This document shows positions 1-64,000 of a DNA stretch of 64,000 nucleotides, piece after piece (position 1 is the first letter of the stretch; each line of letters starts with the position of its first letter). The stretch comes from a virus. The notes beneath the pieces are model-generated. The model was given only the letters and a program-made list of their open reading frames with translations, was not told where the DNA came from and did not search any database. The DNA is taken from positions 19,784 to 83,783 of the IMG/VR virus record IMGVR_UViG_3300021962_000066; one strand, 5' to 3'. The position numbers were made by a program, and so were the translations under genes.

Positions 1-12
1 AGCTACCTAGAA

Positions 13-1095
13 ATGTTAACTACAAAGAGCTACGAAGATGTAATTGCAAAGCTTGAGAAGTATTCTGGTAGACCTGCAGCGCAGATGCGGTTACCGGATG
101 TAATGTCAGGTGTAATAAACGCTTTGCAGCAAATTGCTACGTTTGAGCGAGGCAATGAGAAGAAATTAACTGCGTTGGCTCTAAAAGAGGTATTGTCTCT
201 TCCTGAATTTGAGCTCGCTAAAAAGGAAGTTGAGGAAGGTGCTCTGAAGTTCGATCTTAGTCTAGGCGCTGATAAGCCGACTCTTAAAAATGCTCAAGAG
301 GATCTTAGCGACGTTATTACGCAATTAGAAATTAATGATCAACCGGATAATCCTGACGAACTGTCTGACACTGAAAAATTAGATCAACAGATGGCGACGG
401 AAATAGACGAGCCGTTTCTTAGAAGAAAACTCGCACGGGTATTATTTCAAGGTAACGCGGTTAATAAGTTCTATCTGTTTAACATGCTAAAGACAGATCT
501 AGATGAGATTAACCCTAATTTAATAAATCTCTACGGAGTCTCTTGTGCATATATTCACGTGCTCTATTACGCAACTCCCGATAGTGTAATGCCAGATAAT
601 CCGGATGATGTACCTGAAGGCGGACTTCAGGGATCTTGCCAGGTAATTACTAATAGAGACGGCAGCAGAACGATTAAAGCTTCAGGTGCTAATCTACCCT
701 ATCTCATTCATGAGATTGTAAAGTGTATTTTTGATTATTTCTCTATGGATATTGCTCCTCAAGAAGTACTTGATAAGCAAACTCTAAGCGACGAAACGGT
801 TGAGTTTTTATCAGGTCCTCAAGCTTATCTACTATTTAAACGGTTTATACCAGCGGACGATAATAATCAAAGATTGGTACCGTTTATATTTCGTAAGTTT
901 TTACGTCTACCGATAGATGAGATTAAGGAAGTAATGGCGGCTGGCGGAGGTGCAAGTAGAATTATGGCTCGTCTGATTAGAGACAGTAATGTCGAATATA
1001 ACGATTATATACGCGGACTCAGTACGAGTGACACAGAGGGCGGAGCCGAGCCTGAAGGTGATGACTCGGGAGATGAGTGGAAGCGGGGAGAATAA
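13..1095 (+). CDS. Hypothetical protein, possibly 5' truncated
   Basis: A 360-residue reading frame that I do not recognise. It is mostly helical in character, with an acidic linker near residues 95-125 and an acidic, Gly-rich C-terminal tail after about residue 335. There is no signal peptide or membrane segment. The frame stays open to the left edge of the window (codons before the first ATG encode Ser-Tyr-Leu-Glu), so the true start may lie outside and the ATG at 13 is only the first one visible. It is followed by two further plus-strand genes of unknown role; a virion or assembly role is only a guess. Confidence 0.7.
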   Translation: MLTTKSYEDVIAKLEKYSGRPAAQMRLPDVMSGVINALQQIATFERGNEKKLTALALKEVLSLPEFELAKKEVEEGALKFDLSLGADKPTLKNAQEDLSDVITQLEINDQPDNPDELSDTEKLDQQMATEIDEPFLRRKLARVLFQGNAVNKFYLFNMLKTDLDEINPNLINLYGVSCAYIHVLYYATPDSVMPDNPDDVPEGGLQGSCQVITNRDGSRTIKASGANLPYLIHEIVKCIFDYFSMDIAPQEVLDKQTLSDETVEFLSGPQAYLLFKRFIPADDNNQRLVPFIFRKFLRLPIDEIKEVMAAGGGASRIMARLIRDSNVEYNDYIRGLSTSDTEGGAEPEGDDSGDEWKRGE

Positions 1096-1156
1096 AAAGT
1101 AGGCTACAAAATACATCAGCCGTTGAAATCCTGCACCGGTATTGATAATTATTTAT

Positions 1157-1855
1157 ATGCCGACCGTACTACAGGATTTTAATACCAGTGCCCCTACTAT
1201 TGCTGCTCTACGTAATAGTATTAGCAACTTCACTCTTATTACTTCGGGTATCCGTACGGAGATTAATGAGTTTTTATCTGATACGTACGGTGCAGGTAAA
1301 ACATTAACCAGTTGGACGAATGAAATATATAACTCTACTACAGGCGGCTGGATCGCTGATAGAGCGAGATTTTTAACCGCTACAGTCACCTCTTCTCCAA
1401 TATATTATAGTGTAACAACTGCAGTGACTGGTTATGTTTCGGTAGCGCCGCCAGTCTCATCCTTTGGAATTAGGCAGAAGCTTTACGGCAATTTAAGTCA
1501 ATGGAGCATATCTCAGAGTATATCAGCCAACCCGGGTGCTAACCCGAACTTACTACCTGCAAGTGCTTTTGAGACTATTGATGTATATGCAAACGGTCCA
1601 ATGATATTATCCGCGACTCGAACTTCCCCCTCTACCCAGACTTATACCAAAGATCGATATGATTTCTATCTAAATGATCAGACCTTCCGGTTCGTCTGTA
1701 GCTATCTAAACGAAACACCTCTTAACGTTACCCTAGGAGATCATTGCAGAGGTTTAATATACAGCTTAAGCGCTCTAGAAATGGCTAATACTTCTATGAC
1801 TAACCAGATAGCTTTCGAAACAACAAAACAGACGCAGCTCTCACGGCTATTATAG
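1157..1855 (+). CDS. Hypothetical protein, likely structural
   Basis: About 232 residues, rich in Ser, Thr, Asn and Tyr with little charge, a composition typical of phage tail or fibre-associated proteins. I recognise no domain. The ATG at 1157 (Met-Pro-Thr) is preferred over the in-frame TTG at 1142. The next small gene starts 1 nt after the stop, so the two are probably co-transcribed. A structural role is inferred from composition only. Confidence 0.65.
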   Translation: MPTVLQDFNTSAPTIAALRNSISNFTLITSGIRTEINEFLSDTYGAGKTLTSWTNEIYNSTTGGWIADRARFLTATVTSSPIYYSVTTAVTGYVSVAPPVSSFGIRQKLYGNLSQWSISQSISANPGANPNLLPASAFETIDVYANGPMILSATRTSPSTQTYTKDRYDFYLNDQTFRFVCSYLNETPLNVTLGDHCRGLIYSLSALEMANTSMTNQIAFETTKQTQLSRLL

Positions 1856-1856
1856 C

Positions 1857-2024
1857 ATGCCTAGTAATAACCAAAATAAATCAGTAATGACTATCACCGC
1901 AGATCTCATTATTGATTTGTACTTGGAAGCAAAGAAACTTCCGCCGAAGCAGAGAGAAATAGCTATAGAAAAGATTAAAATATTGAGTAAGAACTTAGGC
2001 AAGACCGCCTACGTTGATATGTAA
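1857..2024 (+). CDS. Small hypothetical protein (55 aa)
   Basis: A short uninterrupted frame from an ATG at 1857 to a TAA at 2022. It begins 1 nt after the preceding stop codon and encodes a Lys-rich helical protein (residues 14-45 contain a hydrophobic/charged heptad-like pattern, then ILSKNLGK). Tight spacing and helical periodicity support a real gene. No function is recognised. Confidence 0.55.
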   Translation: MPSNNQNKSVMTITADLIIDLYLEAKKLPPKQREIAIEKIKILSKNLGKTAYVDM

Positions 2025-2047
2025 TCTGATTAGTATTATTGTAATAA

Positions 2048-2503
2048 ATGCAGGCTCAATCGAAACATATTATCACTCACGAGACGTTTTTACAGTATGT
2101 AGATAAGATCTGTGAATCCGTGAGAGGCTACAAGTTTGATACTATAATTGGATTAGGTAGAGGCGGCTATGTACCTAGTGTCTATATTTCTCATAGACTA
2201 GGTGTTAGTAAAGTAATATCTCTCGTAGCCAAGTCCTATACTGACGACAACACCAGAGGCAAGCTAAATTTTCTACAGGAACCAGTACTAACAGATAAGT
2301 GTAAGAGAGTACTGATAGTTGACGACATTGTCGATTCAGGAACTACCTTCAGTTTTGTACGAGATTGGCTCACCGCTAACTACCCTACAACAGAGGCGAT
2401 CTTTGTATCTGTTGTTTATAAAAAGCAGCTAATATTTCCTGATGTAATATGCGGTTACGTAGCGCCGTCTGACCAGTGGATCGTCTTTCCTTGGGAGATC
2501 TAA
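2048..2503 (+). CDS. Phosphoribosyltransferase, Gpt (xanthine-guanine) type
   Basis: A 151-residue type I phosphoribosyltransferase. The PRPP-binding signature VLIVDDIVDSGTT lies at residues 88-100, and GLGRGGYVP at 35-43 matches the PPi-binding loop of E. coli Gpt. The C-terminal DQWIVFPWEI corresponds to the DTWIEQPWD hood segment of Gpt, and the length (152 aa in E. coli) also agrees. Such enzymes attach ribose-5-phosphate from PRPP to a purine base (xanthine, guanine or hypoxanthine). The likely role here is purine salvage for phage DNA synthesis. The exact base is not determined by sequence, and a modified purine is possible given the queC gene at 60885. Confidence 0.85.
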   Translation: MQAQSKHIITHETFLQYVDKICESVRGYKFDTIIGLGRGGYVPSVYISHRLGVSKVISLVAKSYTDDNTRGKLNFLQEPVLTDKCKRVLIVDDIVDSGTTFSFVRDWLTANYPTTEAIFVSVVYKKQLIFPDVICGYVAPSDQWIVFPWEI

Positions 2504-2553
2504 TACTTAGTTGACTGATTTTGTTATCTACAATTGATAAAAATATATACTGG

Positions 2554-2561
2554 CATAAGTA
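2554..2561 (+). promoter_or_regulatory. Late-promoter-like octamer CATAAGTA
   Basis: One of the TATAAATA-like octamers of this genome, 20 nt before the tail-fibre ATG. The spacing is longer than at the other sites, so this is a weaker call. Confidence 0.35.
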
Positions 2562-2581
2562 ATTACGAATTGTAATATAAT

Positions 2582-3856
2582 ATGGCAACAAGCACATCTA
2601 CGTTCGCTCTTAATATTTCTGCCATTAGGGCATTATGCCTAGGAGTTTCGGGCATTACACCCCCCGGGCTAAAGCATGGGTATGCAGCGCCTACTGTCAC
2701 TGACGGTATATCGGGCGATTTCTTTTTTAATATAGCGTCTCTTTCATCATATCAGTTATATGGTCCGAAGACGACAACTTGGCCGACCTCGGCAATAACG
2801 CTAACAACTTTAAACTATCTCACATCCTATACGAACACTCAACTTAATGGCCTCACAGGTGGTAATACTCTGGCAATAGCGTGCTTACAGGATGGTGGAA
2901 GTTCTGGCTACGGCTTATTGAGCTCACTTAGGATATTGAATCAAGGTGGTGCTGCTGCTAATATAGGTTCACTAAGAATAAATACTAATTCAGGTCCGGG
3001 CATGCAGCTCCCGCATATCATCTGCAGTGCATTTGGTGTTGAAAATTTTATAGTCGATAGTGATGGCTCATTATCAGCTAACAATATTACGACTGATGGT
3101 ACGGTTACAGTAAACCCTAGGTACCAGACAACGGGAGGAGTAAATCGTTTATTCGGTGGCAATATATTCGGTACTAATGAGTGTTTTGTTTCTGCGGAAA
3201 AGGTTAGTATTTCTATCGGTGAGGCTACATCCGCGTACGATGCAAACTGTCTTGTAGGTGGCGGTAATTCGATTGCAACCGGTCAGTATTCATGCGCATT
3301 AGGTTGGGCTAATCAAGCAATTGGCCAGGGAACCTTTATTACCGGTCTTGAATCTAGAGCAGTAGGTAATCTGTCCATAGTACTCGGCGCCTCGGCCGTT
3401 GGTTATCATAGTGGTACTTTTGTCTGGAACGGTGGTCAAGGAGCTAATATTAGCTCGTCCGTATACCCTGTCGTATACGGACGAGCAGGTACATCAGGCC
3501 ACACTCAGGCCGTATTCTACTCTGCCTCTGGTACGCATATCGGTCGTAGACTTAGTGTTAATAATTTTCAAACAGAGACATTTAATATTACCGATCCTGT
3601 GCGTGGAACCACTGAGACTGTGATACTAACCGTTCCTATCACAGGTAGTAATGATGCCACGTTTACTGTTAATGGTACCATATCGTCGAATAACACTACA
3701 ACAGCTACAGGTTACTTCGATGGTAATAACGCACAGTTACTAACAGGCAGACAGACTGCACCGTCACCGTTAGTCGGCGGATCAACACTAAGTGATACAA
3801 TTGCAGCATTTAATTTATTACTGAGTAGTTTAACAGCTCACGGTTTAGTTAGATAA
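2582..3856 (+). CDS. Tail fibre / adhesin with YadA-like head repeats
   Basis: 424 residues. The N-terminal part is Ser/Thr/Gly-rich. Residues about 203-285 carry left-handed beta-roll repeats of the YadA-head type (successive GxxSxAxGxxSxALGxxxxAxG-like turns, e.g. ATGQYSCALG and AVGNLSIVLG). The last 30 residues (DTIAAFNLLLSSLTAHGLV) match the C-terminal helix common in phage fibre proteins. Such proteins form trimers at the virion periphery and recognise host surface structures. Its 3' end overlaps the convergent glycosyltransferase gene by 19 bases, placing the adhesin directly next to the tailoring operon. No intramolecular chaperone domain is seen. Confidence 0.7.
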   Translation: MATSTSTFALNISAIRALCLGVSGITPPGLKHGYAAPTVTDGISGDFFFNIASLSSYQLYGPKTTTWPTSAITLTTLNYLTSYTNTQLNGLTGGNTLAIACLQDGGSSGYGLLSSLRILNQGGAAANIGSLRINTNSGPGMQLPHIICSAFGVENFIVDSDGSLSANNITTDGTVTVNPRYQTTGGVNRLFGGNIFGTNECFVSAEKVSISIGEATSAYDANCLVGGGNSIATGQYSCALGWANQAIGQGTFITGLESRAVGNLSIVLGASAVGYHSGTFVWNGGQGANISSSVYPVVYGRAGTSGHTQAVFYSASGTHIGRRLSVNNFQTETFNITDPVRGTTETVILTVPITGSNDATFTVNGTISSNNTTTATGYFDGNNAQLLTGRQTAPSPLVGGSTLSDTIAAFNLLLSSLTAHGLVR

Positions 3857-4461
3857 TGACATCGATGGCGCGATTTACCGATCGCACCCCTACCATAATG
3901 GTTCTGCAAAAATACTCCCGATACGTCAGTTACTTTTAATGGTAGCAGTACTACATCTGCAAAGTTTTTCAAATGTACGAGATCATCATCACTCGCGCAT
4001 TTTCCAATCTCGGGGTATATCTTACAGGTATCTAACCACCACAGCTGAAAGAATCCTAACGCCGTTCTGCCCTCGAATCCATGTTCTACATAATCATTAA
4101 CGCTAGTACCGTCTACTAACGTTCTACTACATCCATATAAAATATCTTTATGTAAGTTAACTAGTTTATCTCTGTAATTAACTGGTAATAAAATATCACT
4201 ATCTAACTGTAGTATCCACCCCGTGTCTTTCAGTCTTTGTATCCCCTCATTAACTGCTTTACCTTTTGCAAAGTTTGCGCCGTTATAATATATGTCTCTA
4301 GATAGAATATATTGTAGCTGATTTTTCTCACATAATTGTATTGTCTTTTTATCAGACTGATGAGTAACGATAATCCAATCGTCTAGTAGATCTCTATTAG
4401 GTAGTGTCTTCTCTAGGTAATCGCTATAGTCTATACATACGGTTACTGCTGATATTTTCAT
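3838..4461 (-). CDS. Glycosyltransferase, GT2/GT-A-like
   Basis: 207 residues from an ATG that forms an ATGA overlap with the upstream stop (an in-frame GTG lies 6 nt earlier). The pattern is that of a GT-A glycosyltransferase: an N-terminal beta-alpha-beta, NFAKGKAVNEG at about 63-73, and ILQLDSDILLP with the metal-binding D-S-D at 87-89. It would transfer a sugar from a nucleotide donor. It is the last gene of the minus-strand tailoring operon and converges on the tail-fibre gene. Acceptor and donor are unknown. Confidence 0.7.
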   Translation of the reverse strand: MKISAVTVCIDYSDYLEKTLPNRDLLDDWIIVTHQSDKKTIQLCEKNQLQYILSRDIYYNGANFAKGKAVNEGIQRLKDTGWILQLDSDILLPVNYRDKLVNLHKDILYGCSRTLVDGTSVNDYVEHGFEGRTALGFFQLWWLDTCKIYPEIGKCASDDDLVHLKNFADVVLLPLKVTDVSGVFLQNHYGRGAIGKSRHRCHYLTKP

Positions 4462-5006
4462 AGCCACTCTACAGGAATTCTCTTCTTCGAATAAAATTTT
4501 GATATACCATTGCCCTGTAGGATTCTCATATAGAGCTCATCTGCGTAATTATACGGGAAACAAAACCTATCAGGTACACTGCCTAGTTGTAGCTCAAATG
4601 TATTAATCATATTTACGGTATCCGATAGATACATACGAATCTTTTCAACCATTAATGTATTCTTCCGTAGTTGGAGATGATTATGACCATGACCACCAAT
4701 AAAACATTGAGGAGAATTATATAACGATCTAATCTGTTCCCAGTTCATATAATTACTGACATCGCCTACGCTAAAGAATCGATCATGCGCATCAGTGCAC
4801 GAAACGCAGTCAGAGTTCTGTTGGGTATCTTCTAACGCGACAATGTTAGTTGATATAAAAAAGATCTTTGGTGTGTTTATTTTTAGTAATTCGTTTCGAA
4901 ACTTATACTGAGTATACAATCCATCATCAAAGGTAAGTATATAATTCTGCAGAGGAAGTTTTAAAAACTCTTCCTTCATTTCATGAATCATTAGTACTTG
5001 TTTCAC
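4458..5006 (-). CDS. Polysaccharide deacetylase-like protein (CE4/NodB family)
   Basis: 182 residues, GTG start forming a GTGA overlap with the upstream gene. NodB-family motifs are visible: TFDDG at 25-29 (catalytic and metal Asp), H-G-H-N-H at 106-110 (the HxxxH metal site) and a following RFCFPYN segment. The family removes N-acetyl groups from amino sugars in glycans. Next to a PIG-L deacetylase and glycosyltransferases, it probably de-acetylates an amino sugar or a lipid/peptide-linked intermediate. It is shorter than many CE4 domains, so some C-terminal motifs may be reduced. Confidence 0.75.
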   Translation of the reverse strand: MKQVLMIHEMKEEFLKLPLQNYILTFDDGLYTQYKFRNELLKINTPKIFFISTNIVALEDTQQNSDCVSCTDAHDRFFSVGDVSNYMNWEQIRSLYNSPQCFIGGHGHNHLQLRKNTLMVEKIRMYLSDTVNMINTFELQLGSVPDRFCFPYNYADELYMRILQGNGISKFYSKKRIPVEWL

Positions 5007-5653
5007 GAAATTGTAAATATAGGTTTAAAGCATTCTGCTTTATCGTATCCACACAGACTTCCGATATAACTGTCGCGGTGAGCAATCATGTCTATACTTA
5101 TAGGGTCAGGTGACTCTCTTAATTCTGTATCGTAGTTTTTAATACATCGAAGTTTTATATTATGTACTGATGTAATATCATTAAAGGTCGTGAACTCCTC
5201 TAATGACTTACCCCATTCGGTACTACCGGGAATCGAAAAACAGAGTAATTCCTTTATAGAGCTATTATATCTCGGTCTAGTAGTAACTCTAACAGCTTCA
5301 TATACGATTCTATGGTCTCTGTGTATATCGTACTGATAGTGCGAATAGATAACTTCAGGTTTATATGAACGTATCTCACTATCAATGTGTGACCGTATAT
5401 CAGCAAACGGGACAGTATCGAGTGAAACGTCGGAGTAATCTAATCTTATAAAATCATCTATGTTTAGTATATTACAGTTTTTTTTTGCGGCCACCTGTCT
5501 GCTTCCTGCAACATGTTCATGCCCTGGTCGATTACCTTTACAGAACGTTAGCAGTCGAATCTTATGACCTTGCTGTTTAAGCTTGGCTACAGTACCGCCC
5601 ATACCAATTTCCATATCATCCAGATGAGCTGTTATAATTAAAATATTTTTCAC
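5003..5653 (-). CDS. PIG-L/LmbE-family deacetylase
   Basis: 216 residues, GTG start in a GTGA overlap. The N-terminal AHLDDMEIGMGG (H10, D12, D13) is the Zn-binding AHPDD motif of the PIG-L family, and YDIHRDHR in the middle supplies the third Zn ligand. Known members deacetylate N-acetylglucosaminyl conjugates such as GlcNAc-PI, GlcNAc-inositol and bacillithiol precursors. With the neighbouring CE4-like gene there are two unrelated deacetylases in a row, which suggests a free-amino sugar in the product. Confidence 0.82.
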   Translation of the reverse strand: MKNILIITAHLDDMEIGMGGTVAKLKQQGHKIRLLTFCKGNRPGHEHVAGSRQVAAKKNCNILNIDDFIRLDYSDVSLDTVPFADIRSHIDSEIRSYKPEVIYSHYQYDIHRDHRIVYEAVRVTTRPRYNSSIKELLCFSIPGSTEWGKSLEEFTTFNDITSVHNIKLRCIKNYDTELRESPDPISIDMIAHRDSYIGSLCGYDKAECFKPIFTIS

Positions 5654-6609
5654 GTATAGAAAGATACACCGCTGTTTATAATTTCCTGCATAGAAATTGT
5701 TGGTGTGTAATATTTTCTAAGTTCCAGAATATTAGGTATTCTGTAACCTATATCAATAAAGTCGTTTTTAAATGAATTACTCAGATCAGAATATACAATT
5801 TCTGATTTACTATTTACAGCCTTTAAAACGCTATTTGCTAATTGATTAATCGTTGTAATGTTATTGGGGTTGCCTATGTTGTATATATTCCCGTAACATG
5901 ACTCCGTACAACTAAGAATATACAATGCATTAATAGTGTCTCTAACATCGCAAAACGATCTAGACTGTTCACCGGTGCCGTATACCTCAATCGGCTTATT
6001 ACGTAGTGAGGCTTCAATAAAATTCGGTAAAACAGCGCCGCCCTTACTGCATTGACCGTACCCTGTCACATTAAATGGTCTTACTATTATAGACGGGGTA
6101 TCGTAACTCCTTAAAAGAAATTCCGATGTCAGTTTACATGACGAGTAACACCATCTACTTGTTCTGGAGGTTCCAATTGTAAGATTGTCAGACTCCACAC
6201 AATTAGTTGAACTACCATATATCTCACTCGTACTGGTGTATATAATCCTCTTATTAGACTTGGCAGCTGCCTCGAATACATTTGCATTTATATTGAGTAT
6301 GCTTTTAATTGCATGATTTGGGTTATTGTCTACAGTTCTAACTCCTACTGTTGATGCAAAGTGATATATAGTATCTTGATCTTTAAAAAAAGAATTGAGG
6401 GTTGTAGCAGACGTTTTAGACAGGTCGACTTTAATAATCTTATACCGATTACGAGCGTGGGACGTCTCCATTAATGTCTGTGATATCAACTTACTACGAT
6501 GCCCTATATTATCTAATATTGTAATATAGTCAGTACCCTCTGTCAGTAGCTTTTTGAGTAAGGAGGCGCCTATAAAACCTAATCCACCTGTTATTAGTAC
6601 TTTTTTCAT
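5650..6609 (-). CDS. NAD-dependent sugar epimerase/dehydratase (extended SDR)
   Basis: 319 residues, full length for an extended SDR. It has the Rossmann motif TGGLGFIG at 7-14, a catalytic Ser/Thr in YTSTSEIYG, and Y155-x3-K159. These resemble UDP-sugar 4-epimerases, decarboxylases and dehydratases acting on nucleotide sugars. The exact reaction cannot be assigned. It is 3 nt from the next SDR upstream and overlaps the PIG-L gene by 4 nt, so it belongs to the same operon. Confidence 0.85.
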   Translation of the reverse strand: MKKVLITGGLGFIGASLLKKLLTEGTDYITILDNIGHRSKLISQTLMETSHARNRYKIIKVDLSKTSATTLNSFFKDQDTIYHFASTVGVRTVDNNPNHAIKSILNINANVFEAAAKSNKRIIYTSTSEIYGSSTNCVESDNLTIGTSRTSRWCYSSCKLTSEFLLRSYDTPSIIVRPFNVTGYGQCSKGGAVLPNFIEASLRNKPIEVYGTGEQSRSFCDVRDTINALYILSCTESCYGNIYNIGNPNNITTINQLANSVLKAVNSKSEIVYSDLSNSFKNDFIDIGYRIPNILELRKYYTPTISMQEIINSGVSFYT

Positions 6610-6612
6610 ATG

Positions 6613-7209
6613 TCAGCAAAATAACTCCTTTATATCTCTGATAGAGTTTGACTGCAACGATGTATAGTCTATAGTGGACTCAATACTGTGTAAACTGTTT
6701 ATTGTTTGACTAATGAAACTATCAATAGTAATATAACTTATAATATTAGACATATCACTGTCACTCACTAAATTTTGTCGTATTTTACGCATTAAACCCT
6801 TTGTTCTATGGGTACCATACACTCGCGGTATTCGTAATATCATATACTTATTGTAACGCTTTTTAATGTAAACCTCCATAGCGAACTTACACGATTCATA
6901 AAGATTTGTAATCTTATTAACTCCCTCCGTACTAGCAAATATAAATGTAGCATGATTCTCTATTGCAATATTCAATAGATTGTCTGTACCTATAACAATA
7001 GTGCTAACTGTTCGCTCTATATCTTTAAATTCAAATGTATCGCTAGGAGAGGCTAAATGCATGACCATGTCAATATTACTATATTGACGTCGATCTCTAA
7101 CATCGCCTTCATACTCCACCACGGTATAGATAGCGGAGAGTGCCGGTATAAGCGATGAGCCTAAAAAGCCTTTACTGCCTGTTATTAGTATGCGAGGTTT
7201 TCCATTCAC
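6613..7209 (-). CDS. Short SDR (NAD-dependent epimerase-like)
   Basis: 198 residues, GTG start, overlapping the end of the transketolase C-half by 38 nt. The Rossmann motif TGSKGFLG is at 10-17, FASTEG supplies the Ser/Thr, and Y104-x3-K108 is present. The usual C-terminal substrate-binding domain is largely missing (extended SDRs are about 300 residues), so it may be a minimal reductase. It may instead act as a partner of the adjacent full-length SDR. Confidence 0.75.
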   Translation of the reverse strand: MNGKPRILITGSKGFLGSSLIPALSAIYTVVEYEGDVRDRRQYSNIDMVMHLASPSDTFEFKDIERTVSTIVIGTDNLLNIAIENHATFIFASTEGVNKITNLYESCKFAMEVYIKKRYNKYMILRIPRVYGTHRTKGLMRKIRQNLVSDSDMSNIISYITIDSFISQTINSLHSIESTIDYTSLQSNSIRDIKELFC

Positions 7210-7675
7210 AATTATCCCAACCGAGTCTTATGAGACTTGGTTCCTTTCCTCTGATGCAGTTAGTAAGCGTACTCAGAAATGATTGACGATCGTGAGGTTC
7301 ATGTAGAGGTATGCCCAGCGCTGCCATAAGTTGCGCGTCATCGTCTAATATATGACCCTTACCGCCGGCTTTATAACAACCGTTAGCACCTGCGTTAATA
7401 AACGTAACGCTTCTACCGAAGTTTACAACACTGAACTTTATCTGTTCGTATCCGCGGTGTATTACAAACCCTGCAACCCCATACACTATAACTGACTTAC
7501 CTTGACTAGCTAGCCCACCAGCAATGTTCACAAGGTTCGTCTCCTGCACTCCTACATTTATACAACGCTCTGGAAACCGCGACTTAAATCGCTTAAAGCT
7601 CCACATATCTGCATGTAAGAAATACAGATTCGGATTATTGTATTTACTAAGAAATTTGTCTAAGGTATTTCTCAT
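7172..7675 (-). CDS. Transketolase C-terminal-type subunit (pyrimidine-binding domain)
   Basis: 167 residues. GVQETNLVNIAGGLASQGK carries the glutamate that activates the thiamine pyrimidine ring in the transketolase Pyr domain, followed by a typical GYEQIKFSV. The C-terminal transketolase domain is absent, so this is only the central domain. It overlaps the N-terminal subunit gene by 29 nt, as in split transketolases of bacteria and archaea. The two proteins should form one ThDP active site that moves a two-carbon ketol unit between sugars or onto another acceptor. Confidence 0.82.
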   Translation of the reverse strand: MRNTLDKFLSKYNNPNLYFLHADMWSFKRFKSRFPERCINVGVQETNLVNIAGGLASQGKSVIVYGVAGFVIHRGYEQIKFSVVNFGRSVTFINAGANGCYKAGGKGHILDDDAQLMAALGIPLHEPHDRQSFLSTLTNCIRGKEPSLIRLGWDNCEWKTSHTNNRQ

Positions 7676-8360
7676 CTACTTTTTTATAATGCCAGGTTAT
7701 AGGGTCTGCTTCCATAAATGGGACACCGTACCCTTTAATAGTCTTACAAAAGAATACAGTCGGTTTACCGTATTCAGCTCTAAACTCTTTATTGAGCTTA
7801 AGGTAATCATGCCCGTCAACGACAGTAGTAGCCCACCCATTATTGCTAAAGAAGTTAATTACCGGCTCTATAGGTAGAATGTCGCACACTTTACCTGTAA
7901 CCTGTTGGTTGTTGTAATCTACAGTAACAACTATATTTGCCAATTTCTTATGACCGATATACTGTATAGCCTCTAGAGTGCTGCCCATCTGCAATGTAGC
8001 ATCAGAGAGATTGACCCACACTTTCTGAGATGTTGTCATAGCAATGCCACTTGCAACACCTAGAGCATTCCCCATCGTCTCTTCACCGAAATCAACAAAG
8101 TCTATTTCAGCGTGTTTAACTCCAGGAGATAGATTCTCTATATGCTTGATATAGTTAAGTCTTTTCCAGATTAGATAATAGGTTTGTGAACCAAATGGCT
8201 TACCTAGAACGATTTTGTGCTTATATGGTACAACATGCTTCTCTGTAAACAGAACATCCACATAAGTGAGCATAGATAGAGCTGACGGTATGTGCGTCAG
8301 CTGCTGCTTGATAGAATACTGTAAAACAGTATTTGGTAAAATAGGATCAACTATATCCAT
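7647..8360 (-). CDS. Transketolase N-terminal subunit (ThDP-binding)
   Basis: 237 residues. The PP domain of transketolase is clear: the diphosphate/Mg site reads LSDATLQMGSTLEA, then VTVDYNNQQ supplies the Asn ligand (family: GDGELQEG and VDYN). The first Gly-Asp-Gly is changed to Ser-Asp-Ala, keeping the metal Asp. YGKPTVFFCKTIKGYG near the end is also typical. It pairs with the overlapping C-half gene. In this operon it may build an unusual sugar or branched product; a simple pentose-phosphate role is the alternative. Confidence 0.85.
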   Translation of the reverse strand: MDIVDPILPNTVLQYSIKQQLTHIPSALSMLTYVDVLFTEKHVVPYKHKIVLGKPFGSQTYYLIWKRLNYIKHIENLSPGVKHAEIDFVDFGEETMGNALGVASGIAMTTSQKVWVNLSDATLQMGSTLEAIQYIGHKKLANIVVTVDYNNQQVTGKVCDILPIEPVINFFSNNGWATTVVDGHDYLKLNKEFRAEYGKPTVFFCKTIKGYGVPFMEADPITWHYKKVDEKYLRQIS

Positions 8361-9606
8361 AATCTTTTAACCATATAGGATATGGTGTACCCCTCAAGAC
8401 ATCAAGTTCTCGTGCTGCTATTTCTACGAGATTCCTAGGACTAGGTTCCTTTACACCTAGCCCTGTTAATAAACTATTCCAACTCCATTCATCAAATATA
8501 GCAGACTCTGAATATAAGTTAACATCCATCTGTTTATACTGATCCCAATACTCATTACTTCTTTTTGCGTATTTATAGTGTGCTAGTATAAAACTAACTA
8601 TCGAATTGTATTCCTTATTGATCGTACGGTTATATTCATCTGCTGTAATCTTCTCTTCAATATAGTCGCATAATAGCTCAATACTGAACACACTCATAAA
8701 CAGACTAGTACTTTCCATCGGCTCGACAAAGCTTGATGATAGACCTACGGCAGCAACTGGCGGCACTCCTTCAACTATATGTGTCTCACATCTACCAGTT
8801 GCGAACTTAATTTTTTTAATCTTACTCTCATCTATCTTACTGACAGTAGATTGCTCTATAAAGTCTATAAATTCCTGTCGCACGTTGAAATTATCTGAAT
8901 GCACATATCCAAATGTCATCTCGTTTCGTAAAAACAAGTTCCATATCCACCCATATTTCATAGCGGTTGCAATTGAATAGGGTCGTATTTGATTTAGGGA
9001 GTTAGTATAACGGTGTCTATAAATGTAGGCAGAGTTGTTAGGAATTAACTGCTCTATAGATACAAAGTTATTATCAGGCTCTACTGCTCTGAGAATAGTC
9101 TTTGACAGGCCTGTACAATCTACTACAAGATCTGCAGTACTCTTCACATCATTAAAGCTAACTTCCTTTTTTATAATAGAGAGATTTTTATAAACCTGCA
9201 ATTTAGATTCTATTAGAGTTGTTAGAAGGTTAACATTAAAGTGGAATCCTATATTACTCTCCGGATGTAAAACGCCAGCTGTTACACGTTGCTGTCTGCA
9301 ATGCTCATCATACGACGGAAATGCATGGAAAAACTTATCTCTTACACCGGAAAACTCATCAAATCTAAATCCAAATTTTATAGTACCGTTACAATGATCG
9401 AGAATGTCTTCTGACGATATACCTATTTTTCTTAGAAAAATATGTACGTCAGGTACAGTTGCTTCGCCTACACCTATAGGGTTATTAACCTCCGGGTATA
9501 TCCATCTGATGCTCTTATCTGGAAATGCTTTACATAAAAATGCAACCGCTAGGTAGCCTGCTGTACCAGCACCGACAACAGTTAGGTTTTTATACTCTCG
9601 GATCAT
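8347..9606 (-). CDS. FAD-dependent (tryptophan) halogenase family
   Basis: 419 residues. It has the FAD motif GAGTAG at 12-17 and GVGEAT at 45-50. Lys77 in NGTIKFGFRF is in the position of the catalytic Lys79 of PrnA, GWIWN at 219-223 matches the halogenase W-x-W motif (its usual following Ile-Pro is Leu-Phe here), and Glu298 in VEPMEST matches Glu346 of PrnA. The family uses FADH2, O2 and halide to make HOCl/HOBr and halogenate indole, phenol or pyrrole rings. A related enzyme (VirX1) is known from a cyanophage. A flavin reductase is not seen here and could be supplied by the host. It overlaps both neighbours, so it is co-translated with the transketolase and radical SAM genes. Confidence 0.87.
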   Translation of the reverse strand: MIREYKNLTVVGAGTAGYLAVAFLCKAFPDKSIRWIYPEVNNPIGVGEATVPDVHIFLRKIGISSEDILDHCNGTIKFGFRFDEFSGVRDKFFHAFPSYDEHCRQQRVTAGVLHPESNIGFHFNVNLLTTLIESKLQVYKNLSIIKKEVSFNDVKSTADLVVDCTGLSKTILRAVEPDNNFVSIEQLIPNNSAYIYRHRYTNSLNQIRPYSIATAMKYGWIWNLFLRNEMTFGYVHSDNFNVRQEFIDFIEQSTVSKIDESKIKKIKFATGRCETHIVEGVPPVAAVGLSSSFVEPMESTSLFMSVFSIELLCDYIEEKITADEYNRTINKEYNSIVSFILAHYKYAKRSNEYWDQYKQMDVNLYSESAIFDEWSWNSLLTGLGVKEPSPRNLVEIAARELDVLRGTPYPIWLKDYGYS

Positions 9607-10574
9607 TTTACCTCAACTCTCTTGTACTCTAAATCAAAAACGCATTTTTTAAATGGACATATTACATCTGCAACTGTTGTAAAATAATTGTCGTAATTAT
9701 ACGGAGTATTAATGTTGAATAAAGGTTTAGCAAAAGAGAATATCTCGCTGATACATCTGTAACAATTACCATCCCAATCGATTATTATTCGATCCTTAGC
9801 TACGCTGCACTTATAACCTAAAAAGTTAGTCTTATTATTTAGCCATAGCTCAAATTTTGATACACTACTAACAGTGTATGGGTCTGTTTGGTATTTAATA
9901 GTTTTATCGAAAAAAAGGCTATGTATAGCTAATTTAGAAATGTCTTCAGTTTTTTGCAGGTAGGCTAATTCACCTACATCACTCTCAACACGGTTCACCT
10001 TGCAATCAATAAGCGGAGATATCTCACAATACTCTATACCGAGTATAGAAACAGCTGTGTTAAAGCTGCCCATAACACATTTACGACTATTGTACATAAA
10101 TGTAATCTTACCAAGGAGATTAAGATTCTTAATCATAATACACTTTCTAAGAAATAAAGGCAGCTCAGTTTGAGTGTTGTGAAAGCTGCAGGATATTTTA
10201 AAGATATTACTATACTTCGCATATCTGCTGCAAAATGAAGAGAACCAATCTTCTGATCGTGACAAGTTAGTTAGAAAATCAATGGAGATATTAATCCTAT
10301 TAGCAGTACAATAGGCTAGCACACTATCCAAGAAACTGTTTAAATGGGTGTAAAGAGTCGGCTCGCCTCCGTATATAAATAAGTAGATCGGTCTCTTAAT
10401 GACTTTAGATATTGAGCCGATCATAGAGCAGACGTTATCTGCATTCAGCTGAGTAATAGGATTCTTATTTTGATGTAGATCGGTACAGTAATAGCAGTCG
10501 TAATTACATTTAGTTGTAAGTCTAACTTCTAAATTAAAGCGTTGCTGTTCCTCTCCTAGCGATACGATCTTTAT
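9603..10574 (-). CDS. Radical SAM protein with apparent AUA start
   Basis: The frame holds the radical SAM cluster motif K-C-N-Y-D-C-Y-Y-C (Cys 23, 27, 30 in my numbering) and then YGGEPTLYTH. The first ATG (10424) lies after the cluster and would destroy it. Upstream of the motif, between an in-frame stop and the cysteines, there is no ATG, GTG or TTG. An ATA at 10572-10574 sits 5 nt after a perfect AAGGAG and overlaps the preceding stop, so I use it, giving 323 residues. C-terminal cysteines (YKCS, CYRC, CPFKKC) suggest an auxiliary Fe-S domain as in the paralogues upstream. The alternative is a mutated or misread ATG. Confidence 0.8.
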   Translation of the reverse strand: MKIVSLGEEQQRFNLEVRLTTKCNYDCYYCTDLHQNKNPITQLNADNVCSMIGSISKVIKRPIYLFIYGGEPTLYTHLNSFLDSVLAYCTANRINISIDFLTNLSRSEDWFSSFCSRYAKYSNIFKISCSFHNTQTELPLFLRKCIMIKNLNLLGKITFMYNSRKCVMGSFNTAVSILGIEYCEISPLIDCKVNRVESDVGELAYLQKTEDISKLAIHSLFFDKTIKYQTDPYTVSSVSKFELWLNNKTNFLGYKCSVAKDRIIIDWDGNCYRCISEIFSFAKPLFNINTPYNYDNYFTTVADVICPFKKCVFDLEYKRVEVK

Positions 10575-11485
10575 AACCTCTCCTTATAGTATGAGTATTT
10601 TATATCACAGCAGCATCCTGTTTCTACATCGCAAATAACCTGCTTATCAATATTACTTCCGAGAGGCGTCATAGGTGTATGAGTACAGTGGTTTACTATT
10701 CGACCATCTGTCTTTATATACCACATTAACGGTGTGCATCGAAAACCCTTAAAAAATCTTAAGCCATGTTTTTGTATGTCATACTCATTTAAATTAGTCA
10801 TCTTACCGTTGATATTAAACGGGATATTACCTGTAATACTTTTAGGATTTTCTGCAATTACTGTTTTAAATGTTTCAAAAAACTTGTCAGTATATTTAGG
10901 AGACCAGCCTGCTCTCGTTGGAATTAGAAAATTAAACCCAACTGCAACACCTCGCTCTTTTAAGGTATTAATGAGACTGATAGTGCCTTCCCAATGCTCC
11001 TCAGTGTCTGACAGATTTATATTAGGAAAAATAGTTATATGCTTTGCATCTTTTATAGCAATACACTTATCTATAAAGACTGGCTTAAAGTATTCGGGAT
11101 GGTAAGAGGGTGTTATTTGCAGCTTATTACACTCAGGTATATCAAATTGCTGATAATATTCTAATGATCTAGAAAAATTTGTAACAAGTTCTATCTTAAG
11201 ACAATTTTTAATTGCATTTAGTCCCTTTACAATTTCAACCAAATCTGGATGCAATGTAGGTTCCCCGCCTAGCAACTCAACGTTAAACTTAGGTATGCGG
11301 TTAAGCGACAACTGCTTTACGACCTGTTTATACGACTGCAGCTTAGTAGTATCAATCTGCTTCTTCAAAAAGTGCTCTGCACTACAATACGAGCACCTGT
11401 AATTACACACGTCAACAAGGTCCCACGAAAATGTAACCAGCTTACAATTGGGGTCGCCAGCATGCTTAACGTCGTCTATTGTCAT
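10571..11485 (-). CDS. Radical SAM protein with C-terminal Cys-rich domain
   Basis: About 304 residues from the ATG at 11485; a GTG sits immediately before it. The cluster motif V-C-N-Y-R-C-S-Y-C binds the [4Fe-4S]-SAM cluster, and LLGGEPTLHP is the GGE motif that contacts the SAM amino group. The C-terminus has FRCTPLMW, DGRIVNHC and C-x4-C-x5-GCCCD cysteines, resembling a SPASM/Twitch auxiliary cluster domain. Such enzymes generate a 5'-deoxyadenosyl radical to modify peptides, sugars or small molecules. It is closely related in layout to the neighbouring radical SAM proteins. Substrate unknown. Confidence 0.88.
   Translation of the reverse strand: MTIDDVKHAGDPNCKLVTFSWDLVDVCNYRCSYCSAEHFLKKQIDTTKLQSYKQVVKQLSLNRIPKFNVELLGGEPTLHPDLVEIVKGLNAIKNCLKIELVTNFSRSLEYYQQFDIPECNKLQITPSYHPEYFKPVFIDKCIAIKDAKHITIFPNINLSDTEEHWEGTISLINTLKERGVAVGFNFLIPTRAGWSPKYTDKFFETFKTVIAENPKSITGNIPFNINGKMTNLNEYDIQKHGLRFFKGFRCTPLMWYIKTDGRIVNHCTHTPMTPLGSNIDKQVICDVETGCCCDIKYSYYKERL
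10580..10585 (-). promoter_or_regulatory. Shine-Dalgarno AAGGAG deciding an ATA start
   Basis: AAGGAG on the minus strand, 5 nt before the ATA at 10572-10574. Shine-Dalgarno sequences this good are rare in the window, which makes its perfect placement before an ATA notable. Confidence 0.6.
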
Positions 11486-11492
11486 CACTTAT

Positions 11493-11500
11493 TACTTATT
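11493..11500 (-). promoter_or_regulatory. Late-promoter-like octamer AATAAGTA inside the operon
   Basis: Minus-strand AATAAGTA, 7 nt before the ATG at 11485 and overlapping the end of the upstream gene. It matches the octamer seen before virion genes and could give an internal late start, but chance is possible in AT-rich DNA. Confidence 0.3.
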
Positions 11501-12467
11501 GAGTTTCCGAGTTATTCAATAATACTACTTTTTCTTTAAAAATCTTTAACAAGCCGTCACAATTGCAGCTACCGTGTGGGCATTTGACAGGCGTAATTGC
11601 TGTAATCTTTTTAAAGTAAAACGGGTCAGTTACAAGATTAACAGGTTGATCAAAGCATACTCTATGAACGACACCATCGTATGAGATCTCGTAATTATTA
11701 TTCCAGCAACTCCATCCCTTGAACCCCGTTAGTTCACGTTTAAAGAGATTGTAGTCATTGTACATAACCTTATCGCCCTTAACATCTTCAAAGGTGAAGT
11801 AGTTAGGATATGCGTTAAATCGTTTAAACTCATTATAAAATTCTTCGCTATAGTTCTCAGGCACATGTACGTCGCCGTTAGCATATAGGAAGTGTGGGTG
11901 TATCTCGATACCGCTCATCTCTTCAAGACTATCTACAAATTTATGAATCTTAGGCCATAATTCCTTTTTTGGATTTAGCATTACATTCACCTTACATCTA
12001 AACCCCTTGTCCTTAATAACTCTAATATTGTCCAGTAACCGTTTAAAGTCTTCTCCGTATTTGGATTCGTATTCAGTATGGAAACTCCACAAGAAGTACA
12101 TGTTGTTATAGTACTTGTGCTTTCTAAAAAAATCCGTATCTTTGGATCCATTTGTAGTAATATACAATCTACCGTCCGGGTGTTTAGAAATAGCAGCATG
12201 ACAGCCTTCTATTAACTCCTCGTAGCGAGGGTGGAGAGTAGGCTCTCCGCCTAAGAGACCCAAGAACACTGGTAGGGTTGCTCTACCGATACTGTTGATG
12301 ACTAGTTGCTGCTTATCCCACCTATCTATCCTGCCCCACTCATCGCCATACTCCTTCATCGCATAACAATATGAACATTTAAAGTTACACTGGGTACTTA
12401 CATCCCAATGAATATATAGTCGTTGTACCTTATGACCGGAGTCATATTGCTTGATAAAATCTGTCAT
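11496..12467 (-). CDS. Radical SAM protein with C-terminal Cys-rich domain
   Basis: 323 residues. The motif Q-C-N-F-K-C-S-Y-C (Cys 27, 31, 34) and GLLGGEPTLHP identify a radical SAM core. The C-terminal part contains WSCWNNN, DGVVHRVCF and CPHGSCNC, an arrangement like SPASM/Twitch auxiliary cluster domains. It overlaps the glycosyltransferase gene upstream by 26 nt. The first residues (HWDVSTQ before the cysteines) match those of the downstream paralogue (SWDLVDV), suggesting duplication within the operon. Confidence 0.88.
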   Translation of the reverse strand: MTDFIKQYDSGHKVQRLYIHWDVSTQCNFKCSYCYAMKEYGDEWGRIDRWDKQQLVINSIGRATLPVFLGLLGGEPTLHPRYEELIEGCHAAISKHPDGRLYITTNGSKDTDFFRKHKYYNNMYFLWSFHTEYESKYGEDFKRLLDNIRVIKDKGFRCKVNVMLNPKKELWPKIHKFVDSLEEMSGIEIHPHFLYANGDVHVPENYSEEFYNEFKRFNAYPNYFTFEDVKGDKVMYNDYNLFKRELTGFKGWSCWNNNYEISYDGVVHRVCFDQPVNLVTDPFYFKKITAITPVKCPHGSCNCDGLLKIFKEKVVLLNNSETQ

Positions 12468-13101
12468 CTTTATTATAGGTATAGAAACTTATATTATCAC
12501 CACCGCTTGTGGTCTGTACCCAGCGCTCACCAATAATATACTTAATAGTTGCCGGTTGAAGGGAATGGAAAAGCTCTATGTCGTTATTAATATTATTACC
12601 GACCGGAAACGACTTAATTAATGATTTTCTGAACAGTATCTGACCGAGTTGAAAGTCACGTGGGGTATATTCTTTCAGGAATTTCGATAAGTCAGTCACT
12701 TCAAATAAATGTCGGTTTGACTTAGTGACACGCTTATATGCACAATAAGGCCCGATCTCAGCTATCAGCGGTTCCGAGACATATTCCAGATAGTTAACAT
12801 CCGACTCGAAGTCTAAATTATCAAAGAAGTTTCTTTTTATGTAGTCATCATCTTCTAAGAAATACACGAACTCACATAGGGACTGATCAAACAGAAACCT
12901 ATATAAATTGGAAAGGTCACTATCTCGTTTGTAGTGATATGATATAGGTATTGCAGTATTATAAATTTCGTCGATATCATTAGAGTCGTTGTTTACTATG
13001 ACTTCGACACCGGGCGGCACTTTGCAGGCTAATATACTTTCAATACACCGCTTAAACAGCTTTGGTCTATTGTGGGTTAATATTAAAATGCTAAGTTTCA
13101 T
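12442..13101 (-). CDS. Glycosyltransferase family 2
   Basis: 219 residues. The N-terminal LSILILTHNRPKLFKRCIES is a textbook GT2 opening, and FLEDDDYI at 81-88 is the nucleotide-sugar and metal-binding acidic motif. The short length covers only the GT-A domain without a membrane anchor, so it is probably cytosolic. It lies between two radical SAM genes, overlapping both, which argues that glycosylation and radical chemistry act on one product. Donor and acceptor are unknown. Confidence 0.85.
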   Translation of the reverse strand: MKLSILILTHNRPKLFKRCIESILACKVPPGVEVIVNNDSNDIDEIYNTAIPISYHYKRDSDLSNLYRFLFDQSLCEFVYFLEDDDYIKRNFFDNLDFESDVNYLEYVSEPLIAEIGPYCAYKRVTKSNRHLFEVTDLSKFLKEYTPRDFQLGQILFRKSLIKSFPVGNNINNDIELFHSLQPATIKYIIGERWVQTTSGGDNISFYTYNKDDRFYQAI

Positions 13102-14105
13102 TTTCTATATTTTACGTGATCGAGGCCATCATAGCATGTAGTATTGATGCAAACTACATCTGACTTCAAGAATGCATTAACATCAATATCGGCTAAGTTT
13201 GCCCCGCGTATTTGTTTATTATAGTCATCATTACAGTGATAAACCTGTAAAGTATGGTCAATAACTATATTCTTTTTGCCACACTCACACCACATATGTT
13301 TAAATTTCGTATGTATTTTGCTAGCCTTTACCTCGCTGTAGTTTTTCACAGTACCATCAATATTAAAGTTCCAGCCTTCTTCGAAATATTCTTTAAAGTG
13401 TGGATATTTTCTGGTAAAGTATCTATACTCTAAACTCTTACCATTATCATCTCCTCTTAAATAGTCATCAGTTAGGTGCACCTTATAATCTGGTAAGTTG
13501 AGAAAAGTTAAATTTTCTATCTCAGTAAATTTCAGCTTTATCTTGCCGGGGAATCTACTATTTAAAAGATTAAACTCAGATAGAAATTGATCCTCTCTAC
13601 CGATTTCTGTACTAAAGAAGCACAACCCCATAGCATTGTATTTGTTGCTTAGATACAGTTTTTTTGAAAACTCATCGACCGACTGCTTACCTATATGATA
13701 GCTACTGCAAATGTCAATTTTTGCCGTACAGGTAGTAGCTGTTTGTAGAAATACCTCTAAACGGTCATAAGCAATACTTAAATTTGTCTGGGTTTGTAGG
13801 AAGAGTTCTCTATCGGAAAATATCTTTATAAGTTCAAAGTGTAAATGTTCCCAATATCTGCTTAGCGTTGGCTCTCCGCCATAGAAGTAGAAAAACAACC
13901 GCCTTTTGCTCACGGGTATTTGAGACAGTTTAGAAATTACTGCTGCACAGTCTGCCTCAGACCACTGCGTAGACGTGTTGTTATACTCATTACAGAACCA
14001 GCATGCGTGATTACACTTGAATGATGGTTTTAAAGTGACTTTCAGATCATACTCAGGGAATTGAGCAGTCTTTATTATCTCAAACTTATGTATTAAAGCA
14101 GACAT
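13098..14105 (-). CDS. Radical SAM protein with C-terminal Cys-rich domain
   Basis: 335 residues. K-C-N-H-A-C-W-F-C (Cys 31, 35, 38) and FYGGEPTLSR give the radical SAM core. The C-terminus has WCECG, YHCND and C-x4-C cysteines that resemble an auxiliary cluster domain. Its start lies inside the end of the upstream gene (20-nt overlap) and its stop overlaps the GT2 start by 4 nt. Closest in layout to the other radical SAM genes of the operon. Confidence 0.87.
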   Translation of the reverse strand: MSALIHKFEIIKTAQFPEYDLKVTLKPSFKCNHACWFCNEYNNTSTQWSEADCAAVISKLSQIPVSKRRLFFYFYGGEPTLSRYWEHLHFELIKIFSDRELFLQTQTNLSIAYDRLEVFLQTATTCTAKIDICSSYHIGKQSVDEFSKKLYLSNKYNAMGLCFFSTEIGREDQFLSEFNLLNSRFPGKIKLKFTEIENLTFLNLPDYKVHLTDDYLRGDDNGKSLEYRYFTRKYPHFKEYFEEGWNFNIDGTVKNYSEVKASKIHTKFKHMWCECGKKNIVIDHTLQVYHCNDDYNKQIRGANLADIDVNAFLKSDVVCINTTCYDGLDHVKYRK

Positions 14106-15045
14106 TCTGTATAATATTAATTATGCTATCATCGCTCTGAAGCGATACCGAACTAATGTCTGTGTCTATATCAAGCTTTCGATATTTTAACCCGGTGTCT
14201 ATATTTAAATATGCCTCGTCGATGTTATAATAGATAACATCTTTACCGTAATGCTTACACTCAGCAATAAATCTCGGGCTACAGTCGAACATTGTAGTCG
14301 TCGGAGTATATATGTATGTTGAAAACTTACTAAACAGATCTAAAACAGGTGCAGATAGAAAACTAACCTCAGTAATATGCTTAAACTTATCGGTGTATGC
14401 TTCAGGGAATGATGTTATAGCTATAAATTTTTTAAATTGAGGGTAAAGTTGAGACATCTGACAAAGGATTTCGTCAGATATGGCTCTACAGTTCTTAGTA
14501 CAGTATAGTAATGCAGTATCGACCTCTGCTGATACTGCAGACTTAAGCTTAGAGAAGAGTATTTTTTTCCTGTAGTCTATTGCAATATTAATATCTTTTG
14601 GCGTGCATTTATATACCCGGTTATCCTGTAATAGGGTTATATTATTATACCGCAGGTCATGAAACGTATCTAAACGTGAACACTTAAACGCCAACACGTT
14701 ATCGAATATTAGTTTTACACCGAAGTGTTGAAAGTTTCTATTTAAGCCGCCATCAACGAAGAGAATATTCTTGCCCTTTAATATTTTTGGTCTAGATGCA
14801 AAGTAAGTATTATTCCTTATATCGCTAACCTCTCTGCTTGTTACATTATACTTATCAGTAATGATTGACTCAATTTCACTCCAAGTGAAGTCTTCTCCTA
14901 TGAATATGCCAGTTTTATATCGCTGTGAAAGTATGAAGTAGTAGTCAAAAATTTCATAAATATGCCCGCATATTCCGTGATTATTGTCAGGAGGCCAGGT
15001 AACTGATAAAAATATATCATAGTTTGCATCTAATACTTTAATCAT
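14086..15045 (-). CDS. Unknown protein, possible GT-B-like glycosyltransferase
   Basis: 319 residues, not clearly recognised. The N-terminus (VTWPPDNNHGICGHIYEI) looks like the first strand and loop of a GT-B fold. Near the C-terminus the segment YTPTTTMFDCSPRFIAECKHYGKDVIYY resembles the donor-binding region of GT-B enzymes (a sequence such as SPRFxxEC followed by G-K-x-V). Position between radical SAM genes in the operon fits a transferase. This is inference from pattern only. Confidence 0.6.
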   Translation of the reverse strand: MIKVLDANYDIFLSVTWPPDNNHGICGHIYEIFDYYFILSQRYKTGIFIGEDFTWSEIESIITDKYNVTSREVSDIRNNTYFASRPKILKGKNILFVDGGLNRNFQHFGVKLIFDNVLAFKCSRLDTFHDLRYNNITLLQDNRVYKCTPKDINIAIDYRKKILFSKLKSAVSAEVDTALLYCTKNCRAISDEILCQMSQLYPQFKKFIAITSFPEAYTDKFKHITEVSFLSAPVLDLFSKFSTYIYTPTTTMFDCSPRFIAECKHYGKDVIYYNIDEAYLNIDTGLKYRKLDIDTDISSVSLQSDDSIINIIQNVCFNT

Positions 15046-16063
15046 ACATACCGGATCTATAGAAGTTAACTCGTCTTATCTTCTTGCCCGAGACGGGGTA
15101 TACCGGTGCATCTAGCTTCTTTTCAATCCCGTCACAAATATAGTAAAATTTACAGGTAATACAACTGTTAGGCTTTTTATAATCATTTGATCGATCTTTT
15201 GCAGCAACATCATGCGCTATTAAAATCTTCTCATTCTCAGTATACGCTTTAGATACATCTAGCGTACCACTATACATCTCTTTATTCCAATCATACCTAT
15301 CGTATATGTGTTGATACTGATTACATACGTACTTTTCGTAGCCAATCATATAGCAATACGGGGTATATCGGACATTAATAGTCTTTATATCGTCTTTTAT
15401 AATGTCGATACACTTCTTAATATGGGTTGTGAGGGTTAAATAGTCAGCCTGTTCAAAATTTTTATTATCCTCCCAATAGTTAAGAGTAAGAAAATTAATC
15501 TCAAGAGGCTTAATTGATAATAGAAGCTTACTGTACTCTTCCAACCCTTCGCAGTTCTTTTGATAAACTGTGCAATTTATTCTGACAATAATTTTATGTT
15601 TTTTAGCATTGTCGATTGCTTGGAGTATCTTAATATAAGAACCCTTTCTATCAGTAATCTGATCGTGTACCTGTTCGTTAAATCCATGGAGACTAAATAG
15701 TATCTCTTTTAGTCCGTGTTCTTTCGATTTCTTAAGAAAGGCTTCATTAGCAAATTTATAGCCGTTACTAAGACAGCTAATATGTTCAAATCTTTGATTA
15801 CAGTAATCTAGGAGCTCAAACCAATCTTTATGTACACTTGACTCACCACCTGAAAGATCGACCTCAGTAATACCATATCGGTGTAGATAATCGACCCTGT
15901 CCTTAATTACCGATAGTGGGGTATTTACATCAAGACGGTCCTTATAGTAGCAAAACTCGCAATTATAATTGCAGAGTGTACCTGTATCTAATTTTGCTCT
16001 GTTACACCGTTTTGTATCAAAATCTATATCTATGCCGTGAGTACTAATGACGTTAAGATTCAT
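15038..16063 (-). CDS. Radical SAM protein (GGES variant)
   Basis: 341 residues from the ATG at 16063, which overlaps the upstream stop by 11 nt. The motif L-C-N-Y-N-C-E-F-C (Cys 31, 35, 38) and DLSGGESSVH are present; the GGE motif is followed by Ser instead of Pro-Thr, unlike the four paralogues. A C-terminal CITCKFYYIC suggests a further Fe-S or Zn site. LFSLHGFNE in the middle is the strand-5 pattern of SPASM-type enzymes. It is probably the most divergent of the five and may catalyse a separate step. Confidence 0.87.
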   Translation of the reverse strand: MNLNVISTHGIDIDFDTKRCNRAKLDTGTLCNYNCEFCYYKDRLDVNTPLSVIKDRVDYLHRYGITEVDLSGGESSVHKDWFELLDYCNQRFEHISCLSNGYKFANEAFLKKSKEHGLKEILFSLHGFNEQVHDQITDRKGSYIKILQAIDNAKKHKIIVRINCTVYQKNCEGLEEYSKLLLSIKPLEINFLTLNYWEDNKNFEQADYLTLTTHIKKCIDIIKDDIKTINVRYTPYCYMIGYEKYVCNQYQHIYDRYDWNKEMYSGTLDVSKAYTENEKILIAHDVAAKDRSNDYKKPNSCITCKFYYICDGIEKKLDAPVYPVSGKKIRRVNFYRSGMYD

Positions 16064-16766
16064 TGCAAACAAAATCCGGGGCAGGCAATAAAAGCGAAGG
16101 CCAGAATGAGGTTAATGCTTTAACGGTTTTGAATTGGGTTAGATCAACTTCTTGAGGCACATCTCGAAACATTTGCTTGATTATAGCTATATCAGCAATA
16201 TCGCTCGACAATGAACTAGTCAATGTCTCCTTCTCTAGGTTATCTAACTCCTGTAGATTCTTATTTCGATGCTCACGTATTAACTTCATCCAGCCTACTC
16301 GACACTGATTTAAAGTAGTCTCGTCAACTGATTCACCCTCTATATCTCGCTTATCATCTATGCCTAGATGCTTGCAGAGTATTAGCGGGGTTCTGTAAGC
16401 ATTCGGATTTGTTCCGAATATATGATTAAACGTATCAATCTGAAATAATCCGGTGTATAGCTTAGCCTCAGTATACCACCTAGTGAAGATCTGTTCGCTC
16501 TTTTCGAAAAATTCAGGGGATTGTTTAGAGTAGAATTTAGCTATGTCCTCACCGAGTAGAGGTACGGTTTGACCACATGACATAAGTATACCGATATTAT
16601 CACTATTGACCTCCACCTCACGCTGTAAAATTTCATCAAAAAATCCGTTATTTGAGTTGTTGCCCTTCTTGACGTATATAAAGCGCTCTATATGGTTAGT
16701 TCGAACACCAATGACGCAGTGGGTATTATCATTAACGCCTCTTGCCCAGTTATGAATTGTATGCAT
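16053..16766 (-). CDS. Unknown protein, first gene of the tailoring operon
   Basis: 237 residues, unrecognised. It is mixed alpha/beta with a helical, charged C-terminal half (residues 150-210) and no membrane segment. It heads the overlapped operon and is 3 nt from the virion gene cluster upstream (16770), so the operon may also be read by transcripts that come from the baseplate genes. A scaffold, carrier or substrate-binding role is possible but unsupported. Confidence 0.6.
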   Translation of the reverse strand: MHTIHNWARGVNDNTHCVIGVRTNHIERFIYVKKGNNSNNGFFDEILQREVEVNSDNIGILMSCGQTVPLLGEDIAKFYSKQSPEFFEKSEQIFTRWYTEAKLYTGLFQIDTFNHIFGTNPNAYRTPLILCKHLGIDDKRDIEGESVDETTLNQCRVGWMKLIREHRNKNLQELDNLEKETLTSSLSSDIADIAIIKQMFRDVPQEVDLTQFKTVKALTSFWPSLLLPAPDFVCNES

Positions 16767-16769
16767 ATA

Positions 16770-17348
16770 CTAAGATCTTTGTGTACCGTCAATATTAACC
16801 CTCTTACCAGTCGCTCCGCCGTATGGTACCTCGATGGTAGTGGCTTCTTCCGCTCCGGTTTTATTGTCTCTAATCGTAACTGAGTAGGTACCAGCATTTA
16901 AAGCAGATTTAGTAAAGACGGTTTGTGTATCGGGGTTTATGGTAACCGCCGGATCAGATCCTACTGTGATGACGGCCAGACGTGCACTAGCAAACTGTGC
17001 AAACGAAGTTTGCGATATAGTGATTACAATCGTCCCATTATTAAGAGTTTTGTATTTCGATGGGGTTTCCGGCGTCGACGTGATCAGCGCCTTCAGTATC
17101 TGAGCGCCTTTAAACTCACCAAAACTAAACGGTTCACCCGGAGTTAAATTTTCAACTTCACCATATTGAACAAACAAATCGTTAATTTCAGAGATCTTTG
17201 AATTAGATCTATTTGTTTCCCTACTAGCGAGCGAACTTACATCGCTGCCCTGTAACGTCGCATTTAAACTACGCGTAGAGGTGGCCGCAGCACCTACGGA
17301 GATGGGTGCTGCGGCGTCATTTGGTATTGCTGTACCGGCATGTGGCAT
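16770..17348 (-). CDS. Hypothetical virion protein, possible beta-sandwich
   Basis: 192 residues, Ala/Thr/Ser-rich at the N-terminus. From about residue 100 it shows alternating beta-strand patterns (GTIVITISQ, ARLAVITVG, GTYSVTIRDN) like an Ig-like or carbohydrate-binding beta-sandwich. It follows a run of baseplate and tail genes on the same strand, so a surface-exposed virion or fibre-attachment role is likely. No family is recognised. Confidence 0.6.
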   Translation of the reverse strand: MPHAGTAIPNDAAAPISVGAAATSTRSLNATLQGSDVSSLASRETNRSNSKISEINDLFVQYGEVENLTPGEPFSFGEFKGAQILKALITSTPETPSKYKTLNNGTIVITISQTSFAQFASARLAVITVGSDPAVTINPDTQTVFTKSALNAGTYSVTIRDNKTGAEEATTIEVPYGGATGKRVNIDGTQRS

Positions 17349-17374
17349 ATTTTAATTATGTATTATTATATTGA

Positions 17375-18259
17375 TTACTCACTATACTCAACTTGTATGT
17401 ATATATCGTCTGCTACATATGGCATACCCGGACCATATTGTGTAGTAATCAGAGCACCAAGACTACTGTATGTAGAGAAGAGTGTTGAGGTAGTGGATAA
17501 ATAGTTGGCTACGTTTATAACATCGCCTTCACTTAAAGTGATAGCTGATATAGGGTATGCGCTAGATGAACTCGAGGATAACCCCATATAGTAAGCACCA
17601 GATACGTTATAATCTATAGTAACGTCATACCCGTTAATATTAACGTTCTGTACTTGGAATACTTGATTACTTAAACTCGTAGTATAACCGACATAGAATC
17701 TCTCGTACGCTATCATAGCGCTATCCATCTGAACATTCAGATAGTTATTATACTTAGCCTCAGATTTATTCTTTAAGTCGACGATTATTTGACGACCAAA
17801 ATCTGTTATTCTAATTCGGGCATTCTTAATCTCTGCTGTAGCACTGTTTGGACTATATAAAGTGAACGGATGAGTAACTGTGCTAAGATTGTCGGTCTTA
17901 GTTATAAAGCTATACGCATTAGCGGGTCCTCTGAGGCATATAGTGTTAGGGTTTGCAGCGGAAGTACCGCCCGTACCGGTGGAACTTAATGAGAACTGCC
18001 CGCTAAAATCGAAGCCGATTCCTAATTGAGCATCTTTAATACCAGATACGCCCGAGACCGAGCTATAGCACATGCCTGCAGACAAAGTGTACCCGTCGGG
18101 TGCAACTCTATAATACGGTAAAAATCCCAATACAAAGCCACCGTCTATAACATTATTAGTACTATATGCCTTATAATCAATAGTTATCGTTAGATCTTTA
18201 CTGTATACGTCAAAGATCTTAGTAAAAACTATTGATTCCTGAATTGGTGTAAATGGCAT
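17375..18259 (-). CDS. Hypothetical virion protein
   Basis: 294 residues, rich in Ser, Tyr, Thr and Asn with beta-strand periodicity and few charges, typical of phage structural proteins. It lies 9 nt from the 995-residue gene and is probably co-transcribed with the baseplate wedge genes. No domain is recognised. Candidates are a short tail-fibre or wedge protein. Confidence 0.6.
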   Translation of the reverse strand: MPFTPIQESIVFTKIFDVYSKDLTITIDYKAYSTNNVIDGGFVLGFLPYYRVAPDGYTLSAGMCYSSVSGVSGIKDAQLGIGFDFSGQFSLSSTGTGGTSAANPNTICLRGPANAYSFITKTDNLSTVTHPFTLYSPNSATAEIKNARIRITDFGRQIIVDLKNKSEAKYNNYLNVQMDSAMIAYERFYVGYTTSLSNQVFQVQNVNINGYDVTIDYNVSGAYYMGLSSSSSSAYPISAITLSEGDVINVANYLSTTSTLFSTYSSLGALITTQYGPGMPYVADDIYIQVEYSE

Positions 18260-18268
18260 ATATATAGA

Positions 18269-21256
18269 CTAATTAAATGTTAAGAAGTCGTTAGCTACAG
18301 TAAAGCTTGCAGAGCGGCTAGGTGTTAATGTCTTGGTAAATATAATATCGCTATAAGCGCTATTACCGAAATTTTCAGAGTGTAAAAACATATCCGGCTT
18401 ATAAACGTGTGCACTTAAATTATATAAGGTTGAGCTCAGTTTAAAAGTAAACTCAACATCATAGAACATATTAGACGGATCTTTGCCAATGTACTTTAAT
18501 ATATACTTACCGGTATCGTATCCATAACTCAATACCGGTCTTTCGATGAGAGTAAAATTAATGAAAGGTATGTAGTTGCCAGGAGAATAGCTGGATAAAG
18601 ATGATAGCGAGAAGAATCCAATATCTGCAGGACCGGAGCTAAGCGGTGGGTATACTCTCTGTATACTCTCGCCAGTATACTTGTATATATCAAAGTAAAT
18701 CGCTCGTGAATTGGTCGCGCTCGCAGCAGGTAGTATATTAGTTTTTGCAACATAAAGTGAATCCTTTACTTCATCGTACCAGGTGTTCGAAAAGTGATTA
18801 TACTGGTTATTATCCCCTCTAACTAAATAATTTATCTCCCCGCCAAACGGCAGGTACTTCTCGGTGGTGATATTATACTTTAACTTATTAAAGGTTAAAT
18901 AATTCTCCGTCTCTATAATTAGAATATTATTAACCACGTCAAAGTGCTTAACCTTTACGCGAAGCTCGTTCGCCACGGCGATCGGGTACTTGGTAAAGAT
19001 ATCGTTGAGTACAGTCGACGCGTGAGCTACGATGGTATCTCCTGCATTTCTGAAGTACATGGTACCGTAGACATTATACTGATCGTGAAAGGAGATACTT
19101 GCTGATAGTTGCCCGGAGGCAGATGAGAACGTAGTAGTGGCTGAGGGAAGCGTATTATCTAAATACACGTTTTGATTAAAGTAATCTCTAGTAATAATGA
19201 TCGGCGAAGCATCTTCACCGCGGTTTAAGAAAGGACCGCAATCATTATAGCCAAATCCTGATAGAGGGAACGCGCTATAAATATATGCCCCTGATACCTG
19301 GCATTCTGTAGTATCGTTATCGATATAAGCAGAAGCATACGAGTAATCAACGAAGTTATAGGAACGTAGGGTTACTAGCGGAGTAGTTGCATTAAATAGT
19401 AAGCTATCGCTGACTACGAAAGTGAAGCTTAGATCAGCCTTACAGAATTCTAATTCAGGAAAGAATCTAGCTCCCTTTACTATATAGCTTACACTTAAGC
19501 CAGTGAAGCCGGCTGTATTCGTATCGAGCTCTATTATACCTGAAGCAGGTAGGTTCCAAGTACCGCCTGATATAGTCATGAATTCGTTACCATTTAACTC
19601 AAGACAATAAGAAGTCGGGCCTAACTCGATCTGTCTAATACTTTCAGGGTCCTTTGCCTTATATATCTCTTTATATAATCCAAAACTATTACCATGTAGA
19701 TCCTGCCTAAATTGTACCTGTGTTTGATTGTCAGTGAATAATAAGTAATCTGTTCGACTACCTATCGGCTGAAAGTTACTCGAAGTCTTGGGGAATACAT
19801 CGTTATTATCCCATATTGTTTTCTTGGGACCCGCGAAGAAATCGTAACTATCAAAAGCTCTCGATATACCGGTAGGATCGTGATTTAGTGATTCAGATCG
19901 AGATTGGTATCCCTTAAACTTGGTTATAAAATCGGTAATCGCGTTACCAAACCCGGCTGTATTAGTTATAGAGTTCTTAAATTGAGATACTATCTCAGTG
20001 TAACTGAAAGGATTATCAATTAAGGTTCTGCTTAATCCGGCAATATTGCCATACTTATTTGGATCCGGAAAAACGTATATTTTACTTTTTTCGAGATCAT
20101 TAATTGAACCTTCGATATCAAAGGCAATAAAATTTTGTATGCCCTGTTTATCTGCCTTAAAGAAGCCGCCGATACTCTGTAACGTTGCGAGTTTCTCACT
20201 TTCGATCTGTAAGATCGTTGGAAATCTTCTATTTAGATAATTACTGAATTCGTTTGCTTCAAATAGCTTACCGTAGGTAAATTGTAGTTGATCGTTAGTA
20301 GAGAGATAGTAGAAGGTAGTGCCTGAAAATGTTTCAAGCGTATCTTTCAGGATATTCAGGTTTAAATTACCGGTATCGAGATTATTAATTAGACTAGTAA
20401 AATTCTGATCCTTTAAGAACTGTAAGTCATCACTAGTAAACTTAAAGTCAATAGCAAAATTAGTACCCAACGACTCGAGTATGATCGGGTACTTCTCGAT
20501 CTCTTTGATAATACTATTATCGAAATCTAAGAATAATTCCGGGTCAAATTCGTAACTATTACCGTCAAAATATGTCTTGCGATCGCCCGTAGCATCATAG
20601 GCAGATACAGACAATGCAGGATTTATGTCATAATAGTTGGTCTCAGTATCATACAGCTCATCAAACGATACAGAGAAAGTATTCTTTATATCAGCTTTAG
20701 TTATCCCCTCTTCTTTAAAAAGCTTATTAATCTTTGGGTCGAGAAAACTACTCTCAATAGTCTCGCGAATAATTTTATCAAATGAGTAATTAGAGCTCTT
20801 AAGATTATGTCTATAAGGGGTAGACTTAATCTCATCACGTGCCGACGCATAATACAAGCATATATCTTTTATCTTGCGAACAAAGAGAGGTATAATTGCA
20901 GCTACTTGCTGTGGGTCCGTATAGTCAGCATTGGTTACAAATCGCTTTTCATCTGCAGTTAGAAAGTTAACAGCAATATTTCTAAACAGCGATACGTATA
21001 AGTCTTTTATGGTGTCGCTGTTTACTGCCTGTGTATCGATGTTAACCTTTTGCCAGTCTAAGATATACTCCTTATATTCTCGAAGAAGAGTACGAGGATC
21101 ATTCTCTATATTGACAAAGTACTGAACCCATTGTAAAAAGGCGAGAGGCGACAACTTATCAACAGCGTTAGGGTTATTCCTATCCACCACTATTGATTGT
21201 TGTACCGTTAGATCTCTAAGATCAAGATTTCCAGAGTTTGCGATGCCGACTTCCAT
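18269..21256 (-). CDS. Large baseplate-region structural protein
   Basis: 995 residues. The N-terminal half is helical and charged, the C-terminal half beta-rich and Ser/Tyr-rich. In T4 the gene order gp25-gp6-gp7-gp8 puts a protein of about 1000 residues (gp7, 1032 aa) downstream of gp6. This protein sits two genes after gp6 and has a fitting size, so a wedge gp7-like role is plausible, but I see no decisive motif. It could also be a fibre-connector protein. Confidence 0.65.
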   Translation of the reverse strand: MEVGIANSGNLDLRDLTVQQSIVVDRNNPNAVDKLSPLAFLQWVQYFVNIENDPRTLLREYKEYILDWQKVNIDTQAVNSDTIKDLYVSLFRNIAVNFLTADEKRFVTNADYTDPQQVAAIIPLFVRKIKDICLYYASARDEIKSTPYRHNLKSSNYSFDKIIRETIESSFLDPKINKLFKEEGITKADIKNTFSVSFDELYDTETNYYDINPALSVSAYDATGDRKTYFDGNSYEFDPELFLDFDNSIIKEIEKYPIILESLGTNFAIDFKFTSDDLQFLKDQNFTSLINNLDTGNLNLNILKDTLETFSGTTFYYLSTNDQLQFTYGKLFEANEFSNYLNRRFPTILQIESEKLATLQSIGGFFKADKQGIQNFIAFDIEGSINDLEKSKIYVFPDPNKYGNIAGLSRTLIDNPFSYTEIVSQFKNSITNTAGFGNAITDFITKFKGYQSRSESLNHDPTGISRAFDSYDFFAGPKKTIWDNNDVFPKTSSNFQPIGSRTDYLLFTDNQTQVQFRQDLHGNSFGLYKEIYKAKDPESIRQIELGPTSYCLELNGNEFMTISGGTWNLPASGIIELDTNTAGFTGLSVSYIVKGARFFPELEFCKADLSFTFVVSDSLLFNATTPLVTLRSYNFVDYSYASAYIDNDTTECQVSGAYIYSAFPLSGFGYNDCGPFLNRGEDASPIIITRDYFNQNVYLDNTLPSATTTFSSASGQLSASISFHDQYNVYGTMYFRNAGDTIVAHASTVLNDIFTKYPIAVANELRVKVKHFDVVNNILIIETENYLTFNKLKYNITTEKYLPFGGEINYLVRGDNNQYNHFSNTWYDEVKDSLYVAKTNILPAASATNSRAIYFDIYKYTGESIQRVYPPLSSGPADIGFFSLSSLSSYSPGNYIPFINFTLIERPVLSYGYDTGKYILKYIGKDPSNMFYDVEFTFKLSSTLYNLSAHVYKPDMFLHSENFGNSAYSDIIFTKTLTPSRSASFTVANDFLTFN

Positions 21257-21269
21257 AGTACTTTAATAC

Positions 21270-23450
21270 TTAATTGTTGTATGTTATATCAGTAGCGCTA
21301 GAGAACAATCTCAAGCCTTTTGTCAATTCGTAATTGATAATATTATCCATAATCCCATCATCTTTAGACCAATCGACATATGAGCTGGTATAGAAACTTA
21401 ATGTTGTAGTCGAATCGCTCCAGTCAATTACTGAATTTTTAATACTACCCTCAGATGTTGGAATATAGGTATAGAATCTAAAATAATCTCCGATTTGAGC
21501 TCCGGTAATAGAAGTTGCTACCGGTATTGCCCAGCCCCAGGTACTGTTAAATGTAGATAACGGTAATATATCAGTAAGATCGATACCCGACAGCTTAGCA
21601 GTATATACCAATCGATTAGCTCCGCTAAATTTCTCATATACTACTATACCCGCACTTACCGGGAAGGTGCTGGATAATATATTTAACTCGGTTCCGATAT
21701 TGACGGCGAAACTGCTACTCGTACTATTACGTCTATTAAAATCTGAGTTAAAGTTATTAATACTACCGAATAGTCCTTTGTGGTTAATACTTAAAATGTC
21801 TACTACTCGTTTTACTTGTGGTGGGTATTCATAGTTTACCGGCTCCAACAGGTGACCTACCTGGTTACTCATCGATACTAATCCTTGAACGTTGGCTGTA
21901 TCGATATTGCTGTTATTATCGGTAAAGTTTGCAATCTTCTCATATACCGTCTTACCAAATTCATACGGCTTACTCGAACCATGACCTAGACCAGCTGATA
22001 GTAGTAATAGAAAATTATCGAAGTACTTGCTACCGTACTGATACTCCGCATATCTCTGATTACCGAGAAAGTTACCGAAATCGAACCCTTCGTTTACTTT
22101 AGCAATACCGTACTTACCACTAAACGGGAATACATCGAATAGATTGCTTTCTCCGGTAACTGTCCGTACTATAGCTGAAACATTAAAACCGGATACACTG
22201 TAATATAGGGGATCATTTACTCGAGTATTAGCGACAATTTTTACGTTGACTGCTGTCGCTGAGGGCACAAAATACCCCCTAAAATATCCGCCCACGTCTG
22301 TAGGCGCTGCGGAGGTAAAATCAGAGTAAAATGTGCCAGGCAGTATGGCGTTACTGGCAATTGCAGATAGCGATATGATATAATCCGAACCAAATGTACC
22401 TGCTGTTAGAGTAGGGTAGAACTTCGTAGAGAAATTATCACTGTCTTCGAGTTTTACAATAAAAGGAATTTTAGTATTCTGCCAGCTTATTGCCGGTATA
22501 TTAAAGGTAGAAAGTATAGCATCTCCCTGAGTGTCAATACCGTTAGTTGAAAACGATAGTTTTGTTGCAGGATTATACCTGATTCTAGTATCAGCTATAA
22601 CTGCAGGAGAAGAATTAAAGTAATTGGTACCGGTAAAGTTTGATAAATCCCTATCTAGAGTAATATCGTCAACTATCTTACGATTATCTAGAGTGGTGAA
22701 TATAATAACTGGTGAACTACCACTCGATAAGTAATTTTTAGGTTTATCGCTAGTAAAGTATGGGGTTGCATAGCCGGTGCTACCAGCAATTACTGCATCA
22801 GTATCTGTAGATAGACATTGAATATATTCGCCCGCAGCGTTCTGATTAACGTATATAAGTGTAGAAGTAGTAGCTATAGATGTTATCGGTATATATTCAT
22901 AGGAATACCCCGCTACTACCTTCTCTAAGAACTTACTATTTTGAATTAGATGCGACCATTGACTCGAATTATAACTATCAATATTTATAAAAGGATCGAG
23001 GGTACCTGATACGTACAGGTTAACAGTATAATCGCTACTGTTATTGGCGGGCACAGTTCTCCAGGAACTCTGTCTCAGTATATCGAAGCTTTCAAAGTGA
23101 CCTGCTTTTACTTCAAATGTCGAGGGGGCATCGTTAATGAGATTATCGTATATAAAATCGTGTGCGGTTAATCCGGGGATGTAGCTACCTACAATCGCTT
23201 CGCCTTGGCGATTATATACGATAAGACGTACCCCATAGACTCCGGGAAACTTATAATTATGTACTCCAGTTAACCCATCTGAAGTAGTACCGTCACCGAA
23301 ATCCCACAGCACTTGCTTACTAGATACTACAATATCTACCTCATCAAGATTGGGTATAAAGGTGAAATTGCAACCCGGCAGAGTGTAACCGGAGAGAGAT
23401 GCTTCCCCTCGGTAGTTTAGGGTCTGTATATCTACATAAATATCACTCAT
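21270..23450 (-). CDS. Virion protein with N-terminal PKD domain
   Basis: 726 residues. Residues about 30-82 form a PKD domain: VLWDFGDGTTSDG at 47-59 with the W-x-F-G-D-G core, then HNYKFPGVYGVRLIVYN. PKD domains are Ig-like spacers in surface proteins and phage virions. The rest is Ser/Thr/Tyr-rich and beta-like. The gene overlaps gp6 by 4 nt and so belongs to the baseplate operon. It may be an exposed baseplate or fibre-attachment protein. Confidence 0.7.
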   Translation of the reverse strand: MSDIYVDIQTLNYRGEASLSGYTLPGCNFTFIPNLDEVDIVVSSKQVLWDFGDGTTSDGLTGVHNYKFPGVYGVRLIVYNRQGEAIVGSYIPGLTAHDFIYDNLINDAPSTFEVKAGHFESFDILRQSSWRTVPANNSSDYTVNLYVSGTLDPFINIDSYNSSQWSHLIQNSKFLEKVVAGYSYEYIPITSIATTSTLIYVNQNAAGEYIQCLSTDTDAVIAGSTGYATPYFTSDKPKNYLSSGSSPVIIFTTLDNRKIVDDITLDRDLSNFTGTNYFNSSPAVIADTRIRYNPATKLSFSTNGIDTQGDAILSTFNIPAISWQNTKIPFIVKLEDSDNFSTKFYPTLTAGTFGSDYIISLSAIASNAILPGTFYSDFTSAAPTDVGGYFRGYFVPSATAVNVKIVANTRVNDPLYYSVSGFNVSAIVRTVTGESNLFDVFPFSGKYGIAKVNEGFDFGNFLGNQRYAEYQYGSKYFDNFLLLLSAGLGHGSSKPYEFGKTVYEKIANFTDNNSNIDTANVQGLVSMSNQVGHLLEPVNYEYPPQVKRVVDILSINHKGLFGSINNFNSDFNRRNSTSSSFAVNIGTELNILSSTFPVSAGIVVYEKFSGANRLVYTAKLSGIDLTDILPLSTFNSTWGWAIPVATSITGAQIGDYFRFYTYIPTSEGSIKNSVIDWSDSTTTLSFYTSSYVDWSKDDGIMDNIINYELTKGLRLFSSATDITYNN

Positions 23451-25270
23451 TCTGATGCAAGAACAATCTTATTAATAAAGTCGATTGAATTACTTAAGTA
23501 TGGAAATTTAAAGTAGGGCAGAGTCAGATTTTGCTGCACTACTGCTATATCAGTTTCTGGATATACTGGGTTAAAGATTAACAAGCTAATACCGGGAAAC
23601 TGTATCCTACCGCCACTACTAGTTCTTACTGTTCTAAAGTTGCTCACCCCTTCAATATTAATTATCTTAGATGATAGGTCAGTTAAATTAATGAGTACCC
23701 CTAAATTATCGTTAGTAGTCTTAAAGAAGTCGGTAAGGATTTTCGCTACTTGTGCCTGAATCGAACTAAAATTTCGTCTGAGGGCACCATTAACTATAAC
23801 CTCTAGGGTCGTCTCATCAGCTATACTCGGTGTAAGTGCTTCGCCAACATTACCGAGACCGAAGCCTACCTCTACGTAAACTGGATCTACCGGAACTATT
23901 TCAGATGTACTGATCTTATACGGGTTTAGTTTATCGATGATAAATTGCTTTTGTGCGCCATTTAAATAGTTAACCCGCGTAGTAAGAGAGGTAACTAGAT
24001 CAATTTTTGGTACAGCGTAGACGTAGGTATTATTAAAGTTGCAGCTAGAGCTAAACTTAACCTGATTAAACATTAATCTACTCGCTATCGACGGTCTTTC
24101 TACCCCTAGATCGAAATAATATTTTAAATGGCCGCTGATATAATCTGCATTATTCACTACTCGAGAGCTACTAATAATATTGCCGAAATTCTTCTTTACA
24201 TAGGTCTCTACGTCTCCAGTAGTCGATAGCCGATATTGTGCTCTATAGGTATTTAGTGCATTTTCCTTAATACTAGCTACCCCCTCTGCTTCTGAGGATT
24301 TAGTAGATGGTGATATATTTATAAATTGTAATGAACCTGCTTCTTCTGATGTAACAACTACAAGATTCTGCGCGAGCGTATCTGTCAGAATATTTTGAAA
24401 CTGCTCGGAGTTGTATAATACCAGCTGTCTATCATCAATTCCGCCAGCCGGTATTTCTCCAGTCGGACCGTCTGTCTTTAAAAAATAAATCGCGATCTCA
24501 TCACCTTGATTAAGCTGCTTACCAAAGGTACCGTTACCGAACTTAATATCATATCTACCGTTCTCATTGAGTCTAATTTGATATACGAGACTATCGGATT
24601 GCTCTAGGAATAATGATTCAGTAGGCCGGTACTGAGTATATACCGGATTGAGTACGGAGTTATCTCTTACATATACATCAATGTTGAAGTGGTCGATCTG
24701 TACGTTATTAATACCATCTACAGATGTTATCGTCAGCAGTTCGTAAGGCTCACCAGTAGCTACTGCTACTGGGTATTCGACGTAGGTACCTTGATATAAT
24801 AGATTGTTATCTGAAAACTCAGTTAGATTCTCCGCAGCAGTCAATGTTTTAGTAAAGGTTGCATCTTTAGTAAAGGCGTACTGTATACCGTTAGTAACAA
24901 AGTATGAATATCTAGGTATAGTATAGCTATTAGCAGCCAGATTATCAGGAGCAGTAACATTAAAATTAAGAGTAGCAGACTGAACACCAATCGGATTATA
25001 GTTAAGTAATTTAACTATTTTATTAATATTCTCATTGAGTGTTGCTTGCGAATACAGGCTCTCGCTAGAGGTTTGATTGAGGTAGAATAGTAGCGTATGA
25101 TACGAATATGATATAATATCTAGTACCTGATTAATATTACTGCCTTCAAAATTTTGATCTGTAAATACGCCCGAGTTGTTGAGTCGGTCAATAATAAGAG
25201 TTTTTAGGCTAGTCGCATCGAAAGCCGCGTAACTATTATTATCTATCTTAAATGTATTGTCGTTAGCCAT
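23447..25270 (-). CDS. 6: Baseplate wedge protein, gp6-like (baseplate J family)
   Basis: 607 residues (T4 gp6 is 660). The N-terminal region LKTLIIDRLNNSGVFTDQNF, followed by NINQVLDIISYSYHTLLFYLNQTSSE, is the conserved helical start of T4-type gp6, and the gene directly follows gp25 as in T4. Later segments such as RYDIKFGNGTFGKQLNQGD match the baseplate-J core. gp6 forms the inner ring of the baseplate wedges. The stop of gp25 overlaps its start. Confidence 0.85.
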   Translation of the reverse strand: MANDNTFKIDNNSYAAFDATSLKTLIIDRLNNSGVFTDQNFEGSNINQVLDIISYSYHTLLFYLNQTSSESLYSQATLNENINKIVKLLNYNPIGVQSATLNFNVTAPDNLAANSYTIPRYSYFVTNGIQYAFTKDATFTKTLTAAENLTEFSDNNLLYQGTYVEYPVAVATGEPYELLTITSVDGINNVQIDHFNIDVYVRDNSVLNPVYTQYRPTESLFLEQSDSLVYQIRLNENGRYDIKFGNGTFGKQLNQGDEIAIYFLKTDGPTGEIPAGGIDDRQLVLYNSEQFQNILTDTLAQNLVVVTSEEAGSLQFINISPSTKSSEAEGVASIKENALNTYRAQYRLSTTGDVETYVKKNFGNIISSSRVVNNADYISGHLKYYFDLGVERPSIASRLMFNQVKFSSSCNFNNTYVYAVPKIDLVTSLTTRVNYLNGAQKQFIIDKLNPYKISTSEIVPVDPVYVEVGFGLGNVGEALTPSIADETTLEVIVNGALRRNFSSIQAQVAKILTDFFKTTNDNLGVLINLTDLSSKIINIEGVSNFRTVRTSSGGRIQFPGISLLIFNPVYPETDIAVVQQNLTLPYFKFPYLSNSIDFINKIVLASE

Positions 25271-25746
25271 TATATAAATGTAAAGCCTGAATTATTTAAG
25301 CTACCTACTAATAGTATCATGTTATTTTTAAGTGCCGGTACATTTAAAATGATGTCAATTTCGTATCGGTTGTTGTCTTCGTCTTTATACACGGTTACCT
25401 TATCTGGTATAACTCGTGGTTCGTATCGTCTGATACCATCTATAACTGCGTCACCTAATAGTTCACCATTATCATTACTTACAGGTAAAAATAAGAATCT
25501 TTGTAAACCGGAGCCGTACTCAGGATTTAATATTTTCTGACCTTTTGTAGTGTTAAATAGAGTTATAAGAGAATTTCTAATAGCTTGCTCATCAAAATCA
25601 GCAAGCGCATCACTACTTACGTTGTCGTCAAAATACGCTATACCTCTGGGTATACCAAATTGTAGGTCTAAATGTAGATCTTTAAATACTTTGCCAGTAT
25701 CGACATTTTTTACCTGACTTAGAGATGTTAGCGTGATATTAGCCAT
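25270..25746 (-). CDS. 25: Baseplate wedge protein gp25
   Basis: 158 residues (T4 gp25 is 132). The conserved gp25/W core is clear: AIRNSLITLFNTTKGQ, then NPEYGSGLQRFLF, then RRYEPRVIPDKV. The protein sits at the wedge-tube interface and helps start sheath assembly. It is the first gene of the minus-strand baseplate operon, with a late-promoter-like octamer 7 nt before its ATG. Confidence 0.92.
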   Translation of the reverse strand: MANITLTSLSQVKNVDTGKVFKDLHLDLQFGIPRGIAYFDDNVSSDALADFDEQAIRNSLITLFNTTKGQKILNPEYGSGLQRFLFLPVSNDNGELLGDAVIDGIRRYEPRVIPDKVTVYKDEDNNRYEIDIILNVPALKNNMILLVGSLNNSGFTFI

Positions 25747-25753
25747 TATTAAG

Positions 25754-25761
25754 TATTTATT
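25754..25761 (-). promoter_or_regulatory. Late-promoter-like octamer AATAAATA for gp25 operon
   Basis: Minus-strand AATAAATA (T4 late consensus TATAAATA, one mismatch) with 7 nt to the gp25 ATG. A second octamer on the opposite strand lies 21 bp away. Confidence 0.6.
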
Positions 25762-25782
25762 GTGTAAAATTGAAACCTAGAG

Positions 25783-25790
25783 GATAAATA
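25783..25790 (+). promoter_or_regulatory. Late-promoter-like octamer GATAAATA
   Basis: Plus-strand GATAAATA with 5 nt to the GTG start at 25796. Together with the minus-strand site at 25754 it forms a divergent pair in a 49-bp intergenic gap. Confidence 0.55.
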
Positions 25791-25795
25791 ATTCT

Positions 25796-26308
25796 GTGAA
25801 GAAAAGGTTTATACGGTTATACGAAAATAACATCGATCGCTTTACTAATGGTGGATTTTTAGTCGGCGATGTCGTCAAAATTAAACCAGGTTCCTATAAC
25901 CATAAAGCTTTCGAAGGCCGAGAGGAGATAAAAGCTCAGATCAAGTCTCTTATAGACTCCGATCTCAATATTCGCATTATAAACATTAAAAACAAATATC
26001 CTGGGGTGATGGGCGCGAATAACACCGACTATATTAACCCATTTAATCGAACAGTAGATATAGGCCAAGAAATAATGCCGGGTAGATATTACAACACTAC
26101 GAGTGTTCCCGGCGAAATACTCGAACGTGTACCTACTTATCCCAACCTACCGCCGATTCCTGACTCAATGAAGCGAGCAGATAAGTCTCACATTGATACT
26201 AAAGAGGTTGAAAATACCGACAAAAATAGAAGTCTTCATAATACAAATATAAAGATACCTTCTGTTGATGCAAAGCCTACTACGGCAATGTATTTGCCGA
26301 AGAAGTAG
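25796..26308 (+). CDS. Hypothetical protein, possible packaged/virion protein
   Basis: 170 residues, GTG start, basic N-terminus KKRFIRLYENNIDRF followed by a small beta-rich domain (DVVKIKPGSY looks like a KOW/SH3-like strand-turn) and a Pro-rich stretch (PTYPNLPPIP). The C-terminus is polar and probably disordered. It is expressed from its own late-type promoter opposite to the baseplate operon. The start LYEN resembles the L-x-E/Y elements of other plus-strand proteins here, but weakly. Converges on and overlaps the clamp-loader gene by 29 nt. Confidence 0.6.
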   Translation: MKKRFIRLYENNIDRFTNGGFLVGDVVKIKPGSYNHKAFEGREEIKAQIKSLIDSDLNIRIINIKNKYPGVMGANNTDYINPFNRTVDIGQEIMPGRYYNTTSVPGEILERVPTYPNLPPIPDSMKRADKSHIDTKEVENTDKNRSLHNTNIKIPSVDAKPTTAMYLPKK

Positions 26309-27221
26309 CATTCTGCGTTAAACAGATAAAGCAAGCATAGCTATTGATCTCCTGATCAACTACAAATGCCGATCGGTAGAGATACTCAGAGATTATAAGC
26401 AGATATACTTTCTTTGTCTCTATATTCGTCTCCACCCTATCTACATATTTGAAGGTCTCTCTCAGCAAGTTTACATAATCGCTATTAAACTTTATCTCAT
26501 TATTAATCAAGTAACGCCGTAGTTCAGTTATATTCTTTTTAACTACAAATTCGTACAGCTCTGGAATTACACTCTGTACCGTGCAGGTATCTAGTACTAG
26601 TTCACCGTTGATCGAATTTTTTTGCAGCTCGTTAATACAGCGTCTAACATCTGGGTAGATTCCTCTAACAAACTGTACAAATTGCTTAGGATCAGTCACC
26701 TTAATACCCTCGCTCTTAATAATTTTAAAACATCTCTTTACGACTGCATCGAGCGGTGGGGTCAAGTCAAGAGTCTGACAGCGACTAATTAGTGCAGGTA
26801 TGATCTTGTATTTGTAGTTACCGGTAAGAATGAATCGGGTATAACCTGAATATTCTTCCATGGTATTACGTAGAGCTCGCTGTGCATCTACAGATAATGC
26901 ATCAGCCTCGTCAAGGATGATTACCTTAATCTTACCGTCAAAACTCTTTGTCTTCGAAAAGGTAATTACTTTGTTTCTAATAGTATCAATACCATTTTCG
27001 TCAGATGCATTAATATACATATACTGACAATTCAATACATCAGTAACTAGAACTTTTGATAGGGTACTCTTACCGATGCCCGGGCTACCTATTAAAAGTA
27101 GATTAGGTATCTCTTTCTTTTTATTGAACTCTTCAATAATAGATAAGTTATTAGGCGATAGAATAATATCCGCCAGTACCCTTGGTCGATATTTCTCGAC
27201 GTATAGATTATCGAAGTTCAT
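26280..27221 (-). CDS. 44: Sliding-clamp loader ATPase, gp44-like
   Basis: 313 residues (T4 gp44 is 319). Opens with VEKYRPRVLADIIL, typical of RFC/gp44. Walker A GSPGIGKS is at 45-52, Walker B ILDEAD at 102-107, sensor 1 in FILTGNYKYK and the SRC arginine finger at 146-148. It loads the gp45 clamp (gene at 52766) onto DNA with gp62, which is not in the window. Its ATG overlaps the dUTPase stop (ATGA). Confidence 0.92.
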   Translation of the reverse strand: MNFDNLYVEKYRPRVLADIILSPNNLSIIEEFNKKKEIPNLLLIGSPGIGKSTLSKVLVTDVLNCQYMYINASDENGIDTIRNKVITFSKTKSFDGKIKVIILDEADALSVDAQRALRNTMEEYSGYTRFILTGNYKYKIIPALISRCQTLDLTPPLDAVVKRCFKIIKSEGIKVTDPKQFVQFVRGIYPDVRRCINELQKNSINGELVLDTCTVQSVIPELYEFVVKKNITELRRYLINNEIKFNSDYVNLLRETFKYVDRVETNIETKKVYLLIISEYLYRSAFVVDQEINSYACFICLTQNATSSANTLP

Positions 27222-27643
27222 TTGCCTGAAGATCCGAGTCCTTTATCACCGCGAGCAGTTTTTTCAGCGGTGCCCCACTCAACTTCAATATCGAGATTTA
27301 GATAAAAAGTAATCTGAGCACAACGATCACCAACATTAACGGTATAGTCTACATCAGAGAAGTTATATAATTTAACTGCACAGTCGCCGCGGTACTCGCT
27401 GTCTACAATGCCAGGGTGGGTCATAAGACTATGTTTAAAACCTAGACCTGATCTGGATTCAATTTTAAACCAGTAGCCCTTTGGAATGTAACCGACTGTT
27501 ATACCGACAGGTACTATAGCAGAACCTTTCGCCGGAATTAATACCGACTCTGTTGAATATAGGTCGAATCCGGTATCAGTAGCGTTATTTTTTGTAGGTA
27601 ACTTAGCGTTTTCAGCTACTTTTACAAATTTAACCTTAGGCAT
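27218..27643 (-). CDS. dut: dUTP pyrophosphatase (dUTPase)
   Basis: 141 residues from the ATG at 27643 (Met-Pro-Lys-Val-Lys); in-frame starts up to 27694 would add 17 residues without homology. All five trimeric dUTPase motifs are seen: TDTGFDLYS (22-30), SRSGLGFKHS (63-72), GIVDSEYRGDCAV (78-90), GDRCAQI (105-111) and the flexible C-terminal RGDKGLGSSG (131-140). It hydrolyses dUTP to dUMP, keeping uracil out of phage DNA and supplying dTMP synthesis. Confidence 0.93.
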   Translation of the reverse strand: MPKVKFVKVAENAKLPTKNNATDTGFDLYSTESVLIPAKGSAIVPVGITVGYIPKGYWFKIESRSGLGFKHSLMTHPGIVDSEYRGDCAVKLYNFSDVDYTVNVGDRCAQITFYLNLDIEVEWGTAEKTARGDKGLGSSGK

Positions 27644-27722
27644 ATAATTTAAATTGCTTATGTTTTCCATATAGTAAATATATGTTAAACTCATTATTGA
27701 TCAACTTATATTGATTTGACCG

Positions 27723-27738
27723 AATAAATAGATAAGTA
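27723..27738 (+). promoter_or_regulatory. Two tandem late-promoter-like octamers
   Basis: AATAAATA (27723-27730) directly followed by GATAAGTA (27731-27738). The second leaves 5 nt to the ATG at 27744, the first 13 nt. Confidence 0.5.
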
Positions 27739-27743
27739 TTGAC

Positions 27744-28223
27744 ATGGATGATGATATAGATCCTGAAATCGGATCCTTGATAGATCAGTTAAGAAATAAC
27801 AGTATAGCTATTAAAGCAGTACAGCGTGAACCTGACCTGCTTAAAAAGGAAGACATAGAGATGTTTGTAATTCAAAAAGCTGGTGCACTCGTTGAAGACT
27901 CTCTCGAGATGATTCGCACAGTTAAAGATTATATTATATCAGCGCCTGATCCAAAAGGTGTTGAATCACTAGCCGGATTAATAACTGCAACCTCATCTGC
28001 CATCGAAACTCTTAATAAATTAATTGTAACTGATAAAAAAACTGCAGCTATGTTTAGGCTAAAAGAGATGGATGCAGATCTCAAGCGGCAGCTAATTGAG
28101 GATCAAACAAATTCTAAAATTAAACTTACCCGGGAGGAGATGCTGAGGCATATAGCGATAGCAGTACAGGAGAAGCAAGTTACCAGCATCGATATTACTT
28201 CTGCACCGGTAAAGGAATCCTAA
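27744..28223 (+). CDS. 16: Terminase small subunit, gp16-like (putative)
   Basis: 159 residues, almost entirely helical (T4 gp16 is 164). After a disordered acidic start come two long helices: residues about 45-75 and VESLAGLITATSSAIETLNKL at about 78-98. These resemble the gp16 central hairpin (T4: [20 protein letters not shown]), and a charged C-terminal helix follows. The family forms rings that regulate the gp17 packaging motor. It stands alone on the plus strand, far from gp17, unlike in T4. Assignment rests on pattern and size, so moderate. Confidence 0.6.
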   Translation: MDDDIDPEIGSLIDQLRNNSIAIKAVQREPDLLKKEDIEMFVIQKAGALVEDSLEMIRTVKDYIISAPDPKGVESLAGLITATSSAIETLNKLIVTDKKTAAMFRLKEMDADLKRQLIEDQTNSKIKLTREEMLRHIAIAVQEKQVTSIDITSAPVKES

Positions 28224-29844
28224 TTTTTGTCCCCGGGTTGCAGGTGAACAAGTCTCTAATTTCCTGTGCCAGCTTTTGAATCTTTTTCTTAATTGCTTTA
28301 ATAATTGCTGCGATGTCGGGGATTTTAGGTATAAGAGATAGAATAAATTTAATTATACGTATCTGAACTTCGAGTGCCAACTTAGCAAGTAATTTTTTAA
28401 TCTTGAAGTTCTTAAAGAACGGAGGCCATACTGGCGGCCATTGTATCTGAGCAAGCTTTCCTAGTTCGAAAGTCTTCGCAAAATCAATAGCTTTACATAC
28501 TAGGTCTCGTATTTTACGAGCGGTACCAAGAGGAGATTGAATTGCCTGTGCGAAGTTTATACGCGAGAATTCAGGTACCGCCTTACTGATCATTCCGACA
28601 AAGCCGAGTAAGCCTTTAATACCTACTGGCTTCGCTGTTACTGAAGTCTTTGCTTGCGCGCTAACCATAGCCTTACCTTTCGCCGCTTGCTCAGGTGGTA
28701 CTACTGCTGGTTCCGGTAGGATGCTTGGTTTTATTGTGCCCTCAGATAGCAGGGCAGATGTATTAATCGGGATTACCTTACCGGATCTAACATTTGTAAC
28801 TGTTTTAGCAGTATATTGGGTATTAATATTTTTTTGGTTAATACTTACTACCGGCACTGCGTTACCAGATACTAGCGACTTAGCTATAGTTAAAGAGCTA
28901 CGAGCAATTTTTAATTTCTTACCCAGTAGATCTACTAAAACCGGGTTACCCTGAACTTTAATTGTAAATTGATATCTACCAACTGCTGCCGTATTGACCT
29001 CATAATCTCGTGAATTAAATCCGGTGTGGTCATTTATGTTAGAGACGTACGTTACTAATTTAAATACTGCTTGAAATTCATCATCGAGCTTATTAACTAT
29101 TCCTTCAATATAATTGCGTGCAAGTGAGTAGGACTGAATATCTGTTATTAAATTCGAGCCATGTGCTTCAGTGCTAGTTGCATATGCTTTCTGTATATTA
29201 ATAACGTTTTGCCGGAACATTGTAGTAGTTAACCTACTTAGCTTATCGGCCACTGCTATAGATGCAGGGCTTAGTTTATTAGCTAGGGTGGCTGGGTATG
29301 TTTTAGGGGGTTGATAGAGAGCACAATTAATATCATTAAACGGTATAACTGAATCCGTTAGCAGGTAGCCGGTATTAGCATAGAGACCTATACTATCACT
29401 AAACTTCTCGTAAATATTATTTGAGGCTAATGCCAACTCGACTACCTTCTTTACCTCATCCACACTCTGATTATATTTTTTTATCCAAGGAATTAAAAAC
29501 TGATTGTCTATACTGTATACATTAGAGTTAATATTGGTAAAGATATCTGCAGTCGAATTTACAAAATCACTTGAATTCAACGCTCTGTTATATTGGATGT
29601 ACCTATCAATATGCGAAGTAAAGTCAGTAAGATTGTCGAGATACGAGGTATATGCTTTTAAGAATTCTATGCTGCTTGTATAATTAGCTTCAGTGAATTC
29701 CGGTATAACTGTATACACACCGGTATTACTCTCCTCTGCAACTAAAGGATCAACTTTAATGACCTTTACTATATCCTTAGCAGTATTAATACTAAGGACT
29801 TTTTTAATACTTTTAGCAACGTCGATTTTAACAGGAATGCTCAT
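28195..29844 (-). CDS. Baseplate-region structural protein
   Basis: 549 residues, unrecognised. The N-terminal two thirds are helical with Ser/Asn-rich loops. The last 120 residues are basic and amphipathic (repeated KIKK, IIKAIKKKIQK patterns) with a Pro/Trp motif QWPPVWPPF. Its start overlaps the hub gene by 4 nt, placing it in the hub operon. It may be a hub cap or assembly protein. Converges on the gp16-like gene with a 29-nt overlap. Confidence 0.6.
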   Translation of the reverse strand: MSIPVKIDVAKSIKKVLSINTAKDIVKVIKVDPLVAEESNTGVYTVIPEFTEANYTSSIEFLKAYTSYLDNLTDFTSHIDRYIQYNRALNSSDFVNSTADIFTNINSNVYSIDNQFLIPWIKKYNQSVDEVKKVVELALASNNIYEKFSDSIGLYANTGYLLTDSVIPFNDINCALYQPPKTYPATLANKLSPASIAVADKLSRLTTTMFRQNVINIQKAYATSTEAHGSNLITDIQSYSLARNYIEGIVNKLDDEFQAVFKLVTYVSNINDHTGFNSRDYEVNTAAVGRYQFTIKVQGNPVLVDLLGKKLKIARSSLTIAKSLVSGNAVPVVSINQKNINTQYTAKTVTNVRSGKVIPINTSALLSEGTIKPSILPEPAVVPPEQAAKGKAMVSAQAKTSVTAKPVGIKGLLGFVGMISKAVPEFSRINFAQAIQSPLGTARKIRDLVCKAIDFAKTFELGKLAQIQWPPVWPPFFKNFKIKKLLAKLALEVQIRIIKFILSLIPKIPDIAAIIKAIKKKIQKLAQEIRDLFTCNPGTKIRIPLPVQK

Positions 29845-31349
29845 AGTACCAGCTCCGTCTGGTTTAAGTCTTTATAATTATAAGTCTTTACTGCAACCAC
29901 TTCATTATGATAGTCACCAGCTGAGAATATATGATTAACTTTAACTATCATGTAGATGCCTAATAACTTATCATCAAAAGCAGAATCTCTAGTACTATCA
30001 GTTCGATCAATCGATATAAACTTCCCAGCTTGTCTATATGTAGCACCCGGCAATTTAAAGCTAATAGAGTTATTAAGCATTATCGCATTATATAGAGCCT
30101 CATTTCTGCCTACTCCTAAACGTTGCTTCTTATTATCTTGTGATGTAGAATATACGTTAGATATATTTTGATTAGTATTGCGATAAACGTTGCCTACGAG
30201 GTTAGACTGTGGTGCGCCTCGCTGCCCAAGCATTTTATTAACGTAATTAGAGCTATATACCTTCTTAATATTATCGAAGCTATTAGACTCAGTGTCTACT
30301 GCGAAGTCTTTATTACCGTGCGAGTATGAGTGAACATTATGAGTATTAATACGAGTCTGAGTGAGATTACCGGGCGGCGGTACAAAGCTAAAATTATTAA
30401 CCGTACCTGCATTACTAAAGTAAACTGATACTGCTGGTGATCGAGATATAATAGTATTTAACACATTCGGATCAGATCCCTTAAGACCGCCGAGTAGTAG
30501 CTTCTCTAAAAATAACGGGCCACCTGCATTATTAGCAGCATTATATGCATTATCAAAATACTCCTTCATGCTTATTAGGGACCATGCTTTCGGGTACCTG
30601 TCAATAGCTAACCAGCACTGATCAAAATTATTTGCAGCTGTACTTACGTGCTTCGATAGTAGGTATTCTAGGCAATCGCCAGCCTTGTAGCCTGTAGGCG
30701 AACTAAAGAATATATCGGTCCCGCCTGCATCAAATTTACCGAAAGCGAGTTTAAATCCGTCACTAAGTGGAAAAGTTTGCTTTAATACCTCCTGAATAGC
30801 AACACCGGTAGATACAGTACCAACCTCTTTATTGTTACTAAACGCGCCCTTACCCAGCTTGGCAGTTGAAAAATTAATGTTCTTTTCTAACAGAATCTGG
30901 TGATATAAGTCCCAGAAGTATAGTTTTTTAAATTTCAGAGAGGGGTTATCTGTCTCTATTTCCTCAATATTATAGACAATAAAATCATAATTTAAGGAAA
31001 ACATAGCCTTTGTTTTTTCGTTTGCCTGCGAGCTATTTTTGGTGTTAATCTTAGGCGTTATAGATATTCTCAAGGCATCGCGTGAGTCTCCTCTAAATAG
31101 ATAACTCTTACCGTCTTGACCTGGCCTCTCGAGTAGATCGTGGTCATTCTTAACTACAATATAACCAGATACGTAATATTCATTCATCGAGTCTTCGATC
31201 TGAAGAGCCTCGATGCCTTCAGATCTAAATACAAACGCTTTACCCTCAGGATTATGTAGGGTCACATAGAAATCATATAGATCGCTTCCGTACTGTACGG
31301 TACCGAAATCTGCAGACTGCGCGCTACTCTTAAGAAGTCCATCAATCAT
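29841..31349 (-). CDS. Baseplate hub protein, gp27-like (putative)
   Basis: 502 residues. The C-terminal segment (FKLPGATYRQAGKFISIDR, then LLGIYMIVKVNHIF) matches the last beta-barrel of phage hub proteins of the gp27/gpD type, where G-x-Y-x-V-x-x-V-x-H is recurrent. The N-terminus (LQIEDSMNEYYVSGYIVV) fits the first hub barrel. The hub plugs the baseplate centre and connects it to the tube. Neighbours are gp53-like and tube-cap-like genes, as expected. Confidence 0.6.
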   Translation of the reverse strand: MIDGLLKSSAQSADFGTVQYGSDLYDFYVTLHNPEGKAFVFRSEGIEALQIEDSMNEYYVSGYIVVKNDHDLLERPGQDGKSYLFRGDSRDALRISITPKINTKNSSQANEKTKAMFSLNYDFIVYNIEEIETDNPSLKFKKLYFWDLYHQILLEKNINFSTAKLGKGAFSNNKEVGTVSTGVAIQEVLKQTFPLSDGFKLAFGKFDAGGTDIFFSSPTGYKAGDCLEYLLSKHVSTAANNFDQCWLAIDRYPKAWSLISMKEYFDNAYNAANNAGGPLFLEKLLLGGLKGSDPNVLNTIISRSPAVSVYFSNAGTVNNFSFVPPPGNLTQTRINTHNVHSYSHGNKDFAVDTESNSFDNIKKVYSSNYVNKMLGQRGAPQSNLVGNVYRNTNQNISNVYSTSQDNKKQRLGVGRNEALYNAIMLNNSISFKLPGATYRQAGKFISIDRTDSTRDSAFDDKLLGIYMIVKVNHIFSAGDYHNEVVAVKTYNYKDLNQTELVL

Positions 31350-31699
31350 AGAGTGTTTAATATGTCACTAATAACTAGCCTTATATATTCCGGTTTAAGT
31401 ATCTTAATTGTACCTGAAGGTACTTGGGTAGGGTCTTTAATCTTATTTAGTATAACAATGAGCCACCACAAGTCTATCGTACCGTATGCGGTATAGCTAA
31501 CTGTTGTCCAGGGCATCTTTTCATTTACTACAATTGTATAATATACGTTCTTATCTATATTGTCAGGAATGGTAACCTTATTTAAAATGTTATAGTAGTA
31601 TCCACCATTTTTCTGCTGATACATTTTAAATATGTTTTCATATCTATAATCCGTTAAGGACGGTAGAGCAGCTATATTATTTTGATATTCGCCAGGCAT
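31346..31699 (-). CDS. Small baseplate protein, gp53/LysM-like
   Basis: 117 residues. The central part reads VNEKMPWTTVSYTAYGTIDLWWLIVILN, then a K-x-P-x-x-V-P-x-G pattern. This is like the LysM-type fold of baseplate wedge gp53 and related proteins (W-x-x-x-Y-G-x-x-x-x-W-x-x-I-x-x-x-N). It overlaps the hub gene by 4 nt. gp53 joins wedges together in T4; that role is inferred. Confidence 0.55.
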   Translation of the reverse strand: MPGEYQNNIAALPSLTDYRYENIFKMYQQKNGGYYYNILNKVTIPDNIDKNVYYTIVVNEKMPWTTVSYTAYGTIDLWWLIVILNKIKDPTQVPSGTIKILKPEYIRLVISDILNTL

Positions 31700-31703
31700 A
31701 AAG

Positions 31704-33020
31704 TTAAGCTATACCGTTTACTCTATTAACAATCTCCTGTGCATTGTCAGGGAGGATATTTTTAAGAACAGCCTGGTTTATTTTATTTTTTATGTCGTCT
31801 ACTTGTACTGGTTGATCGTTTACTAGAGAATACATAAAGTTTTTACTGTCTGTAACTAACCCCTGCAATGTTATTGATATCTCGTATGCCTCGGGTACGA
31901 TTGTCTGAAAGTTAGTAGTGATATTAGATATCCCACCGCCGCTTTTTATCGAAGCTGGTACGTTAATTTTCATCATTCTCCGGGTACCTTTGTAGGCAAC
32001 TCCCAATGACGATATAAAACTGAAGGGCATATATTTTACGCCAGGAATAGTCACTTCATAGAGAGGAGGTGGCTCAATAAGATTGCGATTAATTCTTTCC
32101 GGCTTATTGTTATAGAGTAGTAGAAATATAAACTGCCAGTTACGTACGACGTCCTCGTAAGTTGCACTACCGGTATTAATGAGAGGAAATTTTAAAGTAA
32201 TACTCTCTCCAGTTTTGGAGTACTGATAGTACTGACTATTCTCAACATAGGTCCCTAAACCGATCACCGATCCTGCAATATCGTTCACTAGGCTTTGTAC
32301 ACCTTGAGTAAATCCGAGTATATTACTAGCCAGTAATCCGCCTGCAATAGTAGTATCAGATGACGCTCCCCAGCCATTAGTAGCACTTTGATTATAATCC
32401 TCAAAGTATGGTAGGACAAACTGCCACCCGGTTGGTTCAGTTATATATAACCCCCTATACCAGTGTAAATAGTTTTGATTTAAAAAGTTAGGATCGTCAC
32501 CTATAACTGCCTCTAACTCCCCTCTTATTCTATCAGATAGAGATTCGGAATTTATACTTGTGCTGCCTAATCCAAGCTGTTGAGCTGTCTGGGTCTTGCT
32601 AAACGCACTAATAGCTTGACCTACACCGCCTGCTACTTTAGTAAATAATTCGGTTGTTAATTTACCTACATCCACCGGATTAGTTGATGAACTTATTCCA
32701 AAAAGTCGTGCAAGATCCTTACCACCGTCAGCAGCGCCACCTACAGAATATAAAGCCTGTGCAATTAATGAATTAACCTTTAGTCGTCTTTCCTTTAACT
32801 TAACATAGGGAGCTTGATCTCTACCAGTATCACTAGTACGCTTCTTTGAGTTTGTCCATAAGAAACCATTTAGTACGTTAACGATATCGCCGCCACCACC
32901 GCCGGAGCCGGCGAACTGACCTATATTTTGATAGGTATTACCGTTTGGCGAAGTTATCGTGGGCAGTGTAAACTTTGACGAACTTCTTTCAAACGCAAAT
33001 TGCCATAGATTTGAGGCCAT
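31704..33020 (-). CDS. Baseplate-tail tube junction protein, gp48/gp54-like (putative)
   Basis: 438 residues. A Gly-rich N-terminus (GSGGGGGD) is followed by a helical region. The C-terminal half reads like T4-type tube-initiator proteins: FPLINTGSATYEDVVRNWQF, then YEVTIPGVKYMPFSFISSL, then VPEAYEISITLQGL. These proteins cap the hub and start tube polymerisation. The position next to the tape-measure candidate and hub genes agrees. Confidence 0.6.
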   Translation of the reverse strand: MASNLWQFAFERSSSKFTLPTITSPNGNTYQNIGQFAGSGGGGGDIVNVLNGFLWTNSKKRTSDTGRDQAPYVKLKERRLKVNSLIAQALYSVGGAADGGKDLARLFGISSSTNPVDVGKLTTELFTKVAGGVGQAISAFSKTQTAQQLGLGSTSINSESLSDRIRGELEAVIGDDPNFLNQNYLHWYRGLYITEPTGWQFVLPYFEDYNQSATNGWGASSDTTIAGGLLASNILGFTQGVQSLVNDIAGSVIGLGTYVENSQYYQYSKTGESITLKFPLINTGSATYEDVVRNWQFIFLLLYNNKPERINRNLIEPPPLYEVTIPGVKYMPFSFISSLGVAYKGTRRMMKINVPASIKSGGGISNITTNFQTIVPEAYEISITLQGLVTDSKNFMYSLVNDQPVQVDDIKNKINQAVLKNILPDNAQEIVNRVNGIA

Positions 33021-33025
33021 ATAGT

Positions 33026-33033
33026 TATTTATT
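33026..33033 (-). promoter_or_regulatory. Late-promoter-like octamer AATAAATA
   Basis: Minus strand, 5 nt before the ATG at 33020, overlapping the last bases of the upstream gene. By T4 geometry transcription would begin at the start codon itself. Confidence 0.55.
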
Positions 33034-34621
33034 ATCCTACGCCCTGTCTAAAAAGAGACTGTAGAGGAGATGTACTATACGATAACGATGTAGTCTTAGG
33101 TGCATTAACTATTGTAGTATTGCCGGGTTTCTGCATAGCACTACAACCTAGCTCAACTAGTAATTTGTTGGTACCGACAAGTAGTTCTATGATCCTTGTA
33201 TTCTGAGTAACAGATGTTTTCTGTAGAGCAAGAGACTCCTTCGATACAAAATTGATCGGTCCATCAGACTTATAACCTAATACATCATCAGTACTATCAA
33301 ACCGCTGTGTAGGCTGACCCGGTCTACTTATAAAGTCATTTGCGGTATCTGTCGGCTGAGGGCTGGGGACAAGCTTTTGATCCTCAAGCTTTTTATCCTT
33401 ACGGGCAGCAAGTATACCCTTCAGACGCTTAATATTTTCATTTGCCTCAGCCTGATCCTCACCACCGTTTTTAGCCTTACGAGCAGCATCTATACCCATC
33501 AGACGCTTCATATTTTTATCTGCCTCATCCTGGTCCTTACCACCGGCCCTCTCTACCCCCAATCTCCCATGAAGAAACTTGGGTATCACGCTTCTCACAA
33601 TACCCTTTGCAAGGTCTTCAAGTGACTCTATAAAGGATATATAGATGTCCCCAATCATTGCTTCGAATTGTAGTTTCTTTTTTTCAAAAGCATTTTTTAT
33701 AGGTTCAACTACATACTCTTTCCATATACACTCAAAAAACGGTGCTACATTGTTCTTCCAAAACTCGACAAGTTCTGGTTTAATATCTGTTTTCCAGGTA
33801 TCCGTTATGGATTTCCAAACGCCTTTAAAAAAACAAACTAAACCACCCCAGATCTTAAGTATATCTGTCTTCCACTCAGGCCAGTTATCCGTTATGGATT
33901 TCCAAACGCCTTTAAAAAAACAAACTAAACCACCCCAGATCTTAAGTATATTTGTCTTCCACTTAGGCCAGTTATCCGCTATGGATTTCCAAACGCCTTT
34001 AAAAAAACAAACTAAACCACCCCAGATCTTAAGTATATTTGTCTTCCACTTAGGCCAGTTATCCGCTATGGATTTCCAAACGCCTTTAAAAAAAAAAACT
34101 GCAGACTTAAAAAACTTTCCGACTACGTCAGGTAGTGTTTTAGTAAGAAATTTGACTATACTTTTCAGTGCAGGTCCGAGGAGAGGGGTAATATACTTGG
34201 TTATAAACCCAGTAACCGTCTTAAACATATCAATTAGAAACGGGAATACCTTATCCTTTATAAAAGGTAAGAGAAACTTTAATAATACTGCGCCAATAGC
34301 AATGCCTCCCAGAATTTTTAAAAGCTTACCAAAGAAACTGCCTCCATCTTCCTTTTTTTCAGCTACCGCTTTATCTGTCTTTGTACTAGAGGCCTTATTG
34401 GAGAGGTCGCTCAAGAATTTTTTACCTTCATTACTGTAGCTCTCTATCCGAACCGATGTTACTTTCTTGACGATTTCGCGCGGCTCTTTTGGCTTTGTCT
34501 CAGCAAATTGCTCTTTACTGTCATCAGATAGTTTTTTCCGCTGAGGCTCCGCTTCAGAGCTAGGCAGCTTTGAAAGGAGCTGTATTACTTTGTCTAACCT
34601 TGCTACTACTGCATCATTCAT
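33032..34621 (-). CDS. Tail tape-measure protein candidate with internal repeats
   Basis: 529 residues from the ATG at 34621 (a GTG lies just before). After a charged N-terminus comes a hydrophobic stretch (GGIAIGAVLLKFLLPFI at about 97-113), then three near-identical 29-residue repeats plus part of a fourth (FFKGVWKSI, NWPKWKT, ILKIWGGLVC). A second pair of about 26-residue repeats (EADKNMKRLMGI and EANENIKRLKGI) follows. Position between the tube-cap-like and gp26-like genes and hydrophobic helical content fit a gp29-type tape measure (T4 gp29 is 590 aa). Function inferred from context. Confidence 0.6.
   Translation of the reverse strand: MNDAVVARLDKVIQLLSKLPSSEAEPQRKKLSDDSKEQFAETKPKEPREIVKKVTSVRIESYSNEGKKFLSDLSNKASSTKTDKAVAEKKEDGGSFFGKLLKILGGIAIGAVLLKFLLPFIKDKVFPFLIDMFKTVTGFITKYITPLLGPALKSIVKFLTKTLPDVVGKFFKSAVFFFKGVWKSIADNWPKWKTNILKIWGGLVCFFKGVWKSIADNWPKWKTNILKIWGGLVCFFKGVWKSITDNWPEWKTDILKIWGGLVCFFKGVWKSITDTWKTDIKPELVEFWKNNVAPFFECIWKEYVVEPIKNAFEKKKLQFEAMIGDIYISFIESLEDLAKGIVRSVIPKFLHGRLGVERAGGKDQDEADKNMKRLMGIDAARKAKNGGEDQAEANENIKRLKGILAARKDKKLEDQKLVPSPQPTDTANDFISRPGQPTQRFDSTDDVLGYKSDGPINFVSKESLALQKTSVTQNTRIIELLVGTNKLLVELGCSAMQKPGNTTIVNAPKTTSLSYSTSPLQSLFRQGVG
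33391..33546 (-). repeat. Two 78-bp imperfect tandem repeats
   Basis: Two copies offset by 78 bp (26 codons) inside the tape-measure candidate. They encode EADKNMKRL and EANENIKRL versions of the same helix and have diverged more than the 87-bp repeats. Confidence 0.7.
33799..34097 (-). repeat. 87-bp tandem repeats (3 full copies plus a partial fourth)
   Basis: Copies begin at 33799, 33886, 33973 and 34060, exactly 87 bp (29 codons) apart, with only a few C/T differences between units. The fourth runs about 38 bp before diverging. The unit encodes a Trp/Lys/Phe-rich helix-like module. The near identity indicates recent expansion by slippage or recombination. Confidence 0.95.
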
Positions 34622-34646
34622 CACTATTATTTAATAGTGACACGGA

Positions 34647-35384
34647 CTATGTAGTAAAGAACCCCTGATTAATGTCGATTTCGATAGTATCGTCGTCAAT
34701 TTTCAGTAGAGTTGCTTCAAATTCCTTGACTTTATTAATATATTCAACAATTTTATTGTACAAACTAGCAGGCAAACTCTCTAAGAGTTGAAACTGCTGC
34801 TTAACAGCGAGATCTGACATAATAATATCTACACCCAAAGCAGGGCTGTGTATTTTTTGTACATACTTTAATACTTCATAGATAAACAGTTCACCAAGTA
34901 AATCTGACGATTTTTTAGTATCATCTGCTGATTTAAGTAGAACTGTGTTGTATACTGTGTCTAGTTGAAGGTTAGGTATCTTACAATATACAGTTAAATC
35001 TGTAGTTTCAATTGTTTGCTGTTTTAACGAATCAGCAATAATTACTCTATTTTTTGCTAGTTGGAGAAGGTTATACGTCTTTTCTTTGTATATATACGTA
35101 GGCGATATAGTAGCCGCACGTAGTTGAGCAATAATATAGTTTCTATCAGAGACTAGAAACTCACACTTAGTGATACTATTAGTAAGCAGGATGCTATTAA
35201 TAGTATCGAGAAGCGATACCATATTCAGTTTATTATCTGCTGCTGTCTTTATTAAGTCTTTCTGTTGTTTAGCAGTAAGGGATTTAAAGACTACAGAAAC
35301 ATTAGCAGAGGGTACAAACAACTCTGTTCGTTGATTGTCAGTAATGGCCTTAACAGACGTTAAAATTTGATTAAAATCGTTCAT
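34647..35384 (-). CDS. Baseplate hub assembly protein, gp26-like (putative)
   Basis: 245 residues. FKSLTAKQQKDLIKTAADN followed by SLLDTINSILLTNS resembles the conserved start of T4-like gp26 (a phrase like LTVKEEKILL then an I-x-x-I-I-x-N-C helix), which helps assemble the baseplate hub. The rest is helical with a C-terminal coiled stretch. A late-type promoter lies 7 nt before the ATG. Only the N-terminal pattern supports the name. Confidence 0.55.
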   Translation of the reverse strand: MNDFNQILTSVKAITDNQRTELFVPSANVSVVFKSLTAKQQKDLIKTAADNKLNMVSLLDTINSILLTNSITKCEFLVSDRNYIIAQLRAATISPTYIYKEKTYNLLQLAKNRVIIADSLKQQTIETTDLTVYCKIPNLQLDTVYNTVLLKSADDTKKSSDLLGELFIYEVLKYVQKIHSPALGVDIIMSDLAVKQQFQLLESLPASLYNKIVEYINKVKEFEATLLKIDDDTIEIDINQGFFTT

Positions 35385-35391
35385 TTGTTTT

Positions 35392-35399
35392 TACTTATT
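35392..35399 (-). promoter_or_regulatory. Late-promoter-like octamer AATAAGTA
   Basis: Minus strand, 7 nt before the ATG at 35384. Confidence 0.45.
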
Positions 35400-35416
35400 A
35401 ATATAAATCGGTTAAA

Positions 35417-36214
35417 TCAAGCAGGTCGAATCGGTATACTCGACTGAGGCTCTTGATTAGCACTACGCTGCTCTTCGACAAAGCTACTGAACATATCAAC
35501 CTCTGCAGGCGGTAGATCTACGATATAGCTCGTATCCACCTCCAAGCTATTGGAGATATTAACGACCTTCTTAAAGCAATTAATAATGTTTGCAGTATAT
35601 AATACCTTAACTAACTCGAACAGAGAACCACCCATATAGCTGCATTCAATCTTAGTGCCAGCTATACTAAATTGTATTTTACTCAACTCTTCCTCTATCA
35701 CGGTAATATACTGAGCGACTAGCTCGTTAGTATTAGCTGGCAGGCTATTATATAGCTGACATCTTTCGTCTGGAAGAAGAGTACGACTAATACCGTCAAT
35801 AATGATAGCGTGTATAAAATCCTCTTTATTAATATCAATAAATTTAGCAGGGGTTTTGATAATAATACTAATATTATCAGATATTAATATTACTTGAGGA
35901 GTTACATTTAGAGTAGACAATGACTGCAACAATCCATATAAATCTATCTCAGTTACAGTGTTACCTGAAGTAAGCTTGAGGGTACCTCCCACTGACAGTA
36001 CTCTCATAAAAATAAGAACTACGAGAGCATCTAAACCTGCAAGATTAAGACTATTAGAATACTTTGCAGCCAGTTCTATATAACAATCTTGTATATGGGC
36101 GTTTACTCCATTCTGTATAAACTTATTAGCCGTGATATAATCAGCAAACGTAAACTGTCTGACCTTAGCAGCAGTCTTACTCTCCGGCAGTGCTATCTCA
36201 CTATAAAACTTCAT
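35417..36214 (-). CDS. Hypothetical protein near hub genes
   Basis: 265 residues from the ATG at 36214 (MKFYSEIALP); a longer frame to 36238 would run into the divergent gene. Alternating helical and hydrophobic beta segments, no known motif. It has the same size class as the gp26-like gene downstream and could be a tail-assembly chaperone of the same general group, but homology is not evident. Confidence 0.6.
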   Translation of the reverse strand: MKFYSEIALPESKTAAKVRQFTFADYITANKFIQNGVNAHIQDCYIELAAKYSNSLNLAGLDALVVLIFMRVLSVGGTLKLTSGNTVTEIDLYGLLQSLSTLNVTPQVILISDNISIIIKTPAKFIDINKEDFIHAIIIDGISRTLLPDERCQLYNSLPANTNELVAQYITVIEEELSKIQFSIAGTKIECSYMGGSLFELVKVLYTANIINCFKKVVNISNSLEVDTSYIVDLPPAEVDMFSSFVEEQRSANQEPQSSIPIRPA

Positions 36215-36221
36215 ACAGCAA

Positions 36222-36229
36222 TATAAATA
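36222..36229 (+). promoter_or_regulatory. Perfect T4 late promoter octamer TATAAATA
   Basis: Exact T4 late consensus, 7 nt before the ATG at 36237, in the 22-bp gap between divergent genes. Confidence 0.7.
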
Positions 36230-36236
36230 TATACAC

Positions 36237-36797
36237 ATGAATAGCGATAGTCAACTTATCTGGGAGGCTTACACAACTGCAAACGAAGGCATCCTCAACA
36301 CAGCAGGCCACATTGCATTGGATGTAGGCGGAGCAGTAGCTGGTCCGATAGGTGGCTTAATCGGTAGCGCAACTGGCGCGGCTGTCGGTGAGACTATAGG
36401 AGCAGGTTTTGATCTTACAAACGCGATATGGTATGCAACGGAGGGCGAGTATCTAAATGCTGCTTTATCGGTAATTTCGTTGATACCTGTAGTAGGCGAT
36501 GCTGTCGGTAAAGGTGGCAGGCTTGCAATTTATCTTGCAAAAGCAGCTAAGACAGTTAAACCTCTGGGAGCTGCCGGTAGAGTAGCAGCTAAAGGTATTA
36601 TTAAAGGCAGGCGGGCTGTTGTAACAGTAAGTCCTAAGATAGCAAAAATACAGCAGGTTATTAAAACTAACAAAGTTCTCATAGACGGAGCTCTCGACCA
36701 AGCTAGTAAAAATGAAAAACTCCGGCCGTACGTAGGAAAAATAAAATCCGCTTTACAAGCATTTACAGGGGAATCGGTACATACTTTGGAAAAATGA
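36237..36797 (+). CDS. Candidate internal head protein, copy 1 of a duplicated pair
   Basis: 186 residues. The N-terminus SQLIWEAYTTANEG resembles a T4-type capsid-targeting peptide (I/L-x-E sites cut by the prohead protease). Next is a Gly-zipper (GPIGGLIGSATGAAVGETIG) and hydrophobic LNAALSVISLIPVVGDAVG, followed by a basic segment (KGIIKGRRAV) and a helical C-terminus. IPVVGDA with a following Gly/Lys stretch recalls the pre-toxin region of bacterial polymorphic toxins. The copy at 36942 is nearly identical but has a Pro/Ala tail that this one lacks. Confidence 0.65.
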   Translation: MNSDSQLIWEAYTTANEGILNTAGHIALDVGGAVAGPIGGLIGSATGAAVGETIGAGFDLTNAIWYATEGEYLNAALSVISLIPVVGDAVGKGGRLAIYLAKAAKTVKPLGAAGRVAAKGIIKGRRAVVTVSPKIAKIQQVIKTNKVLIDGALDQASKNEKLRPYVGKIKSALQAFTGESVHTLEK

Positions 36798-36949
36798 CAG
36801 AAATAATAGAAAAAGAACGTAATCAAACTATTTATACGTTAATGGGAGAAGGGGGTTGTTGTTTTGCAGGATCTGACCATCTTATTGAACTCAAACAACA
36901 GTTTCCGAGATTAAGCACAATCGACATAAATAATATTATATATGAATAG
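36794..36949 (+). CDS. Small hypothetical protein between duplicate genes (51 aa)
   Basis: The ATG overlaps the stop of copy 1 (ATGA) and the frame runs to a TAG that overlaps the start of copy 2 by 8 nt, giving 51 residues with GEGGCCFAGSDHL in the middle. The sequence is not shared with copy 2, so it was inserted or replaced the old 3' end of copy 1. It may be a small gene or a remnant of a longer one. Confidence 0.4.
   Translation: MTEIIEKERNQTIYTLMGEGGCCFAGSDHLIELKQQFPRLSTIDINNIIYE
36925..36932 (+). promoter_or_regulatory. Late-promoter-like octamer CATAAATA
   Basis: One mismatch to TATAAATA, 9 nt before the ATG at 36942. The octamer region differs from that of copy 1 although the coding start is identical. 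Confidence 0.55.
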
Positions 36950-37541
36950 CGATAGTCAACTTATCTGGGAGGCTTACACAACTGCAAACGAAGGCATCCT
37001 CAACACAGCAGGCCACATTGCATTGGATGTAGGTGGAGTCGTAGCAGATGCTGGATTCGGTGCTGGAGCAGCCTTTGATCTTACTAACGCGATATGGTAT
37101 GCAACAGAGGGCGAATATCTAAATGCAGCTTTATCGTTAATTTCGATGATACCTGTAGTAGGCGATGCTGTCGGTAAAGGTGGCAGGCTTGCAATTTATC
37201 TTGCAAAAGCAGCTAAGACAGTTAAACCTCTGGGAGCTACTGGTAGAGTAGCAGCTAAAGGTATTATTAAAGGCAGGCGGGCTGTTGTAACAGTAAGTCC
37301 TAAGATAACCAAAATACAACAGGCTATTAAATCTAACAAAGGTCTCATAGACGGAGCTCTCGACCAAGCTAGTAAAAATGAAAAACTCCGGCCGTACGTA
37401 GGAAAAATAAAATCCGCTTTACAAGCATTTACAGGGGAATCGGTACCTCCTATGCCGACTCCTCCTCAGACTCCTATCCAATCTCCAGCGCAGGCACAGG
37501 TTGCTACTCAAATGCCTGCACCTGCGCAGGCAGCTGCTTAA
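36942..37541 (+). CDS. Candidate internal head protein, copy 2 of a duplicated pair
   Basis: 199 residues. The first 30 residues are identical to copy 1, including the putative capsid-targeting stretch. The Gly-zipper is shortened (about ten residues fewer), while LIPMIPVVGDAVG-type core (here SLISMIPVVGDAVG) and the basic segment are kept. It ends in a Pro/Gln/Ala-rich tail (PTPPQTP, APAQ), a feature shared with other plus-strand proteins here. The 3' end overlaps the convergent tail gene by 4 nt. Confidence 0.65.
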   Translation: MNSDSQLIWEAYTTANEGILNTAGHIALDVGGVVADAGFGAGAAFDLTNAIWYATEGEYLNAALSLISMIPVVGDAVGKGGRLAIYLAKAAKTVKPLGATGRVAAKGIIKGRRAVVTVSPKITKIQQAIKSNKGLIDGALDQASKNEKLRPYVGKIKSALQAFTGESVPPMPTPPQTPIQSPAQAQVATQMPAPAQAAA

Positions 37542-38449
37542 AATATTCCTCTAATATCGAGGTTTTTGCTGAGAGGAGCTAGTATACTTGGTAGGGTGCC
37601 TTTAGAAATTCTATCTATTATGCTTACTAGAGGAAAGTAGAAATTTGTTTCTAATGTATAGTGTGAGTATACCCACTTAGTAGACATTAATCCGCGCCCC
37701 TCAGTTAATGATGATGCATCATCATACCCCATACTACGACTACCTATCTCAATCGGGCAGCAATTATAAAATCTCCATATCTTTCGAGGTATCATTGCAA
37801 TGCCTCGAAAGGTACGAGTAAATTGTAAGATAGTTACGTTCGCTTTTACATTCTTAATTGATTCACTACGGTTAGCAGGATCCCGTGCAACAAACCCAAA
37901 ATGTGATGCTGCTATTACCCACGGTCTAAGTACAAAATCGGTAAAGGAGGTATTAGTTTCTAGAAACTGCATGGTGAGCTGATTAGGGTATACTCGATCA
38001 CCTGCTATCGGAGCAGGAGTATAGCCTGCATGGTTTTGTATGTTAACCGAACCAACAGTTAAGCTATCAGTCGGTATATCTACCCCCTGCGCGAAGATGC
38101 ATCCTGTTATGTTTTGAAGGGGGTATGATGTTAGGATACTCACCGCGCGGTTAATATCAAATCCCTTCTTATCGCCGTCAACTCGCTCTAGACCCTGTAA
38201 AATAGCTGTATTAATACATTTTGGATACTTATCTATTATTACTATCCACTGCGTATTAATAGGAATAGAAGTATTCCAAGACTCCATTTGCGTTAGAAAG
38301 TAATCTCGTGCACTTACGATAGGTACACCGGGGAGATTGAAGCCGAATAAATTAGCAAGCTGCGGCGCAAATAGAGGATTTTCGCCGCCTGCAATCTTAC
38401 TTATATTTTGTCCGATCGACCTAATCGCACTAGTAAACGGGTCGTTCAT
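37538..38449 (-). CDS. Tail tube-fold structural protein (gp54-like, putative)
   Basis: 303 residues. Segments LTMQFLETNTSFTDFVLRPWVIA, GFVARDP and the later FRGIAMIPRKIW fit the tube/initiator fold where a long strand precedes a helix and a T-F-x-F-x-P-x pattern closes the sheet. A role at the baseplate-tube junction or tail terminus is likely. It follows the terminator after gp19 and has its own octamer promoter. Confidence 0.55.
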   Translation of the reverse strand: MNDPFTSAIRSIGQNISKIAGGENPLFAPQLANLFGFNLPGVPIVSARDYFLTQMESWNTSIPINTQWIVIIDKYPKCINTAILQGLERVDGDKKGFDINRAVSILTSYPLQNITGCIFAQGVDIPTDSLTVGSVNIQNHAGYTPAPIAGDRVYPNQLTMQFLETNTSFTDFVLRPWVIAASHFGFVARDPANRSESIKNVKANVTILQFTRTFRGIAMIPRKIWRFYNCCPIEIGSRSMGYDDASSLTEGRGLMSTKWVYSHYTLETNFYFPLVSIIDRISKGTLPSILAPLSKNLDIRGIF

Positions 38450-38457
38450 TATACCAT

Positions 38458-38465
38458 TACTTATA
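38458..38465 (-). promoter_or_regulatory. Late-promoter-like octamer TATAAGTA
   Basis: Minus strand, 8 nt before the ATG at 38449 and directly after the terminator stem of the upstream operon. Confidence 0.55.
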
Positions 38466-38499
38466 AAAATAGCCTGCTATTTGCATAGCAGGCTATTTT
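38466..38499 (-). terminator. Rho-independent terminator after gp19
   Basis: A perfect 14-bp stem (38466-38479 with 38486-38499) and 6-nt loop, GC-rich at the core (AGCCTGCTA), followed on the minus strand by a T-rich run. It lies 17 bases after the gp19 stop. It would end the gp17-gp18-gp19 transcript. Confidence 0.88.
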
Positions 38500-38515
38500 G
38501 TGTATAGTTTTAATA

Positions 38516-39058
38516 CTAGCTGCGTGTCCAGTAATGGTAAGATACTGTTGCATCAAACTCTATCGCACTACCCCCACCGGTCATATCGTAACCAAGGGCG
38601 CCACAGGTAATAATACTAACACCAACTAATTTATATTGTGCGATTTTCGTAAGCTGATTGTCTAGCTGAACCATGTTAATAGTTGACGTTGCGCGCGGAG
38701 TAAAGTAATTACCGGTGCTGTTTGCATCATCAAAAACGTCACGCGACCACTGCTCGAACTTCTGCCGAATCTTGGACTGAGCATCAGCATAGAATTTAAG
38801 AGAATACGCCGCACTACCCGGGTAAGTAGCACCACCTGGTACGTTAAACGTTAATCCCATGTACGGTATTGGTACGTTTGTAATGTCACGCGCAGGTAAA
38901 GTAGCTGACTTTAGATATACTAAATCATCCTCATCATATGTTGCAGAAGTTGCGCCGCCTGTGTCGATTGAGAGTAGTCTAAAGTTAAAATCACGCGCAA
39001 AGTCGCGATTCTGCGCTACTCGGTAGAAATCTGTGATTGATTGTTTTACGTCAGCCAT
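38516..39058 (-). CDS. 19: Tail tube protein gp19
   Basis: 180 residues (T4 gp19 is 163). Typical tube features: DFARDFNFRLLSI near the start, VYLKSATLPARDITNVPIPYMGL, then NVPGGATYPGSAAYSLKFYADA, and a long helix KIRQKFEQWSRDVF. Subunits stack as hexameric rings to form the DNA channel. It sits after the sheath gene as in T4, with a perfect late octamer 5 nt before the ATG. Confidence 0.87.
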   Translation of the reverse strand: MADVKQSITDFYRVAQNRDFARDFNFRLLSIDTGGATSATYDEDDLVYLKSATLPARDITNVPIPYMGLTFNVPGGATYPGSAAYSLKFYADAQSKIRQKFEQWSRDVFDDANSTGNYFTPRATSTINMVQLDNQLTKIAQYKLVGVSIITCGALGYDMTGGGSAIEFDATVSYHYWTRS

Positions 39059-39063
39059 GTAAT

Positions 39064-39071
39064 TATTTATA
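39064..39071 (-). promoter_or_regulatory. Perfect T4 late promoter octamer TATAAATA for gp19
   Basis: Minus strand, 5 nt before the gp19 ATG. With T4 spacing the first transcribed base would be the A of the start codon. Confidence 0.7.
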
Positions 39072-39129
39072 GCTAGCAGCTAATCTTCTTAGGAATTAGA
39101 TTGCAGATTTTTATATTAAAATAGAATAA

Positions 39130-41472
39130 CTAACCAACTATCTCTTGAAAGTCAACGCTGGTTCTAGTTGCATAGAAGTTACAGAGAATAAACTCTGCAG
39201 TTCTAACCGGCTTAAGGTAAATATCGACTACCAATTCATTAGCGTCGATTATATCAGGGGTATTATTTCTCTCATCGCAGATGATCAAGTAATCATAAAC
39301 GCCTTCGGTATTCTTAGCATTTTCGAAGATTGGTGTTAAAGTATTAATAACCCGAGTCCTGGTAAGTAGGGTGTTTGGTTCAAATACGAAGAATTTGAGA
39401 GTTTCTTTCGTGACCTTTTCTAGTGCAATAAACAATCTACGAACATTAATTCTATCGAACGCAGACGGCTTCTTGAGTAGTGTCTTTTGACCGTATATAA
39501 CGAATCCTTCGTTCGGAAAGAATGCAACCGGGTTAAAGGAACTCTTGTATAAAGTATCACGATCCTTCTGTCTCGGGTATATCGCAATATCGAGTGCATT
39601 ACCTACAATCCCTCGGGTAAACCCGGCAGGAGCATACCACGGTTGGAAGTTGGCGTCCGTATTTGCCATAATACTCGCAGCATAACCAGAGAACGGCACC
39701 CACGTAAACATACCGGACGACGGGTCGCTTACCTTTACACAGGTTGCATATGTAGTAATATAGCTCGTATTATATGAAGCATATAGATTCCTGAGCGGAT
39801 AGTAGATATCCTTACTAATAGTTGCACTTTCCTTATTAATATTTTTAAATGTGCCGCCTTGTATAAAGATGTTAATAATAGGATCTGCGATTATAATAAA
39901 ATCTTTTCTAGAAACATCGTCTACTAGTGCCTGGAATGTATTGAGCACAGCCCTATAGTTACTAGTACTGGGATCAGTACTATCAGGCTGACTTTGTTTA
40001 TATAACTTAGTAGCTGCACCAGTTGAGGAAGCTGCGGAGCCTATATCGAAATATGTAAAGTCATCAAACGACCCGTCGTTAGCACAGGCCGCGGCAAATA
40101 TAGTACCAAGACCAGCCTCGACAGCTATATCAAACGGAAATACATCTGAATTCTTAAAAGTATCGAAAATTTTAGTTAACTTAGTAGGAACATTACCAAT
40201 TATTTTAACGCTGAGATCGACCGGATTATATACGCCAGCCGGGTATAGGGCATCGGCTGGGCCAATTGCTGCGACTGCGTCTTGAATACTAGCGGTACCG
40301 GATAACCCAATAAAATCGCATCTATTTTGCGCGTTAGCCGCACTAGTAAACTGATTTATAGTATCTAGATTAGGACTATCGGTCAACCCGGGGCTAGCTA
40401 TTCTTATCTTGACAGTTGGTAAACCGTTGTTACCGAGATACGTATTCCCTTGAATTATTCTACTGAGATACGGATTCGTCTTAACAATTATATTAGGAGA
40501 CTTTGATGCGATAGTATCTATAAAGTAGCTCGTAGCAGGTCCTCCTTGATCGCTGTTTTGCTGCCTATGAGAATCAAGGGAACCTTGATATACTTCGTTT
40601 AAGTTTACACTTAATTGAATACTATTCTTACTGAAAACAGATTGGCTCAGTTTAAATACACAAATTGATAATATATCATCATACGATCTATCCTGAGTCA
40701 GATCAAACGACGATGCTCCGGATTCGATTATCTGTGATACACTGCCTTCTTCCGTATCACCACCAGTTAGCGCGGACCCGATTCGGTCGGTGCTTAAAAT
40801 TTCAAAACTATCTTCACTAGATAGAGTATATATTCTACGAATTGATTTATTCTCGAGCCCCGGAGATAAGGTTGTATTATCTACAATACCGATGTAGTAC
40901 CCCTCCTTTTGAGAGCTTACATCTGATTGAGACTGATTTGCAATTATTAGTGCAGCATGCTTTAGAGAGGAGATGTTACTGTTTAACGTGCTTTGACCGC
41001 ATGCTGTACTGTAGGCAAATAGACTGCCCTGTAACCAGCTGTCATACTGTGGCCGAGTTAGAGTATAATGCGTAGGTGCACCGAGCATATAAACACCGCT
41101 TGTTTGAATATAGTGCTGTGCTGTTAAGGCCGCGACGCCACCGGTACAATCACCAGCAGACAGATATATTGCAGGAAAACCTAAGACGCTATAATTATCG
41201 ACAGCAGTACCATAAGGTAGTCTAGTAACTAATACATCTGCAGGACTCTGAAGAGCTGCATAGACAGTGTGATAGAAATATCTTTCTGCACCGTTTGTCG
41301 GCTTACCGTAAATTTGTTCAAATTCAGATATGCTGGCGATCTTAATAGCGTCATCTGTCGGTCCCTTCTGAGCAAAACCAGGAATGAAGATAGTAGTCGC
41401 AGCAGATCGTATTGGACGTAACGAAAGATCAACTTCGTTAATCGATACCCCAGGAGATTCAAGTCGTGCCAT
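39130..41472 (-). CDS. 18: Tail sheath protein gp18
   Basis: 780 residues (T4 gp18 is 659). The opening RLESPGVSINEVDLS followed by TIFIPGFAQKGPTD is the sheath N-terminal signature, and the C-terminus (VRRLFIALEKVTKETLKFFVFEPN, later FILCNFYATRTSVDFQEI) is the conserved contractile core. Extra length lies in the middle protrusion domains. The sheath contracts to drive the tube through the host envelope. A perfect late octamer precedes it. Confidence 0.93.
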   Translation of the reverse strand: MARLESPGVSINEVDLSLRPIRSAATTIFIPGFAQKGPTDDAIKIASISEFEQIYGKPTNGAERYFYHTVYAALQSPADVLVTRLPYGTAVDNYSVLGFPAIYLSAGDCTGGVAALTAQHYIQTSGVYMLGAPTHYTLTRPQYDSWLQGSLFAYSTACGQSTLNSNISSLKHAALIIANQSQSDVSSQKEGYYIGIVDNTTLSPGLENKSIRRIYTLSSEDSFEILSTDRIGSALTGGDTEEGSVSQIIESGASSFDLTQDRSYDDILSICVFKLSQSVFSKNSIQLSVNLNEVYQGSLDSHRQQNSDQGGPATSYFIDTIASKSPNIIVKTNPYLSRIIQGNTYLGNNGLPTVKIRIASPGLTDSPNLDTINQFTSAANAQNRCDFIGLSGTASIQDAVAAIGPADALYPAGVYNPVDLSVKIIGNVPTKLTKIFDTFKNSDVFPFDIAVEAGLGTIFAAACANDGSFDDFTYFDIGSAASSTGAATKLYKQSQPDSTDPSTSNYRAVLNTFQALVDDVSRKDFIIIADPIINIFIQGGTFKNINKESATISKDIYYPLRNLYASYNTSYITTYATCVKVSDPSSGMFTWVPFSGYAASIMANTDANFQPWYAPAGFTRGIVGNALDIAIYPRQKDRDTLYKSSFNPVAFFPNEGFVIYGQKTLLKKPSAFDRINVRRLFIALEKVTKETLKFFVFEPNTLLTRTRVINTLTPIFENAKNTEGVYDYLIICDERNNTPDIIDANELVVDIYLKPVRTAEFILCNFYATRTSVDFQEIVG

Positions 41473-41479
41473 ATATAAT

Positions 41480-41487
41480 TATTTATA
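41480..41487 (-). promoter_or_regulatory. Perfect T4 late promoter octamer TATAAATA for gp18
   Basis: Minus strand, 7 nt before the gp18 ATG. Confidence 0.7.
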
Positions 41488-41521
41488 GTTGCAAAAAATA
41501 TTTTTCATCATTATTCACTTA

Positions 41522-42163
41522 TTATATAGAATCAACTTGCTCTATTAAAGAAACAGCAAATTGACTATATTCAAATTCCGCTGTTATATCGATTTCGCTG
41601 CCATCTCTATAAGATAGATCAATTCCTCCTAAAGTACTCGGGAAAGCCCCAGTATAAACGAACTCTGCTACCCTTTTTTCGTATTCGTCTAAAGCGAATA
41701 TTGATATATCAGTCGAGTAGTATTGCAGTTGCTTACTATATGTACCTACATGAACATCGGCACCATTTACCAATTTACTCGGCAAATTAGTTACATCGAC
41801 AATATCATTGCTGTCGTATATTGATTTTTTATCGTCGTTTAATATATCTAACCACTTATATATGAACCAGTAATTATTAAATCTGTTATCAACTGTAAAG
41901 TTAACAGTTAAGGTCGGATACGTTAAACGACTATGGCTTGAAACTTTTACGGATTGTCCTGCATATTTATTATCAATAGAGGGGACTTTAATAGCCGGGG
42001 CTATCACCCCATACACCGACATGGTAAATGTATCAGGGTCTGCATATAAATCATTATGTGCAAATTTACGAATCATTCCTTTAAGCCCTTTAGGGACTGG
42101 TATGACCATTATAAACTTATCCTTACGTACTTTATTGAACGGCGATTGAATATAATCACTCAT
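41522..42163 (-). CDS. Tail tube-like structural protein
   Basis: 213 residues. The segment RLTYPTLTVNFTVDNRFNNYWF with the following WLDILND is the core strand-helix of tail-tube-fold proteins, and the N-terminal VIAPAIKVPSIDNKYAGQS matches their first loop. It lies between terminase and sheath, where T4 has no tube gene. It could be a tail terminator or neck-proximal cap. Its start overlaps the gp17 stop by 8 nt. Confidence 0.6.
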   Translation of the reverse strand: MSDYIQSPFNKVRKDKFIMVIPVPKGLKGMIRKFAHNDLYADPDTFTMSVYGVIAPAIKVPSIDNKYAGQSVKVSSHSRLTYPTLTVNFTVDNRFNNYWFIYKWLDILNDDKKSIYDSNDIVDVTNLPSKLVNGADVHVGTYSKQLQYYSTDISIFALDEYEKRVAEFVYTGAFPSTLGGIDLSYRDGSEIDITAEFEYSQFAVSLIEQVDSI

Positions 42164-44969
42164 AGCGACTATTAGTATTTAATGTTCTCCATCCCGAATC
42201 ATGGGGCTCATCGGGCATTCTCCAACCATCACTGCGTAATTGTTCTATATCTACATCGTATGGTGAGGTATAATTATCACCACTTATGAGTATAGGTAGA
42301 TCCAACTCCGTTTTCGTTTTCAAATTTATTAATGTTTGCGTAGGATCTATAAACTCTCTTATACCGTAATCAAACCGCTTTATTAATAGTGGTCGTTCGT
42401 TTGCATCTTTATCTATTATTTCGAAGTACTTGTCGGCTAATTCATTTTCTAAAATTATGAGTGCCCATATTAAACTCATCACTCTATCATCCCAGCTATC
42501 AGAACCTGCAGCAGCACCCCACGTACCATTAGCACTTCTTACAAAGTTTCTAAGTTCTGTAAGCGTACGAATATCTCGTATCTTAACGGCCCTAAGTTCG
42601 TTTAAATAATATCTCATATTCATAACACCCTTATATTTGGTGTTAGTATGAGCTAATATACCTAGACGGGCATAGACGTTACTCCCAATCTTTGGTCCGT
42701 ATGATACTATGTTTTGATAACTGTGTTGAGCTCTCAGTTGATCTACTACCTGCGAACCGCAGTTGTTTCTCTCTATGCACGCAGGTGGGTTGCCCCAGTT
42801 TTGAAACACCTCTAAACACTTGGCTATAAATTGTATAGGATTAATAGTGTTGTTGTGATATACAGCAACTTGCTCGATATTTTTAAGATCTGTTATATCG
42901 AAAATTTGAATAACTGACGCAGCTTGACCTACGCCTTCGCTTACATCTACTCCTGCAACATAGATTTTATCCTGAGACGGCGGCTCCCACACCAGATAAT
43001 GACCATCATCAAATATAAACGCAGGCTCTTTAATATCCTCTTTAAGCTTCTCGAAAAGTGATTCATCAACTACGCTCTCACCTGTTTTTAGAAATACATT
43101 ACAAAACTCTTGCGAAAATGCTTCTGAACTTCCTAGAGATTTTATAGTATTGGCCTTCCAATCCTCATCTCTACCCGGGACTTCCCACCAATCGACGCGC
43201 TCACCGGTCCAGCCGTTATTATTTTTTTCAGCGCCTTTATATAAATCATAAAATAAATTGTCTGATCCGTTCGGTGTTGATGCTATAAAGATCTTCGACT
43301 TCTGTGAAGACGAAATAATGGGGTATACGGATCGCCAAAACTCAGTTACCATGTGGTTATCGATAAAAGCAAGCTCGTCCAAAATCAAAACATTACACGA
43401 ATCACCACGGCCAGCGTCACTTGATGTAGTTGAGATACCTATACTAGAGCCGTTAGCAAGAGTCATGGAAGTCTTGCCATATTCAATAACACCCGGTTTT
43501 AGGTAGTTAGGTAACTGTTCATACGCCATTCGAATACGCTTAAAGATATTAATTGCAGTTAGCTCTTTATTAGCAACAACAAGAATACGCTGATCTTCCT
43601 GGAAGCATGCTATCCATAAAGCGTATATCGTCATAATTGTAGTATTGTGGGTCGGAATGTATTGATTTCCACATAGATACAGATTACCCGGGCTATCGAC
43701 AGTTATACACCTTACAGGTACGGACTCTACTTTCTTAACGCTTTTAATATAATGCCATTGCGACCTGAGACTGGTGTCATTGATAAATTCTCTGCACTTA
43801 ATTCTGTTCCGCTTGAACGCAAGCTTGCATACATACTCAATCGGCTTGAAGCATAATACACCTGACTCCTTGCATTCAACACCATTGAGTTTAGGAATAT
43901 AGGTTTTATATGTGACCTTATAACCGAGACTCTCTACTAGTTTTTTTGTTTGTAAAACAAGACCTTGATTAGTGTTATAGAAATTCGCATTACCTCTATC
44001 ATCGATATAACCGTCACTATCGATTAATCCTCTGAGTAATTCTAGTCTCTGCTCCCTACTAGCTAATAGGTACTCAGGTGGTATGTGTTTATTACCTAAT
44101 AGGTTAGTACTACGCAGTAGGGTGTTAAGACTATTAGATTTAACCTTTTCTTTTACAGTAATCCTCAAGCTATATACCCCGTCCTTATATTCATGTAGGA
44201 CGAGCTTATCAAACTGCTTACATTGTGTCTTTAGAATATCAATTAAATCATTAACATCTCGCTTACCGACAGTAATCGTTGAAGTATCAGCACAACCATC
44301 TCCTAGCCACATACCTAAGACATACGGATCTATAGGTAAATCTCTATGTTCGCCTGTGACTCCTGATATAACAGTCGGTATCCTATGATTAGGCTCCTCT
44401 CTCTTACCTCCAGCGTTCAGGGTGTCCTTAATTTCGACGGTGCTCCGAACTGAGCCGTCACTACCTGCAATGCGGTCACGTCTTGTTTGTGTAAACCATA
44501 AATGCTCACCGTCAGCCACGATCTTCTCACCGTTATCGAATTCGACTTCATAGCAGTCCCGGTTATGCATTATGTCATGTACCTGGACGACAGCGCAAGG
44601 TCGCCCGTGCATGTCATAAACAATATCACCGTCTTTGAGATCACCCATCGTTCTCCAGCCGGTTGGAGAAGGTATAGGTGTATCGAGCGCTAGAGCTTTA
44701 CCGCTCTGTCTACTCGACAACATAATAACAAACCTATTATCTCTTAAAGTTTTTAGTATTCTTTTTTGATATTTGTGTAACTCAATTAACATCTTACCCT
44801 TATCGAGATTGATAATAAAGAAGAAATTCTCTGCAAAATATAGGATATTGCTCCTACATTTGTTAAGATTCTGTATCCAGTTAGGGTTATCGCTATAATC
44901 GAATTCCGCGTGCTGAGTAGGTAGGTTTTTATTTCCGAGATAAAACTCTTTTTTTACTTCACGTGGCAT
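42156..44969 (-). CDS. 17: Terminase large subunit gp17, interrupted by an intein
   Basis: 937 residues, of which 92-442 are an intein, leaving a 586-residue terminase (T4 gp17 is 610). The ATPase Walker A is SSRQSGK then, after the intein, TT (residues 85-91 plus 443-444). Walker B is VLILDELAFID, and the coupling motif region FIASTPNG follows. The nuclease domain shows VAGVDVSEG and a late acidic motif in DSWDDRV. The protein pumps DNA into the prohead and cuts it. Splicing is needed to restore the P-loop. It heads the gp17-gp19 operon with a late-type octamer 7 nt upstream. Confidence 0.94.
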   Translation of the reverse strand: MPREVKKEFYLGNKNLPTQHAEFDYSDNPNWIQNLNKCRSNILYFAENFFFIINLDKGKMLIELHKYQKRILKTLRDNRFVIMLSSRQSGKALALDTPIPSPTGWRTMGDLKDGDIVYDMHGRPCAVVQVHDIMHNRDCYEVEFDNGEKIVADGEHLWFTQTRRDRIAGSDGSVRSTVEIKDTLNAGGKREEPNHRIPTVISGVTGEHRDLPIDPYVLGMWLGDGCADTSTITVGKRDVNDLIDILKTQCKQFDKLVLHEYKDGVYSLRITVKEKVKSNSLNTLLRSTNLLGNKHIPPEYLLASREQRLELLRGLIDSDGYIDDRGNANFYNTNQGLVLQTKKLVESLGYKVTYKTYIPKLNGVECKESGVLCFKPIEYVCKLAFKRNRIKCREFINDTSLRSQWHYIKSVKKVESVPVRCITVDSPGNLYLCGNQYIPTHNTTIMTIYALWIACFQEDQRILVVANKELTAINIFKRIRMAYEQLPNYLKPGVIEYGKTSMTLANGSSIGISTTSSDAGRGDSCNVLILDELAFIDNHMVTEFWRSVYPIISSSQKSKIFIASTPNGSDNLFYDLYKGAEKNNNGWTGERVDWWEVPGRDEDWKANTIKSLGSSEAFSQEFCNVFLKTGESVVDESLFEKLKEDIKEPAFIFDDGHYLVWEPPSQDKIYVAGVDVSEGVGQAASVIQIFDITDLKNIEQVAVYHNNTINPIQFIAKCLEVFQNWGNPPACIERNNCGSQVVDQLRAQHSYQNIVSYGPKIGSNVYARLGILAHTNTKYKGVMNMRYYLNELRAVKIRDIRTLTELRNFVRSANGTWGAAAGSDSWDDRVMSLIWALIILENELADKYFEIIDKDANERPLLIKRFDYGIREFIDPTQTLINLKTKTELDLPILISGDNYTSPYDVDIEQLRSDGWRMPDEPHDSGWRTLNTNSRYE
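43644..44696 (-). mobile_element. Class 3-type intein with LAGLIDADG endonuclease in gp17
   Basis: Residues 92-442 of gp17 (351 aa), inserted between Lys and Thr of the Walker A motif. It starts with Ala (ALALDTPIPSPTGW) and ends in T-H-N before a Thr. Key residues of class 3 inteins (W-C-T) are present: Trp158 in DGEHLWFT (block B), Cys421 in VRCITVDSP (block F) and Thr440 in PTHN (block G), with no Cys/Ser at position 1. LAGLIDADG motifs are LGMWLGDG (218-225, Asp224) and LRGLIDSDG (312-320, Asp319), so the homing endonuclease looks intact. Confidence 0.93.
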
Positions 44970-44984
44970 ATAAGTATATTTACG
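44969..44984. promoter_or_regulatory. Abutting divergent late-type octamers between gp17 and 44988
   Basis: TATAAGTA on the plus strand (44969-44976, 11 nt before the ATG at 44988) abuts CGTAAATA on the minus strand (44977-44984, 7 nt before the gp17 ATG). The plus-strand octamer even includes a base of the gp17 start codon. Confidence 0.5.
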
Positions 44985-44987
44985 TAC

Positions 44988-45878
44988 ATGAATAGTAAAA
45001 ACGACCTCACACTTATCAGTAATCTATACAGCGCTACTCTAAACGAGGCCGCGAAGCATAGTATTCCAAAGGATACCTTTAAGATTGCAACCGATAAAAA
45101 CCCCAAGATAGCCAAGGCTTTCGATAAAGCATTCGTTAAAGGTACTGGCCCCGAAAATGCAAGCGGCGTCGACAAAAACATTATAGACCCAAAAACTATG
45201 TCAAAGGGTAAGATGAAAAAAAATTTACAAGAACCTGCAAGATTCTCGCAAAAAAATGAATCAAAGGAAATAAATACTTACATGAGCAAGAAATTTGATG
45301 ATTTATTTAAAGATGTAATCAACGACAAGCTACGCCTCGAAGATCACGATATTGAAGCTGTTGAAGATATTGCCGCCATGCCTGAGGTGGACGGCGCTGG
45401 TGTCGATGATATCGATGCTGATGCAGATGCTGATTTTAAATCCGATATGTCTCCTAACGACATGCTTGACCAAATTCAGGATCTTCTCGACGATCTACGC
45501 GCCAAAATCGGCGACGAAGAGGGTATCGAAGATAAAAATGAAGGAGGCTTTGAAGATGACGACGCCAGTCTCGAAGAAGGCGAAGAAGACTACGCTAGTG
45601 CCGAAGAAGGCGAAGAAGGTGGTTGCGCGACGACCGCCGCTGCAATGAAGGAAGAGATCGAGATGAAAGAGGTTAAAAATTCTGAAGGCGAGAAACTCCA
45701 GCATAAGAATAACAAGGTAGGCGGTGTAGCCGGTAAGGTCGCCGGCGGTAAGGCTCAGAACGTTAGTGACTATAAAGTAGGTTATAACCAGGGCGAAGCT
45801 AAGGAGTCGGATCTACATGACCCTAAGAAGCGAGTAGTTCAGTCTACAGTTAAAGCCGGCAGACAGATCGGACACTAA
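44988..45878 (+). CDS. Acidic candidate prohead-core/internal head protein
   Basis: 296 residues. The N-terminus LISNLYSATLNEAAKHS resembles the capsid-targeting peptides of the other plus-strand proteins. The middle is extremely acidic (repeats such as DADADADF and EEGEEDYASAEEGEEG), and the C-terminus is basic (DPKKRVVQ, AGRQIGH). Such charge patterning occurs in T4-type scaffold core and internal proteins. It is followed by a strong terminator. Alternative: a DNA-mimic protein. Confidence 0.65.
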   Translation: MNSKNDLTLISNLYSATLNEAAKHSIPKDTFKIATDKNPKIAKAFDKAFVKGTGPENASGVDKNIIDPKTMSKGKMKKNLQEPARFSQKNESKEINTYMSKKFDDLFKDVINDKLRLEDHDIEAVEDIAAMPEVDGAGVDDIDADADADFKSDMSPNDMLDQIQDLLDDLRAKIGDEEGIEDKNEGGFEDDDASLEEGEEDYASAEEGEEGGCATTAAAMKEEIEMKEVKNSEGEKLQHKNNKVGGVAGKVAGGKAQNVSDYKVGYNQGEAKESDLHDPKKRVVQSTVKAGRQIGH

Positions 45879-45903
45879 TTCAATAGTAGTGCGATGCAGT
45901 TTT

Positions 45904-45939
45904 AAAGCCCCTTGTTGTTAAACCAGCAAGGGGCTTTTT
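45904..45939 (+). terminator. Rho-independent terminator
   Basis: Stem of about 14 bp (AAAGCCCCTTGTTG with CAGCAAGGGGCTTT, one G-T pair), 9-nt loop, then a T run. It lies 25 bases after the stop at 45878. Confidence 0.88.
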
Positions 45940-45952
45940 ATTAAATATTTGT

Positions 45953-46270
45953 ATGCAGAGTTTTAATGATTTTTTTAAAGCAGGTAAAACCCCTACTTCA
46001 AAGCCGAGACATATGAAAGCTTTTGATTATCAGCCTATAAATAGAAAATCTACTGACTTTGTACCGAAGTCACATCAAGTTAAGCATGATAATGTTAAGT
46101 ATCTGAATGTTAAGGATGGTAGATCAAGGTTTGAAATTTTGCTGCCTAAGGATATGAGCGAATTAAGGAAAAAATTTGGATTTAAGTCGCATATCGACAA
46201 GATCGTAAAATTAGGCAATACGGGGTTAAGACTACAAAGAAGAGGCAACCGTTTTATACTATTTAGATAA
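45953..46270 (+). CDS. Small basic hypothetical protein
   Basis: 105 residues, strongly basic, Lys/Arg throughout. The start MQSFNDFFKAG is like the T4 internal-protein leader MKTYQEFIAE in pattern (Met, then aromatic, acidic, Phe). The C-terminus (GLRLQRRGNRFILF) may be a short beta hairpin. The stop overlaps the next start (TAATG), so it is coupled to the neck gene. A packaged DNA-binding or neck-associated role is possible. Confidence 0.6.
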   Translation: MQSFNDFFKAGKTPTSKPRHMKAFDYQPINRKSTDFVPKSHQVKHDNVKYLNVKDGRSRFEILLPKDMSELRKKFGFKSHIDKIVKLGNTGLRLQRRGNRFILFR

Positions 46271-46995
46271 TGTCTAATAATTATTATAAAGGCTCAACCG
46301 AGCTAAAGTATTACCCGATATCTAACCCGGTAAATAGTTGCTTTAGATTCACAGACAAGCAATCGATTGATTGTGATATCAGTCTGTTTAATAATTATTG
46401 GAGAGAGCATATTCAACTATACGGCCAGCAGGTTAACTACTATGTTAGTACGTTTAACTTAGCTTCTGCAGATGCCCTTTACGGTGAACAGCCTGCCAGT
46501 ATATACCAGGCACCATCATCGATTATCTTCGGCATTAATCTTAATGAAAATGCATTATTGTTAAGTAAATACGGTCTTGTAAGTGATGACGAGATAACCG
46601 CATTTGTTCATATGGAGTCTTATCGCGAGATATTTGGTGCTAATGCTGAACCTAAATCAGGAGATATTTTTAGTTTATATGAATATGGCGACGATAGACC
46701 CGGCGATAGAGGGCCAAATTTCTACGAAGTTACCCAACGGCAGGATCAAGATATTGCACAGATTAACCCGCTCGCGGGTCATTACGTATGGTTATTAAAA
46801 GGTAAGAGATATGAATATAGTTTTGAGCTGGGACTAAGTGGCGAGACAGGTAACGATCAAGTATTTGATGATACAGTTGCACCAGGAGTATCTGGTGCTG
46901 AGAAACCATACGCCTATGATGTTAATACAGAAGGTCAAGCTATATTCAACTACAGCCAATCTCCAGGATTCGACAGCGTGTATGGCGGTTACTGA
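46270..46995 (+). CDS. 14: Neck protein, gp14-like (putative)
   Basis: 241 residues (T4 gp14 is 256). NNYWREHIQLYGQQVNYYV near the start, then ADALYGEQPASIYQ, and LSKYGLVSDDEIT with a following H-x-E-S-Y match the pattern of T4-type gp14 (a helix ending in LYG, an acidic GED-P turn, and FGF-like strand). gp14 joins head to tail in the neck. It is on the plus strand, opposite to gp17 and gp18, while in T4 these are co-oriented. Confidence 0.65.
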   Translation: MSNNYYKGSTELKYYPISNPVNSCFRFTDKQSIDCDISLFNNYWREHIQLYGQQVNYYVSTFNLASADALYGEQPASIYQAPSSIIFGINLNENALLLSKYGLVSDDEITAFVHMESYREIFGANAEPKSGDIFSLYEYGDDRPGDRGPNFYEVTQRQDQDIAQINPLAGHYVWLLKGKRYEYSFELGLSGETGNDQVFDDTVAPGVSGAEKPYAYDVNTEGQAIFNYSQSPGFDSVYGGY

Positions 46996-47249
46996 TCGAA
47001 CTGTATTTTATTACCTAATATAAAGTTCGCGCGCGCAGATGGAAATACTTCATCGATATATCGTTTAATATTGCTTGATTTTCTCGATACGTATTTATCT
47101 GCGTCTACATTAAGCGATAACGCCTTATTAGATATAACGTTAACAGCATCACACAGGCACAGCCATCTTATATATTCATCAACACCCCTGTCTATCTGCT
47201 GACTTTGAGTACTAGGTTGTAATATATTCTTTTGAGAGATTATCGACAT
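46989..47249 (-). CDS. Hypothetical protein (86 aa)
   Basis: From the ATG at 47249 (an upstream TTG at 47255 is also in frame). Helical, with a Cys-x-Cys (WLCLCDAVN) and a basic middle (RKSSNIKRYIDEV). It overlaps the next upstream gene by 38 nt and converges with gp14. No function recognised. Confidence 0.5.
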   Translation of the reverse strand: MSIISQKNILQPSTQSQQIDRGVDEYIRWLCLCDAVNVISNKALSLNVDADKYVSRKSSNIKRYIDEVFPSARANFILGNKIQFDQ

Positions 47250-47559
47250 ATCCAATTAGAAAAAATACGAAATCGTTATTATTACTGTGCTGACTTCCGG
47301 TGGAAAGACACGAACATACATTATCAAATAAATTTGTAACAAGTTGAAGTTTCTGTAACTCAAATGATCGGATCTCTTCGGATACATTAGCGGTACGTAT
47401 TTGTTGAGAAGCAAATACATTATAACTCTTCATTATAGATCGAAGTACTTCCTCGTTATTTGTATGCTTACCCCGAGCAAAGGTACTCCCTAAAAACCAA
47501 GCATTATATTGCTCTTTCGAAGCATATCGCTTAAAGTAAGTTTCAATTTGATCGTTCAT
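47212..47559 (-). CDS. Hypothetical helical protein (115 aa)
   Basis: Helical throughout, starting with a polar helix and with FELQKLQLVTNLFDNVCSCL as an amphipathic helix. It is adjacent to a membrane protein gene (1 nt apart) and shares a long overlap with the gene downstream. Unrecognised. Confidence 0.55.
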   Translation of the reverse strand: MNDQIETYFKRYASKEQYNAWFLGSTFARGKHTNNEEVLRSIMKSYNVFASQQIRTANVSEEIRSFELQKLQLVTNLFDNVCSCLSTGSQHSNNNDFVFFLIGYVDNLSKEYITT

Positions 47560-47991
47560 CTAATTAACGGTTCCATCCGTCTGGATATTAAAATTAGTTA
47601 TTATCCCCGCATCTACGGGTTGCGTTTTTAGGGTAGTACTAACTTTAATGTTAGCGTTTATAATCTTATTACACTTAATGCATTTATAACTATTTTCTCT
47701 ACCCATTACTATATTAACAGTCTCAACGTTAGCGACTCCACAAGGACAGGTCAGATTCGCCGTCGTTAATGCACTTGCAATAGCTAGTTCAATTTCTTGT
47801 TGACGTACTCTTTTTAAGGCAGAAAGCTCAACTGCGTAGGTTACGCTAAAGTGTAATATTACTTGACTGAGAAAAAATAATAAAAACCATTTCGCAAAAT
47901 TTTGCGCTGTTTGACCGTCAAAGCAAAGATATGCTAACACTGCTGATATTGAGCAGAGGATTGATATAGATACGGATACCTTTTTAACCAT
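47560..47991 (-). CDS. Small membrane protein with zinc ribbon
   Basis: 143 residues. Two hydrophobic segments at about 6-24 and 33-54 look like transmembrane helices. A charged helix follows, then a C-x-C...C-x-x-C site (Cys82, 84, 104, 107) like a zinc ribbon. Both termini could face the cytoplasm. It may act at the host membrane during infection; no family is recognised. Confidence 0.65.
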   Translation of the reverse strand: MVKKVSVSISILCSISAVLAYLCFDGQTAQNFAKWFLLFFLSQVILHFSVTYAVELSALKRVRQQEIELAIASALTTANLTCPCGVANVETVNIVMGRENSYKCIKCNKIINANIKVSTTLKTQPVDAGIITNFNIQTDGTVN

Positions 47992-48024
47992 ATATCATAA
48001 TATGGTCTAATCCGATAAAAACAA

Positions 48025-48396
48025 CTAGATATCGCCGATTATTCGTGTGGCGAATTTGAGGTGATTAGTGGTTGCGGTAATTTGTCGACGAGCTCTAATT
48101 AATTTGTTTTTATCTTCCTCAGATCTAGCTAAATTTGACCTAAGAGCATTATCTAGGCTATGTCTAATGTTAGCTAATGATAGTATTGCATCACCTATCG
48201 ACGCAGGTACGCTGACGAGCAGAGGGTGTAGAGATTTTGTCTGCTTTACATTATTAGGAAATTGGTCTGTTTCGCCAGATACGCCAAGTAATTTACCTAG
48301 GCTAGTAGGCATCGCGCTCTGACTGCTAAATCCTGGGCCTTCCACCCATCTACTGGTAGCCATTGTTGCATCTTCGAAAACAATACTCTTTTTCAC
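48025..48396 (-). CDS. Hypothetical protein (123 aa)
   Basis: Begins with GTG; a late-type octamer lies 5 nt before it, which supports this start over the internal ATG at residue 12. The N-terminal half is Ser/Gly/Pro-rich, the C-terminal half a helical coiled-coil-like segment with many Arg/Lys (ARSEEDKNKLIRARRQIT). Unknown function, probably late expressed. Confidence 0.55.
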   Translation of the reverse strand: MKKSIVFEDATMATSRWVEGPGFSSQSAMPTSLGKLLGVSGETDQFPNNVKQTKSLHPLLVSVPASIGDAILSLANIRHSLDNALRSNLARSEEDKNKLIRARRQITATTNHLKFATRIIGDI

Positions 48397-48400
48397 ATAA

Positions 48401-48432
48401 TTACTTATTCTTCGAATATAAAAGAATAAGTA
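48401..48432. promoter_or_regulatory. Inverted-repeat divergent late promoters
   Basis: TTACTTATTCTT and AAGAATAAGTAA form a perfect 12-bp inverted repeat with an 8-bp centre. Each arm holds AATAAGTA (minus 48402-48409, 5 nt from the GTG at 48396; plus 48425-48432, 9 nt from the ATG at 48442). Confidence 0.6.
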
Positions 48433-48441
48433 ATTAAAATT

Positions 48442-48852
48442 ATGAGATTCCGAAACCGATTTGTTACGTTACTCGAGCAGGAAAATGAGCCAACTCCTAA
48501 CCCGATCGTTGACGCATCTCCTGAAGATGAACGTGCTGCAATGGCTAGCACGTTAGACAAAGGTGCTACACCAACCGACTACGATGTTCCTGCACCTGCG
48601 CCCAGAGCTGACGTCGAAAAGCAACAGCAGGTACAAGAACTTAAGAATTGGATATCTCAGATTGATAATTTTATTGAAATGCTAAACGCGCCTAAGCCTA
48701 CATCTATGCAGAGCAAGTTGCACTCCGCGCAATGCGATACGATGTTTGACGATATTGCACGAAGTGAGAAAAAGAAAATATCTAGATTGGCTGCAGAACT
48801 TAGCGCTCTATCCGAGTCGCTAAAGGGTTATCTCATTTCTTCGAACACTTAA
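48442..48852 (+). CDS. Hypothetical protein, possible packaged/core protein
   Basis: 136 residues. The basic/aromatic start RFRNRFVTLLEQENEPTP ends in E-x-E like a protease-processed leader. A Pro/Ala/Asp-rich linker (VPAPAPRADVE) follows, then two helices (QVQELKNWISQIDNFIEML, KKKISRLAAELSALSESL). Layout matches the other plus-strand late proteins. It overlaps the convergent primase gene by 20 nt. Confidence 0.55.
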   Translation: MRFRNRFVTLLEQENEPTPNPIVDASPEDERAAMASTLDKGATPTDYDVPAPAPRADVEKQQQVQELKNWISQIDNFIEMLNAPKPTSMQSKLHSAQCDTMFDDIARSEKKKISRLAAELSALSESLKGYLISSNT

Positions 48853-49864
48853 TATTGCCTAAAAGCATCTTAGCTTTTAGCCCTGAGCTGGTATTAGAAA
48901 GGACGAAATCAATTTCAATTTCGTTCTTTTTTTGATCTATAATTATATCGTTAAAGTCTTTATATTTTTCGCCAAACTCTCTAGGCCATATAAAGACCTG
49001 CTCTCCTTGATTTATAAGAATACTCGTTTTAGTATTAGAGGCTTTATCAAGCCACTGAGAATCTAGTACCCATATCCTCTTATGTAGGGGGAATGCTCTT
49101 AGCTGCTCGGTTTGAAGTGCTGTTAAGTGTTCGTGACTATTTTCCTGAATACCGCAAACAGCTACTCCGTTTTTGGTAAAAAAGGAATTAATAGGTCCCT
49201 CGAAGATTAAGATATTATCAGTATTACTGTCTATTGAATCGATACCGTACAGTGACTTAGGGCAATTAACCTTTCCAAGATATTTCGGCTTAGTATCGTC
49301 GGGGTATATCGACCGTGTCTGATAAAAAATAATCTCCTTGTTTCTATTATAGAATGGAATTACTAAACGGTTTTTATGTACAAAATCCGTGAGACTCAAC
49401 CACAAACTTCGCGGGCGATTCACCGCATGTATTATCCTTCTCTTACTAATTATTTTTAAAGCATCTATAACCGATTGCTCTTTAATATAAAATTCTACCT
49501 GCTTTTTATCGAGTAGATTTATACTATCCTTAGGGAGTATTTCTATGTTTACTCGCTTTTGGGGTTCCTCTGTCTTAAACGAGGCAGGCAGCTTATCATG
49601 CTCATTCGAGTCAATTAGCAATTCCTTAAATGTTTTACCGGTAACTTCAATTAACCAGTTGGTGCTTGATCCCCGCCAGCCGCAATTATGGCAGCATATG
49701 TAGTTCTTTTCAACGAGGTAGTAGCAACGCTTTTTCTTTAACCAGGAGAGGCCTTCTTTACAAATATAACACGAGCCCTGATAGTTATTCAAGTAACGAG
49801 AGTACTTGACTCCGCCATTGAATTCATAAAATTTTTCTACGGTGTAGTCAACCGGTATCACCAA
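48833..49864 (-). CDS. 61: DNA primase, gp61-like
   Basis: 343 residues (T4 gp61 is 342). N-terminal zinc site CYIC (Cys32, 35) and CHNC (Cys58, 61) for template reading, then a Toprim-type motif ILIFEGPINSFF and later WVLDSQWLDKAS and KDFNDI acidic motifs that bind metal. With the gp41 helicase (56601) it makes the RNA primers for lagging-strand synthesis. Minus-strand replication module. Confidence 0.88.
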   Translation of the reverse strand: MVIPVDYTVEKFYEFNGGVKYSRYLNNYQGSCYICKEGLSWLKKKRCYYLVEKNYICCHNCGWRGSSTNWLIEVTGKTFKELLIDSNEHDKLPASFKTEEPQKRVNIEILPKDSINLLDKKQVEFYIKEQSVIDALKIISKRRIIHAVNRPRSLWLSLTDFVHKNRLVIPFYNRNKEIIFYQTRSIYPDDTKPKYLGKVNCPKSLYGIDSIDSNTDNILIFEGPINSFFTKNGVAVCGIQENSHEHLTALQTEQLRAFPLHKRIWVLDSQWLDKASNTKTSILINQGEQVFIWPREFGEKYKDFNDIIIDQKKNEIEIDFVLSNTSSGLKAKMLLGNIKCSKK

Positions 49865-49878
49865 TTAAGATAGGTGAT

Positions 49879-50076
49879 TTAGATACTGGTATCAACCATT
49901 TGACCGGTCTTGAGATCTTTTACCGAAATGATACCTTTTCTAATAAAGGCACCTGATGCGGGATCAATGTAGTGTGCTTCAGTAATCTCTTTATTACCAG
50001 TGATATATGATTTTATCAGCGGTTTTACCGGTTGGCCGCTAATCGGCGATGTGATGATCTTTGGGGACGTATACAT
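49879..50076 (-). CDS. Small hypothetical protein (65 aa)
   Basis: A beta-rich 65-residue protein with two similar halves (PKIITSPISGQPVKP and YIDPASGAFIRKG), reminiscent of a small zinc-ribbon-like fold without cysteines. It lies 14 nt from the primase gene. Unknown function. Confidence 0.55.
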   Translation of the reverse strand: MYTSPKIITSPISGQPVKPLIKSYITGNKEITEAHYIDPASGAFIRKGIISVKDLKTGQMVDTSI

Positions 50077-50081
50077 TTTAA

Positions 50082-50336
50082 TTACTTAATCTCCGTACAA
50101 TTCCTTTTAAACTGTAAAATTACCGTTTTATAGACATCGGCAGGTATTACCTCGACAAATTCAATTATACCGTTCTGCCACCCTGATTCGAATTTATCAG
50201 TAGGTATATATCTATTTTTCATTACCGGTATACTTAGAAAAGTATACTGGTAATTTGTTTTTTCTATAAAAATCATTATCTCACCAGCATACCTACCACG
50301 CTTTACCGCAAAAGATTGTCGTAATTGAGGTATCAT
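50082..50336 (-). CDS. Small hypothetical protein (84 aa)
   Basis: The ATG overlaps the rmlA stop (ATGA) and is preceded by AAGGAG at 5 nt, one of few good Shine-Dalgarno sites here. The N-terminus FAVKRGRYAGEIMIFIEK is a KOW/SH3-like beta turn. Coupled to rmlA, unknown function. Confidence 0.6.
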   Translation of the reverse strand: MIPQLRQSFAVKRGRYAGEIMIFIEKTNYQYTFLSIPVMKNRYIPTDKFESGWQNGIIEFVEVIPADVYKTVILQFKRNCTEIK

Positions 50337-51127
50337 TTAAACTCCTTATTTGCAGTAGACCTGGATGGGTCACATACACTGACACCTGTTCTACGCTGCA
50401 TTACCCTCACAAACTCTGCTGCATCTAATAAACTATCTGCAGTCCCGGTATCCAGCCATGCGGTACCGGGGTCAAGTAGCCTAACCTCTAACTTACCCTC
50501 TTTTATATATAGATTGTTTATATCTGTAATTTCGAGTTCACCGCGCGGTGAGGGAGTTAAGGATTTCGCTTTGTTAATACACGAGTTATCGTAAAAATAT
50601 AGCCCCGGTACTGCATACATCGATACAAACTCAGTTGGCTTTTCGACAATACGCTTTACTTTTAGTTTGCTGTCAAACTCTACAACGCCATACTCAGACG
50701 GGTTACCTACCTGGTAGCCAAATATAAGATTCAGACTATCTTTGGATTCATGAATAGATGTTAGCTGATTTTTGAACGCGGTACCATGAAATATATTATC
50801 ACCTAGAGCTAGCACTACATCACTCTTGCCTAGCCATTTTTCAGTAATGATAAACGCCTCTGCGATCCCCCGAGGTGCACTCTGTATGAAGTATGTGAAC
50901 TGTAAGCCCCACTGTGAGCCGTCACCAAGAACTTTCTTAAATCTCTCAGTCTCTCCCTTAGCGACAATTATTGCAATCTCGGTAATACCACAATCTATGA
51001 GAGTAGATATAGGGTAATAAATTAATGGTTTATCATAAACTGGCAAAAGCTGTTTACTAGTTCCTCTAGTTAGAGGATAAAGACGTTTACCTCTGCCGCC
51101 TGCAAGAATAATACCTTTTCTATTCAT
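50333..51127 (-). CDS. rmlA: Glucose-1-phosphate thymidylyltransferase (RmlA family)
   Basis: 264 residues from the ATG at 51127, which overlaps the upstream stop by 8 nt (an in-frame start at 51148 would add seven residues). GIILAGGRGKRLYPLT is the nucleotide-binding signature, with SKQLLPVYDKP and LALGDNIFHG also conserved in RmlA. It makes dTDP-glucose from dTTP and glucose-1-phosphate, the donor for dTDP-rhamnose and other deoxysugars. RmlB and RmlC are not in the window. Confidence 0.9.
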   Translation of the reverse strand: MNRKGIILAGGRGKRLYPLTRGTSKQLLPVYDKPLIYYPISTLIDCGITEIAIIVAKGETERFKKVLGDGSQWGLQFTYFIQSAPRGIAEAFIITEKWLGKSDVVLALGDNIFHGTAFKNQLTSIHESKDSLNLIFGYQVGNPSEYGVVEFDSKLKVKRIVEKPTEFVSMYAVPGLYFYDNSCINKAKSLTPSPRGELEITDINNLYIKEGKLEVRLLDPGTAWLDTGTADSLLDAAEFVRVMQRRTGVSVCDPSRSTANKEFK

Positions 51128-52016
51128 TGCGATAGACACGCTGATCACGTATACAGGCTTGAATTGACCCCATTACTTCAGGTAGCTGAAATCCAATAGA
51201 TCTAATCTTATCCGTACTTATAACAGTATTAGACCTATTAGCTGTCATTTTCAACTCGGTGTCGTCGACAAATAACCACTTACTATCTATACCATATTTC
51301 TTAAAGATTGTTATAATCACCTTATTCGTTACAATACCTTCGTTTACGACGTTATAGATATCAAAGGGCTTTACAAAATAATTATTAGCAATAAATTTAC
51401 CAATAAATACCGTTAAGTCGTGTACACTAGTCATTGAATTCTCATGAGAGATGAGACGAGTATACTTCGCTAATTTAAACAGAGTGTTCCTTACGTTACT
51501 TAGATCGCTACAAAACGGCATTCTAATTCTAAAAATTACACCGTAATCTATAGCCTTTATACTCTCTTCTGCAGCATGCTTAGATTTTGAGTAGAAGCTG
51601 CTCTTATTACTATAGAGCCCGAAGTTAGGTACATCTTCTTCAGTGTAACATTTATCGTAGCTATCGTAAATGCATCCACTAGAAATATGAATAAATTTAC
51701 AGTCTGCACGTTTAGCAGTAAGAGCTAACTTAGCCGGTAATATTGCATTTAAGTTCCAACAATCTGGCTTATTTTCATCTCTCTCGCATGCATCTACGTT
51801 AGGTTTACCGGTATATCCTACGCAATTTATAATCACCACCTCGTCGTGAGACATCTTTAGCTCTGTAAGTCTTTTAAAAAGGTGGTCTTGATCAGTGTAG
51901 TCAAATTTTAACTTATTAACTATTTGTACAGTCTCTATAGAGCAGAGAGTAGATAGGTAACTCTGAAGATGGTTACCGATGTAACCTTTACCAAGAATAA
52001 GACAAGCAATAGACAT
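51120..52016 (-). CDS. RmlD-like dTDP-sugar reductase (SDR)
   Basis: 298 residues. Rossmann motif LGKGYIGNHL near residue 8, SSGCIYDS with the catalytic Ser, and Y142-x3-K146 (FYSKSKHAAE) define an extended SDR. The order RmlD-like then RmlA suggests a deoxysugar step such as reduction of dTDP-4-keto-6-deoxy sugars. Sequence alone does not separate it from other epimerases. Confidence 0.78.
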   Translation of the reverse strand: MSIACLILGKGYIGNHLQSYLSTLCSIETVQIVNKLKFDYTDQDHLFKRLTELKMSHDEVVIINCVGYTGKPNVDACERDENKPDCWNLNAILPAKLALTAKRADCKFIHISSGCIYDSYDKCYTEEDVPNFGLYSNKSSFYSKSKHAAEESIKAIDYGVIFRIRMPFCSDLSNVRNTLFKLAKYTRLISHENSMTSVHDLTVFIGKFIANNYFVKPFDIYNVVNEGIVTNKVIITIFKKYGIDSKWLFVDDTELKMTANRSNTVISTDKIRSIGFQLPEVMGSIQACIRDQRVYRNE

Positions 52017-52046
52017 TACTACAATTTAGCGATATATCTACCTGAT

Positions 52047-52403
52047 TCAACTCTCATCATCACTGTTAATATTACTACCACCCGTCGGCATTGCAGCATT
52101 GGTAAGAAGAGTGGTTAGACCGTCGGCACTCTGCTGGTTTCTAGCTAAGCATATACGAATTGCATTACCGTCCATATCATATCCTAGTAAAATATATGAT
52201 TCTAGGTACTCCGACATCACGCTCGCTAAACGATGCAAATCGTCCTCTGTATTAATCTGCTTCGTAGGTCTCGATCTCTTTTCGGTCTGAACCTCTTTGA
52301 TGAGCTTCCGTATCTCCGCCTGCTGCTTCTTGTGAGCCGACTTGCTCATTAACGGATCCGTGTTGCCACCCGCCGGCTGCTGGTTGTCTCGATTGGTATC
52401 CAT
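52047..52403 (-). CDS. Hypothetical protein overlapping upstream gene by 152 nt
   Basis: 118 residues. A Gln/Gly-rich start, then a Lys/Arg helix (KKQQAEIRKLIKEV), then a domain with YLESYILLGYDMDGNAIRI and a C-terminal helix. It is read in a different frame over the first 152 nt, which encode the end of the gene upstream. The domain after residue 55 is non-overlapping and looks folded. Function unknown; close to gp45, so a transcription or replication role is possible. Confidence 0.6.
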   Translation of the reverse strand: MDTNRDNQQPAGGNTDPLMSKSAHKKQQAEIRKLIKEVQTEKRSRPTKQINTEDDLHRLASVMSEYLESYILLGYDMDGNAIRICLARNQQSADGLTTLLTNAAMPTGGSNINSDDES

Positions 52404-52764
52404 TTAAATTACTTAAGCCGGGCCGTATAAATTTACCCTTAAGCGCCCAATTATCCTTATTAGATATCCCATTATTGACAAGATACTCTGTAATGACTTC
52501 AATCGAATCTGTTTTAATAAAAAAGTTCTTTGGTATATTAAACCCACCGTCATTCAGTTCGAACTCGATATCCTTATTATTCTCTCTATTAAAGTAACAA
52601 GTTATATATACAGACGCTCCACCAGGATTAACGAGTATAGTCCAAGCACGTGAATCGTGCTTGGCATACTCTCTAAAAATTTTTAACACAACAAATCCGC
52701 TATCCCTCATCCGTTTTACAAAATAACCAGGAGTGCGGATCTTATTTTTACATCTACTGCTCAT
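52252..52764 (-). CDS. Conserved-looking hypothetical protein next to sliding clamp
   Basis: 170 residues from the ATG at 52764 (a TTG at 52788 is in frame but lies inside gp45). RTPGYFVKRMRDSGFVVLKIF followed by DSRAWTILVNPGGASVYITCY forms a compact alpha/beta domain, as seen beside gp45 genes in marine T4-like phages to my memory. The last 50 residues, within the overlap with the next gene, are Gly/Gln-rich and probably disordered. Confidence 0.65.
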   Translation of the reverse strand: MSSRCKNKIRTPGYFVKRMRDSGFVVLKIFREYAKHDSRAWTILVNPGGASVYITCYFNRENNKDIEFELNDGGFNIPKNFFIKTDSIEVITEYLVNNGISNKDNWALKGKFIRPGLSNLNGYQSRQPAAGGWQHGSVNEQVGSQEAAGGDTEAHQRGSDRKEIETYEAD

Positions 52765-52765
52765 A

Positions 52766-53506
52766 TTAGTTAATAAGTCCTGAGACAATATACTTCATAT
52801 GTAAGTTAGTCTGCTTAATATCAAAAGTCAAGATACTTAGATTTTTTGAATATCGTACAAGGAGGTTCTCGTATGAGACTGCAGTTAATAGTCTCAGAAT
52901 CTCAATGTTAATAGGCACTGATCGGGTAATAAGCTCACCAATAACCTCAGCGTTATTGCATAATAACTTCGTATAGGAGTCTACGTTATGTCTTGACTTA
53001 TCCGTGATTTCGCCGTGAACTCTAGTATCTGTAAAGTTAAAGTAGACCTTGGTAATGTCGGGAAGTAAAAAGCTACTCTTCATTAACCATCTTATATCTT
53101 CGGTTAACACATGAAATTTATAATCGAAGGGTATACTATTAATTTTACCTATATTTAGTGCAGGTGAACTGATGATACCCTCTTCGTATAGATGAAACTT
53201 AAATCGAGTACCCTCTGAGTTATACCCGATACTATTACTATCAATATTTAAAACAAAATTACTTGGTAATATTGACAGCAATTTCTGTAATTTCTTGAAA
53301 TCAGGTATATTGAGTGTTAGATTCAACCCCTCGGGTATAGTATCGTCTATATACTCGCTATTTACAACTATCGTATTATCTGAAGTCGCGGTAATGCAGC
53401 TAAACTTCTTATTAGATAATTTGATAATTCCTGTATCACTTATCCTAGCTAAACCGCCTATAAATCCGTTTACAAACTCGGAGCTATTTGTAATGTTTAA
53501 TTCCAT
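52766..53506 (-). CDS. 45: Sliding clamp, gp45-like
   Basis: 246 residues (T4 gp45 is 228). The N-terminal NITNSSEFVNGFIGGLARIS and the strand-rich body (LNLTLNIPDFKKLQKLLSIL, FVLNIDSNSIGY) fit the two-domain PCNA-like clamp that forms a trimer. The clamp tethers the polymerase and, in T4, is the mobile activator of late transcription, which fits the late promoters seen here. Match is by pattern and context with gp44 (26280). Confidence 0.75.
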   Translation of the reverse strand: MELNITNSSEFVNGFIGGLARISDTGIIKLSNKKFSCITATSDNTIVVNSEYIDDTIPEGLNLTLNIPDFKKLQKLLSILPSNFVLNIDSNSIGYNSEGTRFKFHLYEEGIISSPALNIGKINSIPFDYKFHVLTEDIRWLMKSSFLLPDITKVYFNFTDTRVHGEITDKSRHNVDSYTKLLCNNAEVIGELITRSVPINIEILRLLTAVSYENLLVRYSKNLSILTFDIKQTNLHMKYIVSGLIN

Positions 53507-53534
53507 TAACTTAGTGCATTAATCAGTCGCTGTA

Positions 53535-53972
53535 TCAGGTTTTTTTTTGCGGATTTACAGATTTGCCGTCAGCTACATATCTTTCAATCGCGTTAAGAGT
53601 CGCTTCAAACTTATCAAAGCGTGCATTTAGCCTATTAAGTTGCTCAGCTATGTCCTTAGCTACATCGTATCTAAAATCAAATTCGAGTTGATCTTTAGAT
53701 ACTAAAGGTACCACATGCGGTTGCATCGTAACAACTTGAATCGTAGGTAGTTCAACTTCTGTTGCGGGTACAGATTCAGATAAAATACCCGGCGACGGTC
53801 CACCGGGTATTTTATCTATAATATCTTGCGCGTTTATTGCGAACCCTTGTAGTGTATTAGTTTTATTGATAATATAACTATCTAGTTGACGGAGCTCTGA
53901 CATATTTTGTCCCAGAAACTGGATCATTGCCATCTTAGCCTCGTCACCTGTTACGTCTACAATAGGGTCCAT
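53535..53972 (-). CDS. Hypothetical protein between gp45 and gp32
   Basis: 145 residues, acidic. N-terminal helix AKMAMIQFLGQNMSELRQL, Pro/Gly-rich linker with IPGGPSPGI, and a C-terminal coiled-coil (AEQLNRLNARFDKFEATLNAIE). It starts 1 nt after the gp32 stop. Possibly a replication accessory or late-transcription protein; unrecognised. Confidence 0.6.
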   Translation of the reverse strand: MDPIVDVTGDEAKMAMIQFLGQNMSELRQLDSYIINKTNTLQGFAINAQDIIDKIPGGPSPGILSESVPATEVELPTIQVVTMQPHVVPLVSKDQLEFDFRYDVAKDIAEQLNRLNARFDKFEATLNAIERYVADGKSVNPQKKT

Positions 53973-53973
53973 A

Positions 53974-54810
53974 TTAATTCAGTTCGTTTAGTAGATCTTG
54001 AATTACTTTATCATTATCTTCTTCTGCAACTATTGCGGCTGCCGGTTTAGGTGTTGCAGGAGACTCGCTAACGATTTTAGCAGGCTTATCGTTATCGGCA
54101 TTCTTGCAATGATAAGCTTCGTCGAGGATCTTCTTGAGCTCGTCGTACGACTTGCTCACGACGTAGGTGGAAAGATCTAGCGTAGATTTATATACCTTCT
54201 CGATCTTCTCCGGTGACATATCTTCTAAAGCTTTTGGCATCTTAAACTTAGACGATACATAGGTAGGGTAGTCACCCTGCTTCTCGACCTTAATCATAAG
54301 ACTGCAACCATCGGCGCCCATATCAAATACGCGAGGGCCAAAATCCTCAGCACCTTCTCCTTCAATCGCATCAAAGATAATCTTACCGAGCTGTTTACCG
54401 AAACGAAGTACCTTAACAGTCCCGTTATTCTCAGGCGACTTACTATCGCTAACAACGAATACGTTAACCAACCAGTTTTCACTGCGACGAACCGCTTTAA
54501 TTTTATCCTTCTCGGCCTCAGTCCCGGTGTTATACACACGATACCGCTCTTCAGCGATAGGGTCAGGTTGATCCCACGTTTGAAGTGAGGTTACGTTGAT
54601 ATTCTTACCATCAAGAAAGCTCTTCCAACCAAAATTATAATAATGGAAGAACGTCTTAGCAGGATCAGTAAGATTAGGTAGAAGTCTAACTACGTAGGTA
54701 TTACCTACGTCAGGTCGAAGAAAATCTTTAAGACGCTCTCCAATTTTGTTATCGTTCTTAGCAAGAGCATCGCGGATGCTCTCGAACATTTTTGTATTGT
54801 ATGTAGCCAT
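53974..54810 (-). CDS. 32: Single-stranded DNA-binding protein, gp32-like
   Basis: 278 residues (T4 gp32 is 301). RLLPNLTDPAKTFFHYYNFGWKS, then DPIAEERYRVY, RRSENWLVNVFVVSD and EQGDYPTYVSS-type segments (here VEKQGDYPTYVSS) are the OB-fold pattern of T4-like SSBs, and the C-terminal tail is acidic. The zinc-binding His/Cys set of T4 gp32 is not present: the region between FHYYN and DPIAEE has no Cys. The protein coats ssDNA in replication, recombination and repair. Confidence 0.88.
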   Translation of the reverse strand: MATYNTKMFESIRDALAKNDNKIGERLKDFLRPDVGNTYVVRLLPNLTDPAKTFFHYYNFGWKSFLDGKNINVTSLQTWDQPDPIAEERYRVYNTGTEAEKDKIKAVRRSENWLVNVFVVSDSKSPENNGTVKVLRFGKQLGKIIFDAIEGEGAEDFGPRVFDMGADGCSLMIKVEKQGDYPTYVSSKFKMPKALEDMSPEKIEKVYKSTLDLSTYVVSKSYDELKKILDEAYHCKNADNDKPAKIVSESPATPKPAAAIVAEEDNDKVIQDLLNELN

Positions 54811-54815
54811 ATATG

Positions 54816-55454
54816 TTATGTGTTTGTTTGTTTTTTATACGCGAGCTCTGCTAATGTCTTACATTTCTTTGACTCTAGATATTTGTTTCTAAAGCAGTAA
54901 AAACGGTCAACATACTCGTCGCTTAATATGAACTTTAATATGTTTTTATCAGAAGTCCACAAATTCTTCTCGAAATTAACAAATGGAAACAATGCGTATA
55001 CACTTACGTTAAAGTCTTTTAAGTGAACGATATAGTCATTAACCACCCCCGTAGTATAGTCACAATAATTAATTATATCTATCTGCTCCTTTGTACAAAA
55101 ATCCTTTATAAATTTGTATGACTCTATTACAAATTTAAGCTGATTGTCTTCATCGGGATTCTCGTATTTTAGTTTATTAATATAAATACTATAAGCTTTA
55201 ATAGCTTTTTGAGATATATAGTAGTCTAGATAATACTGCGATGAAATAGGGTATATCTTATACGGAGCTGCGAAGAATAGATCTACTTTTATATGCTTAT
55301 GTTTAATAAAGAGATTAGATAGATATCTAATTGCTGCTTCTACTTCGGTTCCTTCTATCTTCGAAAAATCTACTCTAAGCTTGTATGGCTTATTAAAGCT
55401 TTGCCGACTTATACGTAAGTAGGTATTATATATAAATCTTTCATACTCTATCAT
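54816..55454 (-). CDS. Hypothetical protein in replication module
   Basis: 212 residues, rich in Tyr, Lys and Ile, mixed alpha/beta. RVDFSKIEGTEVEAAIRYLSNLF and DLFFAAPYKIYPIS are the most ordered-looking parts. It lies between gp32 and helicase genes, where T4-like genomes often carry helicase-loading or assembly genes, but I see no gp59 pattern. Confidence 0.6.
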   Translation of the reverse strand: MIEYERFIYNTYLRISRQSFNKPYKLRVDFSKIEGTEVEAAIRYLSNLFIKHKHIKVDLFFAAPYKIYPISSQYYLDYYISQKAIKAYSIYINKLKYENPDEDNQLKFVIESYKFIKDFCTKEQIDIINYCDYTTGVVNDYIVHLKDFNVSVYALFPFVNFEKNLWTSDKNILKFILSDEYVDRFYCFRNKYLESKKCKTLAELAYKKQTNT

Positions 55455-55463
55455 ACTATGACT

Positions 55464-55754
55464 CTATTGTAGAATCTTTGCACTACTAGTATTATTTAAA
55501 TATTTCATAATATACTTGCTCTTATATATTGATGGGTCAAACTTTAAGAATAACTGAATACATTCAAAATCTGAATCGACTTCAAATTGTTTCTTAAATA
55601 TCTTACGTAATTGCTTATTCTTCAAAAAATGCAAAAAAACATTTGCAGTATTGAGCTTCTTACCATTCACGAGAGTAACGTAGGTGCAGAGCTTTGCAAA
55701 CAGACAGTATAGTTCTTCATCTTCCATATTCCCTGAAGGAGAGTCAATTTTCAT
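55464..55754 (-). CDS. Hypothetical helical protein (96 aa)
   Basis: Mostly amphipathic helices with many Phe, Lys and Leu (LFAKLCTYVTL, FLHFLKNKQLRKIFKKQF, IQLFLKFDPSIYK). Overlaps the DHH-like gene by 11 nt and so is probably co-translated. No family recognised. Confidence 0.55.
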   Translation of the reverse strand: MKIDSPSGNMEDEELYCLFAKLCTYVTLVNGKKLNTANVFLHFLKNKQLRKIFKKQFEVDSDFECIQLFLKFDPSIYKSKYIMKYLNNTSSAKILQ

Positions 55755-56583
55755 GCTGTTTAAATAGACTAGAAAATCTCAAAAATTTATCAGTTAATTT
55801 ACCTGCGGCTGTTTTCTCCCTGCCGCCGCCATCACATAATTTAACAGCTAGTTTAGATACATCGTAGTCACACGTCTTATTAGCTCTAAAAGATACTCTC
55901 TTCATCGGAGCATTAACAATTATTGCTATATCAGCTCCGCAGTCTTTAAATAGGAAGTCTGCTATATCATTTACGCCGTAATCACTAAAACAGCATACTA
56001 CTTTATACTTCTTAGTTATAGTAGTACTATAACATTCGAGATTATCAATTATATCCTTAACTCTGAGAGTATGATACTTTAGTGTAGCTTTATGTATAAG
56101 GCTAAATCCGGTATAACCTTGACTGAACTCTTTACAAAATTGAGCTACCCTATCGCCGCTCATACTATAGAATAGCGTATTTAAATCGTAGGATGTCTTT
56201 GTCTTTAGTTGATAACTGTCGAAGTCGCTAATTAACTTGACGAGTATTTTCTGATTATCTGTTAAGGATTTAGATGCCTGACTCGAAAAATACCTGTAAA
56301 TTAGCTCTGTGCAGCTACATATCTCACTACGCTCGAATGCTGTCACCTTATTATTGTCAAGCAAACGAAGGATCTCATCAGTACGGCTTATATTACACAG
56401 AAATACTTTATCGTATTTGTCTATGTGATGCTTTATAAAGGCGTTGATATCCTCCTTCAGAGATGTTTCTGAAGTTACTTTATGGGTGATAGAGCTGCCA
56501 CTAAATAGCTGATTTAATATCCATACACAGCCTGCACCGTCCAGGTTGGCGCCGGTAAAGATAAAAATACTCTGTTTCGACAT
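55744..56583 (-). CDS. DHH/DHHA1 phosphoesterase-like protein with degenerate catalytic site
   Basis: 279 residues. The N-terminus FTGANLDGAGCVWIL matches the first motif of DHH phosphoesterases (usually H-x-x-x-D-x-D-G-x-G) with one Asp replaced by Asn. The C-terminal GGGREKTAAG is the DHHA1 nucleic-acid-binding motif. The central D-H-H is not found: after VTAF comes ERSE. It is thus probably a non-catalytic or altered member, perhaps binding nucleic acid next to gp41 and gp32. Confidence 0.7.
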   Translation of the reverse strand: MSKQSIFIFTGANLDGAGCVWILNQLFSGSSITHKVTSETSLKEDINAFIKHHIDKYDKVFLCNISRTDEILRLLDNNKVTAFERSEICSCTELIYRYFSSQASKSLTDNQKILVKLISDFDSYQLKTKTSYDLNTLFYSMSGDRVAQFCKEFSQGYTGFSLIHKATLKYHTLRVKDIIDNLECYSTTITKKYKVVCCFSDYGVNDIADFLFKDCGADIAIIVNAPMKRVSFRANKTCDYDVSKLAVKLCDGGGREKTAAGKLTDKFLRFSSLFKQHEN

Positions 56584-56600
56584 TATTATAATTTATAGCC

Positions 56601-57935
56601 CTAGTCATTAGAGTCCATATCTAACGTTCTAAGTAAATTAATCGATGACTGGCCTAACTCTGTATTATTAGCAGTTTTATCCTCCACGATGGTTAATGTA
56701 CTATAATCAATACGCATTGAATGTGAGCCCGAATTAACCCCAAAACGGTTCTTCATCATACCGAAGCTAATAATATTCTCCTGATTGTCGGGATCTGGTC
56801 TATAGATACTGCATATAACGTCAGCAGTAGCAGCAAGCCCCATGCTCTCTGAAATAGTATTTAGACCTGGCTCGTTTGCATCATAACCCGATCGATTCAA
56901 CTGCGTTGCTGTTATGACCGGGCAGTTAAATTCATACGATAAGGCTCTTAACTGCTCTGTGCAGTATTTTACGCGTTCATAGCTATTATTACCTATCGTT
57001 GAATGTAGAAGATTGACATAATCTATCACTATGGCATCGAGCCTAACCCCCTTAGAGGTTAGCTTCTTTATATATGCCTTTAAATGGTTACCTGTTATGG
57101 TACTCGGAGGAAATTCCTTAATAAGAATCTTACCATTAGGGTTCTTTTGATCGTGGGTACCGATATGCTCCTTGAGCTTATCCATTGATCCTCTTAGGCT
57201 ACTAATAGGTATTTTTGAGAGGTTCGAATATAGTCTTTTTGCATACATGAACTCTGACATTTCGAGAGTAACTATTAGTACGGTCTTATTTTGCTTCGCT
57301 AAAGCTACAGCGGTATTACCAAGCACTATACTCTTACCTACATTAGTTTCACCGGCAAAAACATAAAGAGCTCTACCATCTCTTAAATAACCGCCACTGA
57401 GTCTACCGTCTAGCCACTGCCACCCTGTACTGACACACGGCATATCCTGCTCTATATGTTGCTTGGCGATATTAAAATCTCTAGATAAATCTATACCCAT
57501 TTCCTGCGTTAGGGATATATTACAAGCCTTTTCAAACTTCAACAGAATATCTGACGTATCAACTTTATCATTACCGATATCTTCCACCGTCTCCATCATT
57601 GTTGTGTATACTGCTCGTTCCTTTAGAAATTGTTCGGTATTACTGTATAATTCTTCCGTGTTAAGCTTAGAGCTAATATCGTCAAATAGCTTTACTACTG
57701 CTTTGAAGCTAGTCTTTAATTCAGAAGTAGTGAGATAAGACTTTATCTCTGCTATCGTGGGAGAGGTATTCCTCTTTATATAAAAGCCTGAGATTATACC
57801 AAAGATACTTCTTACATCCTTATTATTAAAGTATTTCGGGTCTACATAATCTACAATTGAAGCCAGGTACGTGCTGTCGGTCAGACTCTTATAGGCTATA
57901 ATAACCTCGAAATAATCAAGATCAAGCTTTAACAT
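56601..57935 (-). CDS. 41: Replicative DNA helicase, gp41-like
   Basis: 444 residues from the ATG at 57935 (a GTG precedes it). Walker A GETNVGKS at about 195-202, then TLEMSEFMYAKRLYSNLS (H1a/H2 region typical of DnaB-like helicases), and VIDYVNLLHS and ITATQLNRSG for Walker B and the sensor. It unwinds the fork with the gp61 primase. Length is close to T4 gp41 (475). Confidence 0.92.
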   Translation of the reverse strand: MLKLDLDYFEVIIAYKSLTDSTYLASIVDYVDPKYFNNKDVRSIFGIISGFYIKRNTSPTIAEIKSYLTTSELKTSFKAVVKLFDDISSKLNTEELYSNTEQFLKERAVYTTMMETVEDIGNDKVDTSDILLKFEKACNISLTQEMGIDLSRDFNIAKQHIEQDMPCVSTGWQWLDGRLSGGYLRDGRALYVFAGETNVGKSIVLGNTAVALAKQNKTVLIVTLEMSEFMYAKRLYSNLSKIPISSLRGSMDKLKEHIGTHDQKNPNGKILIKEFPPSTITGNHLKAYIKKLTSKGVRLDAIVIDYVNLLHSTIGNNSYERVKYCTEQLRALSYEFNCPVITATQLNRSGYDANEPGLNTISESMGLAATADVICSIYRPDPDNQENIISFGMMKNRFGVNSGSHSMRIDYSTLTIVEDKTANNTELGQSSINLLRTLDMDSND

Positions 57936-57944
57936 CACTTAATA

Positions 57945-58613
57945 TTATAGCTGATATTCGCTTAAAAACCTACGTTGATTCTCTACAAATGTTGCGTCAT
58001 TAATGTTACTTAACCCCGGAGATTTATGAACGATATGAATCGGTAATACCCCGCAAACAAGACCTTTTCTAGTTGCATCAAGGGTGGATGATACATCATA
58101 ATGATGAAAAGTATAGTTTTCATTAAACTTCCAACCAGCTTTTAAAGTCTTAGACCGGTTAACAGCTAAGAATACTCCGTCTAATATCGTAACTACCGCA
58201 GGCATAGGACCAAAACTTGTTACTCCTATCTGCATCACATTAGGAATAAAATGAGCAACTGCACCTCTCCAGTTCTCCCTCTTTGTCATTAGATGCCATA
58301 AAGCTGGAGCTTTAATAACAGGATCGAGAGCGCCTGCTACTCCTATAATATCATATTCTTGGAAGCCGTCTTTAATCTTATCGAAAATGTAGGCATCATC
58401 AATGTATACGTCATCGTGCACAAAGACTATACAGTCGTAATTCGTCAGCTCATTAATAGCTCGATTATACACCTGGCTTAGCCCTTGAGTATTCTGTGTG
58501 TAGAAGTGTGCGGAAAATTTTACACCTTTCTCTTTTAGTGATTTAAGACTTTCATATAGTAGAGTTTTTGCGGGATCTGTCTCTCTGGTAACTGATACAA
58601 CGATGGATTTCAT
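57945..58613 (-). CDS. Glycosyltransferase-like protein (GT-A)
   Basis: 222 residues. GLSQVYNRAINELTNYDCIVFVHDDVYIDD contains an acidic H-D-D (66-68) like the donor site of GT2 enzymes, and FNENYTFHHYDVSSTLDATRKG matches the later acceptor helix. It overlaps the amidotransferase gene by 4 nt. An enzyme of LPS/glycan type; substrate unknown. Confidence 0.75.
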   Translation of the reverse strand: MKSIVVSVTRETDPAKTLLYESLKSLKEKGVKFSAHFYTQNTQGLSQVYNRAINELTNYDCIVFVHDDVYIDDAYIFDKIKDGFQEYDIIGVAGALDPVIKAPALWHLMTKRENWRGAVAHFIPNVMQIGVTSFGPMPAVVTILDGVFLAVNRSKTLKAGWKFNENYTFHHYDVSSTLDATRKGLVCGVLPIHIVHKSPGLSNINDATFVENQRRFLSEYQL

Positions 58614-59251
58614 AGAATAAAGAACGGTGAATTATTTTTAAATCTGCCTACCACTTTAAAGTTGTTATCTACGAGTTCTAGCAAGGATCCCTCAGCGACC
58701 TCACTGCAACCCTCAAACACTGAAGAACTGTAGTCATTTTTATTTACATATAAAGTACTACCGCAGCGAGCTAAAAACAATCTATTATACATCTTATTAT
58801 AAAGAGATGTGGTGTGAGTACCTTCGATCTGTGAAAGTACCCTCTTAATACCCTCTACTAGCGTATAATCATTACACTCTATCGACAACATAACAGGTAT
58901 TATAGAGCTGTCAACTACATTTACAGCATTTACTATTAAAGACTTTTGAAGCTTCTTGTAGTTTGTTATAATACCATTATGACAAACTACCCAGTCGTTG
59001 TATATGAACGGGTGCGAAGTATCCTCATTAAATCTCTGCGCTGTCGACGTCGGTGCCTGGGTATGACCGGTAAAGTACGTTATAGATTCGGTATTTTGAC
59101 TAAAATCATATATACCTGGTACCTTAATAATGTCACCTCCACGACTTCGACCAATAAATACCCCACCAAATGCAAAGTCACCTCTATGCATATTGGCCGC
59201 ATACAGAGACTTAAATGTACTCAGCTTACTCGAACCAAATATAGCACACAT
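58610..59251 (-). CDS. Class II glutamine amidotransferase domain protein
   Basis: 213 residues from the internal ATG at 59251, chosen because it puts the catalytic Cys at position 2 (MCAIFGSS). The GATase motifs RGDFAFGGVF, HTQAPTS and CHNGIITNYKKL are present. It is a stand-alone glutaminase domain without a synthase domain. The ammonia acceptor could be a partner enzyme such as the adjacent glycosyltransferase, or a sugar-aminating step. Confidence 0.83.
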   Translation of the reverse strand: MCAIFGSSKLSTFKSLYAANMHRGDFAFGGVFIGRSRGGDIIKVPGIYDFSQNTESITYFTGHTQAPTSTAQRFNEDTSHPFIYNDWVVCHNGIITNYKKLQKSLIVNAVNVVDSSIIPVMLSIECNDYTLVEGIKRVLSQIEGTHTTSLYNKMYNRLFLARCGSTLYVNKNDYSSSVFEGCSEVAEGSLLELVDNNFKVVGRFKNNSPFFIL

Positions 59252-59273
59252 CAGGATAAATATATTGCTAAAG

Positions 59274-59281
59274 CATAAATA
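59274..59281 (+). promoter_or_regulatory. Late-promoter-like octamer CATAAATA
   Basis: Plus strand, 13 nt before the ATG at 59295. Another, GATAAATA, lies at 59255-59262. Confidence 0.45.
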
Positions 59282-59294
59282 TTTCAAGAATAAT

Positions 59295-60218
59295 ATGATT
59301 GATAATAATCTGATATTTGAAACCTATCTTCGCAGTTTAAACGAAGCTACACCGTTTGCGGGGCCTGAGGATGGATTTGGTGCACCGGAAAAAATTCGTC
59401 ATCATAGAGCCCAGAAGGGCACTGTTGATGCTAGTGGGTACAGAATCGGTGATTACTCTCGCGATACCGGCAGAGATATCGTCGAGATTACTGACAATAT
59501 CGTAGTTGCTATAAAAAATGAGATATTTACTCGCGATCCTCGTGTTGTCGGCGGTGTACAGTATCAACTATACTTCGCTGGTACTAAAGACGAATTACAA
59601 GATAGAGTTACAGGTATAATTCATAGGAAACTAGGAGGCAGTAAAGCTGATTCGGGATATGCCGCGAGAATAGTTGTTAACTATATACTTAAACTCGCAG
59701 ACGTCGATAAGGGTAGAGTTGTTACAAAAGATTTTGAAGGCCAGGTTGCAGATGCTGCGCCTGTAATACAAGCTATACAGCAGGTAGTTGACCCGGCTGC
59801 TGTTAATAATCCTGCAGTACCCCGGGCACCAGCTCCGCCTGCTGAGCGAGAGTATACGCATATTTCCGTCACTTCTAAATATAAATTATCGGAAGGCCGG
59901 TCTAGAAATCCGTATGTAAATGAGATGTATGAAATACTGCGTCTAGAAATAGGGGAGGGTGAGGAAGTAACCGGAGCGAAGTTAGTAGAAATACTCGAGA
60001 GCGAAGCGGTATTACAATCTGAAATAAAAGCAGTTCTTTCAGAAATGCTTCAGGCAGGTATGATCGAAAAGATTACAGATAATGCAGATCCCGCGATAAT
60101 TTTAGACCCTGATGACGGTGATGAGGACTATAACTTAGATGCAATGAGTAGAGAGCTCACGAATATGAGACGAAATATTGCGCAAGGCAGAACCGAAGTT
60201 CCTGACACTGACGAATAA
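59295..60218 (+). CDS. Candidate internal head protein with targeting-like N-terminus
   Basis: 307 residues from the ATG at 59295, not from the long upstream frame, because the start NNLIFETYLRSLNEATPF matches the leader pattern of the family (I-F-E and L-N-E, candidate prohead-protease sites). A domain of about 120 residues follows, then a Pro/Ala linker (VPRAPAPPAERE), a helical region with winged-helix flavour (GAKLVEILES...LQAGMIEK) and an acidic tail (DPDDGDEDYN). It is separated from the next gene by 2 nt. Confidence 0.65.
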   Translation: MIDNNLIFETYLRSLNEATPFAGPEDGFGAPEKIRHHRAQKGTVDASGYRIGDYSRDTGRDIVEITDNIVVAIKNEIFTRDPRVVGGVQYQLYFAGTKDELQDRVTGIIHRKLGGSKADSGYAARIVVNYILKLADVDKGRVVTKDFEGQVADAAPVIQAIQQVVDPAAVNNPAVPRAPAPPAEREYTHISVTSKYKLSEGRSRNPYVNEMYEILRLEIGEGEEVTGAKLVEILESEAVLQSEIKAVLSEMLQAGMIEKITDNADPAIILDPDDGDEDYNLDAMSRELTNMRRNIAQGRTEVPDTDE

Positions 60219-60220
60219 TT

Positions 60221-60895
60221 ATGAATAACTACGATTTAGAGCAATTATATATACATAAAATTGCAGGAGCTAAGATAATTTCTGAAGCTAATAACCCTTT
60301 TGGAACTTCCCCCTACGGTGTAGGTTCAAGAATTAAAAGAGCTCTTACTCCCTTCATGAGTAAGACTGCGCAACGATCTGAAGCTAAAAGTCAGCAAGAT
60401 ATTAACGACATGTACAATAAGTTCGTTGCTGAGTTAGCTAAAGTCGGTAAGCGAGAGGGGGACGCAAAATACGGTGACCTAACAGCCTATCTTAGTAAGC
60501 TTAATGGGATTAACGCTAGCGCTACGACTTCTACAACCTGGGATCAACTAAATGTAAATCCTACACAAACATTTAAAACGTTTGGTGCACTTAGCCTAGG
60601 TAACGCCTTTAAGAAAGTTGTAGAAGAGGTTAATCAATCAAGTCTCACAGCACCTACTCCGCCTGCTGCACCTGCTGCACCTGCTGCACCTGGACCTACT
60701 CCGCCTGGACCTACTCCGCCTGGACCTAGGCGCCGTCAGGCTGCGAGGAAGAAGACAATAGATATTACTAAAGCAAACTTCTTAAATCTCCTGCTTGCTA
60801 GAGGTTATAGAAACCCGGTAGAGCGGGGCCAAATAGTCGATATGCTTGAATCGCCAGAGGTTGGCGTTAGATTTAAGATACCTCCTACCCCTTGA
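60221..60895 (+). CDS. Candidate internal head protein with Pro/Ala repeat linker
   Basis: 224 residues. The leader DLEQLYIHKIAGAKIISEANNP ends in E-A like its relatives. A helical domain follows, then a Pro-Ala-Gly repeat (TPPAAPAAPAAP, GPTPPGPTPPG), a basic patch (RRRQAARKK) and a C-terminal helix module (NFLNLLLARGYRNPVERGQIVDML). Layout and strand match the gene before it. Overlaps queC by 11 nt at the 3' ends. Confidence 0.62.
   Translation: MNNYDLEQLYIHKIAGAKIISEANNPFGTSPYGVGSRIKRALTPFMSKTAQRSEAKSQQDINDMYNKFVAELAKVGKREGDAKYGDLTAYLSKLNGINASATTSTTWDQLNVNPTQTFKTFGALSLGNAFKKVVEEVNQSSLTAPTPPAAPAAPAAPGPTPPGPTPPGPRRRQAARKKTIDITKANFLNLLLARGYRNPVERGQIVDMLESPEVGVRFKIPPTP
60652..60727 (+). repeat. 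Short tandem repeats encoding Pro/Ala linker
   Basis: CTGCTGCAC-type 9-mers (three copies) followed by 15-mers containing CCTGGACCTACTCCG (two copies and a part). They encode the linker of the protein above and are prone to length change. Confidence 0.8.
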
Positions 60896-61583
60896 CCATA
60901 AGCGCATCCCACGGGATATGCTTAACATATGGGATAGGATCTTGAATTTTAGCATCAATAAAACCCTTCAAACGTAAAGAGCAAGCCGGGCAGGTACCGC
61001 ATGACAGCTCCGCTCCTTCATAGCAGGTCCAAGTCTTTTCAAACGGTACACCGAGTTCCGTACCCCACCTAATAATATCAGCCTTACTCTTTTCAATGAG
61101 AGGTGCTTCAATTTTAATTTTAGAACGACGATTTAATATCGTAACTTCATTGATAGAGTTGAGAAATTCCGCGCTGCCGTCCCAGTAGCCCGCAACAGAG
61201 TCTGCTTGTGCAGCGCCATACTGAACACTTGTGGCATCAATGCTCTCTGCTGCTGCACAAGCAATTGAGAGGACCATCATGTTTCTGAAAGGAACATAAT
61301 TTACGGTCTGAGGGTCTCCCATTACATCACGAGCCTTTGCAACAGCGATATCGGGATTAGTTAATGCGGATTTACTTGCTATATCTTTGAAGAATGATAC
61401 ATCAATAATCCTATGAATTACATTAGTATGTAATTTTGCAATCTCTGTAGCACATGCTAACTCCTTATTATGTCGCTGACCGTAAAAAAACGATAAAGCG
61501 AGTACCTGATCAAACGTACGGATAGCACTGTAGAGTAGTACAGTGCTATCCATTCCGCCTGAGAAGCAAACAACACTTTTCAC
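60885..61583 (-). CDS. queC: 7-cyano-7-deazaguanine synthase QueC
   Basis: 232 residues, GTG start that overlaps the upstream stop (GTGA). PP-loop SGGMDST at 8-14, typical FFYGQRHNKEL, and a Zn site with Cys187, 195, 198 and 201 in CYEGAELSCGTCPAC. QueC converts carboxydeazaguanine to preQ0. In phages preQ0 is used for deazaguanine DNA modification that blocks restriction, or for tRNA queuosine. No DpdA/Tgt is in the window. Confidence 0.92.
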   Translation of the reverse strand: MKSVVCFSGGMDSTVLLYSAIRTFDQVLALSFFYGQRHNKELACATEIAKLHTNVIHRIIDVSFFKDIASKSALTNPDIAVAKARDVMGDPQTVNYVPFRNMMVLSIACAAAESIDATSVQYGAAQADSVAGYWDGSAEFLNSINEVTILNRRSKIKIEAPLIEKSKADIIRWGTELGVPFEKTWTCYEGAELSCGTCPACSLRLKGFIDAKIQDPIPYVKHIPWDALMVKG

Positions 61584-61759
61584 GGCTTAGCAATCTCGTG
61601 AGTAAGCTTGCTAAACATCTCCCAGATAAATCTCTTAACTTCGGCTTCACCTTTAGTCTTAACTAGAGTATTAAGGGATTCAAGCGGCACCTTAGTTTTG
61701 AGAAGAGTCTTACCGTCGGTGTCTGCTACAATTGACATTTCTAATGATACTTTGTTCAT
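61580..61759 (-). CDS. Small hypothetical protein (59 aa) coupled to queC
   Basis: ATG at 61759, 59 residues, ending in a TGA that overlaps the queC GTG. Two small elements: a beta hairpin (VSLEMSIVADTDGKTLLKTKVPLESL) and a helix (EAEVKRFIWEMFSKLTHEI). Tight coupling and codon pattern support a real gene. Function unknown. Confidence 0.6.
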   Translation of the reverse strand: MNKVSLEMSIVADTDGKTLLKTKVPLESLNTLVKTKGEAEVKRFIWEMFSKLTHEIAKP

Positions 61760-61780
61760 ATAAAAGATAATATATTATTA

Positions 61781-62911
61781 TTATGCATTATCAACTATTG
61801 ACTTAAGATTAGATGTACCAGCAATATCCTCACTTTCATCAGGCATAACTTCCTCGACAGCACTACCATAAGCCCACTTCTCGCCAATAGCTTTCTCAAT
61901 ACCAGGTAAAATTTGCTTCCAGATATCTTCATTCTTACGCCAATTTTTATAGAATCCTATCTTCTCACCGTTAGCCAAGGTATATGTAGACCCTGTTTGA
62001 ATTACGATTCCAAAGCCTACAGCGAGATCCAATAAGCCATAGTGCTTATCGAGACCTGACCTAAAACTAAGATACATTTCTGTTTGAAGGTATTGTTGAA
62101 TAAATCTGTTTTTTACCGTAAGAGCTCGTAGAATTACACCCGGGTAATTCCGCTGACCAACAGTTAGCTCACCGTCCGTAGTCTTGCCCTCGTCAGTCTT
62201 TTCCGGTTTACGTGCAAGCTGCACTGTCACTGACGGCAGGTAAGTTACGCTCTTACCTCCAGGTTGAATCTTAATAATAGATTCATACATTGCACTAGGA
62301 TCATCGTAGGTATGATTGGTACAGATAAATGTTGTTTGAGTATAGGCTGCAAGCTGAGTACAGGTACGTAAAAGAGATTTAATCGACCGTGCGCGGGTAC
62401 CCATATCCATGGACGTACTCTCCTTCTCCATTCGATTAAAACTAAGTTCATTCTCTAAATTGCCGAGAGAGTCAATAGCTACAATAAACTTGCCTGTTAT
62501 TCCTACTTCCTTAGCCTTGGTTAAGAACTTATAGATAGAATTTCTCGTTTGTTCAATACTAAAACACGGTACATACTTTACTTTGGAAGTATCTAGGCCA
62601 AGATTCTGCGCAGATTCTTTATCAATAGCATTCTCTGTATCAAAAATTACAACTGTATAACCGAGTTTTTGCGCATTGGCGAGAGTTCGCATAACGATAT
62701 ACGTCTTACCGGTCATCGACTCACCACATATCATAGTAAGACGGTTCTTAGGAATTCCGCCGTATAGAGAGCCGCTAATAATTGCGTTGAGTGGCATTGA
62801 TCCGGTATCAATCCACTCGTTAACTGTCGAGAGTGTACTCTTATCAAGAAACGTAGCGTAAGGGCTAATAGTATCAATTTCTGCTAGAACTTTTTGAATG
62901 TCTTTATCCAT
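61781..62911 (-). CDS. uvsX: RecA-like recombinase UvsX
   Basis: 376 residues (T4 UvsX is 391). Walker A GESMTGKT at 63-70, Walker B FIVAIDSLGNL, and TFICTNHTYDDPS and KIQPGGKSVTYLPS loops are characteristic of T4-type UvsX. The C-terminus is acidic. It promotes strand exchange in recombination-dependent replication and repair, working on gp32-coated DNA. Confidence 0.92.
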   Translation of the reverse strand: MDKDIQKVLAEIDTISPYATFLDKSTLSTVNEWIDTGSMPLNAIISGSLYGGIPKNRLTMICGESMTGKTYIVMRTLANAQKLGYTVVIFDTENAIDKESAQNLGLDTSKVKYVPCFSIEQTRNSIYKFLTKAKEVGITGKFIVAIDSLGNLENELSFNRMEKESTSMDMGTRARSIKSLLRTCTQLAAYTQTTFICTNHTYDDPSAMYESIIKIQPGGKSVTYLPSVTVQLARKPEKTDEGKTTDGELTVGQRNYPGVILRALTVKNRFIQQYLQTEMYLSFRSGLDKHYGLLDLAVGFGIVIQTGSTYTLANGEKIGFYKNWRKNEDIWKQILPGIEKAIGEKWAYGSAVEEVMPDESEDIAGTSNLKSIVDNA

Positions 62912-62948
62912 ATATGAAGTATAACGTATAATTATATTAAATCAAAAA

Positions 62949-62976
62949 AAAAGAGAAGCCTTGTGGCTTCTCTTTT
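62949..62976 (-). terminator. Rho-independent terminator (near-symmetric)
   Basis: Perfect 12-bp stem (AAAAGAGAAGCC with GGCTTCTCTTTT) and TTGT loop, with an A run on the left that becomes a T run on the minus strand. It lies 43 bases after the stop of the minus gene ending at 63019 and could stop both strands. The rest of 62912-63018 holds nothing else I recognise. Confidence 0.85.
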
Positions 62977-63018
62977 AACAATCTTTAAAGTTAAGAATAT
63001 TAACTACACCCGAAGAGC

Positions 63019-63363
63019 TCAGTCTTCGAATAGCTTGATAACCTTAGCTTCCGTAGCAGGCTGGACTGCTGGTTTAGTCAGGATGTTTTGATACTGCACA
63101 ATAAGCCGATCGTCTAGCTCGAGATTAGGGCTAGTAGTAATATTAGCCTTATTAAAGGTCCAAACAACAGGATCTACATTTTTAACGAATTCCTTAAAGA
63201 ACAAAGGAATACTCTGTACATTCAGTTGTCCGTTTTGAGTCGGCTGTACGTAGATTTGCGCAGGATCAGATACAGATAGATGTGTATCAGTCTCACTCAC
63301 GTACGCGCCGTGAATAATTCTGCCGGTGTTGTCGAGAAATGTTACAATTTTGGTTTGTGCCAT
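63019..63363 (-). CDS. Hypothetical protein (114 aa)
   Basis: From the ATG at 63363 (MAQTKIVTFLDNTGR); a longer frame to 63396 is less likely. Small beta-rich N-terminal domain (IVTFLDNTGRIIHGAYVSE), then IPLFFKEFV and a polar tail. It resembles the small conserved proteins of T4-like phages but I cannot name it. It is followed by a terminator. Confidence 0.6.
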   Translation of the reverse strand: MAQTKIVTFLDNTGRIIHGAYVSETDTHLSVSDPAQIYVQPTQNGQLNVQSIPLFFKEFVKNVDPVVWTFNKANITTSPNLELDDRLIVQYQNILTKPAVQPATEAKVIKLFED

Positions 63364-63404
63364 GTAAATATATACATTAATTTGGTATAAGTTCAACTAT
63401 TGAG

Positions 63405-63418
63405 CATAAATATTTATA
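63405..63418. promoter_or_regulatory. Palindromic overlapping late-type octamers
   Basis: GCATAAATATTTATAC: plus CATAAATA (63405-63412, 11 nt before the ATG at 63424) and minus TATAAATA (63411-63418) share two bases. The minus site points to the gene at 63363, at 47 nt. Confidence 0.5.
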
Positions 63419-63423
63419 CAAAT

Positions 63424-64000
63424 ATGTCTAGTCAATATAAAGGTAATGATACAAGGTGTTTAACTGAGGCGTACTCTCAGGTTAGAGAAGGCGCTTGGGA
63501 TCGACTAAAGGCACGGGGATCACAAGCTCTCGGAGCACTTGGAGGACTCGGTGACCGAGCTGCAGGTACTGTTCGCGGTGCAATGGCTGGCGCTACAGGC
63601 AATGTAGCCGGCGTTAACGCCGCGACACAACAAAGAGCTGCGGGCGCCACGGCGGGTGATATCGCAAAATTACAGTCATATCGACAATCAGTTGCTGCCA
63701 AGGTTAAATCTTTGCGTAATGAAATTGACTCAGACTTGAAGGGGCTGGGTATAAATGCTTCAATAGATACTGCCCAGCTTACTAACGGACTTGATTCAAT
63801 TGATACCGGATTTAAAACAGCTATTAATAAGTTAGCTACACCAGCACCTGTCGCTAACCCGTTTGCAGCTAAACCGCCTACTGAGCCTACAACTGCAACC
63901 GCACCTGCAACTGCACCTGCAACTGCACCTGCAACTGCACCTGCAACTGCACCTGCAACTGCACCTGCACCTGCAACTGCAACTGCACCTGCACCTGCAA
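63424..64000 (+). CDS. Candidate internal head protein, cut by window end
   Basis: At least 192 residues, open at the right edge. The leader NDTRCLTEAYSQVREG has the L-x-E-A-Y...E-G pattern of the pair at 36237 and 36942. Next is a Gly/Ala-rich amphipathic region (ALGALGGLGDRAAGTVRGAMAG), a helix pair, and a long Ala-Thr-Ala-Pro repeat (positions 63892 on). The full gene is not visible, so length and function stay open. Confidence 0.6.
   Translation, partial: MSSQYKGNDTRCLTEAYSQVREGAWDRLKARGSQALGALGGLGDRAAGTVRGAMAGATGNVAGVNAATQQRAAGATAGDIAKLQSYRQSVAAKVKSLRNEIDSDLKGLGINASIDTAQLTNGLDSIDTGFKTAINKLATPAPVANPFAAKPPTEPTTATAPATAPATAPATAPATAPATAPAPATATAPAPA
63892..64000 (+). repeat. 12-bp tandem repeats (GCACCTGCAACT) encoding ATAP
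   Basis: About five near-perfect GCACCTGCAACT units then variants with extra GCACCT or GCAACT hexamers, continuing to the edge of the window. They encode Thr-Ala-Pro-Ala repeats, in frame with the gene, and are not a CRISPR array. Confidence 0.9.

Follow-up and report, generated by a model that had tools for sequence, protein, structure and literature searches.

Why does this virus carry queC behind its recombinase gene, and does the small gene that overlaps queC assist it? The DNA examined here (the window, 64,000 nucleotides) runs from base 19,784 to the end of a linear IMG/VR contig of 83,783 bases. The record has no end repeats, and such linear virus contigs are often fragments; it terminates within a 12-base tandem repeat (window positions 63893–63999), about 1 kb beyond uvsX. 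No tRNA genes were found in the window. Because UvsX, gp32, and a T4-type terminase are encoded in the window, and gp23 and a prohead protease in its relatives, we assign the record, on gene content, to a T4-like phage, of which it is an 83.8-kb fragment. The original prediction held that QueC supplies preQ0 for replacement of guanine in phage DNA, and this idea gained support from relatives that encode FolE, QueD, QueE, and a protein with the DpdA fold beyond the coverage of the record. We put the probability at roughly 80% that the window carries the queC portion of a post-replicative 7-deazaguanine DNA modification pathway belonging to a T4-like phage.

QueC and its overlapping neighbor

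The gene at 60885–61583 (minus strand, GTG start, 232 aa) encodes a predicted QueC, the 7-cyano-7-deazaguanine (preQ0) synthase, an assignment based on PF06508 (E = 8.8e-62), TIGR00364, and motifs, and matched by phrog_1550 (E = 4.5e-63). The protein scored 187.2 bits against the NCBIfam equivalog TIGR00364, above the cut-off of 150.3, and 127.8 against a second QueC model, NF008317, below the cut-off of 378. Against NF041925, the QatC model for the QueC-like defense proteins of Qat/CBASS systems, it reached 15.6 bits, far from the cut-off of 280. We name the motifs after PMC13329287: SGGMDS, YGQRHNKE, and VPFRN are present (for SGGxDS, YxQxHxxE, and VPxRN), as is the four-cysteine zinc motif CYEG..C..C..C (CYEGAELSCGTCPAC). 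The YPDC substrate motif reads YWDG, with the tyrosine and aspartate retained, and we count this departure against our reading. Among the best 80 of 187 QueC relatives the position is YWDG in 69, FWDG in nine, and FYDG in two, and the QueC of KVP40 has YWDC. We conclude that queC is, by these motifs and scores, intact and canonical, and we predict that its product synthesizes preQ0.

Between uvsX and queC lies a 59-residue gene of no assigned function (61580–61759, minus strand, ATG start) that overlaps queC by four bases, GTGA. Both genes, and the overlap that had been noted between them, proved to be real. For the small gene we base this on homologues in the same position and on substitutions that are mostly synonymous. 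Homologues occupy the identical spot in the uvsX–queC gap of loci L003, L004/L005, L007, and L016, at 36 to 58% identity to the window copy; the copy in L009 is weak (24% identity, E = 0.56 with a model that omits it, compared with 7e-15 for the L016 copy). Among the four closest copies the proportion of non-synonymous differences was 0.29 to 0.38, against 0.65 to 0.98 for synonymous ones. The 59-codon gene is thus, judged by these sequence comparisons, more than a chance ORF and under purifying selection. An overlap with queC (GTGA, ATGA, or TAATG) is retained in the window, L003, L004/L005, and L007, but not in L009 or L016.

The further suggestion that the small protein is a helper of QueC was not supported, as most loci have queC without it. 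Of the 76 loci in which uvsX and queC are both visible (among the best 80 of 187 relatives), just six had the small gene, indicating that queC does not generally depend on it. The gap from uvsX to the QueC match, which is counted to the start of the match and not of the gene, was 60 bases or less in 67 of the 76, and nine further records had no copy near QueC. Searches with the 59-residue protein found no Pfam or PHROG family and no match in the phage collection, and a single-sequence IMG/VR search with the small ORF returned 23 pattern hits, none of which was confirmed. AlphaFold predicted a beta-beta-alpha-alpha arrangement (pLDDT 91.7, pTM 0.67), for which a PDB fold search gave nothing convincing (best E = 0.96). 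We conclude from the distribution of the gene that the protein is a clade-specific addition. Our best guess, loosely held, is that it serves as an accessory of the uvsX–queC segment in one clade; that it acts on QueC itself is conceivable, but we would not bet on it.

A conserved block and a separate amidotransferase

We analyzed the loci of the best 80 of 187 QueC relatives in IMG/VR (QueC identity 53–77%), omitting loci with too little flank from the block counts and keeping near copies such as L004/L005. Clustering of ORFs revealed a fixed order, all on the minus strand in the window: a UvsX-like recombinase (61781–62911; phrog_97, 2.4e-59; PF00154, 4.1e-18) as the first gene, queC, a class II glutamine amidotransferase (GATase; 58610–59251; PF13522, 1.8e-7), a GT-A-like glycosyltransferase with an HDDV motif (57945–58613; PF13712, 4.5e-10), and, as the last gene, a replicative helicase of the DnaB family (56601–57938; PF03796, 2.7e-30). 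Of the 57 loci having more than 1.9 kb upstream of queC, 56 have uvsX there. The amidotransferase lies downstream in 57 of 58 loci having at least 3.3 kb downstream, and, where flank sufficed, the glycosyltransferase was in place in 50 of 51 loci and the helicase in 38 of 39. The exceptions were L076, which lacks the GATase, glycosyltransferase, and helicase, and L077, which lacks uvsX. The glycosyltransferase and amidotransferase genes overlap by four bases in the window and in 66 of 70 loci, and the amidotransferase starts within 60 bases of the end of the QueC match in 24 of 74. In the window these two genes are separated from queC by two ORFs on the opposite (plus) strand, at 59130–60218, for which no PHROG was found, and 60221–60895, which has a weak PHROG match only, to a family of unknown function; together (59130–60895) they are probably an insert outside the pathway. 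The glycosyltransferase itself has no PHROG and no noteworthy sequence match in the PDB.

Genes 42 and b-gt of T4 adjoin uvsX and 41, so the block is a known place for DNA-modification genes. The comparison with the T4 block (42, b-gt, uvsX, 40, 41) is positional only: both blocks set modification genes, one of them for a glycosyltransferase, beside uvsX and a helicase, but T4 modifies cytosine, whereas the present block holds queC, the GATase, and the PF13712 glycosyltransferase. The same surroundings bear on the idea that the QueC-like enzyme, amidotransferase, and glycosyltransferase have nothing to do with deazaguanine and instead amidate a surface sugar, as WbpG-like enzymes would. One branch of the QueC superfamily does include N-sugar amidotransferases, according to PMC13329287, and a glycosyltransferase does come next in the block. 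Yet the window protein exceeds the QueC equivalog cut-off and retains the canonical zinc motif, and the block is flanked by uvsX and the DnaB helicase, all of which makes sugar amidation highly improbable relative to the synthesis of preQ0.

Which protein, then, is the partner of QueC? The best evidence, all of it from genome comparison, points to the GATase at 58610–59251 and not to the 59-residue protein, since the former accompanies queC in 57 of 58 loci and the latter in six of 76. The GATase begins with MCAIFG, within a longer ORF that ends at 59287, and also has GHTQAPT and HNG, which we take to be marks of an N-terminal-cysteine glutaminase. Of the 75 family ORFs as called, some of them cut or mis-started, 73 contain HNG and 62 contain MC(G/A/S)I. 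Its PHROG matches are phrog_13807 (4.1e-10), also matched by the Gat half of the Gat-QueC of phage 9g, and phrog_12378 (1.1e-8), also matched by KVP40.0125, the gene directly behind KVP40 QueC. The 9g protein thus combines the same two parts, a class II amidotransferase domain and QueC, but as one fused chain, whereas the window has two separate genes. In KVP40, nt-1, and pf16, a related amidotransferase directly follows QueC (KVP40.0125; a 90% match in nt-1; pf16_77, 36%), and KVP40 and pf16 have a QueF-like gene, as do relatives of the window. These phages differ in that queC does not lie beside uvsX and in that their transglycosylase is of the phrog_10773/DpdA2 kind (a 62% match in nt-1) and not of the phrog_19058 family described below; moreover, in pf16 the amidotransferase gene is followed by a MazG/PRA-PH-like gene, whereas in the window the glycosyltransferase gene comes next. 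The GATase family is visible only through queC loci and profiles: the GATase query found a single locus in IMG/VR, a 99% sibling, and nine records in the phage collection, several of which were GlmS, and tblastn in that collection did not list KVP40, so that the KVP40 link is by profile only. We propose that the window GATase probably corresponds, as a protein of its own, to the Gat half of Gat-QueC and supplies ammonia to QueC.

The main alternative to this ammonia-supplier role is that QueC and the GATase together make archaeosine (G+), like the fused Gat-QueC, and that the base in the DNA would be dG+ and not preQ1 or formylated preQ1. It draws on the PHROG shared with the Gat half of 9g Gat-QueC, on the reported presence of dG+ in 9g DNA, and on the match of phrog_12378 in one of 14 control genomes, that of Sulfolobus acidocaldarius. 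It also draws on nt-1, which has the GATase directly behind QueC and traces of dG+; yet according to PMC6884629 this dG+ amounts to about 0.02% of G and is credited by the authors to an ArcS homologue. We regard G+ as a possible but not the favored product, and evidence against it comes from the genes that accompany the transglycosylase.

A candidate transglycosylase and the remaining pathway genes in relatives

The original prediction had noted that DpdA is missing from the window, which was correct: the whole record has no PF01702, phrog_10773/DpdA2, or phrog_19058 match. The accompanying proposal, to look for dpdA, queD, queE, and folE in the rest of the genome, gave a divided answer. In the whole record we found no QueD, QueE, FolE, or QueF gene, whereas the relatives have FolE, QueD, QueE, and a gene for a DpdA-fold protein. 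Of 24 related records, 18 have FolE and 17 have QueD, and six relatives that we read (G002, G004, G006, G009, G012, and G022) have QueC, FolE, QueD, and QueE together. Of the seven folE-bearing relatives read, six have queE, and the contig of the remaining one, G005, stops short of that position. In the longer relatives folE, queD, and queE lie upstream of uvsX; in G022, which has the 59-residue gene, their distances from queC, toward uvsX and beyond, are about 14, 18, and 21 kb. It is this side that is cut off in the window's record.

A second cluster lies beside gp23, about 50 kb from queC in G002, G004, and G006, and likewise in G012. It encodes a protein of about 270 residues in phrog_19058, a formyltransferase (PF00551), a small protein, a kinase, and QueF, and it sits on opposite sides of queC in G006 and G004. 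Eight of the 24 queC relatives carry phrog_19058, one of them (G014) as a partial copy at the contig edge. Ten relatives bear gp23, and the two of these without phrog_19058 (G009 and G018) end within 300 bases past it; all eight whose contig runs past the capsid gene carry phrog_19058 (one in part). The contigs of kin with the 59-residue gene stop short of the gp23 side, and a DpdA-like gene was seen in none of them.

Is the phrog_19058 protein a transglycosylase? By sequence it is remote from known ones. No PF01702 TGT/DpdA was found in the window's record or in the 24 relatives, and a phrog_10773/DpdA2 search of 29 records matched KVP40 and pf16 only. These negatives had suggested a DpdA-independent route, which was overturned by the fold of the phrog_19058 protein. 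Earlier candidates for DpdA near queD and queE (PhoH-like, AAA-kinase-like, glycosyltransferase-like, and tail-like proteins) were dropped on reading of their sequences or on Pfam. The phrog_19058 protein itself has no PF01702 match in Pfam, with weak DUF6610 only, and hhalign of four such proteins, with very thin alignments, against 9g DpdA and against KVP40/pf16 DpdA2 yielded no match of use, with probabilities of 1.7% and 8.1%.

The predicted structure points to the family. AlphaFold modeled the protein from 36 sequences with a pLDDT of 94 and a pTM of 0.91, and D55 and D215 are invariant across the 36. In a Foldseek search of the PDB, ranks 1 to 25 were tRNA-guanine transglycosylases (from 4e-8) and rank 26 was the preQ0 insertase DpdA (7ui4, 5.3e-5), with other, unrelated TIM barrels after the TGTs, from 6.7e-5. 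VIA-align gave Z scores of 18.1 for an archaeosine TGT and 17.5 for DpdA, with a range of 17.4 to 18.1 over 229 to 239 residues among the 50 matches listed. Near it among viral models were a protein of Cellulophaga phage phiST (4.6e-16) and a 464-residue protein of nt-1; the latter length is that of the nt-1 DpdA2 gene, so named in PMC6884629. Sequence relatives of the phrog_19058 protein were found in 14 Campylobacter phage records (44–45% identity) and in four Flavobacterium immuto records (44%), where it is annotated as DNA guanine transglycosylase/DpdA. We conclude that the phrog_19058 protein has, as modeled, a DpdA-type or TGT fold, and we predict that it exchanges guanine in DNA. The TGT fold alone is also compatible with a transglycosylase that acts on tRNA.

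IMG/VR holds at least 528 phrog_19058 loci, of which we used the closest 80, and the neighbor counts that follow leave out loci with too little flank but retain near copies. Eight of the 80 lie on contigs of at least 128 kb, namely G004 and seven new records, and all seven new records have QueC, the GATase, uvsX before queC, and the glycosyltransferase after the GATase; this reverse check was not fully blind, as the query came from queC-bearing relatives. QueF was encoded in all 63 loci with 4.5 kb downstream and the formyltransferase in 52 of the 63. In five examined of the 11 loci without the latter, the interval from the DpdA-like gene to QueF holds no obvious substitute. The ESKSxKLY motif was present in 74 of 74 full-length QueF copies, while the C..T..PD site was regular in 56 and not as written in 18, including G004 and G006 (CRHTKQKD). 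QueF with this motif and the formyltransferase argue against G+ and point to derivatives of preQ1.

The same linkage weighs on a different use of preQ0, namely that the phage makes it to raise queuosine in host tRNA and leaves its own DNA unmodified. This possibility was raised by Hutinet 2019 for phages with pathway genes and no DpdA (PMC6884629), and the window's record indeed has no DpdA. Against it stand the DpdA-fold gene in every relative that runs past gp23, its constant association with queF, and the 24 relatives without a PF01702 TGT, so that we think queuosine a quite unlikely purpose and modification of phage DNA the better account.

Several known phages combine the same functions. 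DpdA phages, as described in PMC6884629 (Hutinet 2019), have FolE, QueD, QueE, and QueC with a TGT-fold transglycosylase in one phage family, as here, but in the present group the genes are split over distant clusters, queC sits in a replication block behind uvsX, and the DpdA-like protein, of about 270 aa, is missed by PF01702 and by the DpdA2 PHROG. Campylobacter phages are described in the same source as highly modified with dADG. The firehammerviruses of Campylobacter (CP220, CPt10) have the same phrog_19058 protein family at the identity given above. In CPt10 a kinase gene of the type seen in relatives of the window comes after the phrog_19058 gene, and QueC and QueD are encoded as well; CPt10 differs in lacking both an amidotransferase of the window's family and a Gpt-like gene. 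The extent of dADG modification in Campylobacter phages is reportedly 100%. Flavobacterium phage immuto has queD, queE, a phosphoribosyltransferase gene, folE, the phrog_19058-family DpdA gene, and genes for a formyltransferase, a kinase, and QueF in one stretch; it differs in that QueC lies about 11 kb away and no amidotransferase of the window's family is present. The absence of this GATase from both CPt10 and immuto suggests that it is dispensable for some phages with the phrog_19058 transglycosylase. Cui and co-workers reportedly found in 2023 that DpdA3 replaces all guanines and that DpdN is a preQ1 formyltransferase; the phrog_19058 gene and the formyltransferase gene probably correspond to DpdA3 and DpdN.

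Proposed guanine recycling and the proposed pathway

The original prediction also pointed to a Gpt-like enzyme that could handle a modified purine. The gene is real (2048–2503, plus strand; PF00156, 9.6e-17), but we suggest a different substrate: the protein resembles archaeal and E. coli-type guanine/xanthine enzymes (in the PDB, purine phosphoribosyltransferase 1vdm, 3.9e-16, and xanthine-guanine phosphoribosyltransferase 1a95, 1.6e-9), and the gene tracks the DpdA-like gene. Across the 37 records tested, PF00156 was present in 13 of the 15 IMG/VR records with phrog_19058. In the two misses, G010 and G014, the phrog_19058 gene lies within 1.2 kb of the contig end, and in G000 and G003 the PF00156 gene is present on a fragment without phrog_19058. 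We found no PF00156 gene in CPt10, KVP40, or 9g and a weak match, in a 291-aa frame, in pf16. In the phage collection, tblastn with the window protein matched 16 of 50,697 records, whereas 25 records match phrog_19058; the two sets have nine records in common, drawn from two phage groups. In TGT chemistry base exchange frees guanine one-for-one, so salvage is a simple explanation for the enzyme. This suggests that the Gpt-like enzyme salvages the plain guanine displaced by exchange.

The association with the DpdA-like gene could also be taken to mean that modification occurs at the nucleotide level, with the Gpt-like enzyme and the thymidylate-kinase-like enzyme making a 7-deazaguanine deoxynucleoside triphosphate that the phage polymerase incorporates; a kinase gene does lie downstream of the DpdA-like gene in 75 of the closest 80 loci (of at least 528). 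But the DpdA-fold protein would then be redundant, the phosphoribosyltransferase resembles guanine/xanthine enzymes, and in CPt10 the DpdA-like gene and the kinase occur with no phosphoribosyltransferase. We consider incorporation by the polymerase improbable and favor exchange in DNA after replication.

Our direct observations concern which genes are present, their order and conservation, and the motifs and predicted folds of their products; from these we infer all of the enzymatic steps, which base results, and that this phage carries the genes outside the fragment. FolE, QueD, and QueE, encoded in relatives beyond the uvsX side, would convert GTP to 7-carboxy-7-deazaguanine, from which QueC would make preQ0 with ammonia probably from the separate downstream glutamine amidotransferase. 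In relatives carrying QueF, that enzyme would reduce preQ0 to preQ1. Once the phage DNA has been replicated, the small DpdA-fold transglycosylase would put the base in place of guanine, the formyltransferase may complete the side chain, and the Gpt-like enzyme would probably return the displaced guanine to GMP. Counted against this reading, besides the YWDG of QueC, are the lack of DpdA, QueD, QueE, FolE, and QueF in the record itself and the 53 to 77% identity of the relatives' QueC to that of the window. A bolder form would make the queC–GATase–glycosyltransferase block the guanine counterpart of T4 gene 42 and b-gt: guanine would be replaced wholesale by a base of the preQ1 or G+ type, the coupled glycosyltransferase would add a sugar to it, and the Gpt-like enzyme and the kinase would recycle displaced guanine to GTP, refeeding FolE. 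We know of neither a sugar-decorated 7-deazaguanine in DNA nor a guanine-recycling loop in a phage, and we offer this extended scheme as a speculation that is more likely wrong than right by a wide measure.

This kind of system is known; what is new is its position in a replication block, the split amidotransferase, the coupled glycosyltransferase, the link to guanine salvage, and the clade-specific small protein. The phage family of the window very probably replaces guanine in its DNA, which places an uncultured T4-like group among the likely carriers of 7-deazaguanine DNA. The analysis gives phrog_19058, a PHROG of unknown function, a function based on fold, in line with the DpdA annotation that some members already have, and indicates that the amidotransferase partner of QueC is in many cases encoded separately. 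For a guanine-salvage enzyme with few matches among sequenced phages, it also suggests a role open to testing: the enzyme may recover the guanine that modification displaces.

Genes around queC and the glycosyltransferase gene

Two ORFs on the plus strand (59130-60895), opposite in orientation to queC, separate queC from the class II glutamine amidotransferase gene. An ORF related to the first was found in 6 of the 11 compared phage records (counting the window's own record and its sibling). The second carries a Pro/Ala-rich repeat. A repeat-rich ORF at the end of the window (63400) appears to have a comparable composition. About 6-8 kb from the glycosyltransferase gene lie overlapping genes for a nucleotidyl transferase and an RmlD-like reductase (50333-52016, minus strand), a possible source of sugar nucleotide; the RmlD-like family is present in six of the 11 records, the same two included.

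An enlarged terminase and tandem repeats

The terminase large subunit (42156-44969, minus strand) has 937 aa, compared to 480-636 aa in the compared relatives, and a LAGLIDADG/Hom_end domain was found within it. We read this as a putative intein, apparently with Ala as its first residue, sited in the Walker A motif (SSRQSGK...THN-TT). Tandem repeats of 78 and 87 bases (33390-33545 and 33794-34100) both fall within the ORF at 33032-34624. At 63893-63999 there are 8.9 copies of a 12-base repeat; the record stops inside it, and assembly probably halted there because of this repeat.

Neighbors of the DpdA-like gene in other phages

In L201, a locus outside the window that carries the DpdA-like gene, a C-terminal piece of a QueC (positions 1-267 of the locus) lies ~1.2 kb upstream of that gene. 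This piece lacks three of the four zinc cysteines and is perhaps a decayed or altered QueC. Campylobacter phage CPt10 (L234, 5007-6367) shows the same arrangement as the IMG/VR phages with the DpdA-like gene: a thymidylate-kinase-like gene comes after gp055, a hypothetical gene related to the DpdA-like family.
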